Assembly: GCF_000024005.1 (NCBI RefSeq)
Contig: NC_013132.1
Location: forward strand, 186,001-250,000
Length of the DNA stretch: 64,000 nucleotides
Source of the DNA: Chitinophaga pinensis DSM 2588
GTDB lineage: Bacteria; Bacteroidota; Bacteroidia; Chitinophagales; Chitinophagaceae
Reading direction: 5' to 3'
Shown here: in pieces, positions 1-64,000 of the stretch
How the letters are laid out: every line of letters begins with the position of its first letter
Numbering within the stretch: the first letter of the stretch is position 1
Translations under genes and position numbers: made by a program
Notes under the pieces: model-generated
What the model saw: the letters and a program-made list of their open reading frames with translations, nothing else
What the model was told of the DNA's origin: nothing
Databases searched by the model: none

Positions 1-1
1 C

Positions 2-322
2 TTAGCTGCTCTTGTTCATTATATTCACGGAAATCCTGCTGCAGGCATTTTCAAAAGTCTTTAATACCTGGTAGCAATACAGCACCTGATTCTTGGTGAG
101 GGCGCTGCCTTTCCAGCCAATAAAACGGATGAACATACGCCAGTTGGTCCGTTCGATGGTATTAATTCCTGTTACATATTCCGGTGTGAGTTTAGCTGCC
201 GCCAGCAACAACGCAGCAACCTTGCCCGGGGCAATCTGCTGCCGGTAATAATCTTTCAGCTCCTGCCACGGCGTCCATCTGCTCCTGTCCAGGGACAGAT
301 CCAGCTGACGCAGATATGCCTT
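2..322 (-). pseudogene. Unrecognised gene remnant (C-terminal part)
   Basis: An open frame of about 106 codons on the minus strand ends in TAA at 2-4 and is closed upstream by a stop at 323-325. No ATG opens it; the first usable start inside it is a TTG at 211. The translation is rich in aromatic and basic residues (WTPWQ, TNWRMF, RFIGWKG) and looks like real protein. I do not recognise the family. Base composition is host-like, in contrast to the AT-rich stretch that follows. The likeliest reading is the 3' remnant of a gene truncated at the edge of a decayed island. It could also be a short intact gene starting at the TTG. Confidence 0.35.
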
Positions 323-370
323 TCAGCGGGCTACCGGGGACAACTTTCGAACCAGTTTGAAGCGGATTTA

Positions 371-1470
371 TCTCAAATTCTGACTTTCATTAAAGAAAGT
401 GTTTTGCTTTCAGCAAAGTAGGGGAGAGCAATCACAATACCACATTGCGTAACTGGATAATAGGCTTTTATATAGTTGAGTATGAGCAACATGGAAATGA
501 TAGGGCGGTCTATGGTCAGAGGCTTTATAAAGAGATTGCGGCAAATCTGAAAAATGGAGGTATTACATCTCTTAGGGAAAGGCATCTTTACTTTTGTGAA
601 GACTTTTATAAGGCATATTCCGACATTTTGCGGACGGTGTCCGCAAAATTTTATTTATCTGATTCACAAGGTGTTAGGATTTTGCGCTTATTGTCCGCAA
701 AATCAATAGGAACTCAATCTGAAGCATCAGGAACAGATAATAAGTCGGTCTCAAATCTGTTATTAGAAAGACTTAGTTTTTCTCATTTCATTGAGCTGCT
801 TAAATTGGATACTGCGTTGAAACGTGAATTTTATGAAGTGGAGACAATTAAGAATAGCTGGAGTGTACGCGATTTGCAACGGGCAATGAACAGTATGCTA
901 TATGAGAGAACTGGATTAAGTATTAATAAACATGCCGTATTAAATAATGAGGTGAAACAAGCGGAACTGAAAGCTGAGAACATATTTCGCAACGCTTATA
1001 TGCTTGAATTTTAGGGCTGGAAGAAAAGGATATATATACTGAATCAGACCTTGAACATGGTATCATTACTCATCTGCAAACTTTCCTTTTGGAATTGGGC
1101 CGAGGATTTTGTTTTGAAGCCAGACAAAGACGTATAACTTTTGATAATACACACTACCGTATAGATCTGGTATTTTATCATCGTATATTAAAGTGTCATG
1201 TTCTTTTAGATTTAAAGATCGGCGAATTTACACACGCAGATGCCGGCCAAATGAATGTCTATCTGAACTATTACAAAGAAAATGAAATGCATGAAGGGGA
1301 TAATCCACCGGTAGGCATCATACTCTGTGCAAGCAAGAACGAAAACTTGGTAAGGTATGCGACTTTCCGGTTTACCACAGCAAGTATTTGTATCTAAGTA
1401 TCTTATTAATCTGCCCAGTGAAGATGAATTAGCAAAGATTATAGAAGAAGAGCAAAGGAAATTGGGATAG
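371..1470 (+). pseudogene. Frameshifted DUF1016 / PD-(D/E)XK nuclease family gene (YhcG-like)
   Basis: Three consecutive reading frames together resemble one DUF1016 protein. The N-terminal part (frame opened by IKESVLLSAK) stops at 419. The next frame (445-1014) carries the DUF1016 N-domain, with the family-like stretch IVEYEQHGNDRAVYG. The third (1015-1366) carries the nuclease domain, with YRIDLVFYHR, LLDLKIGEF and NPPVGIILC. The tail (QQVFVSKYL, ending at the TAG at 1468) is in yet another frame. A lost T in the run at 1009-1012 and an extra T at 1364-1366 would restore reading. The family is linked to defence loci and DNA-end processing, but this copy looks inactive. Composition is clearly more AT-rich than the host genes, which suggests transfer. 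Sequencing error is the alternative, though three separate breaks make decay likelier. Confidence 0.8.
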
Positions 1471-1500
1471 GTCCAATACTGGCAAAATATTACTATAAAA

Positions 1501-1544
1501 AAAGTGGGTATAATTAAGCGCTTTTGCTCGATTATACCCACTTT
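1501..1544 (-). terminator. Intrinsic terminator of tRNA-Ser
   Basis: A perfect 14-bp inverted repeat (1501-1514 with 1531-1544, arm AAAGTGGGTATAAT) has a 16-nt loop. On the minus strand it is followed by a run of seven T residues. It lies 10 nt past the 3' end of the tRNA, so it fits termination of that transcript. On the plus strand the T-run is shorter, but it may also stop read-through from the nuclease pseudogene. Confidence 0.8.
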
Positions 1545-1554
1545 TACTTAGTTG

Positions 1555-1643
1555 CGGTGAGAGAGGGATTCGAACCCTCGGTACAGTTTAACCCGTACGA
1601 CGGTTTAGCAAACCGTTCCTTTCGGCCACTCAGGCATCTCACC
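1555..1643 (-). tRNA. tRNA-Ser (anticodon GCT)
   Basis: The minus strand folds as a class II tRNA. A 7-bp acceptor stem pairs GGTGAGA (1637-1643) with TCTCACC (1556-1562), with discriminator G at 1555. The anticodon loop reads TTTGCTAAA, giving anticodon GCT (Ser, codons AGC/AGU). The long variable arm is typical of serine, and the T-loop GGTTCGAATCC is intact. CCA is not encoded. The 3' end faces the AT-rich remnant region, the usual orientation for tRNA-targeted integration. Confidence 0.95.
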
Positions 1644-1790
1644 GAATCATTTTGCCCCGTTAGGGGTTGCAAAAATAGGAATTGTTTTAAATTATCCAAA
1701 AACTTTTTCTAATAAGATTTACTGAATTTATTCGTTTACCTTACATATAACCAATTGCGAGCTCGCTTCACTTTCGCCTAACAACTGTAA

Positions 1791-2867
1791 ATGAAAGCTT
1801 TAACCAATGTAATAACAGACCCTGTATATGTAAAAAAAACAGGCCCTGACTCTTTTTTACAGCGAACTTTCAAGTCGATGATCAGGGATGAACGCGATCT
1901 GCCGTTTGTCTACCTCTCCCTGGAACTGAGCTTGATATTATTACCGTTGGCCGTCATTTTATACCTCCCGCTGCCTGCCTGGGCATGGTGGACGGCCGCC
2001 GTACTCTATCAGGTGCTGAATAATTTCAGGTATAAAGGACCCTTCGGATTAATGTTACACTGCACCAGTCACCGGGTGTTTTTTAATAAAAAGTATGATT
2101 TTCTGAACCATTACCTGCCCTGGGTACTCGGACCGCTCTTTGGTCAGACGCCGGAAACATATTACAGCCATCATATCGGGATGCACCATCCGGAGAACAA
2201 TATGCCTGACGATGACAGCTGTACGATGCCTTTCCAGCGGGATTCCTTCCGGGGCTTCAGTAAATACCTGGCGAGTTTCTTTTTTGCCGGCGTTATTAAC
2301 CTGTGCAGGTACTTTATAAAAAAACACCGCAAAAAATTATTGGTAAGAGCCTCCAGAGGGGAACTTCTCTTCTTTGCCGCTTGCGTCGGACTTTCCTTTG
2401 TGAATTTTCCGGCCACTTTTACAGTATTTATGCTGCCTTTCCTGATTTCCAGGATCATTATGATGGTGGGTAACTGGGCGCAACACGCGTTTATCGATGT
2501 CAATGCCCCGGACAATTCCTACAAAAACAGCATTACCTGTATCAATACAAAGTATAACCACAAATGCTGGAACGATGGTTATCATATCAGTCACCATATA
2601 AAACCATCTATGCACTGGACGGAACACCCGCATTATTTCAAACAAACCCTCCAGGAGTATATTGATAATGAAGCCATTGTATTTGACGGCATCCATTTTC
2701 TACATGTCTGGCTCTGGCTGATGAGCAAAAGGTATGACCTGCTGGCCAGGCATTTTGTGAATATTGGGGATAAATACAGCTCAGACGAAGAAATTATAGC
2801 TTTTTTAAGGGGGCGGACAAAAAAGATCGACCTCGCTACTGTACCAGCCACTAGTGCAATTGCTTAA
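1791..2867 (+). CDS. Fatty acid desaturase family protein
   Basis: A 358-aa integral membrane protein of the fatty acid desaturase superfamily (PF00487), expected to oxidise acyl chains with a di-iron centre and O2. All three histidine boxes are visible: H90xxxH94, H127-H128xxxH132-H133 and H265xxH268-H269. Hydrophobic segments lie at about 40-75, 105-120, 160-175 and 190-225. The start ATG at 1791 follows an AT-rich leader with no Shine-Dalgarno sequence. It lies 111 nt upstream of fabF on the same strand, so a link to membrane lipid composition is reasonable. The substrate (acyl-lipid, sphingolipid, or hydroxylation instead of desaturation) cannot be read from the sequence. Confidence 0.85.
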   Translation: MKALTNVITDPVYVKKTGPDSFLQRTFKSMIRDERDLPFVYLSLELSLILLPLAVILYLPLPAWAWWTAAVLYQVLNNFRYKGPFGLMLHCTSHRVFFNKKYDFLNHYLPWVLGPLFGQTPETYYSHHIGMHHPENNMPDDDSCTMPFQRDSFRGFSKYLASFFFAGVINLCRYFIKKHRKKLLVRASRGELLFFAACVGLSFVNFPATFTVFMLPFLISRIIMMVGNWAQHAFIDVNAPDNSYKNSITCINTKYNHKCWNDGYHISHHIKPSMHWTEHPHYFKQTLQEYIDNEAIVFDGIHFLHVWLWLMSKRYDLLARHFVNIGDKYSSDEEIIAFLRGRTKKIDLATVPATSAIA

Positions 2868-2902
2868 AATAAGGCTCCCTTTTTACTTATATGACACATA
2901 AA

Positions 2903-2928
2903 TCTTATGAATATGCGTAATCATAAGA
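2903..2928. promoter_or_regulatory. Operator-like inverted repeat upstream of fabF
   Basis: Perfect 8-bp arms TCTTATGA (2903-2910) and TCATAAGA (2921-2928) are separated by 10 bp. The site ends 9 bp before the fabF -7 element, so it overlaps where the -33 contact would be. That position suits a dimeric repressor or activator. No regulator is assigned. Confidence 0.45.
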
Positions 2929-2937
2929 ATAAGTGAC

Positions 2938-2945
2938 TAAATTTG
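2938..2945 (+). promoter_or_regulatory. Promoter -7 element of fabF (TAAATTTG)
   Basis: TAAATTTG matches the Bacteroidota primary-sigma -7 consensus TAnnTTTG. It lies 33 nt before the fabF start codon, which gives a short leader. Confidence 0.6.
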
Positions 2946-2978
2946 CGCTCTAACTTTCGATTTTAAAGTCAAAGCATT

Positions 2979-4241
2979 ATGCGCACTGTTACGTTAAAAA
3001 GGGTTGTGGTTACCGGGCTGGGGGCCTTAACGCCTATCGGAAACGATGTAAACACATTCTGGAATAGTCTGAAATCTGGTACCGGTGGTGCTGGTCCTAT
3101 TACCCGTTTTGATACTACGGAGTTTAAAACTAAGTTCGCTTGCGAGCTGAAAGGTTTTGATATAGAAAAGTTCATGGAGAAGAAAGAAGCCCGCAAAATG
3201 GACATGTTTACACAATATGCCATGGTTGCTGCTCAGGAAGCTGTTGAAAATGCAGGCCTTCACCTGGACGGTGTTGATAAAACCCAAATCGGTGTGATCT
3301 GGGCTTCTGGTAACGGCGGTATGCAGACCTTCGAAGACCAGATCGTAGAATTTACACAGACCAATTTCGTTCCTAAATTCAATCCTTTCTTTATTCCAAA
3401 ACTGATCTCCGACATCGCGGCTGGTCAGATTTCTATGAAATATGGATTCATGGGCGTAAACTATTGTACGGTATCTGCCTGCGCTTCCTCCAGCAGCGCC
3501 CTGGTAGACGCGTTCAACTATATTCGCCTCGGTAAAGCTAACGCTATCGTAGCCGGTGGTTCTGAAGCTCCTGTAACCCGCGCTGGTATCGCAGGTTTCA
3601 ATGCCCTGAAAGCCCTGTCTACCCGTAACGATGATCATGCTACCGCTTCCCGTCCTTTCGACGCTGACCGTGACGGTTTCGTAATGGGCGAAGGTGCTGG
3701 CGCCATCATACTGGAAGAATATGAACACGCAGTAAAAAGAGGCGCTACCATCTACGCTGAAATGGTAGGTGGCGCTATGACCGCTGATGCTTACCACCTG
3801 ACCGCTACCCACCCTGAAGGGCTGGGCGCGCGCCTCGGTATGGAGAGAGCACTCGAAGACGCTGAACTGACACCTGAAGATGTTGATTATATCAACGCAC
3901 ACGCTACTTCCACCCCACTGGGTGACGTTAGCGAACTGAAAGGTATCACCGGTGTATTCGGCGACCATATCACCAAAGTGAATATCTCCGCTACTAAATC
4001 CATGACAGGACACCTGTTAGGTGCTGCCGGTGCTATCGAAGCAATCGCTTGTATCAAAGCGACTCAGTTCGATATCGTACCACCAACCATCAACACCGGT
4101 ACCCTGGGCGAAGGCATCCCGACCAACCTGAACCTGACCATCGGTAAGGCACAGGAACGTACCGTAAATGTTGCTATGAGCAATACTTTCGGCTTCGGCG
4201 GTCACAATGCGATCGTAGTATTCAAGAAATACAAAGCTTAA
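2979..4241 (+). CDS. fabF: Beta-ketoacyl-ACP synthase II
   Basis: FabF elongates acyl-ACP with malonyl-ACP in cytosolic type II fatty acid synthesis. The 420-aa length is normal. The thiolase-fold signature is complete: catalytic C168 in VSACASSS, H308 in NAHATSTPLGD, K340, and H345 in SMTGHLLG. The N-terminus RVVVTGLGALTPIG is typical and supports the ATG at 2979. It has its own -7 element and an adjacent palindrome, and it ends in a strong terminator, so it is probably monocistronic. No acpP lies next to it in this window. Confidence 0.97.
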   Translation: MRTVTLKRVVVTGLGALTPIGNDVNTFWNSLKSGTGGAGPITRFDTTEFKTKFACELKGFDIEKFMEKKEARKMDMFTQYAMVAAQEAVENAGLHLDGVDKTQIGVIWASGNGGMQTFEDQIVEFTQTNFVPKFNPFFIPKLISDIAAGQISMKYGFMGVNYCTVSACASSSSALVDAFNYIRLGKANAIVAGGSEAPVTRAGIAGFNALKALSTRNDDHATASRPFDADRDGFVMGEGAGAIILEEYEHAVKRGATIYAEMVGGAMTADAYHLTATHPEGLGARLGMERALEDAELTPEDVDYINAHATSTPLGDVSELKGITGVFGDHITKVNISATKSMTGHLLGAAGAIEAIACIKATQFDIVPPTINTGTLGEGIPTNLNLTIGKAQERTVNVAMSNTFGFGGHNAIVVFKKYKA

Positions 4242-4260
4242 TCAGCTACCTTTTTAATAA

Positions 4261-4301
4261 AAAAGCGAATTACGTGGCCCCGGCTGTCGTAATTCGCTTT
4301 T
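4261..4301 (+). terminator. Intrinsic terminator after fabF
   Basis: A 14-bp stem (4261-4274 with 4288-4301, arm AAAAGCGAATTACG) with a 13-nt loop is followed by T residues, 20 nt past the fabF stop. The A-run before it allows it to work on either strand. Confidence 0.85.
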
Positions 4302-4589
4302 TGCTTTCCAATCAATAATAGCTATCCATTAGTCTGACTATAGTTCTTCTTCGTTGATCTATCAATGAAAAACGGAGCATTAACGTAGGATAAGTATCAT
4401 CTGACTAATGTAATCCCTTCTACAGACGTTTTACCGCCTCCCGTACCGCCCGGCACAGTATCTCTGATAATCAGCATCTTAGTACTAAAGCTCACTAAAA
4501 TTTTTAGTAAACTCGTAATTATGCCGTAGTTTAGTAGTCTAAAATAGTCCGTGGTAATTCAACTTTACTCCATGGCTTTTTAAACCGAT
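4302..4589. other. Intergenic region upstream of uvrA
   Basis: About 290 nt with no credible ORF. It holds a distant 8-bp inverted pair (CATTAGTC near 4327 and GACTAATG near 4398) and an AT-rich stretch from 4490. I see no clear TAnnTTTG promoter and no recognisable SOS box. Confidence 0.5.
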
Positions 4590-7466
4590 ATGGCAAAGAA
4601 GAAAGAGAATGTAATTGCGCCAGATTCTGCACCGGTTACGGCAGATGAGCATATAGCAGTGTTTGGAGCCCGGGCGCATAACCTGAAAAATCTGGACCTC
4701 CAATTACCTAAAAACAAACTGGTAGTAATAACCGGCATCAGCGGAAGCGGAAAATCCTCGCTTGCGTTTGATACCATTTACGCAGAAGGCCAGCGGCGAT
4801 ACATGGAAAGCTTTTCCGCATATGCCCGCCAGTTTATCGGCGATATGGAAAGACCAGATGTAGATAAAATTACCGGACTATCCCCGGTGATCTCCATCGA
4901 ACAGAAAACAACGAACAAAAATCCTCGTTCGACCGTTGGAACGATCACGGAAATATATGACTTCCTCCGCCTCCTCTACGCGCGTGTAGGCCTTGCCTAT
5001 TCTTATAATACCGGCAAACGCATGACCCGCTTCTCCGAAGAAGAGATCCTGGAGCACATGTTCAAAAACTTTCCGAAAAAGAAACTCGTGATCCTTGCTC
5101 CGCTCATCCGCGGTCGTAAAGGTCATTACCGCGAACTGTTCGAACAGCTCCGCAAACAGGGATACCTGAAAGTACGTGTCAACGGTGAGATCCTCGATCT
5201 CAAAGAACGGATGCAGGTAGACCGTTATAAGATCCACGACATCGAACTGGTCGTAGATCGCATACAGGTACTTGACGATGCCCGCGCCCGTATCAGCCAG
5301 AGCGTACAGAAAGCACTGCAGATGGGTAAAGGCCTGCTGTTTATCATGGATAACGACAGCGGTAAAGTCAGCCAGTACAGTAAACAACTCATGTGTGAGG
5401 ATACCGGCCTTTCCTACGAAGAGCCTTCTCCTAACACTTTTTCCTTTAACTCTCCTTATGGCGCCTGCCCCCGTTGTAAAGGTCTCGGTACCATCTATCA
5501 GATAGATATGGACGCCGTGATCCCCGATTACTCCGTATCTCTTAATGATGGCGGATTGGCACCACTGGGGGAAGCTCGTGATACATTTACCTTCAAACAG
5601 GTACAGACGCTGGCCCGGAAACATAAGTTCTCCCTCACAGCGCCTCTTTCAGACCTTCCACAGAAAACATTGAACCTTCTCCTCTTCGGAGACGAGAATG
5701 GTTCACTGGAAATGGACATGGAATTTGGCGACGGCGCCGAAACCACCTATTCCGCCGAGTTTGAAGGGGTCATCAATACCGTACGCCGCTATTTCAACGA
5801 TACCTCCTCTGATGCCGTACGCAACTGGGCGGAAAGTTTCATGAAACTGCATACCTGTCCGGAGTGTAACGGTTCCCGTCTGAAAAAAGAAAGCCTTTTC
5901 TTTAAAGTAGACGAAAAGAACATCGCAGAACTGGGCGGCATGGACCTGGATAAATTACAGGTATGGTTCAAAGACATCGAAAAACGCCTCGATAAGAAAC
6001 AGAATACCATCGCTAAAGATATCCTCAAGGAAATCCGCGAACGCCTTGGGTTCCTGCTGAACGTCGGACTGAACTACCTTACCCTCTACCGTGCCACCCG
6101 CACACTGAGCGGAGGAGAAAGTCAGCGTATCCGTCTCGCCACCCAGATCGGTTCTCAGCTGATGGGGATCACTTATATATTGGATGAACCTAGTATTGGT
6201 CTGCACCAGCGGGATAATATGCAGCTGATCGACGCATTGCGTAACCTCCGGGAAATGGGGAATACCGTTATTGTCGTGGAACATGATAAAGATATCATGC
6301 TGCACGCCGATTACCTGGTAGATATCGGACCTGGCGCAGGTGTACATGGTGGTCGTATCATCGCACAGGGTACGCCGCAACAGATCCTGAAACTCGATAC
6401 GCCTACAGCCGGTTACCTGAACGGAAAACGCGTAGTACCCGTACCTGCCGAACGCCGCAAAGGCAATGGTAAGGCACTGGAACTGAAAGGCGCTACCGGC
6501 AATAACCTGAAGAATGTCAGTGTAAAACTGCCACTCGGGGTATTCATCTGCGTTACCGGGGTATCTGGCAGTGGTAAATCTACCCTGATCAACGAAACCC
6601 TGTATCCGATCCTCAGCAAACACGCCTACGATTCCAAGCTGGAACCAATGCCTTACAAAAGCATCAAAGGCCTGGAAAATATCGATAAAGTCATTGAAAT
6701 AGACCAGTCGCCAATCGGTCGTACGCCAAGAAGTAACCCGGCCACCTACTGCGGCTTCTTTACCGATATCCGTCAGCTGTTCTCCCAGGTACCGGAGGCT
6801 AAGATCAGAGGGTATAACGCCGGCCGTTTCTCCTTCAACGTAAAAAGCGGCCGTTGTGATGTTTGTGAAGGCGGCGGCATGCGCGTCATTGAAATGAACT
6901 TCCTCCCGGATGTATACGTACACTGTGAGAAATGTAACGGACGCCGCTACAACAGGGAAACCCTGGAGATCCGCTATAAAGGCAAATCCATCTCAGACGT
7001 ACTGGATATGACAGTAGACGAAGCCGTGGAATTCTTCCAGCCTGTCAGCTACATTTACCGTAAGATCAAAACCTTACAGGATGTAGGTCTTGGTTATATC
7101 ACCCTGGGACAATCAGCCGTGACCCTGTCCGGTGGTGAAGCCCAACGTGTGAAACTGGCAACTGAACTGTCTAAAAAAGATACAGGTAAGACCATTTATA
7201 TACTGGATGAACCCACTACCGGTCTTCACTTCCAGGATATCCAGCTGCTGCTGAACGTACTCAATAAACTGGTAGACCGTGGCAATACCGTCCTGGTAAT
7301 TGAACACAACCTGGACGTGATCAAAATGGCCGACCATATCGTTGACCTGGGTCCGGAAGGCGGTGGAGGCGGAGGTACAATCCTCTGCATCGGTACACCA
7401 GAGCAGGTGGCTGAATGCAAAGAAAGCCATACAGCCCGCTTCCTGAAGATGGAACTGAATAATTAA
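4590..7466 (+). CDS. uvrA: Excinuclease ABC subunit A
   Basis: UvrA is the damage-recognition ATPase of nucleotide excision repair and loads UvrB on lesions. The 958-aa protein has two ABC ATPase halves. Walker A GISGSGKSS is at 49-57 and GVSGSGKST near 657. Two LSGGExQR signatures are each followed by an ILDEPxxGLH Walker B. Zinc-type cysteine pairs are CPRC near 295, CPEC near 425 and CDVC/CEKC near 756-780. The insertion after Walker A1 (YSYNTGKRM) lacks the CPxCG pair seen in some UvrA proteins. No uvrB is nearby. Start ATG at 4590. Confidence 0.96.
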   Translation: MAKKKENVIAPDSAPVTADEHIAVFGARAHNLKNLDLQLPKNKLVVITGISGSGKSSLAFDTIYAEGQRRYMESFSAYARQFIGDMERPDVDKITGLSPVISIEQKTTNKNPRSTVGTITEIYDFLRLLYARVGLAYSYNTGKRMTRFSEEEILEHMFKNFPKKKLVILAPLIRGRKGHYRELFEQLRKQGYLKVRVNGEILDLKERMQVDRYKIHDIELVVDRIQVLDDARARISQSVQKALQMGKGLLFIMDNDSGKVSQYSKQLMCEDTGLSYEEPSPNTFSFNSPYGACPRCKGLGTIYQIDMDAVIPDYSVSLNDGGLAPLGEARDTFTFKQVQTLARKHKFSLTAPLSDLPQKTLNLLLFGDENGSLEMDMEFGDGAETTYSAEFEGVINTVRRYFNDTSSDAVRNWAESFMKLHTCPECNGSRLKKESLFFKVDEKNIAELGGMDLDKLQVWFKDIEKRLDKKQNTIAKDILKEIRERLGFLLNVGLNYLTLYRATRTLSGGESQRIRLATQIGSQLMGITYILDEPSIGLHQRDNMQLIDALRNLREMGNTVIVVEHDKDIMLHADYLVDIGPGAGVHGGRIIAQGTPQQILKLDTPTAGYLNGKRVVPVPAERRKGNGKALELKGATGNNLKNVSVKLPLGVFICVTGVSGSGKSTLINETLYPILSKHAYDSKLEPMPYKSIKGLENIDKVIEIDQSPIGRTPRSNPATYCGFFTDIRQLFSQVPEAKIRGYNAGRFSFNVKSGRCDVCEGGGMRVIEMNFLPDVYVHCEKCNGRRYNRETLEIRYKGKSISDVLDMTVDEAVEFFQPVSYIYRKIKTLQDVGLGYITLGQSAVTLSGGEAQRVKLATELSKKDTGKTIYILDEPTTGLHFQDIQLLLNVLNKLVDRGNTVLVIEHNLDVIKMADHIVDLGPEGGGGGGTILCIGTPEQVAECKESHTARFLKMELNN

Positions 7467-7489
7467 CAGACAAATATCACATTACATAT

Positions 7490-7533
7490 TTCCGCTTTCT
7501 GTTGGTGAAATTAATCATCAGCAGAAAGCGGAA
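7490..7533 (+). terminator. Hairpin after uvrA
   Basis: A 12-bp stem TTCCGCTTTCTG (7490-7501) pairs with CAGAAAGCGGAA (7522-7533), 24 nt past the uvrA stop. No T-run follows, so it may be a weak terminator or an RNA 3'-end stabiliser. Confidence 0.45.
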
Positions 7534-7563
7534 CTTGTAAATAGGAACTCGTAATTTGCAGGC

Positions 7564-8043
7564 ATGAAATATATTTCTGGGATTATAGCAATACTGCTCC
7601 TGTCAGTGTTTGCGGCCTGTGAAGATGAGACTAAGACATGCGACTCAACCTTGCTCAGCGACCTGGGTATGAACTTTAAAAAGGATACGCTTCAGGGATT
7701 TCTGGTCAAAGACACGATCTGGCCCAAAGTAACATTATATGCCATTGGTAACGACTCCGTGCTGATCAGAAGGCAGCCAAGAAGCAGCGCATTTATCCCC
7801 CTGGACCCTTTACACGATACCTGCAGATTCTACCTGCAACTGGATTCAATCGCTATTCCTGATACCCTTACTTTCAGGTACAAAAGAGTGCCCAGTTTCG
7901 TATCTCCGGGATGTGGTTTCGCCACTTTCTATTCACTGGACACAGTGGTCACAACCTACAATACCATTGATTCTATACACATTAACAATAGGGAAGTAAA
8001 CAGTTCGAATGATACGCACATTTCTTTATTCTTTATCTATTAG
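7564..8043 (+). CDS. DUF6452 family lipoprotein
   Basis: A 159-aa protein with a signal peptide and lipobox (about 1-19, FAAC), so probably a membrane-anchored lipoprotein. The pattern of short beta-strands with PLDPLHDTC and SPGCGFATFYSLD fits the Bacteroidota-specific DUF6452 family. Function is unknown. Its 3' end overlaps the next gene by 35 nt in another frame. DUF6452 and DUF6048 genes often sit together in this phylum, so the two products probably act in one envelope process. Confidence 0.7.
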   Translation: MKYISGIIAILLLSVFAACEDETKTCDSTLLSDLGMNFKKDTLQGFLVKDTIWPKVTLYAIGNDSVLIRRQPRSSAFIPLDPLHDTCRFYLQLDSIAIPDTLTFRYKRVPSFVSPGCGFATFYSLDTVVTTYNTIDSIHINNREVNSSNDTHISLFFIY

Positions 8044-8860
8044 CCTGGTCGGCCTGCTGACCCAAGCCGCACAGGCACAGGTAAAACCCGCTCCAGCGGC
8101 AGGAGATACCAGTATCAAAAGGACAGCCACAGATACTTCTGCCCCCCGCAAACCAGTTAGAGCGACCGGCGAGGTGTTACAACCCGCCAGGAAAGACTCC
8201 TTCTATATCACCGGAGGCGGACTTCGTTTAGGACTGGACATCAGCCGGTTTGCCATTCACGCCTTTCAACCATACAGGACTGACATCGCTGTACAAGGGG
8301 ATGTCCGCCTGGGCAGAAAGATCTATGCAGCCGCTGAAGTAGGGTTTAACCGTACTTCTCACAGCGACACAAGCTATACCTATAAAGGAAGCGGTGTATA
8401 TACCACGCTCGGATTCGATTATGATTTTCTGAAAAAGAAAGATCCGAATGAAAAGAACATGGTATACCTGGGATTACGCTACGGATTTGCGAGAAACAGT
8501 TATGAAGCGCCCAATTACCTTATCAAAGACGGTTATTGGGATGTAGAAACACCTGGCTCTTTTCCTAAAACCAATATGGTCGCTCACTGGATAGAATTTA
8601 CCTTTGGTATGCGCGTGGAAGCCTTACCCAATTTCTTCCTGGGCTGGGCGGTACGCGAGAAAGTATTGTTGAGCAAAAGCTCTCCTGACAACTTCGATCC
8701 GCTTGTCATACCCGGATTTGGCAGCGGCTCTAAAAGCTCTCAGTTCGACCTGACCTATACTTTATCCTACTATATTCCCTTATATAAGCTGAAATTCAAC
8801 GAAACAAAACGAATGGAAAAGCTGAAGCGGAAAGAGGAGAAAAAGAAACTACGACAATAA
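8009..8860 (+). CDS. DUF6048 family outer-membrane beta-barrel-like protein
   Basis: A 283-aa exported protein with a signal peptide at about 1-23 (cleavage after AQA). A Pro/Thr-rich spacer follows to about residue 60. The rest consists of alternating strands (YITGGGLRLGLD, VYLGLRYGFARN, HWIEFTFGMRVE) typical of an outer-membrane barrel, with a basic C-terminal tail. It matches what I know of DUF6048. The start ATG at 8009 lies inside the preceding gene, so translational coupling is likely. A terminator follows. Function unknown. Confidence 0.7.
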   Translation: MIRTFLYSLSISLVGLLTQAAQAQVKPAPAAGDTSIKRTATDTSAPRKPVRATGEVLQPARKDSFYITGGGLRLGLDISRFAIHAFQPYRTDIAVQGDVRLGRKIYAAAEVGFNRTSHSDTSYTYKGSGVYTTLGFDYDFLKKKDPNEKNMVYLGLRYGFARNSYEAPNYLIKDGYWDVETPGSFPKTNMVAHWIEFTFGMRVEALPNFFLGWAVREKVLLSKSSPDNFDPLVIPGFGSGSKSSQFDLTYTLSYYIPLYKLKFNETKRMEKLKRKEEKKKLRQ

Positions 8861-8882
8861 CCAATATTAGCCTTTACATGTA

Positions 8883-8916
8883 AAACGCCCATATTTACTA
8901 ATAAATATGGGCGTTT
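8883..8916. terminator. Terminator after the DUF6048 gene
   Basis: A perfect 15-bp stem (8883-8897 with 8902-8916) has a 4-nt loop. T residues close the 3' arm on the plus strand and the A-run gives T residues on the minus strand. It sits between convergent genes and could serve both. Confidence 0.75.
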
Positions 8917-8977
8917 CGCTTTATAACAGCAGCTCCCTTAGACAATCCCCAAACAAAACCCAATCTCCGCTGCATTT

Positions 8978-9019
8978 TAATTCCTAATTCTTAATTCTTA
9001 ATTCCTAATTCCTAATTCG
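8978..9019. repeat. Six tandem heptamers TAATTCY/G
   Basis: Six consecutive 7-nt units (TAATTCC, TAATTCT, TAATTCT, TAATTCC, TAATTCC, TAATTCG) run from 8978 to 9019. The array covers the stop codon of the acetyltransferase gene. Related strings occur at 16775-16935, 24747-24783, 24913-24938 and 25031-25057, so this belongs to a dispersed intergenic family. Confidence 0.8.
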
Positions 9020-9470
9020 CTTCCCTGATCATCTCGATGTGCGGAATATCATCCTCCAGGTACATTTCACTGCTCTGCTGAAAGCCCAATGAACTGTAAA
9101 ACTTATCCAGGTACTGTTGCGCCCCTATTTTGATAGGCACTTTCCCAAAACGATCTTCCACAGTTGCAATGGAATGTTCCATCAGCTTTCTGCCGGTACC
9201 ATTGCCCCTGGCACGGGAAGAAGTTACTACCCGCCCGATTGAGCACATATCGAATTTAATACCAGGGCCGAAAATGCGTGTATAGGCCACCAGTTCATTG
9301 TTCAGTGTATCGTCATATCCCAGAATATGCAATGCCAGCTGATCTGCATTATCCATGTCCTGAAAAACGCAGTTCTGCTCTACAACAAACACTTCACTAC
9401 GCAGCCGCAACAGGGCATACAGCTCCTGTGTGGTCAGCTCCTCAAATGTCTTAATGGTCCACTTTATCAT
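9012..9470 (-). CDS. ElaA-type GNAT N-acetyltransferase
   Basis: A 152-aa GCN5-related acetyltransferase of the ElaA subgroup, recognised by RxxVFVVEQ (residues 24-32) and FQDMDNAD (36-43). The acetyl-CoA loop is RARGNGTG (86-93), preceded by the beta4 strand GRVVTS. The acyl acceptor is unknown. The stop codon TAG (9012-9014) falls inside a tandem heptamer repeat, which suggests the repeat is tolerated at or shaped the gene end. It is a single gene facing left, convergent with the DUF6048 gene. Confidence 0.85.
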   Translation of the reverse strand: MIKWTIKTFEELTTQELYALLRLRSEVFVVEQNCVFQDMDNADQLALHILGYDDTLNNELVAYTRIFGPGIKFDMCSIGRVVTSSRARGNGTGRKLMEHSIATVEDRFGKVPIKIGAQQYLDKFYSSLGFQQSSEMYLEDDIPHIEMIREAN

Positions 9471-9625
9471 AAGAAGAGGATTTTATTGATTCCCAGATGC
9501 AAGATAATCAATTACTAATGTCACGAAATAATAGGCTCATCCATCGTAATTACTCATAAAACAATCTCCCGGAATCCGGCAATAAATAATAAATTAGCGC
9601 GAATTAACGAGAAACAGCATAGATT

Positions 9626-11125
9626 ATGAGTACCCAAGCCATGCCATTCCTTTCACTGAAGCATATCACTGTTCGTTACCTGGATAAGACCCTTTTTACC
9701 GGCCTGGACTGGCATATCAACAAAGGAGAGAACTGGGCGATTACTGGCCCCAGCGGCTCCGGAAAATCAGCCCTGCTAAGTACTATCGCAGGAAAATTCA
9801 ATGTTATCAACGGTAGTATACAACATCATTTCAGCGATACCTTTCGTAGCGAACATACTGTTACCGATCCATATTTCACCTACCGGGACCTCCTGGCACT
9901 GGTAGGCCACCATCATACTTTCAGAAACCGTTCCAATACCACAACGGATTTCTATTATCAGCAGCGGTTCAATAGCATGGATTCTTCCGATGCGCCTACG
10001 GTACGGGAATACCTCTACGGAGAATCCGGTGGTACGCCCGAACAGACGCCCATCCTGGAACCACTGCGGATCCCGGCACTGATGGACAAAGAACTGATTA
10101 AACTCTCCAACGGGGAAACCCGTCGTGTGATGATCGCAAAGTCCCTGTTGAAGCAACCGGTATTGCTCATGCTGGATAATCCCTTCACCGGACTGGATGT
10201 ACAGACGCGTAAGCATTTCAGTGAGATGGTGAATAAGATCATCGCCAATGGTACAACCGTCCTGCTGGTAACCTCTCCTTCAGAAGTACCTGAAAATATT
10301 ACCCATGTACTGACACTAGAGGATGGCCAGGTAACCGGCAAGTATACACGGGAAGAATACCTGAAAATACCACAGCCACTCAGTACACAAGACTGGCAGG
10401 TGGACGAGGACAAGATCCGGGCGATCGTAAAAAATACGAAATCTCCGTTTGAGACCATCATCCGGATGGACCACATAAAAGTGCAGTATGGCGAACATTT
10501 GATCCTGGACGATGTTAACTGGTTAGTGAAACCCAATGATAAATGGGCCCTCTTAGGTCATAATGGCGCTGGTAAATCAACCCTGCTGAGCCTGATCAAT
10601 GGTGATAATCCACAGGCTTATGCCCAGGAACTGTACCTGTTTGACCGTAAACGTGGCACCGGAGAAAGTATCTGGGATATCAAAAAGAAGATAGGTTTTG
10701 TGTCACCCGAACTCCACCAATACTTCCAGGCAGGTAGTAATTGTCTGCAGGTAGTAGTTTCCGGATTTTTTGACATCATTGGCAGCAGTAAGCCGGGTAC
10801 CGAAGAACAGCAGGCACATGCAGCCGCATGGATGGATATCCTGGATATCGCTTCATACGCCTCCCACGCCTTCAAAGGAGTACCCGAAAGTGTACAGCGA
10901 CTGACCCTCCTGGCCCGCGCCCTGGTAAAAGAACCCCCATTGCTCATTTTCGACGAACCCTGCCAGGGACTCGACCAGCAACAAAAAGAACATTTTAAAC
11001 ATGTAATAGATACCCTGTGTAATGTGATGGATCTAACCCTGATCTTCGTTACACATTATCAGGAAGAAATTCCATCGGCCGTTACCAAAGTATTAAAACT
11101 AGAAAGGGGAAAGGTTATATATTAA
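9626..11125 (+). CDS. Double ABC ATPase, ModF/PhrA-like
   Basis: A 499-aa protein with two ABC domains and no membrane segment. Domain 1 has GPSGSGKSA near residue 52 and signature LSNGETRRV. Domain 2 has GHNGAGKST near 313, but its signature is the degenerate VPESVQR in place of LSGGQ, followed by LLIFDEPCQGLD. The architecture resembles ModF (PhrA). That group is associated with molybdate transport by name, but its role is poorly defined, and no modABC lies here. A non-transport regulatory ATPase is equally possible. Start ATG at 9626; no Shine-Dalgarno sequence. Confidence 0.75.
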   Translation: MSTQAMPFLSLKHITVRYLDKTLFTGLDWHINKGENWAITGPSGSGKSALLSTIAGKFNVINGSIQHHFSDTFRSEHTVTDPYFTYRDLLALVGHHHTFRNRSNTTTDFYYQQRFNSMDSSDAPTVREYLYGESGGTPEQTPILEPLRIPALMDKELIKLSNGETRRVMIAKSLLKQPVLLMLDNPFTGLDVQTRKHFSEMVNKIIANGTTVLLVTSPSEVPENITHVLTLEDGQVTGKYTREEYLKIPQPLSTQDWQVDEDKIRAIVKNTKSPFETIIRMDHIKVQYGEHLILDDVNWLVKPNDKWALLGHNGAGKSTLLSLINGDNPQAYAQELYLFDRKRGTGESIWDIKKKIGFVSPELHQYFQAGSNCLQVVVSGFFDIIGSSKPGTEEQQAHAAAWMDILDIASYASHAFKGVPESVQRLTLLARALVKEPPLLIFDEPCQGLDQQQKEHFKHVIDTLCNVMDLTLIFVTHYQEEIPSAVTKVLKLERGKVIY

Positions 11126-11175
11126 TTTAATAACGCATTTGTTTACCTTTATATCTTAAACAGCATTTAAGCCTC

Positions 11176-14100
11176 ATGGGTCCCAAAAAACGTCTGGCGG
11201 TCGTCTCCGCCTTTGCTGTGTGCCTGTTAATCTCTTGCATCACAGCCTGTAGAAATACAAAAAAAGTCATGAACCCTGCACTGGCGAAATACATCGAAGC
11301 CTATACCGCCGGTGTTATTTCCAGGCAGAGCACTATCCGGGTACAATTAACCAGTAATGCGAATGTAACCCACACACAGAACGAACCTGTGGACGAAGAT
11401 CTGTTCAAATTCAGTCCTGGTATCAAAGGAAAAGCCTACTGGGTAGATGCGACCACGATCGAATTCCGACCGGATGCCAACCTGGAATCCGGCAAAACCT
11501 ATAATGCCACCTTTAAACTGGGTAAGGTCATGAAGGTGGAAAGTGACCTGAAAGAATTTGACTTCGAATTCAAAGTCATCAAACCTTCCTACGCTATCGA
11601 GGATTACGGCCTGAAAGCTACTAACAGCAGTACGCTGAATAAAATGACTTTCTCCGGCGCCATCACAACCGCCGATACCGAAGATCCACAACAGATAGAA
11701 AAGATCGTCAACGCTTCCTATCAGGGTAAAAAAGTAGCGATCACCTGGCAGCACAATGCGGCTGACAAGATCTCTACCTTCACCATAGACAACCTGGCCC
11801 GTGCTGACAAAGGACAAGGCTCCCGTCAGCTGGAAGTCACCTGGGATGGTAAACCGCTGAAAGTAGATAATGTATCTGGTAAAAAGACGGTAGAAGTACC
11901 TGCTATCTCCGACTTTAAAGTACTGGAGGTACGTGCGGTAGCCGAGGAAGAACAATACATCCTGGTACAGTTCTCCGACCCTGTCAGCGTAGCACAGTCC
12001 CTGGATGGTCTGATCGGCGTAAGTGGTGTAAGCGATCTCCGCTTCTCCATTGATGGTAGTGAGGTAAAAGTATTTGGTCCGACCAGATTTGAAGGCAACT
12101 TTAATGTCATCGTCAATGAAGGCATACTAAACGTAGCGGATGCGAAACTTGAGCAAAGCTTTTCTGCGAATGTAGTCTTCGAAAATACGCAGCCTTCCGT
12201 TACCATTCCGGGCAAAGGAGTCATCCTGCCGGAAAGCAATAAACTGGTGATGCCATTCGAAGCAGTGAACCTCAGTGCTGTAGATGTGACCATCATCAAG
12301 ATCTATGAAAACAATATCCCGCAATATCTCCAGCAGAACTCACTGGATGGCAGTCAGGAACTGCGCCGCGTAGGTCGTCCCGTAGTGGAAAAGACCATTC
12401 GCCTGGATGCTGATAAATCCCTGAACCTGCATAAGCGCAACCGCTTCTTCCTCGATATGGAGAAACTGCTGCGTACTGAACCGGGAGCCATCTATCGTGT
12501 AACGATCGGTTTCCGTAAATCATACTCCCTGCTGGGTTGCTCCTCAACTGATAGTGGCAGCGACAGCGAGAGTAACAGCGAAGAAAGCGAAGAAGAGTAT
12601 TATGGCGGTTACTACGGCAATGACAAAGTCGATGAAGACGATGATTTCTGGCGCCGTTATGATAGCTATTATCCTTACGGTTATTCCTGGGAACAGCGTG
12701 ATAACCCATGCTCCAATTCCTATTACAATAAAGACAGATGGGCTTCCCGTAACGTCTTCTCCTCCAATATCGGTCTGACCGCTAAACGAGGAAATGACAA
12801 CAGTATGCTCATTGCTGTAACAGATATCCGCGACACGAAGCCAATGATCGGTGTCGAACTGGAACTCCTTGATTACCAGAACCAGGTGATCTTCAAAACG
12901 AAAAGTGATGGAGATGGTCTGGCTACTTTCGATCTGAAACGTAAACCATACCTGCTGATCGCCAAAAAAGACGCAGAAAGAGGTTACCTGAAACTCGATG
13001 ATGGTAACTCCCTGCCACTGGGTCGTTTTGATGTAAAAGGTGAAGACGTACAAAGCGGTATCAAAGGATTCCTCTATGGTGAACGTGGCGTATGGCGTCC
13101 CGGAGATACCCTGTTCCTGTCCTTCATACTGGAAGACAAACAAAAGAAACTGCCGGAAAATCACCCGGTAACACTGGAACTCTACAATCCGAAAGGACAA
13201 CTGTACAGACAACTCAATGCCTTACAGTCTGTAAACGGATTCTACAGCTTTACAACAGCCACCGGCGCGAATGATCCTACCGGTAACTGGACCGCTAAAG
13301 TAAAAGTAGGTGGAGCCGTATTTACCAAAAACCTGCGTATCGAAACCGTAAAGCCTAACAGGCTGAAAATAGACCTGAACTTTGGTAAGAACACAACACT
13401 TTCCAAAGCAGATGCGACAGAAGGTTCCCTGAATGCCCGCTGGATGTTTGGCGCTACCGCACAAAACCTGAAAGCGAAAGTAGACGTCTCTTTAACACAG
13501 CAGACAACCAGCTTTAAAAACTTCCAGAACTACCATTTTGATGATCCGATCACACACTTCGAATCAGAAAGCAAGACAATCTTCGAAAGCAGTCTGAATG
13601 AAAATGGTACCGCTCCGGTAAAAGTAAATCTGCCACTGGGCAAATTGGCGCCTGGTCAGCTGAAAGCCAGCTTTGAGATCAAGGTGTTTGAACCTGGTGG
13701 TGATTTCAGTATCGATCATTTCTCCATGCCATACAATCCGTTCGCCAGCTATGCAGGTATCAGAATGCCTGAAGGCGACCGTATGACAGGTATGCTGCTC
13801 ACTGATAAAGATCACCCGATCAGCATTGTCAATGTAGACGAAAATGGCAACCTGCTCAGCGGTAACCAGGATGTACAGGTTGAACTGTATAAAGTACGCT
13901 GGCGCTGGTGGTGGGATGAAAACAGTGAAGATGAATTCAGCAACTTCACTCAGGATAGCTACAACCAGCTGTTGAAAAAAGAAACCATGACATTACATGG
14001 TGGTAAAGGCACCTGGAACCTGCAGATCAAATACCCTGACTGGGGTCGCTATCTCGTACGTGTAAAAGACCTGAAGAGTGGTCATACCACCGGACAGGCC

Positions 14101-16770
14101 GTATATATCGACTGGCCGGGATGGGCCGAAAGGGTACAGAAAGAAAACCCTTCTGAAGCAGCTATGCTGGTATTCACATCAGATAAAAGCCAGTATAACG
14201 TAGGTGATGATATCACCCTTACCATCCCAAGCAGCGAAGGCGGCCGCGGACTGGTAAGCATAGAAAGCGGCAGCAAAGTGCTGAAGACTTTCTGGATCAG
14301 CACCGAGAAAGGACAGACCGTTTACAAGTTCAAGGCGGAAAAAGAAATGTCGCCTAACATCTACGTCAACGTAAGCCTGTTGCAGAAACATGCACAGACA
14401 GTCAACGACCTGCCGATCCGTATGTACGGTGTTATTCCGATCACGATCAATGACGCCAATACCGTCCTGAAACCGGTGATCACGATGCCTGATAAACTGG
14501 AACCAGAACAGAATGCCAGCATCACCGTATCTGAAGCAAACGGTAAATCCATGACTTATACCATCGCACTGGTGGATGAAGGTTTGCTGGATCTGACCCG
14601 TTTCAAAACACCCGATCCGCATAGTGCCTTCTATGCACGTGAAGCACTGGGCGTTAAAACATGGGATCTCTTCGATTATGTAATTGGTGCATGGGGCGGC
14701 GATATGGAACGCATCCTCAGCATTGGTGGTGACGAGGGACTGAATAAAAATGCCGGCAGCGCGAAAGCAAACCGCTTCAAGCCTGTGGTAATTTTCATGG
14801 GACCATTCACTTCCAAAGGAGGTAAACAGACACATAATTTCAAACTCCCACCATATGTAGGTTCTGTGAAAGCGATGGTAGTAGCAGGACAGGATGGTGC
14901 TTACGGGGCTGCTGAAAAAGCAGTAGCGGTGAAGAAACCATTGATGCTGCTGACTACATTACCACGCGTACTGGGTCCTTCAGAAACGATCCAGTTGCCG
15001 GTAACTGTATTTGGTATGGAGAACAATATCCGTTCGGCGAAAGTAACACTGGCTACCAGTCCGCTGCTGGAAGTAGTAGGCGAGCGTACCAAAACGGTAA
15101 CATTCGCACAACCAGGCGAACAGATCGTATACTTCGACGTACGTGTTAAACCACAGGTCGGTGTGGCAAAAGTGAAAGTGACCGCTACCAGCGGCGCTGC
15201 AAAAGCAGAAGACGAAACAGAACTGGAAGTGCGTAATCCTAACCCGGTCATCACTACCGTTCAGGAATCCACATTACAGGCGGGTCAAAGCTGGAGCACT
15301 GCCTACAAACCTGCGGGTATGGCTGGCACCAACACCGGTGTACTGGAAGTATCCACTATTCCTGCACTGAATCTGGCGAAACGCCTGAACTACCTGATAC
15401 AATATCCGCACGGTTGTGTAGAACAAACCACCTCCGGCGTATTCCCGCAGCTGGCACTAAATCAGCTGATGGACCTGAAACCGAACGAACTGGCCAATAT
15501 CGAGAAAAACGTAAAAGCCGGTATCGGACGCCTGAAAGGCTTCCAGACTTCTGACGGAGGTCTGAGCTACTGGCCGGGTGAAGCGAAAGCTGACGAGTGG
15601 GGTACCAACTATGCCGGTCACTTCCTGCTGGAAGCACAGGCAAAAGGATACGAACTGCCAGCGGGTATGCTCGACCAATGGAAGAAATACCAGCGTAATA
15701 AGGCAGGTTCATGGGCGCCGTCTACCACTAACTTCTATGGTGGCGACCTCACACAGGCATACCGCCTTTACCTGCTGGCACTGGCCAAAATACCAGAACT
15801 GGGTGCTATGAACCGTCTGAGAGAGTTTAAGTACCTGTCTGTTGAAGCGAAATGGAGACTGGCTGCTGCCTATAAATTATCGGGTCAGCCGGAACTGGCA
15901 AACAGCCTGGTACAAAACCTTCCAACAGAGGTAAAACCATTCAATCAGCTGGGTGGTACCTTCGGTTCCGACCTGCGTGATAAAGCGATGATACTGGAAA
16001 CACTGACAATCCTCGGACAGCGTAACCGCGCTAACGAACTGTTACGTCAGATCGCTGCTAATCTCTCACAGGAAACCTGGTACAGCACACAGACTACTGC
16101 ATACGCACTCATTGCAGTGGCCAAATATTGTGGTGTAAATACCAGCGGTAACAAAATGAACTTCAGTTACACCCTGAACGGCAGCAGCAATACTGTAAAT
16201 GCCGCGTCTTACGTAACACAGGTACCTGTTACTGTTAATAGTGATGGTAATATCAGCATCCAGAACAAAGGCCAGAACGTACTGTATACACGCCTGATCC
16301 TTCAGGGACGTCCGGAAGCCGGTCAGGAACCAAACGTTCCAAACAATCCTGATGTACTGGATATACAGGTGAAATACAGCACCCGCGACGGTAAAGTACT
16401 GGATCCTGCCACGCTGCGTCAGGGCGCTGACTTCATGGCAACAGTGACCATCCATAACCCTGGCAAACGTGGTTACTATGAGCAGATGGCACTGACTGAA
16501 ATATTCCCGAGCGGATGGGAGATCATCAATACCCGTCTGCTGGAAAATGACAGCACCTTCAGTTCATCACCATTTACTTACAAAGACATCCGTGATGACA
16601 GGGTATACACTTACTTCAACCTGGAAGAAGGCAAAACCCGCACTTATAATGTCCTGCTGAATGCAGCCTACCTCGGCCGTTACTATCTGCCGGCGGTATC
16701 CTGTGAAGCGATGTATGATAATACCATACACGCATTCCTGCCAGGTAAATGGGTGGAAGTGGTGAAGTAA
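11176..16770 (+). CDS. Bacterial alpha-2-macroglobulin family lipoprotein
   Basis: A 1864-aa periplasmic protease trap. A signal peptide ends in a lipobox with C25, so it is probably lipidated. Repeated beta-sandwich macroglobulin domains fill the first two thirds. The thioester motif C1414-V-E-Q1417 is intact, in the helical thioester domain (about 1380-1690). Residues about 457-515 form an unusual insert rich in Ser, Glu, Asp and Tyr, before a Tyr/Trp/Asn-rich stretch. By analogy with E. coli YfhM, it would covalently trap proteases that breach the outer membrane. pbpC follows on the same strand, the conserved pairing for this family. A hairpin and a repeat lie between the two genes. Confidence 0.93.
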   Translation: MGPKKRLAVVSAFAVCLLISCITACRNTKKVMNPALAKYIEAYTAGVISRQSTIRVQLTSNANVTHTQNEPVDEDLFKFSPGIKGKAYWVDATTIEFRPDANLESGKTYNATFKLGKVMKVESDLKEFDFEFKVIKPSYAIEDYGLKATNSSTLNKMTFSGAITTADTEDPQQIEKIVNASYQGKKVAITWQHNAADKISTFTIDNLARADKGQGSRQLEVTWDGKPLKVDNVSGKKTVEVPAISDFKVLEVRAVAEEEQYILVQFSDPVSVAQSLDGLIGVSGVSDLRFSIDGSEVKVFGPTRFEGNFNVIVNEGILNVADAKLEQSFSANVVFENTQPSVTIPGKGVILPESNKLVMPFEAVNLSAVDVTIIKIYENNIPQYLQQNSLDGSQELRRVGRPVVEKTIRLDADKSLNLHKRNRFFLDMEKLLRTEPGAIYRVTIGFRKSYSLLGCSSTDSGSDSESNSEESEEEYYGGYYGNDKVDEDDDFWRRYDSYYPYGYSWEQRDNPCSNSYYNKDRWASRNVFSSNIGLTAKRGNDNSMLIAVTDIRDTKPMIGVELELLDYQNQVIFKTKSDGDGLATFDLKRKPYLLIAKKDAERGYLKLDDGNSLPLGRFDVKGEDVQSGIKGFLYGERGVWRPGDTLFLSFILEDKQKKLPENHPVTLELYNPKGQLYRQLNALQSVNGFYSFTTATGANDPTGNWTAKVKVGGAVFTKNLRIETVKPNRLKIDLNFGKNTTLSKADATEGSLNARWMFGATAQNLKAKVDVSLTQQTTSFKNFQNYHFDDPITHFESESKTIFESSLNENGTAPVKVNLPLGKLAPGQLKASFEIKVFEPGGDFSIDHFSMPYNPFASYAGIRMPEGDRMTGMLLTDKDHPISIVNVDENGNLLSGNQDVQVELYKVRWRWWWDENSEDEFSNFTQDSYNQLLKKETMTLHGGKGTWNLQIKYPDWGRYLVRVKDLKSGHTTGQAVYIDWPGWAERVQKENPSEAAMLVFTSDKSQYNVGDDITLTIPSSEGGRGLVSIESGSKVLKTFWISTEKGQTVYKFKAEKEMSPNIYVNVSLLQKHAQTVNDLPIRMYGVIPITINDANTVLKPVITMPDKLEPEQNASITVSEANGKSMTYTIALVDEGLLDLTRFKTPDPHSAFYAREALGVKTWDLFDYVIGAWGGDMERILSIGGDEGLNKNAGSAKANRFKPVVIFMGPFTSKGGKQTHNFKLPPYVGSVKAMVVAGQDGAYGAAEKAVAVKKPLMLLTTLPRVLGPSETIQLPVTVFGMENNIRSAKVTLATSPLLEVVGERTKTVTFAQPGEQIVYFDVRVKPQVGVAKVKVTATSGAAKAEDETELEVRNPNPVITTVQESTLQAGQSWSTAYKPAGMAGTNTGVLEVSTIPALNLAKRLNYLIQYPHGCVEQTTSGVFPQLALNQLMDLKPNELANIEKNVKAGIGRLKGFQTSDGGLSYWPGEAKADEWGTNYAGHFLLEAQAKGYELPAGMLDQWKKYQRNKAGSWAPSTTNFYGGDLTQAYRLYLLALAKIPELGAMNRLREFKYLSVEAKWRLAAAYKLSGQPELANSLVQNLPTEVKPFNQLGGTFGSDLRDKAMILETLTILGQRNRANELLRQIAANLSQETWYSTQTTAYALIAVAKYCGVNTSGNKMNFSYTLNGSSNTVNAASYVTQVPVTVNSDGNISIQNKGQNVLYTRLILQGRPEAGQEPNVPNNPDVLDIQVKYSTRDGKVLDPATLRQGADFMATVTIHNPGKRGYYEQMALTEIFPSGWEIINTRLLENDSTFSSSPFTYKDIRDDRVYTYFNLEEGKTRTYNVLLNAAYLGRYYLPAVSCEAMYDNTIHAFLPGKWVEVVK

Positions 16771-16774
16771 TGAA

Positions 16775-16920
16775 GAATTAAAAATTAAGAGTTCATACCT
16801 AAAGGGCGCTTCAGTACATGAGGCGCCCTTCTTATTTATAGCACGAACACCAGGTGGATATCCTTATCTACTTCTCTATCAGGCAATCTTCGCTGCATTC
16901 CAATTCTTAATTATTAATTC
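16775..16920. repeat. Short element with 16-bp inverted termini (MITE-like)
   Basis: GAATTAAAAATTAAGA at 16775-16790 is matched in inverted orientation (15 of 16) at 16905-16920. It encloses 114 nt between the A2M stop and the pbpC start. Further TTAATTC units run on to about 16935. No ORF lies inside. The termini resemble the other TAATTC repeats of the window, so this may be a degenerate dispersed element. Confidence 0.5.
16802..16830 (+). terminator. Hairpin after the A2M gene
   Basis: AAGGGCGC (16802-16809) pairs with GCGCCCTT (16823-16830), and the 3' side runs into CTTATTT. It lies 31 nt past the stop and probably attenuates transcription before pbpC. Confidence 0.6.
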
Positions 16921-16941
16921 TTAATTCTTAATTTCGTTTTT

Positions 16942-19335
16942 ATGTCTCCCTGGTTCCGAAAACGTAAATGGTGGCTCATTGCCGCAACACTACTCCTTAT
17001 ACTCTACATCTTTTGTATCCCTTCCCGTCTTTTCACCACACCGACCTCATTTGTAATTGAAGACAGTAACGGCGAATTACTAAGCGCAACCATCGCTACA
17101 GACGGGCAATGGCGATTCCCGGCTGACAAACGGGTACCTGAAAAATTTGCTGCCTGTATTGTAGCGTATGAAGACAAACGCTTCTATCATCACTGGGGCG
17201 TAGATCTACTGGCATTGGGACGTGCGATCAGACAGAACCTCAGCAGTAAAAAGGTAGTGAGTGGCGGTAGTACGCTCACCATGCAGGTGATACGCCTCTC
17301 CCGCAATAAAGAGCGTAATATCTTTCAGAAGCTGATTGAAGCGGTGATGGCAACCAGGATGGAGTTTTCCTATTCCAAAAAAAGTATTCTCTCCTTATAC
17401 GCAGGTAATGCACCTTTCGGCGGAAACGTCGTAGGACTGGAAGCTGCTTCCTGGCGATACTATGGTCGTAGTGCGACACAATTGTCATGGGGGGAAACGG
17501 CGGCGTTGGCGGTATTGCCCAATAGTCCGGCCCTGGTACACCCCGGTCGTAACCGGCAGATCTTATTACGCAAAAGGAATCAGTTACTGGAAAGGTTATG
17601 GCATAATGAAACCATTGATAGTGTAACCTGTCAGCTGGCTGAACTGGAACCATTACCCGATCAGCCCAAAGCATTGCCACAGGATGCACCTCATCTGCTG
17701 GATCGTTTCCGCAGAGATTATCCTGCACAAAAAACCAGGGACGAAAAAGCCGTAACACGTATCCAGACTACATTAGATGCCGCACTTCAGCGGAATGTCA
17801 GCAATATCGTAGAACGATATCATGCTGTTTATAAAGCCAATGGCATCAACAATGCAGCCGCGGTTGTACTGGATGTGGAAACCGGTGATGCATTAGCCTA
17901 TGTAGGAAATATTTATCATCCCGAAGATCCGGAGACGGAAAGCCATGTTGATATTATACAGGCGCCCCGTAGTCCGGGTAGTACACTGAAACCGATTCTG
18001 TATGCGGCCATGCTCACGGATGGGATTATACTACCGCATTCACTGGTACCGGATATTCCTACACAGATAGCCGGATATACACCACAGAACTTTGACCTGG
18101 GTTATGACGGCGCTGTACCTGCCAGTAAGGCACTGGCTCGTTCATTAAACATACCGGCAGTCAGAATGCTGCAACAATACAGGTATGAAAGAATGCACGC
18201 ATTGCTAAAGAAACTGGGTATTACAACATTAAATCAACCACCTGACCACTATGGTCTGTCACTGATATTAGGCGGAGGGGAATCTACCCTCTGGGAAATG
18301 ACAGGTATGTATGCCAGTCTGGCCCGCACACTGCTGCATCTTGAGCAATACAATGGCAAGTATGACGCAGACGACATCCATGCACCGAACTATCGTAAAG
18401 ATGCTAAACGGGTGTCAAAATTTGCCCCTTCTGCCACAGGCGTATTAGATGCAGGCGCGATCTGGTATACCTTTCAGGCAATGGAAGAGGTAATGCGGCC
18501 GGGAGAGGAGATGTTATGGCAACAATTCTCCTCCTCACAGCGTATTGCATGGAAAACAGGTACCAGTTTTGGTTTCAGGGATGGATGGGCAATCGGTGTG
18601 ACGCCACAATACATTGTCGGTGTATGGGTGGGCAATGCCGATGGAGAAGGAAGACCAGGGCTGGTTGGTGTGTCTACTGCTGCACCGATTATGTTTGATG
18701 TATTCAGACTCCTCCATACAGGTAGCTGGTTCAATACTCCATACGATAAGCTGCGGAAGATTGAAGTATGCCGGCAAAGCGGTTACAGGGCCAGCGATCT
18801 TTGTCCGGAGAAAGATTCTATCGCCGTTCCTGCCAACGGTCTTCGTTCAGGACTCTGTCCTTATCATCAGCTGGTGCACCTGGATCATAGCGGTCAATTG
18901 CGCGTGACAGCCGACTGTGAATCCCCTTCCCAGATGCAGCATGTACCCTGGTTTATATTACCGCCTGCCATGGAATTTTACTATCGCACCAAACATAATT
19001 ATCTGCCTTTACCCCCTTATAAACAGGAATGTCTGGCTACCCTCAGTCAGGATAAAGCACCGATGGAGGTGATCTATCCGAGACCCAATGCGCGTATTTA
19101 TGTACCAATAGAGATAGATGGTAAGCCGGGAGAGGCCGTATTTACAGCTACACACCGCAATACGGCAGAAAAGATCTTCTGGCATATGGATGACAGCTAC
19201 CTGGGAACGACGCAGGAATTCCATCAGATGGCTTTACATCCACCAGCAGGTAAACACACCCTTACACTCGTAGATGAGCAGGGCGTGCAGATACATGTGC
19301 CATTTGAGATACTGGAGAAAAAAGGTGAAGACTAA
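16942..19335 (+). CDS. pbpC: Penicillin-binding protein 1C
   Basis: A bifunctional peptidoglycan glycosyltransferase/transpeptidase of 797 aa. One N-terminal membrane helix (about 9-27) is followed by a GT51 domain with AYEDKRFYHHWGVD and GGSTLTMQ. The transpeptidase domain has S347-T-L-K350 and K538-T-G. Next comes a Cys-containing C-terminal region (VCRQSGYRASDLCP) and a BiPBP_C-type beta domain (about 690-797). The partner A2M lies upstream. In the accepted model, PbpC patches the wall while A2M traps the attacking protease. The stop lies 6 nt from the convergent rarA stop. Confidence 0.95.
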   Translation: MSPWFRKRKWWLIAATLLLILYIFCIPSRLFTTPTSFVIEDSNGELLSATIATDGQWRFPADKRVPEKFAACIVAYEDKRFYHHWGVDLLALGRAIRQNLSSKKVVSGGSTLTMQVIRLSRNKERNIFQKLIEAVMATRMEFSYSKKSILSLYAGNAPFGGNVVGLEAASWRYYGRSATQLSWGETAALAVLPNSPALVHPGRNRQILLRKRNQLLERLWHNETIDSVTCQLAELEPLPDQPKALPQDAPHLLDRFRRDYPAQKTRDEKAVTRIQTTLDAALQRNVSNIVERYHAVYKANGINNAAAVVLDVETGDALAYVGNIYHPEDPETESHVDIIQAPRSPGSTLKPILYAAMLTDGIILPHSLVPDIPTQIAGYTPQNFDLGYDGAVPASKALARSLNIPAVRMLQQYRYERMHALLKKLGITTLNQPPDHYGLSLILGGGESTLWEMTGMYASLARTLLHLEQYNGKYDADDIHAPNYRKDAKRVSKFAPSATGVLDAGAIWYTFQAMEEVMRPGEEMLWQQFSSSQRIAWKTGTSFGFRDGWAIGVTPQYIVGVWVGNADGEGRPGLVGVSTAAPIMFDVFRLLHTGSWFNTPYDKLRKIEVCRQSGYRASDLCPEKDSIAVPANGLRSGLCPYHQLVHLDHSGQLRVTADCESPSQMQHVPWFILPPAMEFYYRTKHNYLPLPPYKQECLATLSQDKAPMEVIYPRPNARIYVPIEIDGKPGEAVFTATHRNTAEKIFWHMDDSYLGTTQEFHQMALHPPAGKHTLTLVDEQGVQIHVPFEILEKKGED

Positions 19336-19341
19336 GGCAGA

Positions 19342-20601
19342 CTAATAACCGTATTTCTCTTTCCAGAGGTTACGCAGGTGCTTACGCATCTCGTCCTCCC
19401 GCGCGTTTTTGCCCGGATCGTACAATTTCATTCCTTTGATACGGTCAGGCAGATATTCCTGCTGGGAGAAGTTGTTCTCATAGTCATGAGAATATTCATA
19501 TCCTTTGTGATAGCCCATATCTTTCATCATCTTCGTAGGCGCATTGCGGATATGCATTGGCACAGGGAGATCTCCTGTCTGAGATACAACAGACATTGCA
19601 TTATTGATGGCCATATAAGATGCATTACTCTTTGCCGAAGAAGCAAGATAAGTAGTACACTGTGATAAGATGATCCTTGCTTCCGGGTAACCGATCATGG
19701 TCACCGCCTGGAAGCAGCTGGTCGCCAGCAGTAGTGCGTTAGGATTGGCGTTGCCGATATCTTCAGAAGCAGAGATCAGCAAACGGCGGGCAATGAATTT
19801 CACATCTTCGCCGCCCTCTATCATACGCGCCAGGTAATACACGGCCGCATTAGGATCACTCCCTCTGATAGACTTGATAAATGCAGAAATAATATCGTAG
19901 TGCTGTTCGCCTGTCTTATCATAGATCGCTACCCGCTGTTGGGCAATGTCCATCACCTTCTGGTCGGTAACGACAATAGGCCGTTCATTTTGCAGCGTGC
20001 TTACGACAAGTTCAAAGAGATTCAGTAGTTTCCTGGCGTCTCCTCCTGATATATTGAATAGTGCTGTTGTTTCTTTTAATTCGATCTGTTTACTGCCCAG
20101 CCATTCATCCTGTTGCATGGCCTGCTGTAATAATTGCAGCAATTCACGTTCGCTGAGGGGTTTCAGTACATATACCTGGCTGCGTGACAATAATGCCGAG
20201 TTGACCTCAAAAGAGGGATTCTCAGTAGTGGCGCCGATCAGGGTAATGATCCCTTTTTCAACAGCCCCCAGTAATGCATCCTGTTGTGACTTATTGAAAC
20301 GGTGAATTTCATCGATAAACAGAACGGCATATCCCTGTTTACGGGCTATTTCAATCACTTCGCGAACTTCCTTCACACCTGCCGCGATCGCGGAAAGAGT
20401 ATAAAAAGGCACGTCCAGTGTGTGTGCTATAATATTGGCGATCGTGGTTTTACCTACACCCGGAGGCCCCCACAGAATCATCGAAGGAATTCTGCCTTGT
20501 TGTAAAGCAGTACGTAGTATGCTGTCCTTGCCGGTCAGGTGTTCCTGTCCCACCAGCTCATCCAGGGTCTCGGGTCTTATGCGCTCAGCTAATGGTTCCA
20601 T
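19342..20601 (-). CDS. rarA: Replication-associated recombination protein A (RarA/MgsA) AAA ATPase
   Basis: A 419-aa clamp-loader-like AAA+ ATPase that acts at stalled forks. Walker A GPPGVGKT is at 45-52, Walker B FIDEIHRF at 95-102 and sensor 1 GATTENPS at 123-130. The C-terminal tetramerisation region includes the SIRGSDPNAAVYYLARM and KGYEYSHDY stretches typical of the family. Length is normal. The gene upstream on the same strand is a membrane protein 36 nt away, so they may be co-transcribed. Nothing links the two functions. Confidence 0.95.
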   Translation of the reverse strand: MEPLAERIRPETLDELVGQEHLTGKDSILRTALQQGRIPSMILWGPPGVGKTTIANIIAHTLDVPFYTLSAIAAGVKEVREVIEIARKQGYAVLFIDEIHRFNKSQQDALLGAVEKGIITLIGATTENPSFEVNSALLSRSQVYVLKPLSERELLQLLQQAMQQDEWLGSKQIELKETTALFNISGGDARKLLNLFELVVSTLQNERPIVVTDQKVMDIAQQRVAIYDKTGEQHYDIISAFIKSIRGSDPNAAVYYLARMIEGGEDVKFIARRLLISASEDIGNANPNALLLATSCFQAVTMIGYPEARIILSQCTTYLASSAKSNASYMAINNAMSVVSQTGDLPVPMHIRNAPTKMMKDMGYHKGYEYSHDYENNFSQQEYLPDRIKGMKLYDPGKNAREDEMRKHLRNLWKEKYGY

Positions 20602-20637
20602 TATTGTTATATTAAGGATTTGGGCTTATGTGTCAGA

Positions 20638-21168
20638 TCAGGCGCCTATATCGTCCGGATTCCCATTCTGGTCTTCGTTCTGGCGATCCCTCAACTGTTT
20701 CACGTAGATCATTGCAACTACTGCATTGCCGACAAGGATAATGCCATATACGGTCATTAGTATTTGTCCGAGAACAATACTTGACTCAATGGTACCATCT
20801 GGCATCTTTTGCGCGCTGGCTACTGCCTGATCGGCTAAGTCTTTAGCCACCAGATCCCTCCAGTCGGGATTATTCAACATGGAGGCTGTCGCCACCACTA
20901 ACAGCCCAATCAATATGGGGAAAAAACCCAGGATCTGTACCCCGTTTAGTGTATTGTCTTTTACGGGTAATTCCGGATTCCGCAAGCTTTTTTGAACACC
21001 GTTCGCTAATATGGCATGGATCAGCACTCCTCCCAGGAAAATGACAGGAAGTCCTGCCCCGATGAATCCAATCTGTAACATCCATCTCAGAAAGGCTAAC
21101 AATAAAAAGCTGGTCATGACGATACCAATGCCATTTAGTACCCTGAATAATTTTACACCAAAGTTCAT
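20638..21168 (-). CDS. Membrane protein of unknown function
   Basis: About 176 aa from the ATG at 21168. The frame is open 24 nt further upstream to a TTG, which is less likely. Four hydrophobic segments can be seen: about 9-28, 32-54, 82-103 and 140-164. The loop between the third and fourth is hydrophilic. The C-terminus is polar and Asn/Asp-rich. I do not recognise a family; the pattern resembles small DUF4199-like envelope proteins, but no diagnostic motif is present. It is divergent from the M13 peptidase gene. Confidence 0.65.
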   Translation of the reverse strand: MNFGVKLFRVLNGIGIVMTSFLLLAFLRWMLQIGFIGAGLPVIFLGGVLIHAILANGVQKSLRNPELPVKDNTLNGVQILGFFPILIGLLVVATASMLNNPDWRDLVAKDLADQAVASAQKMPDGTIESSIVLGQILMTVYGIILVGNAVVAMIYVKQLRDRQNEDQNGNPDDIGA

Positions 21169-21311
21169 GTATCCGGTTTTAAAAGACCACAAACCTACTA
21201 AAGAGTCAGCAAACCTCCCACAATCATCCTATCGATCAGACCATTTGTCAAAAAGCGCTAAGGCCGCATGGGATGTTTTAGTTATATTTAAAAACTAAAC
21301 CTGTTTATTTT

Positions 21312-23390
21312 ATGAAGAGCACTTACGCTTTGCAACTTCCATTACTGGCAGCTGTCACGCTTATGGCAGCCTGTAATGGCGGCAACACCACCAAACAAAC
21401 GCAGGATACAGCAGCTGTAGCAGCAGCAGACACGACCAAAGTCCCCGCTTTCGAAGTAAGTTCCATTGATTCAAGCGCTAAACCATGCGATGATTTCGAC
21501 CAGTATGTAAACGGCAACTGGAAGAAAAGCAACCCCATCCCCTCCACAGAAAGTCGTTGGGGCGCATTTAACGTACTGGATAAGGAAAACAAGGAAGTAC
21601 GTCTGAAAGGCATTATTCTGTCACTTGCAGATCAGAAAGATCTCAAAAAAGGTACTGAAGAGCAGCAGATCTCAGATTTCTACCGCTCATTCCTGGACAC
21701 TGCAGCTATCGAGAAACTGGCTGTTACGCCATTACAGCCTTATCTCGATAAGATTAACAGTATTCAGACACTGGCAGATTTTTCCAAAGTTTCCGGCGAA
21801 CTGGAAGCCATCGGCATTCCAGGTGTGATCAACTTCGGCGTTGAAGCAGATGCCCGTAACAGTAAAATGAATGCCCTCTACCAGGGACAGGACGGTCTGA
21901 GCCTGGGTGAAAAAAGCTATTACGAAAGACCAGACGCCAGCACTAAAGAAGTGCGCGACGAATTCGTAAAGCACATTGACAAACAATTTGCAAGCGCTGG
22001 TTTTAAAGAAGCGGAGCCGGGTAAGACCATCCTCGATTTTGAAACCAAAGTGGCTAAATTACAGCTTTCCAACGTTGAGCTGCGCGATCCGGTAGCGACC
22101 TACAACAAAGCACACTACAGCGAATTGAAGAAACTGGCGCCTGACTACGACTGGGATGCGTTCACCAATGCACAGGGTATAAAATCAGATACCCTGATCA
22201 TCCAGAACAAAGCATATGTATCCAAAGTATCAGCGCTGCTGAAAAGTACTGCTCCGGAAACACTCAAAACATGGCTGCGCTGGCAGGTATTGTCTCATTT
22301 CGCCGGCTTCCTGAACAAACAGCTGGATGATGAGAACTTCCACTTCTTCGCAAGCGTTATGCGTGGCACCAAACAACAGCGTCCACGCCTGGAACGCGCT
22401 ATCCGTGCTACAGATGGTATTATGGGTATGCCGCTGGGTAAAGTATTTGCTAAGAAATATTTCCCGGAAAGCTCCAAACAGAAGGTATCTGAAATGATCG
22501 AGAACGTACGCGCCGTATATGGCGAGCGTATCGACAGCCTGACCTGGATGAGTGCCGCTACTAAAGAAATGGCCCATAAAAAGCTGGCTTCCTTTACCTA
22601 CAAGATCGGTTATCCTGACAAATGGAAGGACTATTCCAGCATAGATATCAAACCAGCTAACCTGGTAGAAAATATCGTTGCCGCCGCGCAATATGACCAT
22701 AAAGAGGCGCTTAACAAGATCGGCAAACCGGTAGACAAAAGCGAGTGGGGTATGACTCCTCAGACCGTGAATGCCTATTATAACCCGCTTAATAACGAAG
22801 TAGTATTCCCTGCGGGTATCCTCCAGCCGCCATTCTTCAATGCCAATGCAGATGATGCGATCAACTATGGTGGTATCATTGCGGTAATCGGACACGAATT
22901 CACCCACGGTTTTGACGACCAGGGTTCTCAGTTCGACGCAGAAGGTAACCTGAAAAACTGGTGGACAGATGCTGACCGTAAGAATTTCATGGCACTGGCT
23001 AAACGTTATATCAACTATTTCAGCGGTATCGAGGTGCAGAAAGGCTTCTTTATCAATGGCGCCCTGACCATCGGTGAAAATATCGCTGACCTGGGTGGTC
23101 TGACACTGGCTTACAATGCCCTGGAGAAATCCCTGAAGGGTAAACCAGAACCAGCATTAATTGATGGTTTCAACTGGAAACAACGTTTCTTCCTGGGCTG
23201 GGCACAGGTATGGCACGCAAACACAACAGATGCTGCCCTGCGCAACCAGATCCAGACCGATCCTCACTCACCGGCAAGAGACCGTATCAATGGTCCGCTT
23301 CCTCACCTGAAAGCATTTGCTGATGCATGGGGTTGCACACCAGGTAGTAAAATGGTACTGTCTGACGATAAAAGAGTGGTTATCTGGTAA
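21312..23390 (+). CDS. M13 (neprilysin/PepO-like) zinc metallopeptidase lipoprotein
   Basis: A 692-aa exported endopeptidase. The signal peptide ends in lipobox MAAC (C21). The M13 N-domain begins near DSSAKPCDDFDQYVNG. The zinc site is H528-E-F-T-H532, with the third ligand in GENIADLGG near residue 589. The C-terminal stretch QTDPHSPARDRINGPL is a strong M13 signature. It is expected to cut small peptides in the periplasm or at the cell surface. It has its own terminator, so it is probably monocistronic. Confidence 0.95.
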   Translation: MKSTYALQLPLLAAVTLMAACNGGNTTKQTQDTAAVAAADTTKVPAFEVSSIDSSAKPCDDFDQYVNGNWKKSNPIPSTESRWGAFNVLDKENKEVRLKGIILSLADQKDLKKGTEEQQISDFYRSFLDTAAIEKLAVTPLQPYLDKINSIQTLADFSKVSGELEAIGIPGVINFGVEADARNSKMNALYQGQDGLSLGEKSYYERPDASTKEVRDEFVKHIDKQFASAGFKEAEPGKTILDFETKVAKLQLSNVELRDPVATYNKAHYSELKKLAPDYDWDAFTNAQGIKSDTLIIQNKAYVSKVSALLKSTAPETLKTWLRWQVLSHFAGFLNKQLDDENFHFFASVMRGTKQQRPRLERAIRATDGIMGMPLGKVFAKKYFPESSKQKVSEMIENVRAVYGERIDSLTWMSAATKEMAHKKLASFTYKIGYPDKWKDYSSIDIKPANLVENIVAAAQYDHKEALNKIGKPVDKSEWGMTPQTVNAYYNPLNNEVVFPAGILQPPFFNANADDAINYGGIIAVIGHEFTHGFDDQGSQFDAEGNLKNWWTDADRKNFMALAKRYINYFSGIEVQKGFFINGALTIGENIADLGGLTLAYNALEKSLKGKPEPALIDGFNWKQRFFLGWAQVWHANTTDAALRNQIQTDPHSPARDRINGPLPHLKAFADAWGCTPGSKMVLSDDKRVVIW

Positions 23391-23416
23391 TTACAATCAC
23401 ATTACGATTATAGCCA

Positions 23417-23447
23417 AGGGTTCGCCATACGGCGGACCCTTTTTTTA
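23417..23447 (+). terminator. Intrinsic terminator after the M13 peptidase
   Basis: A 10-bp stem (23417-23426 with 23431-23440, one G-U pair) with a 4-nt loop is followed by seven T residues. It lies 27 nt past the stop. Confidence 0.85.
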
Positions 23448-23524
23448 TGCCTGGTTCTGATAAATTGACATAAACCGGTCATCATTCTCCGGGATTTGTA
23501 CAATGTATTCTATTCATTATGCCT

Positions 23525-23532
23525 TAATTTTG
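23525..23532 (+). promoter_or_regulatory. Promoter -7 element (TAATTTTG)
   Basis: A perfect TAnnTTTG match, 32 nt before the ATG at 23565. It supports that start over the in-frame ATG at 23496, which lies upstream of the promoter. Confidence 0.55.
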
Positions 23533-23564
23533 TATATTATTCACCGGAATTAATCTTTGAACCA

Positions 23565-23798
23565 ATGACCGGCCTGTTAAAACAATACCGCACAGAAATT
23601 CGTAATATATTTATTATCGCCCTGCTGGCGTTAATCGCACCTTACTTACCGAAGCTGTCAGCTTTCCTGCTGACCACTGCTACCGGATCAATTATTACTC
23701 TGAGCCTGGCAGGTTCCCTGGTACTTGCCTTTACGCTTAAGATCTACTTCCGCATATTAGTGATGCGTATTAATAAAGACAACGAGGCTGCTGCCTGA
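23565..23798 (+). CDS. Small two-helix membrane protein
   Basis: A 77-aa protein with two hydrophobic segments (about 16-32 and 36-63) and a charged C-terminal tail. The start at 23565 was chosen because a -7 element (23525-23532) sits between it and the longer in-frame start. It is followed by a YHS-domain lipoprotein gene after 20 nt, so the two are probably co-transcribed. No family recognised. Confidence 0.6.
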   Translation: MTGLLKQYRTEIRNIFIIALLALIAPYLPKLSAFLLTTATGSIITLSLAGSLVLAFTLKIYFRILVMRINKDNEAAA

Positions 23799-23818
23799 TT
23801 CCTTTAACCGCTAACAAT

Positions 23819-24130
23819 ATGACGATGAAGCATTTACTGAATGCATCCTATATACTGCTGCTTGCAGCCTTTATGACTGCCTGTGGCAACTCCGGCACAC
23901 AACACACTGCTGGTACTGATTCTGTCACTACACAACCTGCGGAACATGCTCCGGCTGAAAATGCAGTTGTTGCCGGTAAACTGCCGGATCCTGTGTGTGG
24001 CATGCCTTATGATACCATGTACAAAGAGTGGAGTGTATATAAAACGGATACTTTACATTTCTGTTCTCCTACCTGCAAACGTGTATTTGAGAAAAATCCT
24101 GAGAAATACGCAGGTAAACTGGGATTATAA
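23819..24130 (+). CDS. YHS-domain lipoprotein
   Basis: A 103-aa protein with a signal peptide and lipobox (MTAC, C22), then a Thr/Ala/Pro-rich spacer. A C-terminal YHS domain (about 55-103) has DPVCGMPYD and FCSPTCKRVFEKNPEKY. The cysteines of this domain usually bind metal (copper or iron), as in metal chaperones and P-type ATPase partners. A role in envelope metal handling is inferred. It shares a transcript with the preceding small membrane protein and possibly with the lipoprotein after it. Confidence 0.85.
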   Translation: MTMKHLLNASYILLLAAFMTACGNSGTQHTAGTDSVTTQPAEHAPAENAVVAGKLPDPVCGMPYDTMYKEWSVYKTDTLHFCSPTCKRVFEKNPEKYAGKLGL

Positions 24131-24176
24131 TGTAACTAAGCGGGACTTTTTGCGTTCTAATTACAAACTCCTATGC

Positions 24177-24584
24177 ATGAGATCACTATTAACCAGCTTG
24201 CTGCTACTCATGTTATTTTGCAGCTGCGAAAAAAATGACATAGAGGCTACCCCCTCAATAGATGTTACCGGATCCTGGCAGTTATCCCAGCAGTTATCCA
24301 TGCCTGATACTGCCTGGCAGACAATAGGTCCGAAAGATTCTGCGTATTATATATTTGGCCGTAACGGACAATTCGTCTTTGACGCCAAATCATATCACCT
24401 TAGTGGAACTTATAAAGTAATTCCCGCCGGTAAAAGGGTCAACCTGATCATCACCGGCCAGGACTCTGTCACCCAATACCTTCAGGTAGAACGATTGACA
24501 GATACCAGCATCAGGGTAGATGACTGGCTCATAGGCGTCACCAAAGAGCAGATAAGCCGTCAGTTTATCCTCATCAATAAATAA
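24177..24584 (+). CDS. Lipocalin-like lipoprotein
   Basis: A 135-aa protein from the ATG at 24177; the frame is open further upstream but that part overlaps the YHS gene. The signal peptide ends in FCSC. The mature part has the layout VTGSWQLSQ, FGRNGQFVFD, YHLSGTYKV and VNLIITG. This resembles small lipocalin-like beta-barrel lipoproteins common in Bacteroidota. Function unknown. Confidence 0.65.
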   Translation: MRSLLTSLLLLMLFCSCEKNDIEATPSIDVTGSWQLSQQLSMPDTAWQTIGPKDSAYYIFGRNGQFVFDAKSYHLSGTYKVIPAGKRVNLIITGQDSVTQYLQVERLTDTSIRVDDWLIGVTKEQISRQFILINK

Positions 24585-25057
24585 TCCTTCATAAGCAATA
24601 AAGACATAAAAAAGTCCCGGGATAATTCCCGGGACGTTCGATTAAAACAGCTTATGAAAATCTACGCTTACGTTCAAATTATATTGTAAAATTACCCGCC
24701 GTGTATTACTCCATTGTTACGCCTACATTATCTGCGTATTAACAATTGGAAAAATTAAAAATTAAGAATTAAGGATTAAGAATTCTAAGAAAAACCGCCT
24801 AATCCCCCCTTAAACCCTCACTAAAATTGCCATTGACAGGTATATCTGATAATAGTCATTCTCTCACCTCTCACATAATAATACTCACCGCTGGAGTCAC
24901 TTCATTTCATTTCAATTCTTATCGTTAATTCCTAATCTAAAGTCATCTGCTCCTCCTGCTATCACCTAACAACCACATAACCACTATCCCCAAACCTCCC
25001 ATTACTCACCGCCAGAGGCCACTTCACACCAATTTTTAATTCTTAATTCCTAATTCT
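24585..25057. other. Repeat-rich intergenic region
   Basis: About 470 nt without a credible ORF. It holds a GC-rich hairpin at 24614-24635 and a run of AATTAAG-type units at 24747-24783. It also holds two imperfect copies of a roughly 55-nt unit at 24882-24938 and 25003-25059. Both copies start with TACTCACCG, then a CACTTCA core, then TAATTC-like repeats. Those repeats match the family seen at 8978 and 16775. Confidence 0.6.
24614..24635 (-). terminator. GC-rich hairpin
   Basis: A perfect 9-bp stem GTCCCGGGA (24614-24622 with 24627-24635) has a 4-nt loop. On the minus strand it is followed by seven T residues; on the plus strand no T-run follows. It lies 29 nt past the lipocalin-like gene. 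Confidence 0.55.
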
Positions 25058-25129
25058 TCTAAAATCTATAGCGCATAAAAAAGCCTGGCTTTATAAAGCC
25101 AGGCTTTTTTATGCGCTATAGATTTTAGA
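25058..25129. terminator. 72-nt perfect palindrome with a terminator core
   Basis: Positions 25058-25093 and 25094-25129 are exact reverse complements: 36-bp arms with no spacer. The inner part (AAAAAAGCCTGGCTTTA and its mirror) is a classical bidirectional terminator. The outer arms extend through the stop codon and last sense codon of the Oar-like TonB receptor gene. It is far longer than the other terminators here. Confidence 0.9.
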
Positions 25130-28100
25130 ATGAATACCTCAATCCCAGCTGCATCTGGTGTCTGCTTCCAAAGAAATCTCTGGAATAAGGCGTACCAGGG
25201 TTAGACCACTCGTATACTGGGTAAGCAGAAGGAGAGCCTGGAGTTTTTTGTGACAAACCTACACTCGCAGTTGAGTTGAAGGTGTTTGGAGAGAAGTATT
25301 GGATACCCCAGTCCTTGTTCAACAGGTTTGTCAGGTTGATGATATCATAAGTCAGTGTCAGCGTGTGAGTGGATTTACCGGCTTTGAAGTTGAAATCCTG
25401 TGAGAAACGGAAGTCAGCCTGTGTATTCCATGGCGTACGACCACCGTTACGTTCTGTGAACTGACCTTTACGGCTGCTCAGGTATTTATCGCCTTCTACA
25501 TAAGCAAAGAACGCGTCAGCCATTGCCTGGTTAGCAGGAGTGAAGAACTGACGTGCTTCTGCCTGATCTTTTGGAATGTACGCCAGACTAACCTGCTGAG
25601 GTGTACCCTGGATAGTTGCATTCACGAAACCATAAGAGAATGGCAGACCGGAAGAAGTGTTGAAGAACAGCGCGAAGTTAGACACAAAACGACCCTTGTG
25701 ATTCCAGTCCATTTTGTAGTTAGCGGTTGCTACGATACGGTGACGGATGTCAAAGTTAGAGTAAGCCAGGTGTGGATCGTTAGGATTCAGTGCCTGGTTC
25801 AGCTGCCAGTTAGACTCCATAGAGTTACGGATACCGTTCGTGATATCTTTAGACTGACCATATGTATATGCTAAGCTGAAGTTAAAGCCGAAGTCAAATG
25901 CTTTGCTTGCCTGACCAGTAACCGCATAACGGTAACCTTTCTTTGTATTAGACAACAGGTAAGCGTTGGTGAATTTAGAGTTGATCTTGGTACCACTGTA
26001 GATAGGCTGTTGCTTATCGGTATCGTAGATATTGTAGGTAGGATTATCTACCAGGTTCACCTGCTGGAACTTCAGATCGTAGATAGTCTTGGTATAGATA
26101 CCTTCGATAGTAAATCTCCATCTGTTCTTAGTAGAGTAGTCCAGTGCTGCACTACTTCTCCACATCTGTGGCATCTTGAAGTTGTTGTCGATCAGATCCA
26201 CCTGCGTAGCACCAGATGCATCGTGTACATCAACACCCTGTGCGGTTACAAACTGCGCTGCACCCTGGTCAGATACTTTTACAGGATTGCTGTTTGCTGC
26301 AGGAGGAGCAGCTGCGGTAAAGCGTTTGTCATATGCACCATAGGTAGTACCGTTGTTGTAGTAAGCATAGCCTAACCAAGCGAATGGAATACGACCGGTA
26401 AACAGACCTGTTCCACCACGCAGTACCAGACTCTGGTCGCCTTTGATGTCGTAGTTAAAGCCCAGACGGGGGGAGATCTGAATATTGTTCAGGTATTTGT
26501 TGTTGATATCTTTTGGCTTCGTGTAGCTGTAAGTAGTACCGAAGTTAGGATCTACCGGAGCATTCGTTGTCTTGTCACTCAGGCTCTGTCTGTTAGGCAG
26601 ATTTGTGTAGTCAAAACGGAGACCTGGAGTCAGTTTGAAACGATCAGTTATCTGGATCTCATCCTGTCCGTACAGGCTATACATACCAATTTTGAACTGA
26701 GCTGGTGGATTCGCCATGATATAATCACGGGAATTATTAGCATAGTTAAAGTTAGCACGTACCCGGCTTGGTGCGTCATTCAGGAAGTCGTTGATGCTTT
26801 CATAGTCAACACGACCATTCCAGGAGTTCACGAAACCATAAGTGATGTTATACAGCTCATTATGCGTACCGATAGTGATGTTGTGTTTACCCTTGAAGAT
26901 ATTCACATTATCAGTGAATTCAAAAGTCTTCTGCTTCATGTTGAAGATAGACGCTTCACGGTCTGTACCCAGGAAAATAGTACCACCTCTTGATTTGATC
27001 TGAATCTGTGCCAGGGAAGGATCAGAAGTCGGGTCACGGTAGTCATGAACGGTAGAGTAACCAACGATCAAACTGTTAGAAACGGAGTTATTAAAACGGC
27101 TTTTCACCTCCAGTACGGTAGAAGACTGATTGTTTACCTGTTTGAAGTCGATACCGCTGAAACGGAAGTTCTGCTGGTCGCGCTCCAGGTTGGTAGCTTC
27201 TGAAGTAATGGTATTGTTACGCAGTGACAACTGGTGTTTATCATTGATATTCCAGTCTAAGCGGTTAAAGTACTTATTGGAATTTGAATAAATAGAAGTG
27301 TTGCCATAAGTTCCCGGATCATACTTACCAGATTTGCTCACATCCAGATCCAGCATGTGCTGACGGATCTGTTCAGCTTCCTGTACAGTGATCAGCGGCA
27401 TATCAGCTGAACCAGCACCCAGGATCACCGGATCACGACGACGTGCGATCTCTTCGTTGGTGAAGAAGAATAATTTATCCTTGATAATAGGGAAACCTAA
27501 TCTGATACCGGTCTGATAGTCATGGAAACTGGAAGGCAGTTTGGAACCGTCACCGGCATTGTTTTTACCGATCAGGTCAGCATTACGGCCAAAACCGTAT
27601 ACCGAACCATGGAATTCGTTCGTACCGCTACGGGTTACCGCGTTGATACTACCACCCAGAAAGTTACCGATTTTCACATCATATGGAGCCAGGTATACCT
27701 GGATATCCTGGATCGCATCCAGTGATACCGGGTTGGAACGGGTACTGCTACCAGGCTGTCCGGAGCTATTGCTCTGACCACCCATGGAAGGGCTGAAGCC
27801 GATCGCATCGTTATTGATCGCGCCATCCAATGTAACGTTATTGTAACGGTAGTTGGTACCCAGGAAAGAGTTGTTATTACTCTGTGGAGTAGCACGGGTA
27901 AAGTCCTGGAAACTACGGTTGATCGAAGGCAGGGTTTTCAACTGGTTCTGACCAATTTTGAAAGAACCGCCTTTCTGTGTGGTGTTGCCTTTTACTACTA
28001 CTTCGCTCAGTGCAGTAGAAGCATCGGCCAACTGGAAATTGAAAGTAGAGCTACCCAGGGAAAGATTAATTCCGGGAGCTTCTTCAGTTTTAAAACCTAT

Positions 28101-28358
28101 ATAGGAAACGGTGATTGTGTATGGACCACCAGGGTTAACGTTGTTGATGAGGTAACGACCGTCTGCCTGTGTCTGCGCACCGTAACGGGTACCTGTAGAA
28201 GTGTTTACTGCCAGTATTGTAACCCCTGGCAGGGCCTCTCCTTTACTGCTCACTATTTTCCCGGTGATCTGGGAAGTGGTGATCTGAGCTCTTAAGCCGG
28301 CAGCCGACAGTACAAGGATACTCACAAATAACAATAATGAATAGAATTGCTTATTCAC
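25125..28358 (-). CDS. Oar-like TonB-dependent outer-membrane receptor
   Basis: A 1077-aa receptor. Signal peptide about 1-24 (ends LRAQ). A carboxypeptidase-regulatory-like domain follows (about 31-112, GKIVSSKGEALPGVTILAV). The plug domain contains LDGAINNDAIGFSP and GGSINAVTRSGTNEFHGS, the latter typical of the Oar subfamily. The barrel runs to the C-terminal strand ending LGLRYSF. Cargo is unknown; Oar-type receptors have been linked to siderophore, peptide or protein handling. The upstream region carries an 11-bp repeat array next to TACGTTTG, shared with other genes at 35-40 kb, which suggests co-regulation (inference). The gene end lies in a 72-nt palindrome. Confidence 0.92.
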   Translation of the reverse strand: MNKQFYSLLLFVSILVLSAAGLRAQITTSQITGKIVSSKGEALPGVTILAVNTSTGTRYGAQTQADGRYLINNVNPGGPYTITVSYIGFKTEEAPGINLSLGSSTFNFQLADASTALSEVVVKGNTTQKGGSFKIGQNQLKTLPSINRSFQDFTRATPQSNNNSFLGTNYRYNNVTLDGAINNDAIGFSPSMGGQSNSSGQPGSSTRSNPVSLDAIQDIQVYLAPYDVKIGNFLGGSINAVTRSGTNEFHGSVYGFGRNADLIGKNNAGDGSKLPSSFHDYQTGIRLGFPIIKDKLFFFTNEEIARRRDPVILGAGSADMPLITVQEAEQIRQHMLDLDVSKSGKYDPGTYGNTSIYSNSNKYFNRLDWNINDKHQLSLRNNTITSEATNLERDQQNFRFSGIDFKQVNNQSSTVLEVKSRFNNSVSNSLIVGYSTVHDYRDPTSDPSLAQIQIKSRGGTIFLGTDREASIFNMKQKTFEFTDNVNIFKGKHNITIGTHNELYNITYGFVNSWNGRVDYESINDFLNDAPSRVRANFNYANNSRDYIMANPPAQFKIGMYSLYGQDEIQITDRFKLTPGLRFDYTNLPNRQSLSDKTTNAPVDPNFGTTYSYTKPKDINNKYLNNIQISPRLGFNYDIKGDQSLVLRGGTGLFTGRIPFAWLGYAYYNNGTTYGAYDKRFTAAAPPAANSNPVKVSDQGAAQFVTAQGVDVHDASGATQVDLIDNNFKMPQMWRSSAALDYSTKNRWRFTIEGIYTKTIYDLKFQQVNLVDNPTYNIYDTDKQQPIYSGTKINSKFTNAYLLSNTKKGYRYAVTGQASKAFDFGFNFSLAYTYGQSKDITNGIRNSMESNWQLNQALNPNDPHLAYSNFDIRHRIVATANYKMDWNHKGRFVSNFALFFNTSSGLPFSYGFVNATIQGTPQQVSLAYIPKDQAEARQFFTPANQAMADAFFAYVEGDKYLSSRKGQFTERNGGRTPWNTQADFRFSQDFNFKAGKSTHTLTLTYDIINLTNLLNKDWGIQYFSPNTFNSTASVGLSQKTPGSPSAYPVYEWSNPGTPYSRDFFGSRHQMQLGLRYSF

Positions 28359-28376
28359 GTCTTTTCAATTTTGACG

Positions 28377-28431
28377 CAAACGTATCCCTGCTACATTACG
28401 CATATGTTAACACAATATTAAATTAATGTTA
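28377..28431 (-). promoter_or_regulatory. PHO-box-like array and -7 element of the Oar-like receptor
   Basis: On the plus strand, tetramers ATTA, GTTA, ATTA, GTTA start at 28395, 28406, 28417 and 28428, exactly 11 bp apart. The minus-strand -7 element TACGTTTG lies at 28377-28384, with 10 bp between it and the first tetramer. In gene sense the units read TTAACA, TTAATA, TTAACA, GTAATG. The spacing is the same as at the 34.99, 37.88 and 38.52 kb sites. Confidence 0.7.
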
Positions 28432-28762
28432 ACACACAGACGCACGTATCACACTCAATAACTTATATGTTAAGTTTTGAGCTATGTGAGCAAATTATTC
28501 TGTTCGGCTTGTTTAATTCCTTACTTATTCCCAGACATAGACATAGGTAAAATGACAGGAAAAGCAGATAGAAAATTATTCATACAAGCTTGTTATAGGC
28601 AACAATAAGGGTATTGATAGTAATAGGTTTCCTTATATGTTCGCATGTTTCCAAAAATATATAGCGTGTGTTAAGGGAGTGTTACCCTAATATTAACTTT
28701 GGTCATTTCTAATGTTAAGTTTTTGAAGCATGTAACTTTCGCAGCAAGATGACCACGGCTCA
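28432..28762. other. Intergenic region, AT-rich
   Basis: About 330 nt between the array of the receptor gene and the end of the Lrp-type regulator. No credible ORF. TATGTTAAG-like strings recur near 28466 and 28711, but without regular spacing. No terminator is obvious after the regulator. Confidence 0.4.
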
Positions 28763-29281
28763 TCAGAGACCTTCCTCCCTTTTACCATGCTTTGATGTCT
28801 TGATAATCTGCCCTGTAGTCAATGACAAGGCAGTCTCATGTTTGGGCTCCGCTATTACAAAAAGACTGTTAATCCTGCTGACGGCATCCAGCCGTGAGAG
28901 TTTGTTGGTAATAAACAGTTCGTACTCTTCCAGATCCGCAACCATCACCTTCAGCAGATAATCATAAGGACCATTGATTTTATAACATTCCATCACCTCC
29001 GGAAAGGTATTGACCTTCTCCTCAAACAGTTGGAAGATATCATGCCCATGCTCTTTAAGTGTAATATTTGCAAAAGCTGTTACGTGTTTGCCCATGCGTT
29101 TTTTATCCAGGATGGCTACATAGCCTTTGATATAGCCCTCACATTCAAGCCGTTTCACACGTTCAAATATGGAGGTTACTGATTTTCCCAGTCTGGCGGC
29201 TATCTCCTTGTTGGTAAGACGCGCATCTTCCTGTAACAGGTCCAGTATGTGCAGGTCGGTTTCATCTAACGTGAAATGCAT
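28763..29281 (-). CDS. Lrp/AsnC family transcriptional regulator
   Basis: A 172-aa regulator. The N-terminal AsnC-type winged helix (about 4-62) includes LDETDLHILDLLQEDARLTN and the recognition helix region SVTSIFERVKRLECEG. The C-terminal RAM ligand-binding domain (about 68-150) includes VMECYKINGPYDYLLKV. An unusually long basic tail follows. It is divergent from ppsA, with about 180 nt between starts. Lrp-type regulators often control divergent neighbours in response to amino acids, so control of ppsA is a reasonable inference. Confidence 0.92.
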   Translation of the reverse strand: MHFTLDETDLHILDLLQEDARLTNKEIAARLGKSVTSIFERVKRLECEGYIKGYVAILDKKRMGKHVTAFANITLKEHGHDIFQLFEEKVNTFPEVMECYKINGPYDYLLKVMVADLEEYELFITNKLSRLDAVSRINSLFVIAEPKHETALSLTTGQIIKTSKHGKREEGL

Positions 29282-29458
29282 CGGGGAATATTTTACTAAA
29301 ATTACGCAGATTCGACCGCTGTACCTGAAAAAAAATCGTGATTAACAACTCATTATAGATTTGTTTTCGGCTTCTTCGCGTATCTGTATTTCTGGTTACA
29401 ATAATGATGACCTTTATCCCGACGCCAACTTTGTCATACACCAAAACTAATCTCTTCA

Positions 29459-31897
29459 ATGGAAACACGAATTGTAATTCCTCTTCAGGCATTATGCCTG
29501 GAGGATATCCCTATCGTAGGTGGTAAGTGCGCCTCACTTGGAGAAATGATTGCCAACCTCACCAAAGCAGGTATTAACATACCCTCCGGCTTCGCTATCA
29601 CCACAACAGCCTATTATCAGTTTCTGCGTCAAAGTGGCCTGGAAGATTATATCCAGGAACAGATCGCTGGTATTGACTTTACCTCGCTGGTGACCCTGAG
29701 ACGAGCGGGACAACGCATCCGCCAGGCAATCAGTAATACCAAATTTCCGCATGAACTCAGTACAGAGATCATTAGTGCCTATATGGAACTCTCCCGGGAA
29801 TATGGTCAGGACATTACAGACGTAGCCGTACGTTCTTCCGCTACCGCAGAAGACCTCCCGGATGCATCCTTTGCCGGACAGCAGGAAACTTATCTGAATG
29901 TCAGAGGACCAGCCGCATTGATCGATGCCGTACGCAACTGCTTCGCATCTCTCTTCACTGACAGAGCCATCAGCTACCGACAAAATTTTGGATATGACCA
30001 CTTCAGTATAGGCTTATCCGTTTGTATACAGAAGATGGTCCGCTCAGATCTCGGTGCTGCCGGCGTCGCCTTTTCCCTGGATACAGAATCAGGTTTCAAA
30101 GATGTGGTTGTCATCAACGCCGCTTTCGGACTGGGAGAAATGGTCGTACAGGGAGCTGTATCTCCTGATGAATTTATCGTATTCAAACCTGCGCTCAACG
30201 GGCATCACGCGCCCATCATTGAAAAACGCCTGGGCGTGAAAGACAAAATGATGGTGTATGGTGAAAGTAATGACCAACGCACCAAGATCATCCCGCTTGA
30301 CAAAGCCAATCAGCAAAGATTCTCATTACGCGATAAACAGATTTTGCAACTTTCCGAATGGGTATGCAGAATAGAAGAATACTATTCGCAGCTCAAAGGA
30401 AAATGGTGTCCGATGGATATAGAATGGGCCTTAGATGGGCTCAGCAACGAATTATTCATCGTACAGGCCCGCCCCGAAACCATTCACTCACAGAAAGAAC
30501 ATCATACGATCACCTCCTATAGTATGGAACAAAAAGCGACGCCCTTATTAAAAGGGATTGCAGTAGGAGATAAGATCGCGTCCGGAAAAGTGAATATCCT
30601 TTTCTCACTGGACAAACGTATTACCGAAGGTTCGGAATTCAAACCCGGCGATGTACTCGTTACAGATATGACAGATCCCGATTGGGAACCTATCATGAAA
30701 ATGGCAGCCGCTATTGTGACCAATAAAGGAGGACGTACCTGTCATGCTGCTATTGTAGCAAGAGAAATGGGGATTCCCGCCATCGTAGGCTGCGGCAACG
30801 CTACTGAGTTACTCAGTTCCGGTCAGGATATTACCATCAGCTGTGCAGAAGGTGATGAAGGCATCATTTATGAAGGAATCGTGCCTTTCAAAGAAACTTC
30901 GCTTGATCTGCGGGAACTGCCTGAGATCAATACATCGCTGATGCTGAATGTCGCCTCTCCTTCAATGGCATTTCAATATTCACATCTTCCCAACAAGGGC
31001 GTCGGACTAGCCAGGGAAGAATTCATCATTAACAACTACATTAAAATACACCCGCTTGCCTTATTGCATCATAAAACATTGAACGATGCGGCACTAAGCG
31101 CAGAGATCATACAATTGATCAGAGGATATGAAAATGAAGAAGCCTACTTTGTACAAAAGCTAGCCTATGGCATTGCGAAGATTGCCGCTGCATTTCATCC
31201 AGGTAAAGTGATTGTACGTTTCTCCGATTTCAAGAGCAACGAATACTACAATCTGCTGGGAGGAAAGTACTTCGAACCAGCAGAAGAAAATCCTATGATC
31301 GGTTGGAGAGGTGCATCCAGGTATTATTCTGAGAAATATAGCGCAGCCTTCGCGCTTGAATGCAAAGCCATCAAAAAGGTAAGAGAGGAAATGGGACTGG
31401 AGAATGTAGTCGTCATGATCCCTTTCTGCCGAACAGTCGACGAACTGCTGAAGGTACTAAGTACCATGAAACAGTATGGTCTTGAAAGAGGGGAAAACGG
31501 TCTGGAAGTATACCTGATGGCCGAGATACCTTCTAATATCATTATGGCAGAAGAATTCGCCGCGCATATTGATGGTTTTTCCATCGGGTCCAATGACCTT
31601 ACACAACTGACATTAGGACTCGACCGCGACTCTGCACTGATTGCGAATCTCTATAATGAGCGCAATCCGGCTGTATTAAGAATGATCAGTATGCTGATCA
31701 GTACCGCTAAAAAGCAACATGTGAAAGTAGGTATCTGCGGACAAGGCCCTTCTGATTTTCCCGACTTCACAAAGTTTCTCGTTGAACAGGGAATTGATAG
31801 TATATCAGTCACACCAGATGCGTTGACGAAAACAGTGAAGGCCATCCATGAAGCAGAAGCAATGCTTAGCTTACATACACCGGCACACATTTTATAA
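29459..31897 (+). CDS. ppsA: Phosphoenolpyruvate synthase
   Basis: An 812-aa enzyme that converts pyruvate and ATP to phosphoenolpyruvate, AMP and phosphate in gluconeogenesis. The N-terminal ATP-binding domain contains VGGKCASLGEM and VRSSATAEDLPDASFAGQQ. The phosphohistidine domain has H429 in GGRTCHAAIVARE. The C-terminal TIM barrel has the catalytic C760 in GICGQGPSD and the substrate region SIGSNDLTQLTLGLDRD. Length is normal. It is divergent from an Lrp-type regulator and is followed by a strong terminator. Confidence 0.95.
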   Translation: METRIVIPLQALCLEDIPIVGGKCASLGEMIANLTKAGINIPSGFAITTTAYYQFLRQSGLEDYIQEQIAGIDFTSLVTLRRAGQRIRQAISNTKFPHELSTEIISAYMELSREYGQDITDVAVRSSATAEDLPDASFAGQQETYLNVRGPAALIDAVRNCFASLFTDRAISYRQNFGYDHFSIGLSVCIQKMVRSDLGAAGVAFSLDTESGFKDVVVINAAFGLGEMVVQGAVSPDEFIVFKPALNGHHAPIIEKRLGVKDKMMVYGESNDQRTKIIPLDKANQQRFSLRDKQILQLSEWVCRIEEYYSQLKGKWCPMDIEWALDGLSNELFIVQARPETIHSQKEHHTITSYSMEQKATPLLKGIAVGDKIASGKVNILFSLDKRITEGSEFKPGDVLVTDMTDPDWEPIMKMAAAIVTNKGGRTCHAAIVAREMGIPAIVGCGNATELLSSGQDITISCAEGDEGIIYEGIVPFKETSLDLRELPEINTSLMLNVASPSMAFQYSHLPNKGVGLAREEFIINNYIKIHPLALLHHKTLNDAALSAEIIQLIRGYENEEAYFVQKLAYGIAKIAAAFHPGKVIVRFSDFKSNEYYNLLGGKYFEPAEENPMIGWRGASRYYSEKYSAAFALECKAIKKVREEMGLENVVVMIPFCRTVDELLKVLSTMKQYGLERGENGLEVYLMAEIPSNIIMAEEFAAHIDGFSIGSNDLTQLTLGLDRDSALIANLYNERNPAVLRMISMLISTAKKQHVKVGICGQGPSDFPDFTKFLVEQGIDSISVTPDALTKTVKAIHEAEAMLSLHTPAHIL

Positions 31898-31913
31898 TAT
31901 ATAGCCCACAATA

Positions 31914-31955
31914 AAACAGAAAGTCGTCCGCCAAAGGCGGAACGGCTTTCTGTTT
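31914..31955. terminator. Terminator between ppsA and the metalloprotease
   Basis: An extended stem of about 19 bp (arm AAACAGAAAGTCG... with one bulge) spans 31914-31955 with a 3-nt loop. It lies between convergent genes and has A/T runs on both flanks, so it could act in both directions. Confidence 0.75.
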
Positions 31956-31974
31956 GCATATGTCAATCAAGATA

Positions 31975-33120
31975 TTATAAAATCTGGATCAGTTTTACAA
32001 TCTGAGTACCATTAGGACAGGTAGTCGTCCTTACCCTGTGGAACACATTGTATGTACCTTTTGGCAGATTGGAAGGGAAATGGAAAGATATGTCAGAATC
32101 GTTCCATGTAGCCACGCTTACATTAGCGCTGTTTTTGATATCCCACTCTACAGCAATCAGTTCAGACAGTTTTACTCTGTAAGAAGGATACAGCGTACCA
32201 ATGTTGTTATAGGTAGCCTGTGTACCAGATGCCGGCAGGTTGATGTGAGGATAAAGGTTACATGCAGAACCTGGGTATAATGCTCTGATTACTTCAGCAT
32301 CTTTACCGCTTTCATTAAACAGTATAAATCCGTCATTAGTAGAAGGTACGAAGTTCTTACGCATGATTGAACCGGCAGCATCAGCTTCGGTAAAAGCAGG
32401 CAGATCGACGTTACCGATCACCTGACCATTGTCAGCAACACCTTCACCTTGTGTATTCCAGTCGCTGTGACGCAGTCCCATCATGTGACCGATTTCGTGT
32501 GCGATCAGCCAGGCGATCTGGTCAGCGCTAAGATTCTGTGAATCGATCAGGGTTTTGTTCAGGATGATCTGATAACCGTTCACACCATTGAAGTTAGAAA
32601 ATCCTGGATAATCTCCCATTGCATACACACCTGAAGGCAGGGTACCATAAACGATCTGGAAACTGTATGCCGGATCAGTTGCATAGTAGGTAGCATAAAA
32701 GCTCAGGGCAGAATGTGCACTGTTCCATTCCTGGATCGCTTTTACAGCGCCGTTATAATAACGGGATTCTCCAAGGACAGTTGACGGTAAAAACACTTTG
32801 ATCTGTGTACCGAGTGTCCAGAGATTAGTAGCGGTTGCGTACTTTGCATTTGCATCCTTTCTGACGTTGTATTCATCCAGAAATTTTCTTGAAATAGCAC
32901 GATCTCCTTCTACTACAAAAATTGAATCATAATTTTTTACGCCGGATGTATCAAATCCGAGATCATGGATCTTCTGCAGATACTTTTCATCTACACGCGC
33001 TTGAATTTCATGGTTCACCAGGACTTGGCTGCGGGTTTGTGCATCCTCTTTTTTACAGGCAAATAAAAAAGCAGACATCGCAGTAATGGTAACTGCTAAA
33101 GAGGCAATACGGGTTCTCAT
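31975..33120 (-). CDS. M57-type HEIGH metalloprotease lipoprotein
   Basis: A 381-aa secreted lipoprotein; the signal peptide ends LFAC (C22). The pro-region or N-domain (about 30-100) precedes a metzincin-like zinc site HEIGHMMGLRHSD, with H208, E209, H212, H218 and D220. This is the signature of the dual-action HEIGH peptidases (PF12388). The family Met-turn is probably the GSIMRKNF stretch. A C-terminal beta domain of about 80 residues follows. Expected to act at the cell surface or outside. Transcribed alone, leftward. Confidence 0.88.
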   Translation of the reverse strand: MRTRIASLAVTITAMSAFLFACKKEDAQTRSQVLVNHEIQARVDEKYLQKIHDLGFDTSGVKNYDSIFVVEGDRAISRKFLDEYNVRKDANAKYATATNLWTLGTQIKVFLPSTVLGESRYYNGAVKAIQEWNSAHSALSFYATYYATDPAYSFQIVYGTLPSGVYAMGDYPGFSNFNGVNGYQIILNKTLIDSQNLSADQIAWLIAHEIGHMMGLRHSDWNTQGEGVADNGQVIGNVDLPAFTEADAAGSIMRKNFVPSTNDGFILFNESGKDAEVIRALYPGSACNLYPHINLPASGTQATYNNIGTLYPSYRVKLSELIAVEWDIKNSANVSVATWNDSDISFHFPSNLPKGTYNVFHRVRTTTCPNGTQIVKLIQIL

Positions 33121-33496
33121 GTGATGTATTTGATTTAATTAACAAATTTTCCGGACAATAGACTACCAGCACATTTGTCTATACACAAATGCAACAGGTA
33201 TATTTTTTATAAAATAGGCTCTAATGCGTAATACAAATACGATTGCCTTTTGGCAGACACGTATAGTCAATGCAGATAGAAGACGGATTTTGCATCATCA
33301 AAAGACCTGATGCGGGCCGGGTAACATGTCTCAATACGGGCTTCATATGGTCGGGTATACAACTTAAAACTGACAGTGCAATAATAGGAATATCTTCTAT
33401 TAAAAAAGAACAAACTATGTTATATAAATATTAACAAACAATAAGGGACAGACTATAAAGTCTGTCCCTCTGACAAGCAGTTATATTATGTAACAA
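33121..33496. other. Intergenic region upstream of the HEIGH protease
   Basis: About 375 nt, AT-rich. It holds the terminator of the preceding lipoprotein gene (33444-33469). No ORF stands out. I looked for the 11-bp repeat array seen upstream of the neighbouring genes and did not find one, nor a clear CAAAnnTA element. Confidence 0.5.
33444..33469 (-). terminator. Hairpin after the beta-helix lipoprotein gene
   Basis: A perfect 11-bp stem AGGGACAGACT (33444-33454 with 33459-33469) has a 4-nt loop, about 28 nt past the minus-strand stop. A weak T-rich tract follows. Confidence 0.7.
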
Positions 33497-34969
33497 TTAC
33501 TCTTTTACATATACTGTTTCGTTTGGAGTCCAGTTAATCCATGCCTGATTAGTCCATGGGTTAGCAGGATCTACCGCACCAACGTAGTTAACCTTATCGA
33601 AGAAAGCATCGAATTCAGCAGAGAAGACTGCAGTTTTAGCAGTTTTCAGCGCAAATTCAGTGTTGGTAGCTTTATAAGAAGCAGCAGAAGGAACCTTAGC
33701 AAAAACATCAGCCAGTGCAGTGTAAGTAGTGTTAGTGTTCGCTTCAGCCATGATCAGGTTTTTGATATCGTTACCAGTCAGGTAGCTTGCATCTTTAGTA
33801 TCAGCATCAAATAATACCGGACCGATTGCAGTAGCACCAGCACCACGCTGAGTAGAGATAGGGCTGATACCGGAAGCCTGGAAGATAGAGTTAGTGATTT
33901 TGGAAGTACCATCGCTCAGATAATCCTGTGCAACTTTACTTTCAACATCAGTAGCAACTGGCATACCAGAGAATACAGAGTTTGCTACAGTGAAATTAGC
34001 ACCTCTTCTCCATCTTGCACCAGAGTAGAAATAATCACCAGCACCGGTTGCAGCACCAGGACCTACCAGGGTCAGGTTAGAAATGATCGGGTGAGTGAAA
34101 GGAGTAGAAGTGTTTGCACCGTTCAGGTTATCAACTTCCAGACCGTTAGACAGGCTCACAACGTCAGAAGCTTTAGGATCCAGCAGGGCAACGAGGAACT
34201 GCAGTTTACCTTTAAAGCCGCTATCCATATCGAAGTTATCATCCAGTGTACCGTAAGCTACCAGATATTTACAGTTTACGCTACCACCAAACCACTCGTA
34301 AGCGTCATCGCCGGAGTAGCTAACCTGGATGTGATCAACTGTAGTACCAGAACCAACTGCGTAGAAAGTAACACCGTTTACTTCGCTATCCGCAGTACTT
34401 GCCAGTGCGATACCACCGAACTCGATTCTTACATATTGCAGAACACCGGAGTTATCAGCATCATCACCTTGTGTGCTGGCTGCATTACCATAGTTCAGGT
34501 TAACAGTTGCGTCTACGTTAGCCAGACCTTCAACAACTCTCTTGTCAACTGGTCTGTTGGTAGAACCTTTACCTAACAGGATGATACCACCCCAGTCACC
34601 TTTAGCACGTGCACCTGGAGCTTTAGCAGATGTGAATACGATTGGAGCATCAGCAGTACCTTTAGCGATCAGCTTAGCACCTGCTGTGATGATCAGGGTA
34701 CCACCGGAGGTAGGACTTGTGTTTCCACCCAGAATAGTAGTACCTGGTTCTATAGTCAGAGTAGCGTTGTTTGTAACGTAAACATACTCTTTCATCAGAT
34801 AGAAAGTATCCTTTGAAAGCTTTCTGTCGGCAGAGATTTTACCTTTCAATTCAACAGTCGCCTTCGGTTGTTCAGGAGTTGGTTCAACTTTGTCATCATC
34901 TTTACAAGCTACGAAAGTTGTAGCCAGCGCAGCAGCCATAAGCAGAACTGATGTCTTGTTTTTTCTCAT
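33497..34969 (-). CDS. Right-handed beta-helix-like lipoprotein, partner of a TonB receptor
   Basis: A 490-aa protein from the ATG at 34969; an in-frame TTG lies 24 nt upstream. The lipobox FVAC gives C22, followed by acidic DDDK as in surface-exposed Bacteroidota lipoproteins. The body has repeated short strands (LTIEPGTTILGG, LIITAGAKLIAKG, GDWGGIILLGKG, VQYVRIEFGG-like) that suggest a parallel beta-helix. No catalytic residues are recognised. It follows a TonB receptor gene by 96 nt, and such pairs usually make a receptor plus surface substrate-binding protein. It also has its own 11-bp repeat array. Ligand unknown. Confidence 0.75.
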   Translation of the reverse strand: MRKNKTSVLLMAAALATTFVACKDDDKVEPTPEQPKATVELKGKISADRKLSKDTFYLMKEYVYVTNNATLTIEPGTTILGGNTSPTSGGTLIITAGAKLIAKGTADAPIVFTSAKAPGARAKGDWGGIILLGKGSTNRPVDKRVVEGLANVDATVNLNYGNAASTQGDDADNSGVLQYVRIEFGGIALASTADSEVNGVTFYAVGSGTTVDHIQVSYSGDDAYEWFGGSVNCKYLVAYGTLDDNFDMDSGFKGKLQFLVALLDPKASDVVSLSNGLEVDNLNGANTSTPFTHPIISNLTLVGPGAATGAGDYFYSGARWRRGANFTVANSVFSGMPVATDVESKVAQDYLSDGTSKITNSIFQASGISPISTQRGAGATAIGPVLFDADTKDASYLTGNDIKNLIMAEANTNTTYTALADVFAKVPSAASYKATNTEFALKTAKTAVFSAEFDAFFDKVNYVGAVDPANPWTNQAWINWTPNETVYVKE

Positions 34970-34990
34970 AGAATTAAATTGAATTTTTGG

Positions 34991-35045
34991 CAAAAAAATG
35001 AATTAAATGTTAGCTGATTATTAGCACTATGTTAACAAATGGTCA
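34991..35045 (-). promoter_or_regulatory. PHO-box-like array upstream of the lipoprotein gene
   Basis: Plus-strand tetramers GTTA, ATTA, GTTA, GTCA start at 35009, 35020, 35031 and 35042, all 11 bp apart. The -7-like element is the degenerate TTTTTTTG on the minus strand (34991-34998), again with exactly 10 bp to the first tetramer. The site lies between the TonB receptor stop and the lipoprotein start, so the second gene can be expressed independently. Confidence 0.55.
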
Positions 35046-35065
35046 ACTTATTACCTGACCTTTTA

Positions 35066-37840
35066 TTATCTGAAAGTATAGGAAAAGCTTAAAGAGAAAT
35101 TTGTTCCGTATTTGTATTGATAGAACACATAATCTGTCCCTTTCTTATAAGATCTTTTATCGTCTTTGTTCTGATACAACAGATACGGATTGTTCAGGAT
35201 GTCTGAAATGTTCAGCTTGATTTCTCCGTTCTTTTTGAACAGACGTTTGCTGAGCTGCAGATCAAGCAGGTTTCTGGAATTCTCGAACACGTCCAGTTTG
35301 TTGCTGCTGTCGTCACCCACAATGTTGATCCTTGAACCGATTCTGTTGTACAGTACGGTTACACCCATGTCGTTGTTAGGATTGTTAATCTGCAAACCTG
35401 CATTGATCAGGTATGGAGACTGACCCGGCATACTTCTCGTTTCACCGTTGATGTTACGTACAGTCTGGTTTGGATTCTTGATTGAAGAGTGGATGTATGC
35501 ACCGTTAGCGAATATGAAGGAATTCTTACCCCATCTGCCCATTACAAACTCCAGGTTCTTTCTTGCTTCCAATTCAATTCCGAATGTATTTGCATCATTC
35601 AGGTTGATGTATGTACGGTCGTTGTTATCGATGCTATACCATGTTTCAGAGATAGGATCTTTAAACTTCTTGTAGAATGCAGCTACTGCGAATGTTTCGC
35701 CGGCAGCAGGATATAATTCGTAACGTAAATCAATGTTGGTGATACGGGTCTGTTTCAGATTTGGATTACCAAATACGGTTGCCGCATTCAGGAAATCAAA
35801 GAAGCTGAACGTTGCGAGCTCTCTGAATTCTGGTCTCGCAACAGTATTAGAGTAAGACAATCTCAGGTTAGTCTTGTCTGTCAGATTATATACAAAGTTC
35901 GCTGAAGGCAGGAAGCTGTTGAAAGTAGTATCTGTTGTATAGCTGGCAACAGTCGATACTGGTTTCAGCTGCTGGTTGTAGCGCTCGTAACGCAGCCCCC
36001 AGATTACTCTCAGTTTCTTTGTGATAAAATTATCAAACATGAAATATCCTGCACTCAGATTAGAAGTAGCATTGTATTCACCGGTGTTATCCTTATCATC
36101 TCTCAGATAGATACCATTGCTTCCCAGGTTCTCATTAGAGAAGAGTTCATATGGAGATAAAGCCAGCTTCTCATAAGGGAAATCAGGAGAAGAGTGGTAA
36201 GAGAATGGTCTGTAGATAGAATAACGTTTTCTGTATTGTTCAAACACACCCAGTTTCAGTGAATGGTCTTTGCTCTTCTGAAGCAGTGGGAACTGATAAG
36301 ACAACCCACCGTTGTAGATGTTATCTTTTACAGTAAAGAAACCACGGGAAGAACCACCATTTACCGGCTGATCAATAATAGCGTGACTGTCTGTATAGTT
36401 AGAGATACGCATGTCCGGATCATCTCTCTTAGTTTTAGAATAGTTCAGTAACCATTCTACTTTTCCACCTTTCAGACTATGCTCACCCTGTAATGTAGAT
36501 GACAGGATAGAACGCTGTGTCAGCGTCAGCATCATGGATTGTGTCAGATAGTGGAAAGGAGGATTGGGATCCGCAGCTACATCACGTAACAGCGTGTTAT
36601 TGTCCAGTATACGGTTGTACAGGTTCTTGAAAGATATTTTGTTATTCTTGAAGCTGTAAGCCAGATTCGCTACAGCGCCCAGTGCACTTGAATATCTGTT
36701 AGAAGTATCAACGTTATGACGTCTGTACACTTTGTTATCGATGTCGAAATCGTTACGCTCTGCGAACTGATTACGCTCAGTGTGGTTATGTGTTACAGAG
36801 AAAATGTAACCCAGTTTACGCTCACCAAAGTATTTAGTGTTACCACCGGTGATCTGAATGCTGGTACCTGGCGCTACGGTTGTATTGGATACTCTCCAGT
36901 TATTTTTGAAAGACCTGTTGATATCATCTTTTGCTTTACCAGCCAGGTTATTGAATGCAGCAGAAGAAGGAACAGCAGAAGGCAGTTTTCTTGATCCGTC
37001 ATCAAATGTCCAGTAGTCGGTAGAACCTCTCATACCGGTCTTTGCATCTTTGAATGTAGATAGGCCATTCACAGAAACACCAGCAGAAGCGGTGATAAAC
37101 TTTTCATCCGGGAAGTCTTTGGTATTTACCTGGATAAGACCACCTGCGAAATCGCCTGGTTTATCAGGAGTAGATGTTTTATTGATCACCATGTTATCGA
37201 TCAGACCAGAAGGAATGATATCGAAAGAGAATGATTTTCTGTCAGGCTCTGTACTTGGTAACAGTACGTTATTCATGGTGGCGTTGTTATAACGGTCAGT
37301 CAGACCACGTACAACAACAAATTTGTTATCCTGGATACTGGCGCCGCTTACACGTTTCAGTACTTCGCCGGTATTTTTATCAGGGGAAGATCTTATCTGT
37401 TCAGCAGAAATACCGCTGGATACAGCGACGTTATTTTTCTGAGCAGTATATAAAGCGTTGATAGTTTCCTGTTTGAATGAACCTCTGATCACAACTTCTT
37501 GTAATTCTTTGGATTTAGGTTCATCCATAATGATGGGGAGCTGGGTGGCAACACCGGACTTCACGACTACGTCGCTTACGGCTTTGGTTTGATAACCCAT
37601 ATACTTGAACTCCAGCACGTAAGTACCTGGAGCTACGTTCAGTGTGTAACGACCTTCAACATCGGTAACCGCTCCTGTAGAGGTACCCTGTACGATAACG
37701 GTTACGCCAATGAGGGCTTCACCTGTTTTCTGGTCAGTTACTTTACCGGTGATTTTGCCATTATCCATGGCAAACGCGGAGAGGAAGGTACTCAAAAGGA
37801 GGCACACACATAACAGTGCAGACGCAAGAGAATGTTTCAC
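35066..37840 (-). CDS. TonB-dependent outer-membrane receptor
   Basis: A 924-aa receptor. Signal peptide about 1-24. A carboxypeptidase-like domain follows (about 28-112, GKVTDQKTGEALIGVTVIVQ). The plug domain contains VSSGISAEQIRSSPDKNTGE, VVRGLTDRYNNATMNNVLLP and GGLIQVNTKDFP. The barrel ends in a terminal aromatic strand (SLSFSYTFR). The plug type (RGLTDRYN...) is seen in receptors paired with a beta-helix-like lipoprotein. Cargo unknown. An 11-bp array with a near-perfect promoter precedes it. With PiT, PhoU-like and phosphoesterase genes within 3 kb, uptake of a phosphorus compound is my inference. Confidence 0.92.
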   Translation of the reverse strand: MKHSLASALLCVCLLLSTFLSAFAMDNGKITGKVTDQKTGEALIGVTVIVQGTSTGAVTDVEGRYTLNVAPGTYVLEFKYMGYQTKAVSDVVVKSGVATQLPIIMDEPKSKELQEVVIRGSFKQETINALYTAQKNNVAVSSGISAEQIRSSPDKNTGEVLKRVSGASIQDNKFVVVRGLTDRYNNATMNNVLLPSTEPDRKSFSFDIIPSGLIDNMVINKTSTPDKPGDFAGGLIQVNTKDFPDEKFITASAGVSVNGLSTFKDAKTGMRGSTDYWTFDDGSRKLPSAVPSSAAFNNLAGKAKDDINRSFKNNWRVSNTTVAPGTSIQITGGNTKYFGERKLGYIFSVTHNHTERNQFAERNDFDIDNKVYRRHNVDTSNRYSSALGAVANLAYSFKNNKISFKNLYNRILDNNTLLRDVAADPNPPFHYLTQSMMLTLTQRSILSSTLQGEHSLKGGKVEWLLNYSKTKRDDPDMRISNYTDSHAIIDQPVNGGSSRGFFTVKDNIYNGGLSYQFPLLQKSKDHSLKLGVFEQYRKRYSIYRPFSYHSSPDFPYEKLALSPYELFSNENLGSNGIYLRDDKDNTGEYNATSNLSAGYFMFDNFITKKLRVIWGLRYERYNQQLKPVSTVASYTTDTTFNSFLPSANFVYNLTDKTNLRLSYSNTVARPEFRELATFSFFDFLNAATVFGNPNLKQTRITNIDLRYELYPAAGETFAVAAFYKKFKDPISETWYSIDNNDRTYINLNDANTFGIELEARKNLEFVMGRWGKNSFIFANGAYIHSSIKNPNQTVRNINGETRSMPGQSPYLINAGLQINNPNNDMGVTVLYNRIGSRINIVGDDSSNKLDVFENSRNLLDLQLSKRLFKKNGEIKLNISDILNNPYLLYQNKDDKRSYKKGTDYVFYQYKYGTNFSLSFSYTFR

Positions 37841-37879
37841 GATATAAGCTGATTCAGTGACTTGATTGAATTACTGATG

Positions 37880-37934
37880 CAAAACTATTATCGCCGTGTT
37901 ACCGCAGTGTTACAGCAAGGTTACGAGAATGTTA
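37880..37934 (-). promoter_or_regulatory. PHO-box-like array and -7 element of the TonB receptor
   Basis: This is the clearest array. GTTA starts at 37898, 37909, 37920 and 37931 on the plus strand, exactly 11 bp apart. The minus-strand -7 element TAGTTTTG is at 37880-37887, with 10 bp between. In gene sense the hexamers are TTAACA, GTAACC, GTAACA, GTAACA. A half-match also sits at 37887. The ATG is 40 nt downstream of the -7 element. Confidence 0.75.
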
Positions 37935-38044
37935 ATTGTTAAGGAATAATTAAAAAATAGTTAACACATTCGGGAGAGTGTAGGCGCATAGGATAAATAA
38001 TAAGGTATAATCAGGATAGGGATATGGTAATGCTAAAACATTGG

Positions 38045-38455
38045 TCAGCAGGCTATTTGCTGCGGTCCCTGATGATTATTATTCAATAATCTTTCCAGTG
38101 TGATGTCCAGTTGTGCGCTATACTCTGAGTTGAATTTCATACTATCGTTCAGGGTAGAGATCAGCTGAAACAGGTGCATACTCTTATTGGTAAACGGCTT
38201 GTTATCCTTATTACAAAGTTCCAGGGTAAAATTGAACTTATCTTCCAGTTCTTCTTCGAACTCACGCAGACTCAATGTTTCATCAATAGGGAATTCGATC
38301 AGCATCTGCTCAAGGAAACCGGCTTCCTGTAAAGTGTCAAATGCGTTAGCCGGGGAGTTACGCATATACACGGCTATATTACAGGCGAGCAGTCGTTGAA
38401 ACTGCATCTGTAATAGGGAGACTGTCATTAAAGGATGTAACTTCAATACTTTCAT
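38045..38455 (-). CDS. Unknown protein (136 aa) under a PHO-box-like promoter
   Basis: A 136-aa soluble protein with no signal peptide or membrane segment. It is predicted mostly helical, with an acidic stretch (LREFEEELEDKF) and a Gln/Asn-rich C-terminus ending in Cys. I do not recognise a family. It lies between the TonB receptor and the metallophosphoesterase on the same strand. It is preceded by the same array-plus-promoter arrangement as the receptor genes, which makes it a likely member of that regulon. Confidence 0.65.
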   Translation of the reverse strand: MKVLKLHPLMTVSLLQMQFQRLLACNIAVYMRNSPANAFDTLQEAGFLEQMLIEFPIDETLSLREFEEELEDKFNFTLELCNKDNKPFTNKSMHLFQLISTLNDSMKFNSEYSAQLDITLERLLNNNHQGPQQIAC

Positions 38456-38518
38456 CTTACTATATGTGTTAGCATTACCAGTCGGTCACTTTTACGTTTG
38501 GACTATTAAAGAATAATG

Positions 38519-38573
38519 CAAACTTAGTGGGCCTGTATTAAGTGAATATTAAGCAGTTGTTATTATATCATAA
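38519..38573 (-). promoter_or_regulatory. PHO-box-like array upstream of the 136-aa gene
   Basis: Plus-strand ATTA, ATTA, GTTA start at 38537, 38548 and 38559 with 11-bp spacing; weaker ATAA and TTAA matches continue the register at 38570 and 38581. The minus-strand -7 element TAAGTTTG is at 38519-38526, exactly 10 bp from the first tetramer. Confidence 0.6.
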
Positions 38574-38606
38574 ATAAATGTTAAATAACAACTACTTATA
38601 TATGTG

Positions 38607-39443
38607 TTATTGTTGCGGGAAGCTGATGACCTTGGAAATGTCTTCCCAGGGCATGGCTGAGCCATCTTCTTCCTCTTCTGGTAATACAACACGCGCTTTT
38701 GATACGGGATACTGATAGAGACTCCATTGACCACTGGTATATTCCAGCGAGGTGAGACTTTCCACCCAGTCGCCGGAATTAAGATAGGTCACGTTCTTAC
38801 CATTATGCTGCATTTCTTTGATAATCGGCTGGTGTATATGCCCGCAGCATACCACATCAAATCCCTTATCAACAGCAATTTCAGCTACCACCTGCTCAAA
38901 ATCTGAAATAAACTTAACAGCTTGTTTCACACCATGTTTCACCTTTTTGGAAAAGCTCATCTTTTCCTTCCCCATTCGCTCTAAAATATTATTAACCAAC
39001 CTGTTGATAATAATCAGCAGATCATACCCCTTTCCACCCAGTTTAGCCAGCCATTTTGAGTTTTTCATGGTCACGTCATACACGTCTCCATGGAAAAACC
39101 AGTGTCTTTTCCCGTCTACTTCCAGGATCAGCTTGTTATCGATGGTCAGATTACCCAGTCCGAAACCGGCAAATTTGCGGAGTGCTTCGTCATGATTTCC
39201 TGTCAGATAGTATACTTCAGTCCCCTTTCCGGTCATTTTCAGAATGCGACGGATCACTTTGGTATGGGCTTTAGGGAAATAACGCTTGCTGAACTGCCAG
39301 ATATCGATGATATCCCCATTCAGTACCAATATCTTAGGATCGATACTGTCGAGGTACTGGACTAATTCTTTCGCATGACAGCCGTAGATGCCAAGATGAA
39401 CATCAGATATAACTACAATATCGAGAGGGCGCTTATCAGACAT
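38607..39443 (-). CDS. Metallophosphoesterase, UDP-2,3-diacylglucosamine diphosphatase-like
   Basis: A 278-aa calcineurin-type phosphoesterase. The five metal-binding blocks are visible: D14-V-H16 in SDVHLG, NGDIID near 41-46, GNHD near 82, FFHGDVYD near 116, and CCGHIHQP near 204. This order and the C-terminal NSGDWVES match the LpxH-like family, which in lipid A synthesis cleaves UDP-2,3-diacylglucosamine. No other lpx gene is near. With PhoU-PiT divergently upstream and a PHO-box-like array between, a role in phosphate scavenging is an alternative. Confidence 0.85.
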   Translation of the reverse strand: MSDKRPLDIVVISDVHLGIYGCHAKELVQYLDSIDPKILVLNGDIIDIWQFSKRYFPKAHTKVIRRILKMTGKGTEVYYLTGNHDEALRKFAGFGLGNLTIDNKLILEVDGKRHWFFHGDVYDVTMKNSKWLAKLGGKGYDLLIIINRLVNNILERMGKEKMSFSKKVKHGVKQAVKFISDFEQVVAEIAVDKGFDVVCCGHIHQPIIKEMQHNGKNVTYLNSGDWVESLTSLEYTSGQWSLYQYPVSKARVVLPEEEEDGSAMPWEDISKVISFPQQ

Positions 39444-39569
39444 TTTTTTTAAGAATTGAACCGAAGAAACCGGGCAGTTGTTAGGTTTAGTTTATAATAT
39501 AGTATAGTTCGCTTAAAAGCGCTGCTATTGCGGGTTCACCCCGCATTCAGTCAGTCTTTTTTTACAATA

Positions 39570-39624
39570 CAAAGAAAAAATTGCTATATTACTTTTATAT
39601 TAATCCAGTGTTAAGGAATCATTA
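39570..39624 (-). promoter_or_regulatory. PHO-box-like array in the divergent phosphoesterase / PhoU-PiT region
   Basis: Plus-strand ATTA, ATTA, GTTA, ATTA start at 39588, 39599, 39610 and 39621 with 11-bp spacing. CAAAGAAA at 39570-39577 (minus sense TTTCTTTG, imperfect) lies 10 bp before the first, which orients the array toward the phosphoesterase. On the plus strand the same units contain TTAAGG direct repeats and lie about 39 bp upstream of TATTTTTG, so the site may serve both directions. Confidence 0.55.
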
Positions 39625-39662
39625 AGGATAATTTTTTCTTGGCGGTATTGCCCGCGGAAAGC

Positions 39663-39670
39663 TATTTTTG
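39663..39670 (+). promoter_or_regulatory. Promoter -7 element of the PhoU-PiT operon (TATTTTTG)
   Basis: A perfect TAnnTTTG match 23 nt before the start of the PhoU-like gene, giving a short leader. The 11-bp array ends 38 bp upstream. Confidence 0.6.
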
Positions 39671-39693
39671 CGCCAAATTTTCAAACAAAGAGT

Positions 39694-40347
39694 ATGGGAG
39701 GCTTCAATTCCTTTGTAAAGTTATTTATACCGAAAGACAGGGTTTTCTATTCATTATTTGAAGACGTTGCGGCTAATCTGGTAGAAATGGGTAAAGTGCT
39801 CGTAGAGCTGGTATCCTCCACAGATATGGCTGTACGTAAAGATAAAACCCATCTTATTGAGCGACTGGAGCACAAAAACGACGATTTTACTCATCGTATT
39901 TTTGTTGAACTGGGGCAGAACTTCATTACTCCTTTTGACCGCGAAGATATTCACCATCTGGCAGCAACGCTGGACGATGTGGCTGACTACATTCATGGAT
40001 CTGCAAAAAGGCTGGACCTGTATAAAGTACACGAAATCAATGATAGTGTACGCAAACTGGCAGACCTGATCTACCAGGGTACCCTGGAATTGCACAAAGC
40101 AATCCCGGAACTGCGTACTATGTCCAACATGCGTAATATCACAGATGCCTGCGTAAGGATCAACAGTCTGGAGAACCACGCAGATGATATCTACGACATG
40201 GCAATCGCTGATCTATTCGAAAAAGAATCTAATAATGCAGGAGAACTGCTGAAAATGCGTGAACTGTATCAGGCATTGGAAATCGCAACCGACAAATGTG
40301 AGGATTGCGCCAATGTGATAGAGTCGATCATAATAAAATATGCATAA
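39694..40347 (+). CDS. DUF47 family protein (PhoU-like), partner of PiT
   Basis: A 217-aa all-helical cytosolic protein of the DUF47/TIGR00153 family, related to PhoU. Recognisable stretches are MGGFNSFVKLFIPKD, ENHADDIYD and a C-terminal helix CEDCANVIESIIIKYA. Such proteins are encoded with PiT transporters and are thought to regulate phosphate uptake, possibly through a bound metal cluster. The PiT gene begins 51 nt downstream on the same strand. Confidence 0.92.
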   Translation: MGGFNSFVKLFIPKDRVFYSLFEDVAANLVEMGKVLVELVSSTDMAVRKDKTHLIERLEHKNDDFTHRIFVELGQNFITPFDREDIHHLAATLDDVADYIHGSAKRLDLYKVHEINDSVRKLADLIYQGTLELHKAIPELRTMSNMRNITDACVRINSLENHADDIYDMAIADLFEKESNNAGELLKMRELYQALEIATDKCEDCANVIESIIIKYA

Positions 40348-40398
40348 TCAATTGGTTATACATATTCAGCCAGCTTCTTTAATGCAAATTTCATTCTA

Positions 40399-41403
40399 AT
40401 GACCTTACTTGTCACGATCATCATACTGGCGTTTATTTTCGACTATATAAACGGTTTTCATGATGCGGCTAACTCAATTGCGACTATAGTATCGACAAAA
40501 GTACTCACGCCCTTTCAGGCCGTACTTTGGGCGGCAGTTTTCAACTTTGCAGCCTTCTTTATCTCCAAATATGTTTATGGCGAGTTCAAGGTAGGTAACA
40601 CTATCGCGAAATCTGTATTTGAGCAGTTTATCACACTGAAAGTTATCTTGTGTGGCCTGATCGCTGCGATTGTGTGGAACCTGCTGACCTGGTGGTATGG
40701 TATACCTTCCAGTTCTTCCCACACACTGATCGGCGGTTTCGTTGGTGCTGCCGTTGCAGCTGCACACGGATCTTTTGCGGTGATCAACTACGCTAAAGTA
40801 ATGCCAATCATATACTTCATTGCGCTGGCGCCATTTATAGGTATGGCCGTCGCCTTTGTGATTACCATTATAATTATGAACGTATGCCGCAGGGCAAATC
40901 CATACAGGGCGGAAAACTGGTTCAAACGTTTGCAGCTGGTTTCCTCCGGTGCATTGAGCCTTGCCCACGGTGGTAACGACGCGCAGAAAGTAATGGGTAT
41001 CATCGCTGCTGCCCTGGTAGCACATGGTACAATCAAAGATATTGCCTCCGTTCCTAACTGGGTGCCTTTATCCTGTTTTATCGCCATTGGTCTGGGTACC
41101 ATGAGCGGCGGATGGAAAATCGTTAAAACCATGGGATCCCGTATCACCAAGGTAACACCGTTAGAAGGTGTGGCTGCGGAAACTGCGGGTGCTGTAACGC
41201 TTTATCTCACTGAATCACTGGGTATTCCTGTAAGTACCACCCACACAATTACCGGTTCTATTATCGGTGTAGGTGCTACGAAACGCCTCTCTGCGGTACG
41301 CTGGGGGGTAACTGTCAGCCTCCTCTGGGCATGGATACTTACGATCCCGATCAGTGCACTGCTGGCTGCTGTCGTTTACTTTATAGCAGACCTCTTTATC
41401 TAA
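40399..41403 (+). CDS. pit: PiT-family inorganic phosphate transporter
   Basis: A 334-aa inner-membrane phosphate permease (PF01384), about ten transmembrane helices in two inverted halves. Both family signatures are present: GFHDAANSIATIVSTKVLTP near residue 14 and SLAHGGNDAQKVMGI near 190. It is energised by cation or proton symport and takes up phosphate or metal-phosphate. It is co-transcribed with the PhoU-like gene and ends at a terminator. No pstSCAB is present in the window. Confidence 0.95.
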   Translation: MTLLVTIIILAFIFDYINGFHDAANSIATIVSTKVLTPFQAVLWAAVFNFAAFFISKYVYGEFKVGNTIAKSVFEQFITLKVILCGLIAAIVWNLLTWWYGIPSSSSHTLIGGFVGAAVAAAHGSFAVINYAKVMPIIYFIALAPFIGMAVAFVITIIIMNVCRRANPYRAENWFKRLQLVSSGALSLAHGGNDAQKVMGIIAAALVAHGTIKDIASVPNWVPLSCFIAIGLGTMSGGWKIVKTMGSRITKVTPLEGVAAETAGAVTLYLTESLGIPVSTTHTITGSIIGVGATKRLSAVRWGVTVSLLWAWILTIPISALLAAVVYFIADLFI

Positions 41404-41429
41404 ACAAAGCGCTAATACGCGATATAATC

Positions 41430-41473
41430 AGCCCTCCGGCATCCTCATCCTCTGATGAAATGTCCGGAGGGCT
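41430..41473 (+). terminator. Intrinsic terminator after pit
   Basis: A 10-bp GC-rich stem AGCCCTCCGG (41430-41439) pairs with CCGGAGGGCT (41464-41473), followed by TTCTCTTT. It lies 26 nt past the stop. Confidence 0.75.
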
Positions 41474-41529
41474 TTCTCTTTATACCTCTTCCTTTTTTAG
41501 TTTTTCCTTTTTTTTATCGCGGAGCCCCC

Positions 41530-41537
41530 TATTTTTG
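41530..41537 (+). promoter_or_regulatory. Promoter -7 element of rmlA (TATTTTTG)
   Basis: A perfect TAnnTTTG match 50 nt before the rmlA start. It is flanked by a small inverted pair AGCCC/GGGCT (41523 and 41540). Confidence 0.5.
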
Positions 41538-41587
41538 TAGGGCTTTTTGAAAGACCAAGTCTATTATTCATAATTATAATAAATGCT

Positions 41588-42457
41588 ATGAAAGGTATCA
41601 TACTGGCCGGAGGTTCCGGGACTCGTCTGCACCCCATTACCTATGCCATCAGCAAGCAAATCATGCCGGTATATGATAAGCCAATGATTTACTATCCACT
41701 GTCAACGCTGATGCTTGCGGGGATCAGGGAGATCCTTATTATATCCACGCCCCATGATCTGCCAGCCTTTCAGCGCCTCTTCGGAGACGGTTCCCAGCTC
41801 GGTCTGCGCCTTGAATATGCGGAACAACCGCTACCCAACGGACTGGCACAGGCATTTGTCATCGGCCGCGAATTTATCGGTAAGGATAATGTAGCCCTCG
41901 TATTGGGAGATAATATCTTCTATGGCGCCGGTCTTGGTACACAGCTCGCTAATAACGTCACACCTGATGGCGGTATCGTCTACGCTTACCAGGTATCCGA
42001 TCCGGAACGTTATGGCGTAGTAGAATTCGATGATAAAATGCAGGCCGTTTCCATCGAGGAAAAGCCCCAACAGCCTAAAAGCAGTTACGCCGTTCCCGGT
42101 CTTTATTTCTATGATAATGAAGTGATCGAGATCGCCGCTAACCTGCAACCCAGTCCACGCGGTGAGTATGAGATCACAGATGTTAATAAAGAATATCTGC
42201 AGCGGGGTAAGCTAAAAGTATCCATCCTGCCACGGGGTACTGCCTGGCTGGATACCGGTACCTTCGACTCCATGATGCAGGCTTCTCAGTTTGTACAGGT
42301 AATAGAACAACGTCAGGGTATTAAAATAGCCTGTATCGAGGAAATAGCCTACAGACAGGGCTTCATCTCCCGTGAGCAACTGCAGGCACTCGCTAAACCA
42401 TTGCTGAAAAGCGGTTATGGTCAGTACCTGGAGAAAATTATTGAACATAAGCGCTGA
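41588..42457 (+). CDS. rmlA: Glucose-1-phosphate thymidylyltransferase
   Basis: A 289-aa nucleotidyltransferase that makes dTDP-glucose from dTTP and glucose-1-phosphate, the first step toward dTDP-rhamnose and other deoxysugars. The N-terminal signature [17 protein letters not shown] begins at residue 8, followed by [28 protein letters not shown] (near 109) and the C-terminal SGYGQYL are typical of RmlA/RfbA. No rmlB, C or D lies in this window; galE follows after 146 nt, and the two may supply surface polysaccharide precursors. Confidence 0.95.
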
Positions 42458-42603
42458 TAATCGGAGATGGGCTACGAATTATCGATATGGAAACGTACAT
42501 TCGTAACATAGCATTCAATTCACTATTTGTAATTCATCATTGGGCATATTTTCAGACATCTGATTGTACTTAATCCTGAAAAAAATAAATTAAATCAAGA
42601 CAT

Positions 42604-43632
42604 ATGAAGGTTCTAGTTACCGGTGGTTGTGGATATATAGGCTCTCACACTATCGTAGATCTGATTAACAATGGCTTTGACGTAGTATCGGTAGACAGTA
42701 ACATACGCAGCACCACTCAGCTGCTGGATGGCGTAGAAAAAATCACAGGCAAAAAAATCCGCAACTATAAGGTAGATCTTTGCAACCTGGAAGACACACA
42801 CGCAGTATTTCACGAAAACAGGGACATCGTCGGAGTAATCCACTTCGCAGCACTGAAAACGGTGCCTGAATCCGTAGCTGATCCGTTATTTTATTTCCAC
42901 AACAACCTCGCATCGCTGGTAAACATCCTGAAATGCGTAAAAGAGTTTAACATTCCTAACCTGGTATTCTCCTCCTCCTGCTCCGTTTATGGCAATGCCA
43001 CCGAACTGCCGGTAGTGGAAACCTCTCCGCTGCTGGAAGCACAATCTCCATATGCGCGCACCAAACAGATGGGCGAACAGATGATCCGGGATTATAGCAA
43101 GGTGAATGACACCCAATCCATCCTGCTGCGTTATTTCAATCCGGTAGGCGCTCACCCGTCCGGCCTGATAGGAGAATTACCGATCGGTCGTCCTGATAAC
43201 CTGGTTCCGTTTATCACACAGACTGCCATCGGGAAATTACCTAAACTGACCGTGTTCGGCCACGACTACGATACACGCGATGGTTCCTGCATCCGTGACT
43301 ACATCCACGTAATGGATATCGCCAATGCCCATACAAAAGCCCTGCAATACCTGTTGGCTAAAAAGAACAAGGATAATTGCGAGGTTTTCAACCTTGGTAC
43401 CGGTAACGGTGTGACCGTTCTCGAAGCAATCAAGGCGTTTGAAAAAATATCAGGTGTAAAACTGAACTACGAACTGGGCCCCCGCCGTCCAGGCGACGTG
43501 ATCGCCATCTATGCCAATAATACCAAAGCCAAAGAAGAACTCGGCTGGGTAGCCAGCACTGGCATCGAAGATATGATGCGCACCGCATGGCAATGGGAAG
43601 TTGCTTTAAGGGACCGGGTGCTTAGTAATTAA
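42604..43632 (+). CDS. galE: UDP-glucose 4-epimerase
   Basis: A 342-aa short-chain-dehydrogenase-type epimerase interconverting UDP-glucose and UDP-galactose. The NAD-binding motif GGCGYIGSH is at 7-15. The catalytic residues are a Ser in SSSCSVYG (123-130) and Y150xxxK154. The C-terminal substrate region includes DYDTRDGSCIRDYIHV and LGTGNGVTV. Length is normal. It is 45 nt upstream of a transketolase subunit gene, so the two may be co-transcribed. Confidence 0.95.
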   Translation: MKVLVTGGCGYIGSHTIVDLINNGFDVVSVDSNIRSTTQLLDGVEKITGKKIRNYKVDLCNLEDTHAVFHENRDIVGVIHFAALKTVPESVADPLFYFHNNLASLVNILKCVKEFNIPNLVFSSSCSVYGNATELPVVETSPLLEAQSPYARTKQMGEQMIRDYSKVNDTQSILLRYFNPVGAHPSGLIGELPIGRPDNLVPFITQTAIGKLPKLTVFGHDYDTRDGSCIRDYIHVMDIANAHTKALQYLLAKKNKDNCEVFNLGTGNGVTVLEAIKAFEKISGVKLNYELGPRRPGDVIAIYANNTKAKEELGWVASTGIEDMMRTAWQWEVALRDRVLSN

Positions 43633-43677
43633 AAAGTTTATTTCTTACATTTATGACTCAATTCTTAATAAAAGGCT

Positions 43678-44640
43678 ATGGTAAAAGATATTAAACCGTT
43701 AAATGAGAAAGAGACACGCGCAGGCTTTGGAGAAGGTATATTGGAAGCTGGGCGTAAAAATCCGAATGTAGTAGCACTGACCGCCGACCTGTTGGGTTCG
43801 ATGAAACTGAATGCCTTTATTAAGGAGTTTCCTGACCGCTTTGTACAGGTTGGTATCGCAGAAGCCAATATGATCGGTATTGCTGCCGGTATGACCATCG
43901 GTGGTAAAATCCCTTATACAACCACATTCGCTAACTTTTCTACAGGCCGTGTATACGACCAGATCCGTCAGTCAGTTGCCTATTCCGGCAAAAACGTAAA
44001 GATCTGTGCATCCCACGCTGGTCTGACCCTCGGTGAAGATGGTGCTACCCACCAGATTCTCGAAGATATCGGTATGATGAAAATGCTGCCTGGTATGACT
44101 GTTATCGTTCCTTGCGATTTCAACCAGACCAAAGCTGCTACCATCGCTATCGCAGACTACGAAGGTCCGGTTTACCTCCGCTTCGGTCGTCCAAAATGGC
44201 CAAACTTCACACCGGAAGATCAGCAGTTTGAAGTAGGTAAAGCCCAGATACTGCACGAAGGAACAGATATTACCCTGTTTGCCTGCGGTCACATGGTATG
44301 GTTATCTGTCGAAGCTGGTAAGATCCTGGAAGAAAAAGGCTACAGCGTTGAAATTATCAACATACATACCATTAAACCACTGGATGAAGAAGCAGTACTG
44401 CGCTCTATCCAGAAAACCGGTTGTGCCGTAACATCCGAAGAACATAACGTTCTGGGTGGTCTGGGTGACAGCATCGCACAGGTAGCTGCACGTCACAATC
44501 CAATTCCTATCGAATACGTAGGTACTAACGATACTTTCGGTGAAAGTGGTAAACCACTGGACCTGTTGAAGAAATACGGTCTGGATACAGAGCACATCGT
44601 TGCTGCTGCTGAAAGAGCAATCGCAAGAAAGAAGAAATAA
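43678..44640 (+). CDS. Transketolase, C-terminal subunit (split enzyme)
   Basis: A 320-aa protein matching only the C-terminal two domains of transketolase. The pyrimidine-binding domain includes GIAEANMIGIAAGM, TFANFSTGRVYDQIRQSVAY and SHAGLTLGEDGATHQILEDI. The C-terminal domain includes EEHNVLGGLGDSIA. The thiamine-diphosphate-binding N-terminal half is absent. Split transketolases need a separate N-terminal subunit, normally encoded next door; here galE takes that place, so the partner must be elsewhere. Pentose phosphate pathway, cytosol. A terminator follows. Confidence 0.9.
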   Translation: MVKDIKPLNEKETRAGFGEGILEAGRKNPNVVALTADLLGSMKLNAFIKEFPDRFVQVGIAEANMIGIAAGMTIGGKIPYTTTFANFSTGRVYDQIRQSVAYSGKNVKICASHAGLTLGEDGATHQILEDIGMMKMLPGMTVIVPCDFNQTKAATIAIADYEGPVYLRFGRPKWPNFTPEDQQFEVGKAQILHEGTDITLFACGHMVWLSVEAGKILEEKGYSVEIINIHTIKPLDEEAVLRSIQKTGCAVTSEEHNVLGGLGDSIAQVAARHNPIPIEYVGTNDTFGESGKPLDLLKKYGLDTEHIVAAAERAIARKKK

Positions 44641-44664
44641 TCTGTATCGGATTAAACTTTATGT

Positions 44665-44695
44665 AAAAAAAGCCATCATAATGATGGTTTTTTTT
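44665..44695 (+). terminator. Intrinsic terminator after the transketolase gene
   Basis: Stem CCATCAT (44673-44679) / ATGATGG (44681-44687) is extended by a G-U pair and an A-run against T-run. It ends in eight T residues. Confidence 0.85.
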
Positions 44696-44717
44696 ATTTA
44701 AACCATTTAACCTAAGA

Positions 44718-45269
44718 ATGAGCATACCTCAGGATGATAAGGCATTATTGGCAATATACCGCGACCCTGCCACAAGGGAAAAGGGATTTACGTATATCAT
44801 CCAGAAATACCAGGAACGCCTTTACTGGCATATCAGACGACTGGTACTCGACCATGATGACGCCAATGATGTATTGCAGAATGTATTTGTAAAAGTCTGG
44901 AAAAACCTGGAAGGATTCCGTGAAGATGCACAACTTTACACCTGGTTATATAAGATAGCCACTAATGAATGCCTCACCTTCCTGGAAAAACAAAAGAAAA
45001 ACAACTCAGTTTCACTGTCAGATGTAGAAACTGGTCTTAGTAATACGCTGAAGGCAGATGCCCAGTTTGACCCTAATAAACTGGAGTGGAAACTGCAAAA
45101 GGCAATTCTGGGACTGCCTGAAAAACAAAGGATTGTATTCAATCTGAGGTATTATGATGAAATGCCCTATGAAGAAATGAGCCGTGTTCTCGACACCTCA
45201 GAAGGCGCACTCAAAGCATCCTACCATCACGCCGTAAAAAAGATCGAAGAGTTCATCCGAAATAGCTGA
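44718..45269 (+). CDS. ECF-type RNA polymerase sigma factor
   Basis: A 183-aa sigma-70 family protein with regions 2 and 4 only. Region 2 (about 20-90) contains DDANDVLQNVFVKVWKNL and LYTWLYKIATNECLTF. Region 4 (about 118-178) contains LPEKQRIVFNLRYYDEMPYEEM and the recognition helix TSEGALKASYHHAVKKIE. Two genes follow: a one-helix membrane protein (probable anti-sigma) and a Spy-like periplasmic protein. This order suggests an envelope-stress module. Confidence 0.93.
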   Translation: MSIPQDDKALLAIYRDPATREKGFTYIIQKYQERLYWHIRRLVLDHDDANDVLQNVFVKVWKNLEGFREDAQLYTWLYKIATNECLTFLEKQKKNNSVSLSDVETGLSNTLKADAQFDPNKLEWKLQKAILGLPEKQRIVFNLRYYDEMPYEEMSRVLDTSEGALKASYHHAVKKIEEFIRNS

Positions 45270-45372
45270 AAATGCGACATCTTCGTACTTTTAAGAGGTG
45301 AATCACAATTTTTTAGAGACGAAACCACAACTTTTTTAAACTATTGCTCTCTTCTGCTGTCTAAAAAGCTGT

Positions 45373-46314
45373 ATGATATCCAGAGATAACGATATTGCGA
45401 ACGAACTGCGGGAGATCATCCCTGAGGCTGAATGGCCCGGTATCAAGCCTTTCCCTGGAAAGGTACCCACCGGATACTTCGATCAGCTGCCAGGTCAGAT
45501 CCTGCAGAAAGTATATGCTACGGAAGTGAAAGAAGAGCTCGAAACGCTCTCTCCACTGCTGTCAGCTATGCCGAAAACCGTTCCCCTGTCAGTACCTCAA
45601 GACTATTTCAACCAATTATCACAAAACATACTGCTCAATATCAGCGAAGACATTACCAGTATTTCAGAAAGTGTAATGGCTGCAGATGACGAGCCATCCC
45701 TGCTGGCAGACCTGCCAAAGGCGTTCCCCATGACAACCCCTGCCGGCTACTTCGATCAGTTACCTGCACAGCTCCTGCGGAAAATACATGCGTCTGAAGC
45801 CCGGGAAGAACTGGCTGCACTGTCACCTTTACTGGCCGACATGTCTAAAAACATGCCGCTGTCTGTACCTGATGGATATTTTGCTCAATTGAGATCCGAA
45901 ATAATCGCTGCTGTCGCAGCTTCCGCTACTAAACCTGCAACTGTTATATCTGAACAGCTTTCCGTTCCGGCGCCTACAACCGTTATCCGGAAGATGAATA
46001 CACGCCGGTATATCAAATGGGCCGTTGCGGCCAGTCTGATAGCCCTCGTAAGTGTCAGTACGCTGCTCTTTGTCAGAGAAAATAACCATTCTGCCAATAT
46101 AATAGACAATGCCCTGGCCAATGTAAGCGACCAGGAGATCATGGAATACCTACAGGCCCACACAGATGCTTTTGATAAGGAAGAACTGGCAACCTACGCG
46201 CCTGCCGCTGAAGAAAGTTACGAGATCCCGGAAGTAGACGAGTTACCGGCAGAAGCCATCGAACACTATTTAGATAACACTGGTTTGTTAAAAGAAAGCC
46301 TAACAGACAATTGA
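45373..46314 (+). CDS. Single-span membrane protein with internal duplication, probable anti-sigma factor
   Basis: A 313-aa protein with one transmembrane helix at about 214-234. The N-terminal cytosolic part holds two copies of a unit starting at residues 31 and 121. Each copy has two (G/D)YFxQL motifs, at 35, 78, 126 and 169, so the copies are offset by 91 residues. The C-terminal part outside the membrane is acidic and contains SDQEIMEYLQAH. No zinc-binding HxxxCxxC is present. Its position directly after an ECF sigma gene and before a Spy-like gene suggests an anti-sigma role; this is inferred from context. Confidence 0.7.
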   Translation: MISRDNDIANELREIIPEAEWPGIKPFPGKVPTGYFDQLPGQILQKVYATEVKEELETLSPLLSAMPKTVPLSVPQDYFNQLSQNILLNISEDITSISESVMAADDEPSLLADLPKAFPMTTPAGYFDQLPAQLLRKIHASEAREELAALSPLLADMSKNMPLSVPDGYFAQLRSEIIAAVAASATKPATVISEQLSVPAPTTVIRKMNTRRYIKWAVAASLIALVSVSTLLFVRENNHSANIIDNALANVSDQEIMEYLQAHTDAFDKEELATYAPAAEESYEIPEVDELPAEAIEHYLDNTGLLKESLTDN

Positions 46315-46315
46315 G

Positions 46316-46798
46316 ATGAAACATTTTTACACACTTTTTATATTTATTGTCCTCTCATTGTTTTGCCTACCTTCTGCCATCCTTGCGCAGCAGGCTGCTG
46401 ACGATCAGATGAAGGACCGTATCCGTGCAGCTGAAATTGCTTACCTGTCACAGAAACTGGACCTTACCCCGGAAGAAGCACAGAAATTCTGGCCACTATA
46501 TAATCAATACACAAAAGAAGTAGAGATACTCATTGCTGAACGCCGTAAACACACCACCAATGGTCCCAAGGCATCTAATAATCCGCCCGCCGATCAGAAG
46601 GAACTGGGATATGAACGTCGTATGCTTGATATCAAAACACACTATAACCAGGAATTCCAGAAAGTATTGCCCGCTACCAAAGCCGGTAATGTATTCAGAT
46701 CTGAAAGAGAGTTCCGTAACACATTAATCCGCGCCATGAAAGAACGGCAGATAAGAAATGTGAACGGTCTCGGCGGCGCCAGAAGAGGCCGCCCCTGA
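46316..46798 (+). CDS. Spy/CpxP-like periplasmic protein
   Basis: A 160-aa exported protein with signal peptide about 1-24 (ends ILAQ). The mature part is helical, with AYLSQKLDLTPEEAQKFWPLYNQY, which resembles the LTxxQ-type helices of Spy/CpxP and zinc-resistance sensor proteins, and a basic C-terminus. The start lies 1 nt after the preceding stop, so they are co-translated. In Bacteroidota such genes typically close sigma / anti-sigma operons. It may act as a chaperone or envelope sensor. Confidence 0.7.
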   Translation: MKHFYTLFIFIVLSLFCLPSAILAQQAADDQMKDRIRAAEIAYLSQKLDLTPEEAQKFWPLYNQYTKEVEILIAERRKHTTNGPKASNNPPADQKELGYERRMLDIKTHYNQEFQKVLPATKAGNVFRSEREFRNTLIRAMKERQIRNVNGLGGARRGRP

Positions 46799-46823
46799 CA
46801 ATTGATGCAATGCTTTAAAATAC

Positions 46824-46859
46824 AAAAAAGCCCTGATCCAGGTGGATCGGGGCTTTTTT
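46824..46859. terminator. Bidirectional terminator
   Basis: A 16-bp stem (arm AAAAAAGCCCTGATCC, one G-U pair) spans 46824-46859, with A and T runs at the two ends. It lies between the convergent Spy-like and NTF2-like genes. Confidence 0.85.
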
Positions 46860-46871
46860 TATTATTTAGAA

Positions 46872-47216
46872 TCAGGCGGCGGTGTAATGTGCCCTCACCT
46901 CGCATACTTTTCCCTCCTCATTCAATACCATCATCTCCGTAGACAGCATTTCCTTTACACTCTTATAATAGATCACGACCGACTGTACCCCTTCCAGTAC
47001 ATGATAGGGCTCAAAATGCAATTCAGGGTAGGCATCAAGTCCACGTTTAAAATAGGCTCTCAGGGCATCCTTTCCCCTGATACAACCCGTAGGGTCATTG
47101 TTTAACTGCTGGATAAAGGGGGAGTAAAAGACGATATCCGGGGCATAGTGAGCCATTATCGCCTCCAGGTCATGCGTATTCCAGGCATGTAGCCATTCCC
47201 GGGCAAAGTCATTCAT
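46872..47216 (-). CDS. NTF2-like / SnoaL-like domain protein
   Basis: About 114 aa from the ATG at 47216; an in-frame GTG at 47240 would add eight residues. It has the cone-shaped NTF2-like fold pattern: an N-terminal helix (FAREWLHAWNTHDLEAIMAHY), then APDIVFYSPF, GKDALRAYFKRGL, and strands to the C-terminus. Members bind small ligands or act as isomerases. No catalytic assignment is possible. It lies next to an AraC-type gene, with 64 nt between. Confidence 0.8.
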   Translation of the reverse strand: MNDFAREWLHAWNTHDLEAIMAHYAPDIVFYSPFIQQLNNDPTGCIRGKDALRAYFKRGLDAYPELHFEPYHVLEGVQSVVIYYKSVKEMLSTEMMVLNEEGKVCEVRAHYTAA

Positions 47217-47280
47217 ATAATAAGATTTGATGTGGTACACAATATAACGTACCCGGATCGGCTAGTATTTGCTGAAAAGC

Positions 47281-48141
47281 TCAAATCGGGAAGCAGTACT
47301 TCCGCCAGGCTACCGGCGTCATTCCAAACGCATTCCGGAACAGCCGATAGAAGTGAGAGATGTTTTCAAAGCCTGAGCGGTAAGCAATATCCGCAATGGG
47401 ATCCGTTTGGGTACGCAGCAGAAAAGCCGACTGCTCCAATCTCTTCTCCCATATCCAGTTCATCGGCGCTACATCATACACCTGCCGGAAACGTCTTTTC
47501 AGGGTGGCCTTGCTCATACAGGCATGACGGGCCATCTCCTCCAGTTCGCCCATCTGAAACAACTCTTTCCCAAGGGTATGCATGGTGGCTGGCTGGACGG
47601 CAGTGGCCAGCTGTAACATCCGGATGATGGATTGCCCCTGTGCTGTTTGCCCCATAAGAGATAATGCCATGGCTGCGATCTGGGCCTGGGACGGTCCTGC
47701 ATGTATGGATCTGGCAACTGTAAACTGTTGTAAAAGCTCATTCTTCAGCTGTTGCCATGCACTGCTTGCAGTTAATGATGTAGCTCCGACAGGAGTAGGA
47801 AGGGAGGACGTTTGCGGCAGGGAATACTTGTTAATAATAGCGTCCGGCAGTTCAATATTGATACTCTCGTATCCATATCGCTGTCCGGGTATCTCTGAGC
47901 AAAGCAAAGAACCTGCAGGAATGATAAAAACATCGCCTGCCTGGAGCTGATGTATGACGCGGCCGTCATACATTCTTTTCTGTCCCCTGACGATCAGGTT
48001 GAGAATAGTGTGGGGGGTATATACTTCGTGATGTGCCTTTTGTGTGTATACGCTGTACGCTGCCCAGCTGTGTGTACCCTGCTGCCAGGTATCCATCCGG
48101 TCATGGCCGGTAAACCGCAGGTTCTCGTACAGCGTATACAT
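47281..48141 (-). CDS. AraC-family transcriptional regulator
   Basis: A 286-aa regulator. The N-terminal cupin-like sensor (about 30-105) includes GDVFIIPAGSLLCSEIPG. The C-terminal AraC double helix-turn-helix (about 185-286) includes MARHACMSKATLKRRFRQVY and IAYRSGFENISHFYRLFRNAFG. It begins 5 nt after the MBL hydrolase gene on the same strand, so the two are probably co-transcribed and may respond to the same compound. Effector unknown. Confidence 0.92.
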   Translation of the reverse strand: MYTLYENLRFTGHDRMDTWQQGTHSWAAYSVYTQKAHHEVYTPHTILNLIVRGQKRMYDGRVIHQLQAGDVFIIPAGSLLCSEIPGQRYGYESINIELPDAIINKYSLPQTSSLPTPVGATSLTASSAWQQLKNELLQQFTVARSIHAGPSQAQIAAMALSLMGQTAQGQSIIRMLQLATAVQPATMHTLGKELFQMGELEEMARHACMSKATLKRRFRQVYDVAPMNWIWEKRLEQSAFLLRTQTDPIADIAYRSGFENISHFYRLFRNAFGMTPVAWRKYCFPI

Positions 48142-48146
48142 AAAGG

Positions 48147-48896
48147 CTATTGAAATTTGCCGTAAGGCACTTTGGTGTCATGATAATACAGGAAAGTCCA
48201 GCCATCGCGGATGCCCCGCTCCTTGAACTGCTCGCGCAATTCCATACCGCGTTTGCCATCAAAATCATACTTGGCGGCAAAACGACGTTTCATATAGGAA
48301 ACCTGTGGCGCTTCATCACCGCCGAAAAAGATCCTGTCGTCGCCGGTATCAATAAGGAATGTCTGGTGATAAGGACAGTGACCGCCGGTTACTTCGTAGG
48401 AAATATAACCGTCAATCGTACCATTTCCCTGTGTAAAGACCACATTGTCGCGCTGCTGGAGTATACGCACATCTTCTGCATGATAAGACTTACCATCGTT
48501 GTCCAGTGCATATTGCATTTCATCTGCATTCACATAGTAGGTCGCCTGCGGGAAAGTCAGGTTGCGCTCCCCGGTCAGCGGATCTACAATAGAAATACCT
48601 CCGGAATGGTCCTTATGGAGATGGCTCATCAGCACTTTGGTGATATCCATCGGATTAACACCATTGTCGATCAGATGCTGGTGAATCTGCATCACGCCGT
48701 CCGGATTACGATAGCCTAATCCGGCATCCAGCAGGATATAATCCTGGTCGGTGATGACCAGGAAAGGTTGAATCTCTACCAGCAACGAACCGCCGGCGCG
48801 CTGCTGCATGTTATCTTTTTGAAGATCGTACGGTATAAACTTCTTCGTTGCGTCTACTGTAAAAGCCCCTTCTGATAGTGGTATAATACGTGCCAT
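48147..48896 (-). CDS. MBL-fold metallo-hydrolase
   Basis: A 249-aa metallo-beta-lactamase-fold hydrolase. The metal motif HLHKDHSGG is near residue 94, with further ligands in GGHCPYHQ near 171 and FFGGDEAPQ near 192. The protein has no signal peptide, so it is cytosolic. Substrate is unknown; lactonase-type and other hydrolases share this fold. It begins 17 nt after rodA on the same strand and is followed by an AraC gene, so read-through from the cell-shape operon is possible. Confidence 0.88.
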   Translation of the reverse strand: MARIIPLSEGAFTVDATKKFIPYDLQKDNMQQRAGGSLLVEIQPFLVITDQDYILLDAGLGYRNPDGVMQIHQHLIDNGVNPMDITKVLMSHLHKDHSGGISIVDPLTGERNLTFPQATYYVNADEMQYALDNDGKSYHAEDVRILQQRDNVVFTQGNGTIDGYISYEVTGGHCPYHQTFLIDTGDDRIFFGGDEAPQVSYMKRRFAAKYDFDGKRGMELREQFKERGIRDGWTFLYYHDTKVPYGKFQ

Positions 48897-48913
48897 TCTG
48901 CAAAGATAGGCAA

Positions 48914-50203
48914 CTATCGTAATACCATCTGTCTGTCAGCATCCAAACGGAGCATGATGAAAATGAGCATTGTGAACGTCATCAGAGAAGATCCCCCATA
49001 ACTCACCAGTGGCAATGGAATACCGATTACCGGCGCCAGACCGATGGTCATGGAAATATTAATGGCCATGTGGAAGAAGATAATACTGGCCACCCCATAG
49101 GCATATACACGGCTGAATGTCGATCGCTGTCGCTCCGCCACAAAAATGATCCGTAAGAGCAATGCCACATACAGGCCGATAAATATGATAGACCCCAGGA
49201 AACCGAAGTCTTCCCCTACGGTACAGAAAATGAAGTCAGTACTTTGTTCAGGAACGAAGTCGTAACGCGTCTGTGTTCCTTTCAGATATCCCTTTCCGAT
49301 CACACCACCGGAACCGATGGCGATCATACTCTGACGGGTGTTATAAGTTGCCTTAGGATCGTTCTCTTTTCCGAGCATTACCTCGATACGACGTACCTGG
49401 TAATCCTTCAGCACTTTTGTAAAGGCAAAAGGCACCACAAACATCACAAACACGGAACAGAAAGCCCATATGCCCAGTATAACGACCAGTCGGGAACGGT
49501 TACGTTTTATCTCTCGCCGGCTGAAATAGATTACCAGCACGGTAATGACCGAGAATATGATAAAGAGGATATTCTTATCTACAAGCAAGGCGGAGAGTAC
49601 CAGCACGATACCCGAGAAAGCAATTACCAGTAATACACCTGGTAAGCCTTCCCTGTACATCACCAGGAAGAAGGAGAAATATACCAGTGCCAGCCCTGTT
49701 TCTGATTGCAGGATAATAATGGCGCAGGGGATGAGTGCCAGGGATACGGCGATCAGCCTGGAACGGAGTTTTGTAAAATCAGTTTCAAGTGAGGACAGGT
49801 ACTTGGCCAGGGCCAGATTCGTACAAAGCTTGGTCAATTCGGCCGGCTGGAACTGAAAACCTCCTATCACCAGCCACGAATGCGACCCTTTTACATCTTT
49901 ACCAATACCCAATACCAGCAGCAGCAGGAGAATACCTCCGGCATACAACAGGTTGGCTGTGGCAGTGAAGAATTTACTGTCTGTCAACCATATAATAGTC
50001 GCCAATACAGCAGATACACCCAGCCACATGAGCTGGCGGGAATAGTTTTTATTCAGGTGGATGATATCATTCCAGATGTTATCACCTTCCCTGTACTCAG
50101 CTGCGAAGATCGATAACAGTCCAACGGTTACGATCCCCAGGTAAAGACCCATAATAGGCCAGTCAATACCTTCTGTCAATTTTATTTGCTGCCGACGGTT
50201 CAT
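48914..50203 (-). CDS. rodA: Rod-shape peptidoglycan polymerase RodA (SEDS family)
   Basis: A 429-aa inner-membrane SEDS glycosyltransferase with about ten helices. It polymerises lipid II with PBP2 during elongation. Family stretches include WLVIGGFQFQPAELTKL, the loop GYLKGTQTRYDFVPEQSTDFIFCTVGEDFGF, and GIPLPLVSYGGSSL near the C-terminus. The start is 6 nt after the mrdA stop, and it forms the end of mreB-mreC-mreD-mrdA-rodA. Confidence 0.96.
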   Translation of the reverse strand: MNRRQQIKLTEGIDWPIMGLYLGIVTVGLLSIFAAEYREGDNIWNDIIHLNKNYSRQLMWLGVSAVLATIIWLTDSKFFTATANLLYAGGILLLLLVLGIGKDVKGSHSWLVIGGFQFQPAELTKLCTNLALAKYLSSLETDFTKLRSRLIAVSLALIPCAIIILQSETGLALVYFSFFLVMYREGLPGVLLVIAFSGIVLVLSALLVDKNILFIIFSVITVLVIYFSRREIKRNRSRLVVILGIWAFCSVFVMFVVPFAFTKVLKDYQVRRIEVMLGKENDPKATYNTRQSMIAIGSGGVIGKGYLKGTQTRYDFVPEQSTDFIFCTVGEDFGFLGSIIFIGLYVALLLRIIFVAERQRSTFSRVYAYGVASIIFFHMAINISMTIGLAPVIGIPLPLVSYGGSSLMTFTMLIFIMLRLDADRQMVLR

Positions 50204-50209
50204 AACTGA

Positions 50210-52165
50210 TTAATCCCGGAAATAAAGTTTAAGTATCTGATCAGGTGTCATTTTAGCGCTGGCTCCATTCAATGAGTCAAGCTTGGATTTTTCCCGTACT
50301 ACGGGATCCAGTGTATTGTATTCCAGCAGCGTCTTCATTTGTGGCTTACGCTTTACGGAGATGGTATCATGCAGGTATTTCTCCATGATCAGACTCGCGA
50401 TAGGCGCAGCGTAGGTACTACCAAAACCCGCGTTCTCCACAATCACTGCAACAGCGATCTTAGGATTATCTCTTGGTGCGAAAGCAACGAATACGGAGTG
50501 GTTTTTCAGTTTGGTCAGCTTACCATTTACGATCGCGTTATTCTCAGCCGTACCTGTTTTACCACATACGATCTCGCCTTCGATCTTCGCAATCATACCG
50601 GTACCTCTTTCTACCACATCCTGCATACCGTAAATTACCGGCATATAAGAAGAGTCAGAGATCTTGGCCACAACGTGTTTCTCTCTGAATTTCGTCAGCA
50701 GTTCGGTGTCGTCATTATCGATCTTATCCACGAAATGCGGCAGATAATAAAAACCTTTGTTCGCAATGATACACATCGCATTCGCCATCTGGAGCGGCGT
50801 AGCGACTACCTGACCCTGGCCCATACCCACGTACAGTTCAGAGCAGGAATTCCACTGATTATGATACAGTCTGTTCATACCCGCTGTATCGATCGCTTTA
50901 CCACCAGATTCACCCGGAATATCAATACCCAGTTTATGTCCCAGACCGAAAGAGGAAATATAGTCATGCCAGTGCTGGTGTCCTTTTTTCACGCCGCCCC
51001 ATTTCGCGGCATCCACTTCCATACGGTAGAGGTGTACGAAGTAGGCGTTACAGGAGTTGGCGATTGCCAGACGCAGGTTAGCTGCGTGTCCTGCATTATG
51101 GTGCGTACAGGCGATAGGACGGCCGCAATAGGTATATGCGCCTCCACAAGGGAAACCAAAGCTTGGCGTAATAACGCCTTCATCCAATGCGATCAGTGCC
51201 GTCAGCGGTTTCATAGACGAACCTGGTGGATATCCGGCCTGGATAGCACGGTTGAAAAGCGGTTTGGTCGTATCAGAGAAGAGGCGGCTGAAGTTACGGG
51301 CACGATAGGAACCAGTCAGCAGGTTCGGGTCAAAGGTCGGCGCACTCACCATGGTCAGGATACCTCCGGTACGTGGGTCAATGGCCACTACACTACCGAT
51401 CTTGTTACGCATGAGATGTTCCCCGAGTACCTGCAGGTCTACGTCCAGGGCCAGGCGGAGGTTCTTACCGGCAATAGCGGCGGTATCGAATTCCCCTTTT
51501 TCATAAGGTCCCTGCGGACGGTTCAGGTTATCTTTTACGAGGTACTGGATACCACGTTGTCCCATCAGCACACTTTCGTATGTTCTTTCAAGACCGGTCA
51601 TACCAAGGTAATCCCCCTGGTTATAGGCGCTGTATGCTGGTTTCTGCAGCATCTGCGGCGATACTTCCCCGATGTAACCGAGGATGTTGGCGGCGGCATT
51701 GAAAGGGTAGGAGCGGATCTGACGTTGTACCAGCTCAAATCCAGGCTGGAACATGTACATACTTTCCTGCAAACGACCGAACATTTCGGGGGGCAGCAGG
51801 GGATAAAATATGGAAACACGGCGGCTGCCGTTTTTTATGATAGCGGTAGTGATACGTTTTCTGAACTCCTCTTTGTCGATGCGGAGAATTTCGCACATGT
51901 AAGCCGTGTCGATGTTTTTTACGCTGATAGGTGTAACGACAAGGTCATACATCGCATCATTACTGAGGATACTTCTTCCTTTACGGTCGTAGATAATACC
52001 ACGGCTGGGATATACCACTTTGCGGAGTACCGCATTGGCATCCGCCAGCTTGGAGTATTTCTTCTCGACAATCTGCAGAAAGAACAACCTTGTAATGATT
52101 AAAATTACCATTCCAAGGATGATAAACTGAATTACTCTTTTCCTGGGCTGATTATAGACAGACAT
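50210..52165 (-). CDS. mrdA: Penicillin-binding protein 2
   Basis: A 651-aa class B transpeptidase for cell elongation. N-terminal membrane helix about 10-30. The pedestal/dimerisation domain (about 40-230) contains PSRGIIYDRKGR. The transpeptidase domain has S316xxK319 in PPGSSMKP, SCN in IANSCNAYF, and K536-T-G-T. Length is typical. It works with RodA encoded directly downstream. Between it and mreD lies a gap of 198 nt, so an extra promoter is possible. Confidence 0.96.
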   Translation of the reverse strand: MSVYNQPRKRVIQFIILGMVILIITRLFFLQIVEKKYSKLADANAVLRKVVYPSRGIIYDRKGRSILSNDAMYDLVVTPISVKNIDTAYMCEILRIDKEEFRKRITTAIIKNGSRRVSIFYPLLPPEMFGRLQESMYMFQPGFELVQRQIRSYPFNAAANILGYIGEVSPQMLQKPAYSAYNQGDYLGMTGLERTYESVLMGQRGIQYLVKDNLNRPQGPYEKGEFDTAAIAGKNLRLALDVDLQVLGEHLMRNKIGSVVAIDPRTGGILTMVSAPTFDPNLLTGSYRARNFSRLFSDTTKPLFNRAIQAGYPPGSSMKPLTALIALDEGVITPSFGFPCGGAYTYCGRPIACTHHNAGHAANLRLAIANSCNAYFVHLYRMEVDAAKWGGVKKGHQHWHDYISSFGLGHKLGIDIPGESGGKAIDTAGMNRLYHNQWNSCSELYVGMGQGQVVATPLQMANAMCIIANKGFYYLPHFVDKIDNDDTELLTKFREKHVVAKISDSSYMPVIYGMQDVVERGTGMIAKIEGEIVCGKTGTAENNAIVNGKLTKLKNHSVFVAFAPRDNPKIAVAVIVENAGFGSTYAAPIASLIMEKYLHDTISVKRKPQMKTLLEYNTLDPVVREKSKLDSLNGASAKMTPDQILKLYFRD

Positions 52166-52363
52166 TTACGCTGAATAATGTGGCCACTTCACGGCCTCCC
52201 CCACCGTCTGGCAGAAAGATGAAGCAAGCGACCTGTTGCTTTATAATATGACTTTCAATTCCTTCTTAAAGATAGATATTACGTTCTGTGCTATCTGTTA
52301 TTGTTCTTCTAATTAACAAAACATAATCTCTCAAAAAAATATGGTCTCTGTAATGATTCCTGC

Positions 52364-52873
52364 CTACTTTCTGGAAAAGAACAATAATTCATACAGTACG
52401 ATCAGCAGAACGCTGGCGGCTGTTGACAAAACGATCTTTAAAAGCAGGTAAAAGAAGCTTGCAAAGCTGAACACCTCCAGTGGAAAATACAGCAGGTTGT
52501 GTAAAAATACCAGGATTCCGATATAGGTCAGGAATTGGGAAACACCCATGCTGGTCATGGACGGTGTTTTCTGGGTCGTCTCAAAACCACCCTGTGGAGA
52601 CAATACGTTGATGATGAACGGGCGGAGATAGGCGATGAATACACAGGCAGCGGCATGCATACCCATGGTATTCATAAACATGTCCATACCAAGTCCCATC
52701 AGCAACGCCAGCAGCATCAGTGCAGGTCGTGGCAGGTTAAATGGCAATAAAAGGACAAACAACATATACAGGTTAAGGCCTACCAGCTGGTGCAACAGGA
52801 TATTATTCAGTACGAATACCTGCAACAGCAGTAAGAGCACAAAGCGGATAATATTTCTTAACAGTATACTCAT
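52364..52873 (-). CDS. mreD: Rod-shape-determining protein MreD
   Basis: A 169-aa hydrophobic inner-membrane protein with about five helices. Sequence conservation in this family is low; identity rests on size, topology and position between mreC and mrdA. Its start overlaps the mreC stop by 4 nt, so translation is coupled. It links MreC to the elongation complex. Confidence 0.88.
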   Translation of the reverse strand: MSILLRNIIRFVLLLLLQVFVLNNILLHQLVGLNLYMLFVLLLPFNLPRPALMLLALLMGLGMDMFMNTMGMHAAACVFIAYLRPFIINVLSPQGGFETTQKTPSMTSMGVSQFLTYIGILVFLHNLLYFPLEVFSFASFFYLLLKIVLSTAASVLLIVLYELLFFSRK

Positions 52874-53757
52874 TTAATCAGCCTGTAGGTTGAGTCTTCC
52901 AAAGATTGTTGTTCCTCTTTCAGCAGATTGTCTACGACATATACGTACTGAAGGTTATAAAAGTTGGTCGCCAGTTTAATTCTGATGGTATAAGAAGTAC
53001 TGGATTTATCTGTAGTGGTATAGGATTCAACGTAACCGATAGGTATATTTTCGGGGAACAGGGCGGAGTAGCCACTGGTCACCACGGTATCTCCTTTGAT
53101 AAGTTTCACACTCTTCGGCACATCTTCCATCACTGCATATCCGGCTTCACCACCGTACCAGCGTACGGTACCCATTTCCTTGCTATAGCTCAGACGGGCG
53201 CTGAAACCGAAGTTTCGGCCCTTGGAGAGCAGGGAAAGCACAACGGCATAGTTTTCATTAACACTACGTACCACACCGACCAGTCCACTCGGTCCGACCA
53301 CACCCATATTCGGCCGTATGCCATTGGCACTGCCGCGTCTGATGGTAATGTAGTTGATTGGATTATTAACACTGTTATTCACCACCTTAGCTTCTTTATA
53401 GAGGTAACGGCGAACTTCAGTACCGATCACCTTACGGGTGGTATCTGTACTGTAGTGACGGATGGTGTCCAGTTTTACAATATTGTTGAGGGATACACTG
53501 TCGAAGCTGGTGCGCAACATGTTATGGAGGCGTGCATTCTCTTTCACCAGGCTGTCATTGGTAGCTTTAAGGTGTAAGTAATACTCCACATTGTTGTAAC
53601 TTTCGTATAACCTGGCGCTGAAACTATTGGCAGAATTGAGGTAAGCTGATTTCTGAAGGTCGTTGTTCCGGACTACCAGCACAAAACAAATCACTTCCAG
53701 CAGCAAAAAGAGAAAAAAGTTAAAATAGCGCCTAAAGAAAATGATGAGATTACGCAC
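52870..53757 (-). CDS. mreC: Rod-shape-determining protein MreC
   Basis: A 295-aa bitopic protein: one N-terminal membrane helix (about 11-27), a coiled-coil region (about 55-85), then a beta-rich domain including NYITIRRGSANGIRPNMGVVG and GDTVVTSGYSALFPENIPIG. It forms a periplasmic scaffold for PBP2. It lies 66 nt after mreB. Confidence 0.94.
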   Translation of the reverse strand: MRNLIIFFRRYFNFFLFLLLEVICFVLVVRNNDLQKSAYLNSANSFSARLYESYNNVEYYLHLKATNDSLVKENARLHNMLRTSFDSVSLNNIVKLDTIRHYSTDTTRKVIGTEVRRYLYKEAKVVNNSVNNPINYITIRRGSANGIRPNMGVVGPSGLVGVVRSVNENYAVVLSLLSKGRNFGFSARLSYSKEMGTVRWYGGEAGYAVMEDVPKSVKLIKGDTVVTSGYSALFPENIPIGYVESYTTTDKSSTSYTIRIKLATNFYNLQYVYVVDNLLKEEQQSLEDSTYRLIK

Positions 53758-53823
53758 AGGATATATTTTCTTGGTAGAAGATGTCCAGGACTGTTGTTAT
53801 ATAGCCCTGGACATTTCCTGATA

Positions 53824-54846
53824 TTATTGCATTAGGAACGGATACTTACCTACATGTTTTAATGCGATTCCGGTACCTCTTACTACCGCGCGTAACGGAT
53901 CGTCCGCTACGTGTACGGGTAATTTGATCTTCTGTGTGAGACGTTTGTCCAGTCCGCGAAGCAATGCACCGCCACCTGTGAGGTACAGACCTCTGCGGTA
54001 GATATCTGCTGCCAGCTCCGGAGGAGTGGTTTCCAGTGCTTTCAGGATAGCTTCTTCGATCTTGAAGATAGATTTATCAAGCGCTTCTGCTACTTCCTGG
54101 TAAGACACCATGATCTGTTTAGGAATACCTGTTACCAGGTCACGGCCGTTTACTGCCACGTCATCTGGTGGGTTGTCCAGTTCTTTCAGCGCGGAACCGA
54201 TCTGAATTTTGATCTGTTCTGCTGTTCTTTCACCAATCAGCAAGCTATGGTAGCGACGCAGTGCTTCCATGATATCAGCAGTGAATTCATCACCGGCGAT
54301 ACGGATACTCTGGTCACAAACGATACCTGCCAGGGCGATTACGGAAATACCGGTGGTACCACCTCCGATGTCGATAATCATGTTACCTACGGGCTCTTCT
54401 ACATCGATGCCGATACCCAATGCAGCGGCCATAGGTTCATGTATGAGGAACACTTCCTTCGCGCCTGCCTGTTCAGCAGAGTCGCGTACGGCGCGTTTTT
54501 CTACTTCTGTGATGCTGGATGGTATACAGATAACCATACGCCAGCTGGGGGAGAATAAGGGCTTTTTGGGATACACCAGTTTGATCATCTCGCGAAGCAT
54601 ACCTTCTGCCGCGTTAAAGTCGGCGATCACACCATCTTTTAACGGACGGATTGTACGCAGGTACTCGTGTGTTTTCTCGTGCATCATCATGGCCTTCTTT
54701 CCTACCGCCACGATTTTACCGCTTGCGCGCTCTATAGCAACAATGGAAGGTTCATCCACCACCACCTGGTCGTTGTGTATGATCAGCGTGTTAGCTGTAC
54801 CTAAGTCAATCGCTATTTCCTGTGTTAAAAAATTAAAGAACCCCAT
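53824..54846 (-). CDS. mreB: Rod-shape-determining protein MreB (actin homologue)
   Basis: A 340-aa cytoskeletal ATPase that guides cell-wall synthesis along the cylinder. Actin-family nucleotide motifs are IDLGTANTLI (phosphate 1), IDIGGGTTGISVIAL (phosphate 2) and LTGGGALLRGLD (adenosine). Length is normal. It is the first gene of mreB-mreC-mreD-mrdA-rodA, read leftward. No clear TAnnTTTG element was found close upstream. Confidence 0.97.
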   Translation of the reverse strand: MGFFNFLTQEIAIDLGTANTLIIHNDQVVVDEPSIVAIERASGKIVAVGKKAMMMHEKTHEYLRTIRPLKDGVIADFNAAEGMLREMIKLVYPKKPLFSPSWRMVICIPSSITEVEKRAVRDSAEQAGAKEVFLIHEPMAAALGIGIDVEEPVGNMIIDIGGGTTGISVIALAGIVCDQSIRIAGDEFTADIMEALRRYHSLLIGERTAEQIKIQIGSALKELDNPPDDVAVNGRDLVTGIPKQIMVSYQEVAEALDKSIFKIEEAILKALETTPPELAADIYRRGLYLTGGGALLRGLDKRLTQKIKLPVHVADDPLRAVVRGTGIALKHVGKYPFLMQ

Positions 54847-55202
54847 TGCTTAATATGGTCAAAATATTATTGTGTGCAAAAATGAATAATTCCAACGAAT
54901 ATACAATCTAAAAACTGTTTGTTTTCTCAATAATACAACTATAATATTAAAAAATGTTAGTTATTGTATTGGATGAGCCGGTTAATAGGTTGTAACAATT
55001 GATGACAATGTGACCGTTGGCATAGTAATGACTCTCGAAAACGCTTAAACGAAAAATGGTTGCTGTTAATTGTGTACTCTATATGAATGAGTTATGCGCT
55101 ACAGGACCACCCCAGACGGTCCTTCCCCGGTACTTTCCGGGCTACAGGATCAAACTACACTTTTCGCGCCGTAAGGGCGTGAAAGGCGCAAATGAACATC
55201 AT
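54847..55202. other. Intergenic region between mreB and purD, with small hairpins
   Basis: About 356 nt. The mreB-proximal half is AT-rich leader. The purD-proximal half has three small hairpins: GGACC/GGTCC at 55099-55117, a CCCGG/CCGGG pair at about 55125-55141, and CGCC/GGCG near 55167. A direct repeat GCTACAGGAYCA starts near 55096 and 55140. It may be the purD 3' region or a structured RNA. A plus-strand frame from 55056 runs into purD and is judged a shadow. Confidence 0.35.
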
Positions 55203-56480
55203 CTACACGAACTCGTAACCAATATCCCTCCTGTAATATTTGCCTTCAAAGTCAATAATTTCAGCTGTCTGCCGGCTGTGTGTCAACGCAATGCCCAGAT
55301 CTGCTGCAAGGGATGTTATCGTCAGTACACGCCCTCCGTTGGTCAGAATTTCTCCGCCAGCGGCACGTGTTCCTGCCTGAAACACCAGCTGATCCTGCGT
55401 AGGCGCCGGTATGTTGCTGATTACCTTTCCTTTTTCGTATGCCTCGGGATAGCCTTTTGCTACCAGCATAACCGTAGTTGCCACACGGGCATCCTCAAAA
55501 ATCTGCTGTGAAGAAAGTTTCCCTTCCTCCACCGCCTTGAAAAGTTCCAGCAGATCGTTCTGCAGTCGTGGCATCACCACTTCTGTTTCCGGATCCCCCA
55601 TACGACAGTTGTACTCAATGACAAATGGTTCCCCATCTACCTTGATCAAACCGAAGAAGATAAACCCGTTATAGGCGATCTGCTCTTTTTCCAGACCGGC
55701 CACCGTCGGACGGATAACACGCTCTTCCACCATGTCCATAAATGCCTTATCGGCAAACGGCACCGGTGAAACAGCCCCCATACCTCCGGTATTCAGACCT
55801 GTATCTCCTTCTCCGATCCTTTTATAATCTTTTGCAGTAGGCAGTATCTGGTAAGAATGACCGTCTGTCAGCACAAATACTGACAACTCGATTCCCGTCA
55901 AAAACTGTTCTACCACTACTTTCTTGCTCGCATCGCCAAACTTCGCATCTTTGATCATCTGTGAAAACTCCGCCACTGCTTCTTCATGATCGTTCAGGAT
56001 CAATACACCCTTTCCCGCCGCAAGTCCATCGGCTTTCAGTACGATCGGGAGGGAATGCGTACGCAGGTAAGCCACACCTTCCTCATAATTTTCCTCACTG
56101 AACTCGCGGTAAGCGGCAGTCGGAATATCATGACGCAGCATGAACTGTTTCGCAAATGCTTTACTACCCTCCAGTTGTGCACCCAGGGCAGAGGGGCCCA
56201 TTACCGGGATATGCCGTAAAGCAGCGTCCTGCTGAAAATAATCGTAAATTCCTTTTACCAGTGCTTCTTCAGAACCTGGCACTACCAGCGAGATTGCATT
56301 CTCTACGCAGAATGTCTTTATTTTCTCAAAATCAGAAACAGCGAAATCCAGGTTCTGACCATACTGGGCAGTACCCGCATTGCCGGGCGCTATAAACAAC
56401 TGTTCACAATGTGTGCTCTGTGCCATTTTCCAAGCCAGGGCGTGTTCGCGACCGCCGCTTCCTAATAGTAATATCTTCAT
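55203..56480 (-). CDS. purD: Phosphoribosylamine-glycine ligase
   Basis: A 425-aa ATP-grasp enzyme of de novo purine synthesis that joins 5-phosphoribosylamine to glycine. N-terminal GSGGREHALAWK is at 7-18. ATP-grasp elements include LKADGLAAGKGV, GLNTGGMGAVSP and YNCRMGDPETEVV. Length and start fit the family. It is a lone pur gene here, divergent from the peptide transporter gene. Confidence 0.96.
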   Translation of the reverse strand: MKILLLGSGGREHALAWKMAQSTHCEQLFIAPGNAGTAQYGQNLDFAVSDFEKIKTFCVENAISLVVPGSEEALVKGIYDYFQQDAALRHIPVMGPSALGAQLEGSKAFAKQFMLRHDIPTAAYREFSEENYEEGVAYLRTHSLPIVLKADGLAAGKGVLILNDHEEAVAEFSQMIKDAKFGDASKKVVVEQFLTGIELSVFVLTDGHSYQILPTAKDYKRIGEGDTGLNTGGMGAVSPVPFADKAFMDMVEERVIRPTVAGLEKEQIAYNGFIFFGLIKVDGEPFVIEYNCRMGDPETEVVMPRLQNDLLELFKAVEEGKLSSQQIFEDARVATTVMLVAKGYPEAYEKGKVISNIPAPTQDQLVFQAGTRAAGGEILTNGGRVLTITSLAADLGIALTHSRQTAEIIDFEGKYYRRDIGYEFV

Positions 56481-56679
56481 ATGAAAAAATAAAATTCGCT
56501 TGCGCGCTTAAAATACACTCACCTGATCAATCTGCTCCGTTCTTCCAAATTTTTTGCAAAGAAAGGCCAAAATTTAACCAAAAACACCATTTTACCTGAT
56601 AAAAAGCTGAATTTATTTAACTTGCCGGATTTGACGGACTGACTAACACCATAAACAACAAAAACTAAACGTACCTATT

Positions 56680-58380
56680 ATGACTCAAACTGCTGTTGAG
56701 CAGCCTGTAATTTCGCCGTCCCCTAAGGGGAAAGGGCACCATAAGGGATTGTATGTACTCTTCTTTACAGAAATGTGGGAACGCTTCGGTTACTACCTGA
56801 TGATCGGTATCTTCTTCCTTTATCTCGTAGACCCTGCCGCCAACGGTGGTAAAGGGCTCGATACAACCAAAGCTGCTGACCTCGTTGGTTCCTACATCGC
56901 ATTAGTATATCTCTCTCCTTTCCTCGGAGGACTCATGGCGGACCGCTACCTCGGATACCGCCGGGCCGTTATCCTCGGAGGCTTCCTCCTCGCTGCCGGA
57001 TACTTCTGTCTGGCCGTTCCCGGCGATATGGCGATGTATGTGGCCCTGGGCCTGATCATCATCGGTAACGGGTTCTTTAAACCCAATATCGGTACCATCC
57101 TGGGTAATATCTACAACAGAGAAGACCTTCGCGCCAAGAAAGATGTTGCCTACAATATCTTCTACATGGGTGTGAATATCGGCGCCTTTATCTGCAACTT
57201 CGTAGCCGCCTATCTCCGTAACCACTACGGATGGGGTCATGCGTTTGCCGCTGCCGGCGTAGGTATGCTTATCGGACTCGTTATCTTCAGCACCAACCAG
57301 AAAGTAATTGCCTCCGGCGATATCAGAAAAGAGCCATCTCCGGATGATATGCCGATCGGTAAAATCGTATCTCTCGTATTTGTACCGGCCATTATCGCCG
57401 CTACGCTCGGTTACTTTATGCAGGACATCCTGGGACATACCCTGTTCCATACCCGCTCCAACGACGCATTCATGTTTGCCTGCGTACCGATCATTATCTT
57501 CTATATCCGGTTGTATACCACTTCCAAGAAACATGAAGACAAACGCGGACTGGGCGCCCTGTTAGCATTCTTCGCAGTTGCAATCGTGTTCTGGGTAATC
57601 TATAACCAGAACAGTACCGGTCTGACCATCTGGGCTGACCAGTATACCGACCGTGGTATGTCCACTACCGTGGAAGAAGCCGCTAAACCACTGGGTATGC
57701 TGCAAACAGTGACCACAGAGCCGCACGCCGTTACACAGGTAGATGAGCACTTCCGTGCCGTAACCGACGCCAGTGGTAAAACCCTGGAAACACAGGGTCC
57801 TGACCCTTACTTCCAGAACCTGCCCAAAGACCAGTGGCCGAAAGAAGGTAAAATGAGACTGATCTCCACCGAGATCTTCCAGTCCATCAACCCATTCTTT
57901 ATCGTGGCATTCAGTCTCATGGTAGTAGGTCTCTTCGGCTGGCTGGCCAAACGCGGTAAGGAACCCACCACACCTGTGAAGATCGCGATGGGTATCTTCC
58001 TGGCAGGCGCTTCCTCCCTGCTCATGGTGGTAGCTGCGTCAATGACCAACGTGTACCTCGATAAGTCATCTATGGCATGGCTGTTTGGCACCTACGCCGT
58101 ATTTACGGTAGGTGAGATCCTGGTAAGCCCGATCGGTCTTTCTATGGTATCCAAACTGTCTCCTCCACGTGTAACCGCCCTGATGATGGGTGGCTGGTAC
58201 CTGGTAAATGCGATCGCCGGTAAAGTGGCGGGTCTGATGGCGACCTTCTGGGACGAATTCATCGACAAGAAACTTTACTTCCTGATCCTCGTAATATCTG
58301 CCGCTGTTGCAGGTGTTGTGATGCTGATGATCAGCAAATGGATCGCGCAGGTCGTGAAAGAAAAGACGGGATCTTACTAA
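56680..58380 (+). CDS. POT-family proton-coupled peptide transporter
   Basis: A 566-aa inner-membrane transporter of the POT/PTR family, importing di- and tripeptides with protons. The proton-coupling motif E31-M-W-E34-R35-F is present, and the second family signature FYMGVNIGAF lies near residue 162. An extra hydrophilic stretch (about 325-395, between two helices) is longer than in E. coli members; such an insert is common in Bacteroidota members. A terminator follows, then an OPT-family peptide transporter on the same strand. Confidence 0.93.
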   Translation: MTQTAVEQPVISPSPKGKGHHKGLYVLFFTEMWERFGYYLMIGIFFLYLVDPAANGGKGLDTTKAADLVGSYIALVYLSPFLGGLMADRYLGYRRAVILGGFLLAAGYFCLAVPGDMAMYVALGLIIIGNGFFKPNIGTILGNIYNREDLRAKKDVAYNIFYMGVNIGAFICNFVAAYLRNHYGWGHAFAAAGVGMLIGLVIFSTNQKVIASGDIRKEPSPDDMPIGKIVSLVFVPAIIAATLGYFMQDILGHTLFHTRSNDAFMFACVPIIIFYIRLYTTSKKHEDKRGLGALLAFFAVAIVFWVIYNQNSTGLTIWADQYTDRGMSTTVEEAAKPLGMLQTVTTEPHAVTQVDEHFRAVTDASGKTLETQGPDPYFQNLPKDQWPKEGKMRLISTEIFQSINPFFIVAFSLMVVGLFGWLAKRGKEPTTPVKIAMGIFLAGASSLLMVVAASMTNVYLDKSSMAWLFGTYAVFTVGEILVSPIGLSMVSKLSPPRVTALMMGGWYLVNAIAGKVAGLMATFWDEFIDKKLYFLILVISAAVAGVVMLMISKWIAQVVKEKTGSY

Positions 58381-58399
58381 ACACTACTGATTATCAGAT

Positions 58400-58439
58400 A
58401 AATAAAGAAGGCGCGACCCCGGTTGCGCCTTCTTTATTT
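58400..58439 (+). terminator. Intrinsic terminator after the POT transporter
   Basis: A perfect 15-bp stem AAATAAAGAAGGCGC (58400-58414) pairs with 58425-58439 across a 10-nt loop, 20 nt past the stop. It separates the two peptide transporter genes into distinct transcripts. Confidence 0.85.
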
Positions 58440-58556
58440 ATGTCTCCTGAAACTTGTCCCTGACTGCGACCAATTATCCGAAAAGCCCGTTCTAAAAGGG
58501 ATTTTTCACTTATATTGCCGTTTAATCAACAAAAATCTACACTATCAAACCAACTT

Positions 58557-60608
58557 ATGGCAGATAAATTCAAGCCTTTCGTATCGCCCGAGGTGAATAT
58601 GAAGGAATTTACCATCAAGTCCATTGTACTGGGCTGTATTTTCGGGATCATCTTTGGCGCCGCAACTGTATACCTCGCACTGAAAGCAGGTTTGACCGTT
58701 TCTGCATCTATACCTATCGCAGTTATTGCCATTACACTTGGCCGCAGATTTTTCAAAACCACTATCCTGGAAAATAACATCATCCAGACCACTGGTTCTG
58801 CCGGTGAATCCATCGCTGCCGGTGTGGTATTCACCCTGCCAGGCTTCCTGTTCCTGACAGATGGTGGTGGCGAACAGTTCTTTAATTACATGACCATCCT
58901 GATCCTGGCCATCTTCGGCGGTATCCTGGGTACCCTCATGATGATTCCGCTGCGTCGCTCCCTGATCGTAAAAGAGCATGAAACTCTCCCTTATCCGGAA
59001 GGTACTGCCTGTGGAGAGGTATTGATCGCAGGTGAGAAAGGTGGTGATTTTGCAAAAACAGCATTCTATGGATTAGGCTTTGCATTTATATATGCCATTC
59101 TTCAGAAGGTCATGCACATTGTGGCAGAAGTGCCTTTCTACATGACCAAACAAGTCAATAAATACTTCCCTTCTGCCCGCATCAGTGGTGAGATCACCCC
59201 TGAATATATGGGTGTGGGCTATATCATCGGTCCCCGTATCGCGGGTGTACTGGTAGCCGGTGGCGTACTGTCCTGGCTGGCACTGATTCCTTTACTGTCA
59301 TCACTGGTACCGGCAGATATGATCGCCGCACAGCTGGTAAAACTTGGCTACCTGGCCAGTGTAACCACACCAGGTGGTAAAGGTAACTGGGATCCTAGCC
59401 TGCATACTTTCGGTGATTTCTCCTCCGCTGTATACTTTGCCTATGTACGCCAGATCGGCGCCGGTGCAGTAGCAGCTGGTGGCTTTATCACCCTGATCAA
59501 GACGATTCCGACCATCATATCCTCTTTTAAAGGCAGCATCGGCTCCTTTAAAAAAGAAGGTACCGGAGAAGCTGGTATAGCAAATGGTGCTGTTCCGCGT
59601 ACAGAAAGAGACCTGAATGTAAAGATTGTATTGATCGGTAGCATTGCGCTGATCGTATTAATGGCCTTCCTCCCTCAGTTACCAGGCGATTCCATTGGCA
59701 AGAAACTGCTGGTAGGTTTGCTGGTGGTGATCTTCGGCGCCTTCTTCGTAACAGTATCCAGCCGTATCGTAGGGTTGATCGGTTCCTCCAACAACCCGAT
59801 CTCCGGTATGACCATCGCTACCCTGATGGGTACCTGTCTGGTATTTATCGCAGTAGGATGGAGCGGTAAAGTATATGAGCCAATGGCACTGGTAGTAGGT
59901 GGTATGATCTGTATCGCTGCTGCGAATGCCGGTGGTACTTCTCAGGACCTGAAATCAGGCTATATCGTAGGTGCAACGCCTATGTATCAGCAGCTGGCCC
60001 TGTTCATTGGTGCGATTGTTTCTTCGATCGTAATCGGTCTGACGGTAAAATTCCTGGATAAACCAACGGCTGCGATGATCGCTAATGGCGTTACTGACCA
60101 CGCAATCGGCAGTACTTATTATCCTGCACCACAGGGAACCCTGATGGCCACCCTGGCAAAAGGTATCCTTTCTTACAACCTCGACTGGCAGTTTGTACTG
60201 GTAGGCGTATTCCTGGCTATCACCATGGAACTCTGCGGTATCAAATCCCTGTCTTTTGCAGTAGGTGCTTATCTGCCATTATCAACCACACTGCCTATCT
60301 TCATTGGTGGCGCGATTCGTGGACTGGTAGATAAAAAGCGTAAGAAAGATAATATCCAGGTATCTGCTGAGGAAGAAGAACTGGGTAAAGGTAACCTCTT
60401 CGCAACCGGTCTGGTAGCAGGTGGCGCCGTTGCAGGTGTGATCATCGCAATACTCGCCGGCTTCGACGGCTCAGCAAGTGTGCTGGCCAGCATTAACCTG
60501 GAAGAGAAGCTTTCACATACGCTCGGAACGGGTGGTTACTTCATTCTCGGCACTGTTGCCTTTGCACTGATGGGAACTTATCTCTACCGTGTAGCTGTTA
60601 AAAAATAA
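58557..60608 (+). CDS. OPT-family oligopeptide transporter
   Basis: About 683 aa from the ATG at 58557; a TTG 42 nt upstream is in frame but less likely. It has about 15 hydrophobic segments. Family-type features include LALKAGLTVSASIPIAVIA near the N-terminus, ETLPYPEGTACGEVL, and the Gly-rich GGTSQDLKSGYIVGATP. OPT proteins import tetra- to hexapeptides or metal chelates, complementary to the di/tripeptide range of POT. Hydrophilic loops at about 335-360 and 595-615 face the cytosol. Confidence 0.9.
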   Translation: MADKFKPFVSPEVNMKEFTIKSIVLGCIFGIIFGAATVYLALKAGLTVSASIPIAVIAITLGRRFFKTTILENNIIQTTGSAGESIAAGVVFTLPGFLFLTDGGGEQFFNYMTILILAIFGGILGTLMMIPLRRSLIVKEHETLPYPEGTACGEVLIAGEKGGDFAKTAFYGLGFAFIYAILQKVMHIVAEVPFYMTKQVNKYFPSARISGEITPEYMGVGYIIGPRIAGVLVAGGVLSWLALIPLLSSLVPADMIAAQLVKLGYLASVTTPGGKGNWDPSLHTFGDFSSAVYFAYVRQIGAGAVAAGGFITLIKTIPTIISSFKGSIGSFKKEGTGEAGIANGAVPRTERDLNVKIVLIGSIALIVLMAFLPQLPGDSIGKKLLVGLLVVIFGAFFVTVSSRIVGLIGSSNNPISGMTIATLMGTCLVFIAVGWSGKVYEPMALVVGGMICIAAANAGGTSQDLKSGYIVGATPMYQQLALFIGAIVSSIVIGLTVKFLDKPTAAMIANGVTDHAIGSTYYPAPQGTLMATLAKGILSYNLDWQFVLVGVFLAITMELCGIKSLSFAVGAYLPLSTTLPIFIGGAIRGLVDKKRKKDNIQVSAEEEELGKGNLFATGLVAGGAVAGVIIAILAGFDGSASVLASINLEEKLSHTLGTGGYFILGTVAFALMGTYLYRVAVKK

Positions 60609-60615
60609 ACCGGCG

Positions 60616-60681
60616 CAGACAACTCGTTGTCTGTCGTCCATAGATATTAAAAATCCTGATCTGTGACAGATCAGGATTTTT
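60616..60681 (+). terminator. Two hairpins after the OPT gene
   Basis: The first hairpin CAGACAA/TTGTCTG is at 60616-60633. The second is a strong near-perfect palindrome, 60649-60664 with 60666-60681 (arm AAAAATCCTGATCTGT), ending in five T residues. The second is the likely terminator. Confidence 0.8.
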
Positions 60682-60751
60682 AATTTTCAGGGGCTATAAT
60701 ATTCACAATTAACTGCTTATTATTGCGTTATAGAACCAAATACCCCCTTTT

Positions 60752-61246
60752 ATGCGCCCAGTTTTAACTATTGTCTGTGTTGCCTTATTGCTATCTGCCT
60801 GCGAAAAAGAACGACATGAAGAAGTCCGCAAGTTTATATCCTGTCAGATGGACTCCGTCTTTTTCATCGGCGAAAATCCAAAAGCTGTTATCACCCGGGC
60901 CAATCTGACCGATACCGATCCGAACAATGATATCGACAAACTGACCATCACTGCCAGGGGAGAAAAGGCTGAAAAACTGAACATTACCCTGATAGGCAGC
61001 AGTGAAGGACTTGATCAGGGTATGTTCTATTCACAGGATGGTAATAAGTTTTCCGTCTATTACGATAAAAACAATATCACACAGTTAGCGGACCAGACAT
61101 ACGGATCATTTACCCTTGCGATCAGAAGTGTCAAAGACAGTCTCGTAGAAGCCGTATTTTATGGAACAGCCGTAGATACCAGTGGTACGTTCGTTCCTAA
61201 ACCCGTCACCCATGGTTTCCTGCGGGCGATTATTACTGCGAATTAA
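60752..61246 (+). CDS. Small lipoprotein, possibly DUF6252-like
   Basis: A 164-aa protein with a signal peptide ending LLSAC (C16). The mature part begins with FISCQMDSVFF and has several beta-strands (KLTITARGEKAEKLNITLIGS, SFTLAIRSVKD, VEAVFYGTAVD) ending in a typical GFLRAIIT strand. The strand layout resembles DUF6252-type lipoproteins, but I cannot confirm this. Its stop overlaps the convergent DUF1501 stop by 4 nt. Confidence 0.7.
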   Translation: MRPVLTIVCVALLLSACEKERHEEVRKFISCQMDSVFFIGENPKAVITRANLTDTDPNNDIDKLTITARGEKAEKLNITLIGSSEGLDQGMFYSQDGNKFSVYYDKNNITQLADQTYGSFTLAIRSVKDSLVEAVFYGTAVDTSGTFVPKPVTHGFLRAIITAN

Positions 61247-62457
61247 ACAAAGGATAAATGTTCGTACTGCTTTTTCAGAATAGCCGCATCATCTGCGCCC
61301 AACCAGTTTTTCAATAATGTAGCATACACACGCTTGAAATCGACCGTGTGTTGAAGGTCGCCTTCATTCAGATTGACCAGGTCAGGTCCATCATTCAGCA
61401 ATCCCTGTTTTTTCAGTCCGCCGCCAATCAGGAACATATTATTGGCGGTGCCATGATCTGTTCCTCCACTGGCATTCTGTGCTACGCGACGGCCGAATTC
61501 AGAGAAGGTCACAATCACTACATCCTGGAAACGGTTGTTATTCTTCAGTTCACGGGTCAGCGCTGTAATGGCTTCATCCAGTCTTTTCAACTGCGTCTGC
61601 TGCGAAGCCAGCTGATTCACATGTGTGTCAAAAGCGCCATGCGACACATAATATACTTTCGTACTGATATCTGACATGATCAGACGGGCAATGGTCTGCA
61701 TGTTTTTCCCCAGGTCTGTCGCCGGGAAAAGCTCTTTGGTTTTATACGCCTTGAACTGATTTTTAATATATCCTGCGGATGACATAGTTGCACCCATTGT
61801 TTTATACAGATAGTCTACCGGTGCATGATCATCTTCAACCGGATGACCGCCATTTTCCTTCCCCAACAGCTCTTTAAACATCCGGTCATTCGCGGCTGCC
61901 TGTAACTTATCGGGATCTTTGAAAGCAAGCCCTTTCTGCAGATCACCTTTCATCGCCAGACTCAGCGTATCATCTATTTCCAGTGCCTGTACAGGCTTAT
62001 CACAACCCTGGCACTGGGCATCCAGGAAACGGCCGATCCAGCCATCTGTCCAGTTTTCAGATGAGGCGCTTGCAGACTGCCAGATATCCATCGAACGGAA
62101 ATGCGAGCGATCGGGGTTAGGATAACCCACGTTATTCAATATAGCAAGCGCTCCTTCATCATACAATCCTTTCAATCCATGTAATGCAGGATGAATCCCT
62201 ATTTCATCCGTCAGAGATAAAGCCTGTTCACGTTGAATACCCAGGGTCGGACGTGAACGGTAATAAATATCATTCCGATAAGGGATAACAGTATTCAGTC
62301 CGTCGTTACCGCCAGATAATTGTACAACGACCAATACTTTATTGCCGGGAGGCACCAGGTTATCTTTTTCCAGTGCTTTCAGGAATTTAGGCATCATCAT
62401 AGAAGCAGAGGCCAATGATCCCACCTGTAAGAAACGTCTTCTGTTTAAGATCAGCAT
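61243..62457 (-). CDS. DUF1501 family protein
   Basis: A 404-aa exported protein. The N-terminus RRRFLQVGSLASASMMM resembles a twin-arginine signal. The fold is sulfatase/alkaline-phosphatase-like, with VVVQLSGGNDGLNTVIPYR, a central HGAFDTH and FSEFGRRVAQNASGGTDHGTANNMF. Molecular role is unknown. It is encoded 25 nt after a DUF1800 gene, a conserved pairing in Bacteroidota and Planctomycetota. Confidence 0.92.
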   Translation of the reverse strand: MLILNRRRFLQVGSLASASMMMPKFLKALEKDNLVPPGNKVLVVVQLSGGNDGLNTVIPYRNDIYYRSRPTLGIQREQALSLTDEIGIHPALHGLKGLYDEGALAILNNVGYPNPDRSHFRSMDIWQSASASSENWTDGWIGRFLDAQCQGCDKPVQALEIDDTLSLAMKGDLQKGLAFKDPDKLQAAANDRMFKELLGKENGGHPVEDDHAPVDYLYKTMGATMSSAGYIKNQFKAYKTKELFPATDLGKNMQTIARLIMSDISTKVYYVSHGAFDTHVNQLASQQTQLKRLDEAITALTRELKNNNRFQDVVIVTFSEFGRRVAQNASGGTDHGTANNMFLIGGGLKKQGLLNDGPDLVNLNEGDLQHTVDFKRVYATLLKNWLGADDAAILKKQYEHLSFV

Positions 62458-62482
62458 GATTTGATTTTTTAAAGTGGATACA

Positions 62483-63922
62483 TCAGCACAACTGATATTC
62501 CGGTGTGCTCATTACTGCAATTGCAACGGTTTTAATATAGTTTTCGCGAGAGGAGGCATCTGCATAGTTTTCCAGTACCTGCTTACTGACGTTTTTATTT
62601 GCCTGTAACAATGAACCGGCGATAGCATCCGCCAGTTTTTCACGTGGTACTTTTTCATAGTCTTTCAATAACGCATTCCAGTTGATCACACCTTTAATCT
62701 TTTTCGCATACTGTTTCTGCACAGATTCATTCAGCTCCATCGTCACTTTATAACTACCCATCCCCATTTCAGGTGTGATTTCCTTGGGTGTGATATTGAA
62801 CTCTTTTTCATAGAGGATCATTTTGGGTAACTGCATACGGTACATCAGACTGGAACTATCGATCCAGTTACGTCCGCCCGGCCATCCGGCTACATTGGGA
62901 GGATAGAATAAGACCTGTCCTAATACCTGCTGAAAAGACAACATCACCTCTTCTCTTTCGAAATCAACGGGTACGGTCCTACGTAATCCAACGAGCAATT
63001 CCACCGGTGATTTTATACGGGTACCAATCAGCGTAGCGTCATAAAACCAGTCCGCATTGAAGAGGTATTGCATCAATGCACCGATATCATAACCGGAAGC
63101 ATAAAACTTATCTGCCAGTTTGTTCACATTTATTTCGTCCAGGTTTTCACTGACGAAGTAGCGATATATTTTCTCTGTGATATACCTGGCTGTTTCTTTC
63201 CGTTCCAGCAGTATTTTCAGTACATCATCCCCGGTGAAATTGCCGCTCTTTCCCAATACTGTTTTTTGTCCGTTGTCATGTCTTTTCTCTCTGAACACAA
63301 AGCTGCCATCTCCTTCATATGCCCAGCCTGTAAATGCTCTGGCGGCTTCTTTGATATCCGTTTCAGCGTAATGTCCTCTTCCCATTGTGAAAAGCTCCAT
63401 GACTTCGCGGGCGAAATTTTCATTCGGATGTGCTTTCACGTTCTGCTGATTATTGAGGAACTGCAGCATAGCGGGCGACTTGGAAACAGCTGTCAGCAAT
63501 TCACCGAAATTACCCAGTGCATTTTCCCTTATTACCTGTAGTAACTGCTGGTTGAACAGTACATTCTGTGTGCGGCAGGCAAAATGGCCATGCCAGAAAA
63601 GCGCCATTTTCTCACGTAGCGGATGCTCACTCTGCACCATTTCATTCATCCATTGCAGGTTGAGGTCTTTGACACCCTGGCGGTTCATTTTATTAAGCGC
63701 TCTCTTTTCTTCGGGAGACATCATTGTACCACGGTCAGGCAGATCGGAAGCGTCGCGGACTTTCAAAGGCGTTTGTGCGTCTTTTTCAGGTCCCGCCAGG
63801 ATCTTACTGATGACCTGACGGCGTTTTTTATGGGTCCACTCGTCAATTATGGCTGGAGAAGCACCGAATCCGGCTCTCCATGCCAGGTGCTGCATTTGTA
63901 GTTTTTCAGAAACTGCGGGCAT
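62483..63922 (-). CDS. DUF1800 family protein
   Basis: A 479-aa protein with typical family stretches: LAWRAGFGASPAIIDEW at the N-terminus, MALFWHGHFACRTQNV, HPNENFAREVMELFTMG, EAARAFTGWAYEG, and PPNVAGWPGGRNWIDSS. No clear signal peptide is visible from this start. The family's biochemical role is not known; with the DUF1501 partner it is thought to act at the envelope. It is the first gene of the two-gene unit in the window. Confidence 0.92.
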   Translation of the reverse strand: MPAVSEKLQMQHLAWRAGFGASPAIIDEWTHKKRRQVISKILAGPEKDAQTPLKVRDASDLPDRGTMMSPEEKRALNKMNRQGVKDLNLQWMNEMVQSEHPLREKMALFWHGHFACRTQNVLFNQQLLQVIRENALGNFGELLTAVSKSPAMLQFLNNQQNVKAHPNENFAREVMELFTMGRGHYAETDIKEAARAFTGWAYEGDGSFVFREKRHDNGQKTVLGKSGNFTGDDVLKILLERKETARYITEKIYRYFVSENLDEINVNKLADKFYASGYDIGALMQYLFNADWFYDATLIGTRIKSPVELLVGLRRTVPVDFEREEVMLSFQQVLGQVLFYPPNVAGWPGGRNWIDSSSLMYRMQLPKMILYEKEFNITPKEITPEMGMGSYKVTMELNESVQKQYAKKIKGVINWNALLKDYEKVPREKLADAIAGSLLQANKNVSKQVLENYADASSRENYIKTVAIAVMSTPEYQLC

Positions 63923-64000
63923 ACAGGTAGATAGATTTTGGGTTTGACAAGAGAGAAGAGAGAAGGTTTAACAGCAGACGGAAGAATTAACATGATCAAA

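Follow-up and report, generated by a model that had tools for sequence, protein, structure and literature searches.

Predicted PHO-type boxes and a candidate small RNA at a phosphate-acquisition gene cluster of Chitinophaga pinensis

Direct repeats with an 11-bp period, one turn of the DNA helix, stand ahead of several genes in the window analysed here, a 64,000-nucleotide stretch of C. pinensis DSM 2588 DNA (contig NC_013132.1, positions 186,001 to 250,000; window coordinates are used below). They raise the question of which regulator reads them and which transcripts, including a candidate small RNA, it would control.

Geometry and conservation of the repeat arrays

The five arrays that an earlier note on this DNA had placed at 28395, 35009, 37898, 38537, and 39588 begin exactly there, with tetramers every 11 bp (ATTA/GTTA/ATTA/GTTA, GTTA/ATTA/GTTA/GTCA, four times GTTA, ATTA/ATTA/GTTA, and ATTA/ATTA/GTTA/ATTA, respectively), and the fixed 10 bp that it described between the first tetramer and the -7 octamer is exact in all five. 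Two more arrays, at 28652–28695 and 24687–24741, extend this set (Table 1). In the array from 37898, an extra ATTA lies one period promoter-ward and overlaps the -7 element by 1 base. A partial array is also seen upstream of array 3, at about 37939–37964.

Table 1 Arrays, genes, and candidate small RNA of the cluster in window coordinates
Feature	Position	Strand	Description
Small-RNA array	24687..24741	-	four units and -7 TAATTTTA; immediately upstream of the candidate small RNA
Array 1	28377..28431	-	four 11-bp units (TTAACAT-type) and -7 TACGTTTG; 18 bp upstream of the TonB1 GTG start
Extra TonB1-side array	28652..28695	-	three units, 0 mismatches, -7 TATTTTTG; second site before the TonB1 gene
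Array 2	34991..35045	-	four units and -7 TTTTTTTG; upstream of the lipoprotein gene
Array 3	37880..37934	-	four units and -7 TAGTTTTG; upstream of TonB2
Array 4	38519..38573	-	three units, fourth degenerate, and -7 TAAGTTTG; upstream of the 136-aa gene
Array 5	39570..39624	-	four units and -7 TTTCTTTG; upstream of the phosphoesterase, between it and the divergent PhoU-like/PiT operon
Candidate small RNA	24608..24682	-	about 75 nt; core 24648–24671; intrinsic terminator 24608–24635; 5' end predicted from the -7 position
TonB1	25125..28358	-	outer-membrane beta-barrel protein (PF25183), carboxypeptidase-regulatory domain, 1077 aa
Lipoprotein	33497..34969	-	probable beta-helix, 490 aa; Fjoh_0546 counterpart by position and partial similarity
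TonB2	35066..37840	-	TonB-dependent receptor, 924 aa (PF00593, PF14905, PF13715, PF07715); Fjoh_0545 counterpart
136-aa protein	38045..38455	-	no assigned function; gene behind array 4
Phosphoesterase	38607..39443	-	calcineurin-like (PF00149, PF12850), LpxH/PlcP-like
PhoU-like (DUF47, PF01865) and PiT phosphate transporter (PF01384)	39694..41403	+	divergent operon

When three units and the -7 element are searched together as one pattern, seven places across the window fit at ≤2 mismatches, and allowing 3 adds none. Triples of TAAY on both strands of the window number 14 at period 11, 0–2 at each remaining period between 8 and 16, and 9 at period 7. Over 364 kb (the window and the cluster loci of 15 relatives, DNA that was itself fetched via the period-11 pattern), the full pattern gave 67 matches at period 11, none at 8, 9, 10, 12, and 13, and one at 14; with the 5-base unit motif set at a distance of 9 from the -7 element there were likewise 67 matches, and no other distance between 5 and 13 gave more than 15. 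Positions 2–6 of the unit are strongly conserved, positions 1, 7, and 8 weakly, and positions 9–11 are nearly free (61 sites, 16 relatives' loci). The units and -7 elements are AT-rich, and the reversed pattern still gives eight matches at 3 mismatches genome-wide, but the probability that chance or AT-rich promoter composition produced the arrays is practically nil: 30 first-order Markov copies of the window contained no match to the three-unit pattern even at 3 mismatches, other periods give 0–1, and the same positions are conserved across the genus.

The PHO box of E. coli PhoB and B. subtilis PhoP has two 11-nt direct-repeat units, each with 7 well conserved and 4 less conserved bases, which are bound in tandem, head to tail (PMC4415409). 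The Chitinophaga arrays follow the same plan (11-nt direct-repeat units, 7 conserved plus 4 variable bases, fixed placement beside the core promoter), but with three or four units instead of two, (T/G)TAA(C/T)AT instead of CTGTCAT, and the Bacteroidota -7 element TAnnTTTG.

Genes behind the arrays and their distribution

The arrays precede phosphate-acquisition genes, of which the TonB receptor and the lipoprotein are counterparts, by position and similarity, of published induced genes. The phosphoesterase matches LpxH models below their cut-off and has PF12850 in common with the induced PlcP, and among the best 120 of 145 homologues of the 136-aa protein all named organisms are Chitinophaga. 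None of the ten proteins tested from 25125–41403 is a response regulator.

In the whole-genome scan that the earlier note called for, the 9.1-Mb genome contains 17 matches at ≤3 mismatches compared to 8 for the reversed pattern. All seven with ≤2 mismatches fall within 15 kb of the window (24687–39613) on the minus strand, and the ten beyond the cluster, all at 3 mismatches, are barely above the control of 8. No full array was found at the pst operon at ≤4 mismatches in the own genome, G013, and G014; a two-unit box in register can be read there by eye in the own genome and G013. Across 24 same-genus genomes, the pattern has 154 matches, the reversed pattern 6. Loci found through the pattern itself are a biased sample; in these, the own locus included, an array precedes the 136-aa gene in 19/20 (≤2 mismatches), TonB2 in 17/18, TonB1 in 8/8 loci containing it, and the lipoprotein gene in only 5/18 (≤2 mismatches).

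Control of the PhoU-PiT region, which the earlier note had included, is not supported: the window and genome pattern scans show no array oriented toward this operon, and array 5 is directed at the phosphoesterase gene. Array 5 might also, or mainly, act on this divergent operon, for example by repressing low-affinity uptake in starvation. It does sit between both operons, and of the 18 relatives' sites listed, 17 retain the AAAA spacer and the AGC end of its block TTAATATAAAAGTAATATAGC (two vary elsewhere in the block). We regard such a role as doubtful: by eye, the divergent promoter has no clear -33 element, and in 20/20 loci, own included, the array lies upstream of the phosphoesterase with a -7 spacing that fits this side.

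Outside the cluster, 60 of the matches listed in relatives were examined (a tandem repeat, G012:C10, was left out), and 11 of them precede ECF sigma operons; one (L111) has no downstream ORF, and the ORFs behind some others are short and uncertain. Downstream genes were grouped by BLAST clustering, with Pfam run on two ECF operons (own and L103) and one efflux gene. The own ECF operon (L314) has two arrays, each at 3 mismatches. A further match, G005:C2:881234, precedes an ORF of ~1050 aa followed by one of 542 aa.

Proposed role of PhoB at the arrays

The proposal of the earlier note, one OmpR/PhoB-family regulator with phosphate as its signal, is the best reading, based on phoBR linkage in relatives, arrays in Flavobacterium-type genomes whose F. 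johnsoniae counterparts are published as induced, and a Riemerella motif. These are stronger grounds than the proximity of PiT/PhoU. A PhoB orthologue is present in 77/79 genus genomes. In C. pinensis, it is encoded at C1:1465781–1466461 with a kinase and an OprP-like porin adjacent, and shows 55% identity to Flavobacterium PhoB compared to at most 38% for the seven other own OmpR-type regulators compared (eight of ten own PhoB-like loci were covered). Its TIGR02154 score (219.7) is below the cut-off (296.2), which is passed by only 2/14 control genomes. The own phoBR lies 1.24 Mb from the arrays and is likewise unlinked in 18/24 relatives as assembled; in 6/24, the PhoB orthologue lies no more than about 12 kb from the arrays, always in the order lipoprotein, OprP-like porin, kinase, PhoB. 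PhoB autoregulation through the same box was rejected because the spacing is off: the own phoBR promoter has just a partial array with different spacing.

Five Flavobacterium-type genomes were searched (out of 80 loci; F. johnsoniae is not one of the five). An array precedes the phoBR-linked TonB receptor in 5/5 (≤2 mismatches), the next lipoprotein gene at ≤3 mismatches, and the OprP porin in 4/5. These genomes contain 19 matches in total against 10 for the reversed pattern, so it is the concentration at phoBR (10/19 inside the ~7-kb locus), not the total, that supports the motif. On phosphate depletion in F. johnsoniae (PMC8115612), log2 changes were 8.02 (about 250-fold) for Fjoh_0545, 9.91 for Fjoh_0546, 8.59 for PlcP, 3.06 for PhoB, 7.94 and 8.88 for sigma factors, and 9.88 and 9.79 for FecR-like proteins; PhoR was hardly induced (0.76, p 0.056) and OprP was not (-1.3, p 0.25). 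Shared with F. johnsoniae are the TonB receptor (linked to phoBR there), a pectin-lyase-fold lipoprotein, an LpxH/PlcP-like phosphoesterase, and sigma-FecR-SusCD clusters. In C. pinensis, phoBR is unlinked, and the cluster has the 136-aa gene and TonB1 in addition. The words ‘motif’ and ‘small RNA’ are absent from the main text of that paper.

For another Bacteroidota regulator, Riemerella anatipestifer PhoP, the DAP-seq motif is most conserved at TTTAACA, which resembles the GTTAACA units of the present arrays; its 583 peaks were likened by the authors to ArcA, and the relevant passages give no array number or promoter spacing (PMC9603813). In marine bacteria, with Flavobacteria among the PlcP carriers, putative PhoB sites were predicted upstream of plcP clusters, in passages that carry no box sequence or promoter spacing (PMC4796936).

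Similar 11-bp/-7 arrays also precede efflux operons beside a different OmpR-type regulator-kinase pair in two Flavobacterium-type genomes and at 7/8 Chitinophaga efflux loci, so geometry by itself does not name PhoB. Another regulator of the OmpR/PhoB family, for envelope or metal stress, could bind the cluster arrays, the PhoB linkage in some relatives being coincidental; the genome has many such regulators (139 matches, many to the receiver part only), and phoBR is unlinked in C. pinensis and in most relatives. We consider this improbable, since the efflux units (TCTAAY/TTTTAAY) differ from the cluster unit, phoBR follows the array set in six relatives and flanks it in 5/5 Flavobacterium-type genomes, and the gene set of the cluster matches published phosphate-induced genes. 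The efflux-type arrangement, an array behind its own regulator-kinase pair and ahead of an outer-membrane efflux gene, is not seen in the cluster: the ten proteins tested from 25125–41403 include no response regulator, and the unit is unlike TCTAAY.

The arrays are thus very probably PHO boxes for PhoB, as predicted from sequence. Overall, we give a probability of about 0.86 to the reading that they are Bacteroidota-type PHO boxes through which PhoB would induce the cluster genes and the small RNA in starvation. In the proposed mechanism, the box would comprise three or four tandem copies of (T/G)TAA(C/T)AT plus 4 bases, with the last 7-base unit ending 8 bp ahead of the TAnnTTTG element; phosphorylated PhoB would occupy the units in head-to-tail fashion and bring in RNA polymerase, replacing the -33 contact, and phosphate starvation would switch on the two TonB-type outer-membrane proteins, the lipoprotein, the 136-aa protein, the phosphoesterase, and the ~75-nt small RNA.

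A candidate small RNA and its possible role

The transcript predicted behind the array at 24687 looks like a phosphate-starvation small RNA. Its fold has a z-score of -3.16, the invariant core is mostly unpaired, and this core is better conserved than the hairpin, the sequence of which varies. An RNA model matched 60 genomes at E ≤ 0.01, of which 51 were inspected, the remaining weak ones being left out. Rfam has no match to 24590–24740 at gathering level (best E 0.029, all below cut-off). A protein-coding reading of the core was rejected because the frame is broken in L160 and L167 (by eye), as was the array at 28652 as a second small-RNA promoter, since neither a conserved product nor a terminator was seen in the stretch up to array 1 (six genomes, by eye).

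In 22/51 inspected genomes, the core comes right behind the phosphate-linked lipoprotein gene, after its stop codon, and ends in a terminator. It could be a mere 3'-UTR or terminator element (for transcript end, stability, or processing) with no base-pairing role, a reading that has appreciable weight, short of an even chance, and is also favored by the duplex energies given below. On the other hand, in 21 other genomes the core is stand-alone directly behind its own array, the unpaired core is more conserved than the hairpin, and a terminator could do without any fixed unpaired core.

A regulatory role of the RNA would have parallels. The FopS/GibS small RNAs of Bacteroides thetaiotaomicron pair at SusC mRNA start codons, and one FopS member is 3'-UTR derived (PMC11697453). 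Like these, the candidate Chitinophaga RNA has a single-stranded conserved 5' seed and a Rho-independent terminator; the 14 FopS members have ordinary sigma promoters, whereas the Chitinophaga RNA is one strong copy behind a PHO-type array, with predicted pairing. It shows no sequence or structure match to this family in the Rfam copy used, which may lack a FopS model. The sgrS RNA of E. coli, from an unrelated phylum, is likewise a small RNA tabulated with PhoB under phosphate/carbon cross-talk (PMC4415409).

The reverse complement of a core 15-mer, searched in 25 genomes, was rejected as a target: of six places examined, five are antisense in an ORF of ~755–765 aa and one is inside a 1043-aa ORF. 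With 12-mers (30 genomes), the own genome had at least 14 matches compared to 4 for the control. Besides the RNA itself there were 13, of which 12 were fetched; one of these coincides with the start codon of a gene that is SusC-like, and the 13th is one of the five antisense places. The same gene has exact 12-nt complementarity at its start in five genomes, with duplex energies of -29.5 (own and G007), -24.1 (G010), -31.3 (G013), and -23.5 kcal/mol (G047). The G047 ORF could alternatively begin 57 nt earlier. Because -29.5 kcal/mol is also reached by 2/772 unrelated starts (a Gumbel fit expects about 29 in 7000) and the best of 300 shuffled RNAs gave -29.6, the SusC start codon is kept as a weak candidate for predicted pairing. 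Among 19 further places fetched, L432 (G011) is another SusC-like start (30% identity), and three (L418, L429, and L431) lie where other genes start. In a tentative and rather doubtful scenario, PHO boxes would drive the small RNA, the core-terminator unit would move between a stand-alone PHO-box promoter and the lipoprotein 3' UTR, and blocking of a SusC-type start codon in starvation would swap carbon-type receptors for phosphate-scavenging ones.

Phosphate-induced TonB/SusCD systems in Bacteroidota are already published. Save for the Riemerella PhoP motif, no PHO-box sequence for Bacteroidota was found among the literature matches listed, and, judged by title and abstract start, none of the papers listed for Chitinophaga small RNAs and phosphate describes such an RNA. 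With a box that can be searched for and that keeps a fixed distance to the promoter, the phosphate regulon could be read from sequence across a large phylum associated with soil and plants. The small RNA, if true, would be a starvation-controlled post-transcriptional arm, and the stand-alone and 3'-UTR forms of one core would offer a natural experiment on small-RNA origin.

Arrays in the window and in related genomes

Direct inspection found all five arrays of the earlier note at the positions given there; their period is 11 bp, and 10 bp separate them from a -7-like octamer (TAnnTTTG). A search motif that combined three units with the -7 element matched seven places in the window, namely these five and two more, and none in thirty Markov copies of the window. 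Across the 9,127,347-bp genome, every match with up to two mismatches, seven in all, falls within these 15 kb on a single strand. Allowing three mismatches added ten matches, hardly above the reversed-pattern control of eight.

Features of the window, with the number of loci in which each gene is preceded by an array (at most two mismatches, within ~320 bp; window plus 20 relatives' loci)
Feature	Position	Strand	Preceded by array
Candidate small RNA (~75 nt)	24608..24682	-	
Array (fourth unit reaching 24741)	24687-24730	-	
Hairpin after TonB1	25050-25134		
TonB1	25125..28358	-	8/8
Array 1	from 28395	-	
Further array	28652-28695	-	
Lipoprotein	33497..34969	-	5/18
Array 2	from 35009	-	
TonB2	35066..37840	-	17/18
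Array 3	from 37898	-	
136-aa gene	38045..38455	-	19/20
Array 4	from 38537	-	
Phosphoesterase	38607..39443	-	20/20
Array 5	39570-39624	-	
PhoU-like/PiT operon	39694..41403	+	

Summed over 24 same-genus genomes, the pattern was matched 154 times vs. 6 for its reverse, and over 15 same-order genomes 12 vs. 2; period and spacing controls gave a sharp result in the DNA of the window and the relatives' loci. In loci where the lipoprotein gene lacks its own array, it may be co-transcribed with TonB2. Close homologues of the lipoprotein and the 136-aa protein, where named, are mostly from Chitinophaga. The AlphaFold2 model of the lipoprotein is mostly beta (mean pLDDT 84.2), and most of its Foldseek matches are tailspikes, pectate lyases or similar proteins with beta-helix folds. 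We grade a beta-helix as likely only, because among the 50 matches listed no E was below 0.0034 and no query TM exceeded 0.36.

PhoB and phosphate

In C. pinensis the best PhoB-like protein (C1:1465781-1466461) shares 55% identity with Flavobacterium PhoB, compared with at most 38% for seven other OmpR-type regulators of this genome, and an orthologue is present in 77 of 79 genus genomes. Its gene adjoins its kinase and an OprP-like porin, 1.24 Mb away from the arrays. PhoB lies within ~12 kb of the arrays in 6 of 24 relatives (G001, G003, G006, G012, G015 and G021, in the last just beyond the fetched stretch), a count that draft contigs may understate, and all six share the order TonB2 - lipoprotein - porin - kinase - PhoB. 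Five Flavobacterium-type genomes (one [Flexibacter]) carry glycosyltransferase - OprP - PhoR - PhoB with a divergent TonB receptor - lipoprotein pair (porin, TonB and glycosyltransferase families Pfam-checked in one genome). Arrays with at most two mismatches precede the TonB receptor in 5/5 and OprP in 4/5, and the lipoprotein gene has one in 5/5 at up to three mismatches; 10 of the 19 pattern matches in these genomes lie in the phoBR locus, the total of 19 comparing with 10 for the control.

Under phosphate depletion, values given for F. johnsoniae in PMC8115612 include log2 increases of 8.02 for Fjoh_0545 and 9.91 for Fjoh_0546, the counterparts of the window's TonB2 and lipoprotein, 3.06 for PhoB and 8.59 for PlcP, which shares PF12850 with the window phosphoesterase. 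Counting against a phosphate link, F. johnsoniae OprP shows no induction and PhoR hardly any. EMSA showed binding of B. fragilis PhoB to the pstC promoter, for which the available text of PMC3547664 gives no box. By a wide margin, the arrays are best read as marking a PHO-box regulon of PhoB (probability roughly 0.86).

The earlier note had inferred such control for the phosphoesterase/PhoU-PiT region; an array precedes the phosphoesterase gene, and none is oriented towards the PhoU-like/PiT operon. Array 5 may overlap a divergent PiT promoter. In contrast to the other arrays, its AAAA spacer and AGC end are kept in 17 of the 18 relatives' sites printed. PhoU (PF01895) had no match in the C. 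pinensis genome and was present in 13/14 control genomes, while PstC is present (over cut-off in 5/30 genomes). Upstream of pstS in C. pinensis and the relative G013, only a two-unit box in register with a degenerate -7 was read by eye. In the C. pinensis pst operon (L311:5556-9488), pstB is followed by a gene for a cupin protein.

A candidate small RNA behind an array

The array at 24687 leads directly into a nearly invariant stretch with a perfect terminator at its end. This stretch occurs at ≥90% identity in 21 of 79 genus genomes, each time directly behind an array (16 with at most two mismatches, 5 with four), and a covariance model finds it in 60/79 at E ≤ 0.01. Most of the core (TTTTCATAARCTGT and neighbours) lacks pairing, and the terminator varies in sequence with its pairing kept (both partly by eye). 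As a conserved unit, the candidate small RNA is real; how it acts is a hypothesis. Rfam gave no above-cut-off match for it; sub-threshold matches stem from a very long near-perfect hairpin, probably the TonB1 terminator.

Among 51 genomes inspected for context, the stand-alone form occurs in 21 (in 15 of them the closest gene upstream, within 1.5 kb, is TonB1), and the core lies just past the lipoprotein stop codon in 22, after the 136-aa gene in four (in G078 with an array 81 nt before it) and after another ORF of 228-233 aa in four. In this last group (loci L353, L356, L357 and L360), the ORF and the core-like RNA behind it (TTTTCTCATAAGCAGTTT plus terminator) lie outside the cluster.

CAGCTTATGAAA, to which the core is complementary, forms the start of a single SusC-like gene in five of the genomes that have the RNA in stand-alone form; in C. 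pinensis a SusD-like gene is next. Duplex energy is -29.5 kcal/mol in C. pinensis and -23.5 to -31.3 in the others. Bacteroides FopS RNAs are described as acting in just such a way, at SusC starts (PMC11697453). As a putative target, the SusC-like start is only a lead, because equally strong pairing was seen for 2 of 772 unrelated starts.

Arrays outside the cluster

For 60 matches from Chitinophaga relatives that lie outside the cluster, the downstream gene is an ECF sigma gene in 11, followed by a 301-355-aa gene in 11/11 (FecR by Pfam in locus L103) and then by an ORF resembling TonB1 or TonB2 in 8/11. In C. pinensis, two three-mismatch arrays (L314:6690-6869; G000:C1:6696689-6696868) precede an ECF sigma-FecR-SusC-SusD operon. 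This operon resembles the phosphate-utilisation clusters of F. johnsoniae, whose sigma and FecR-like genes are reported up 7.9-9.9 log2 (PMC8115612).

Matches recur at the same place in C. pinensis and G013 before a DedA/VTT-domain gene (L012:1501-1544, three mismatches; L085, two), and likewise before a gene whose imelysin match is weak and below cut-off (L011:1501-1544 with L086:2522-2565). In seven genomes (L063, L070, L074, L083, L095, L104, L109), a secreted-looking protein of 138-154 aa, for which Pfam gave no match in the single member tested, begins 51-84 bp after an array.

Efflux-type genes lie downstream of 8/60 matches (PF02321 in one tested), with a different OmpR-type regulator and kinase directly upstream in 7/8; in two Flavobacterium-type genomes an array likewise stands behind such a pair. 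Because the efflux-type loci adjoin other regulator/kinase pairs, the geometry alone does not identify PhoB. Arrays of 11-bp units at a fixed distance from the -7 element seem rather to be typical of the regulator family within this phylum, and the members of that family seem to be told apart by unit sequence.
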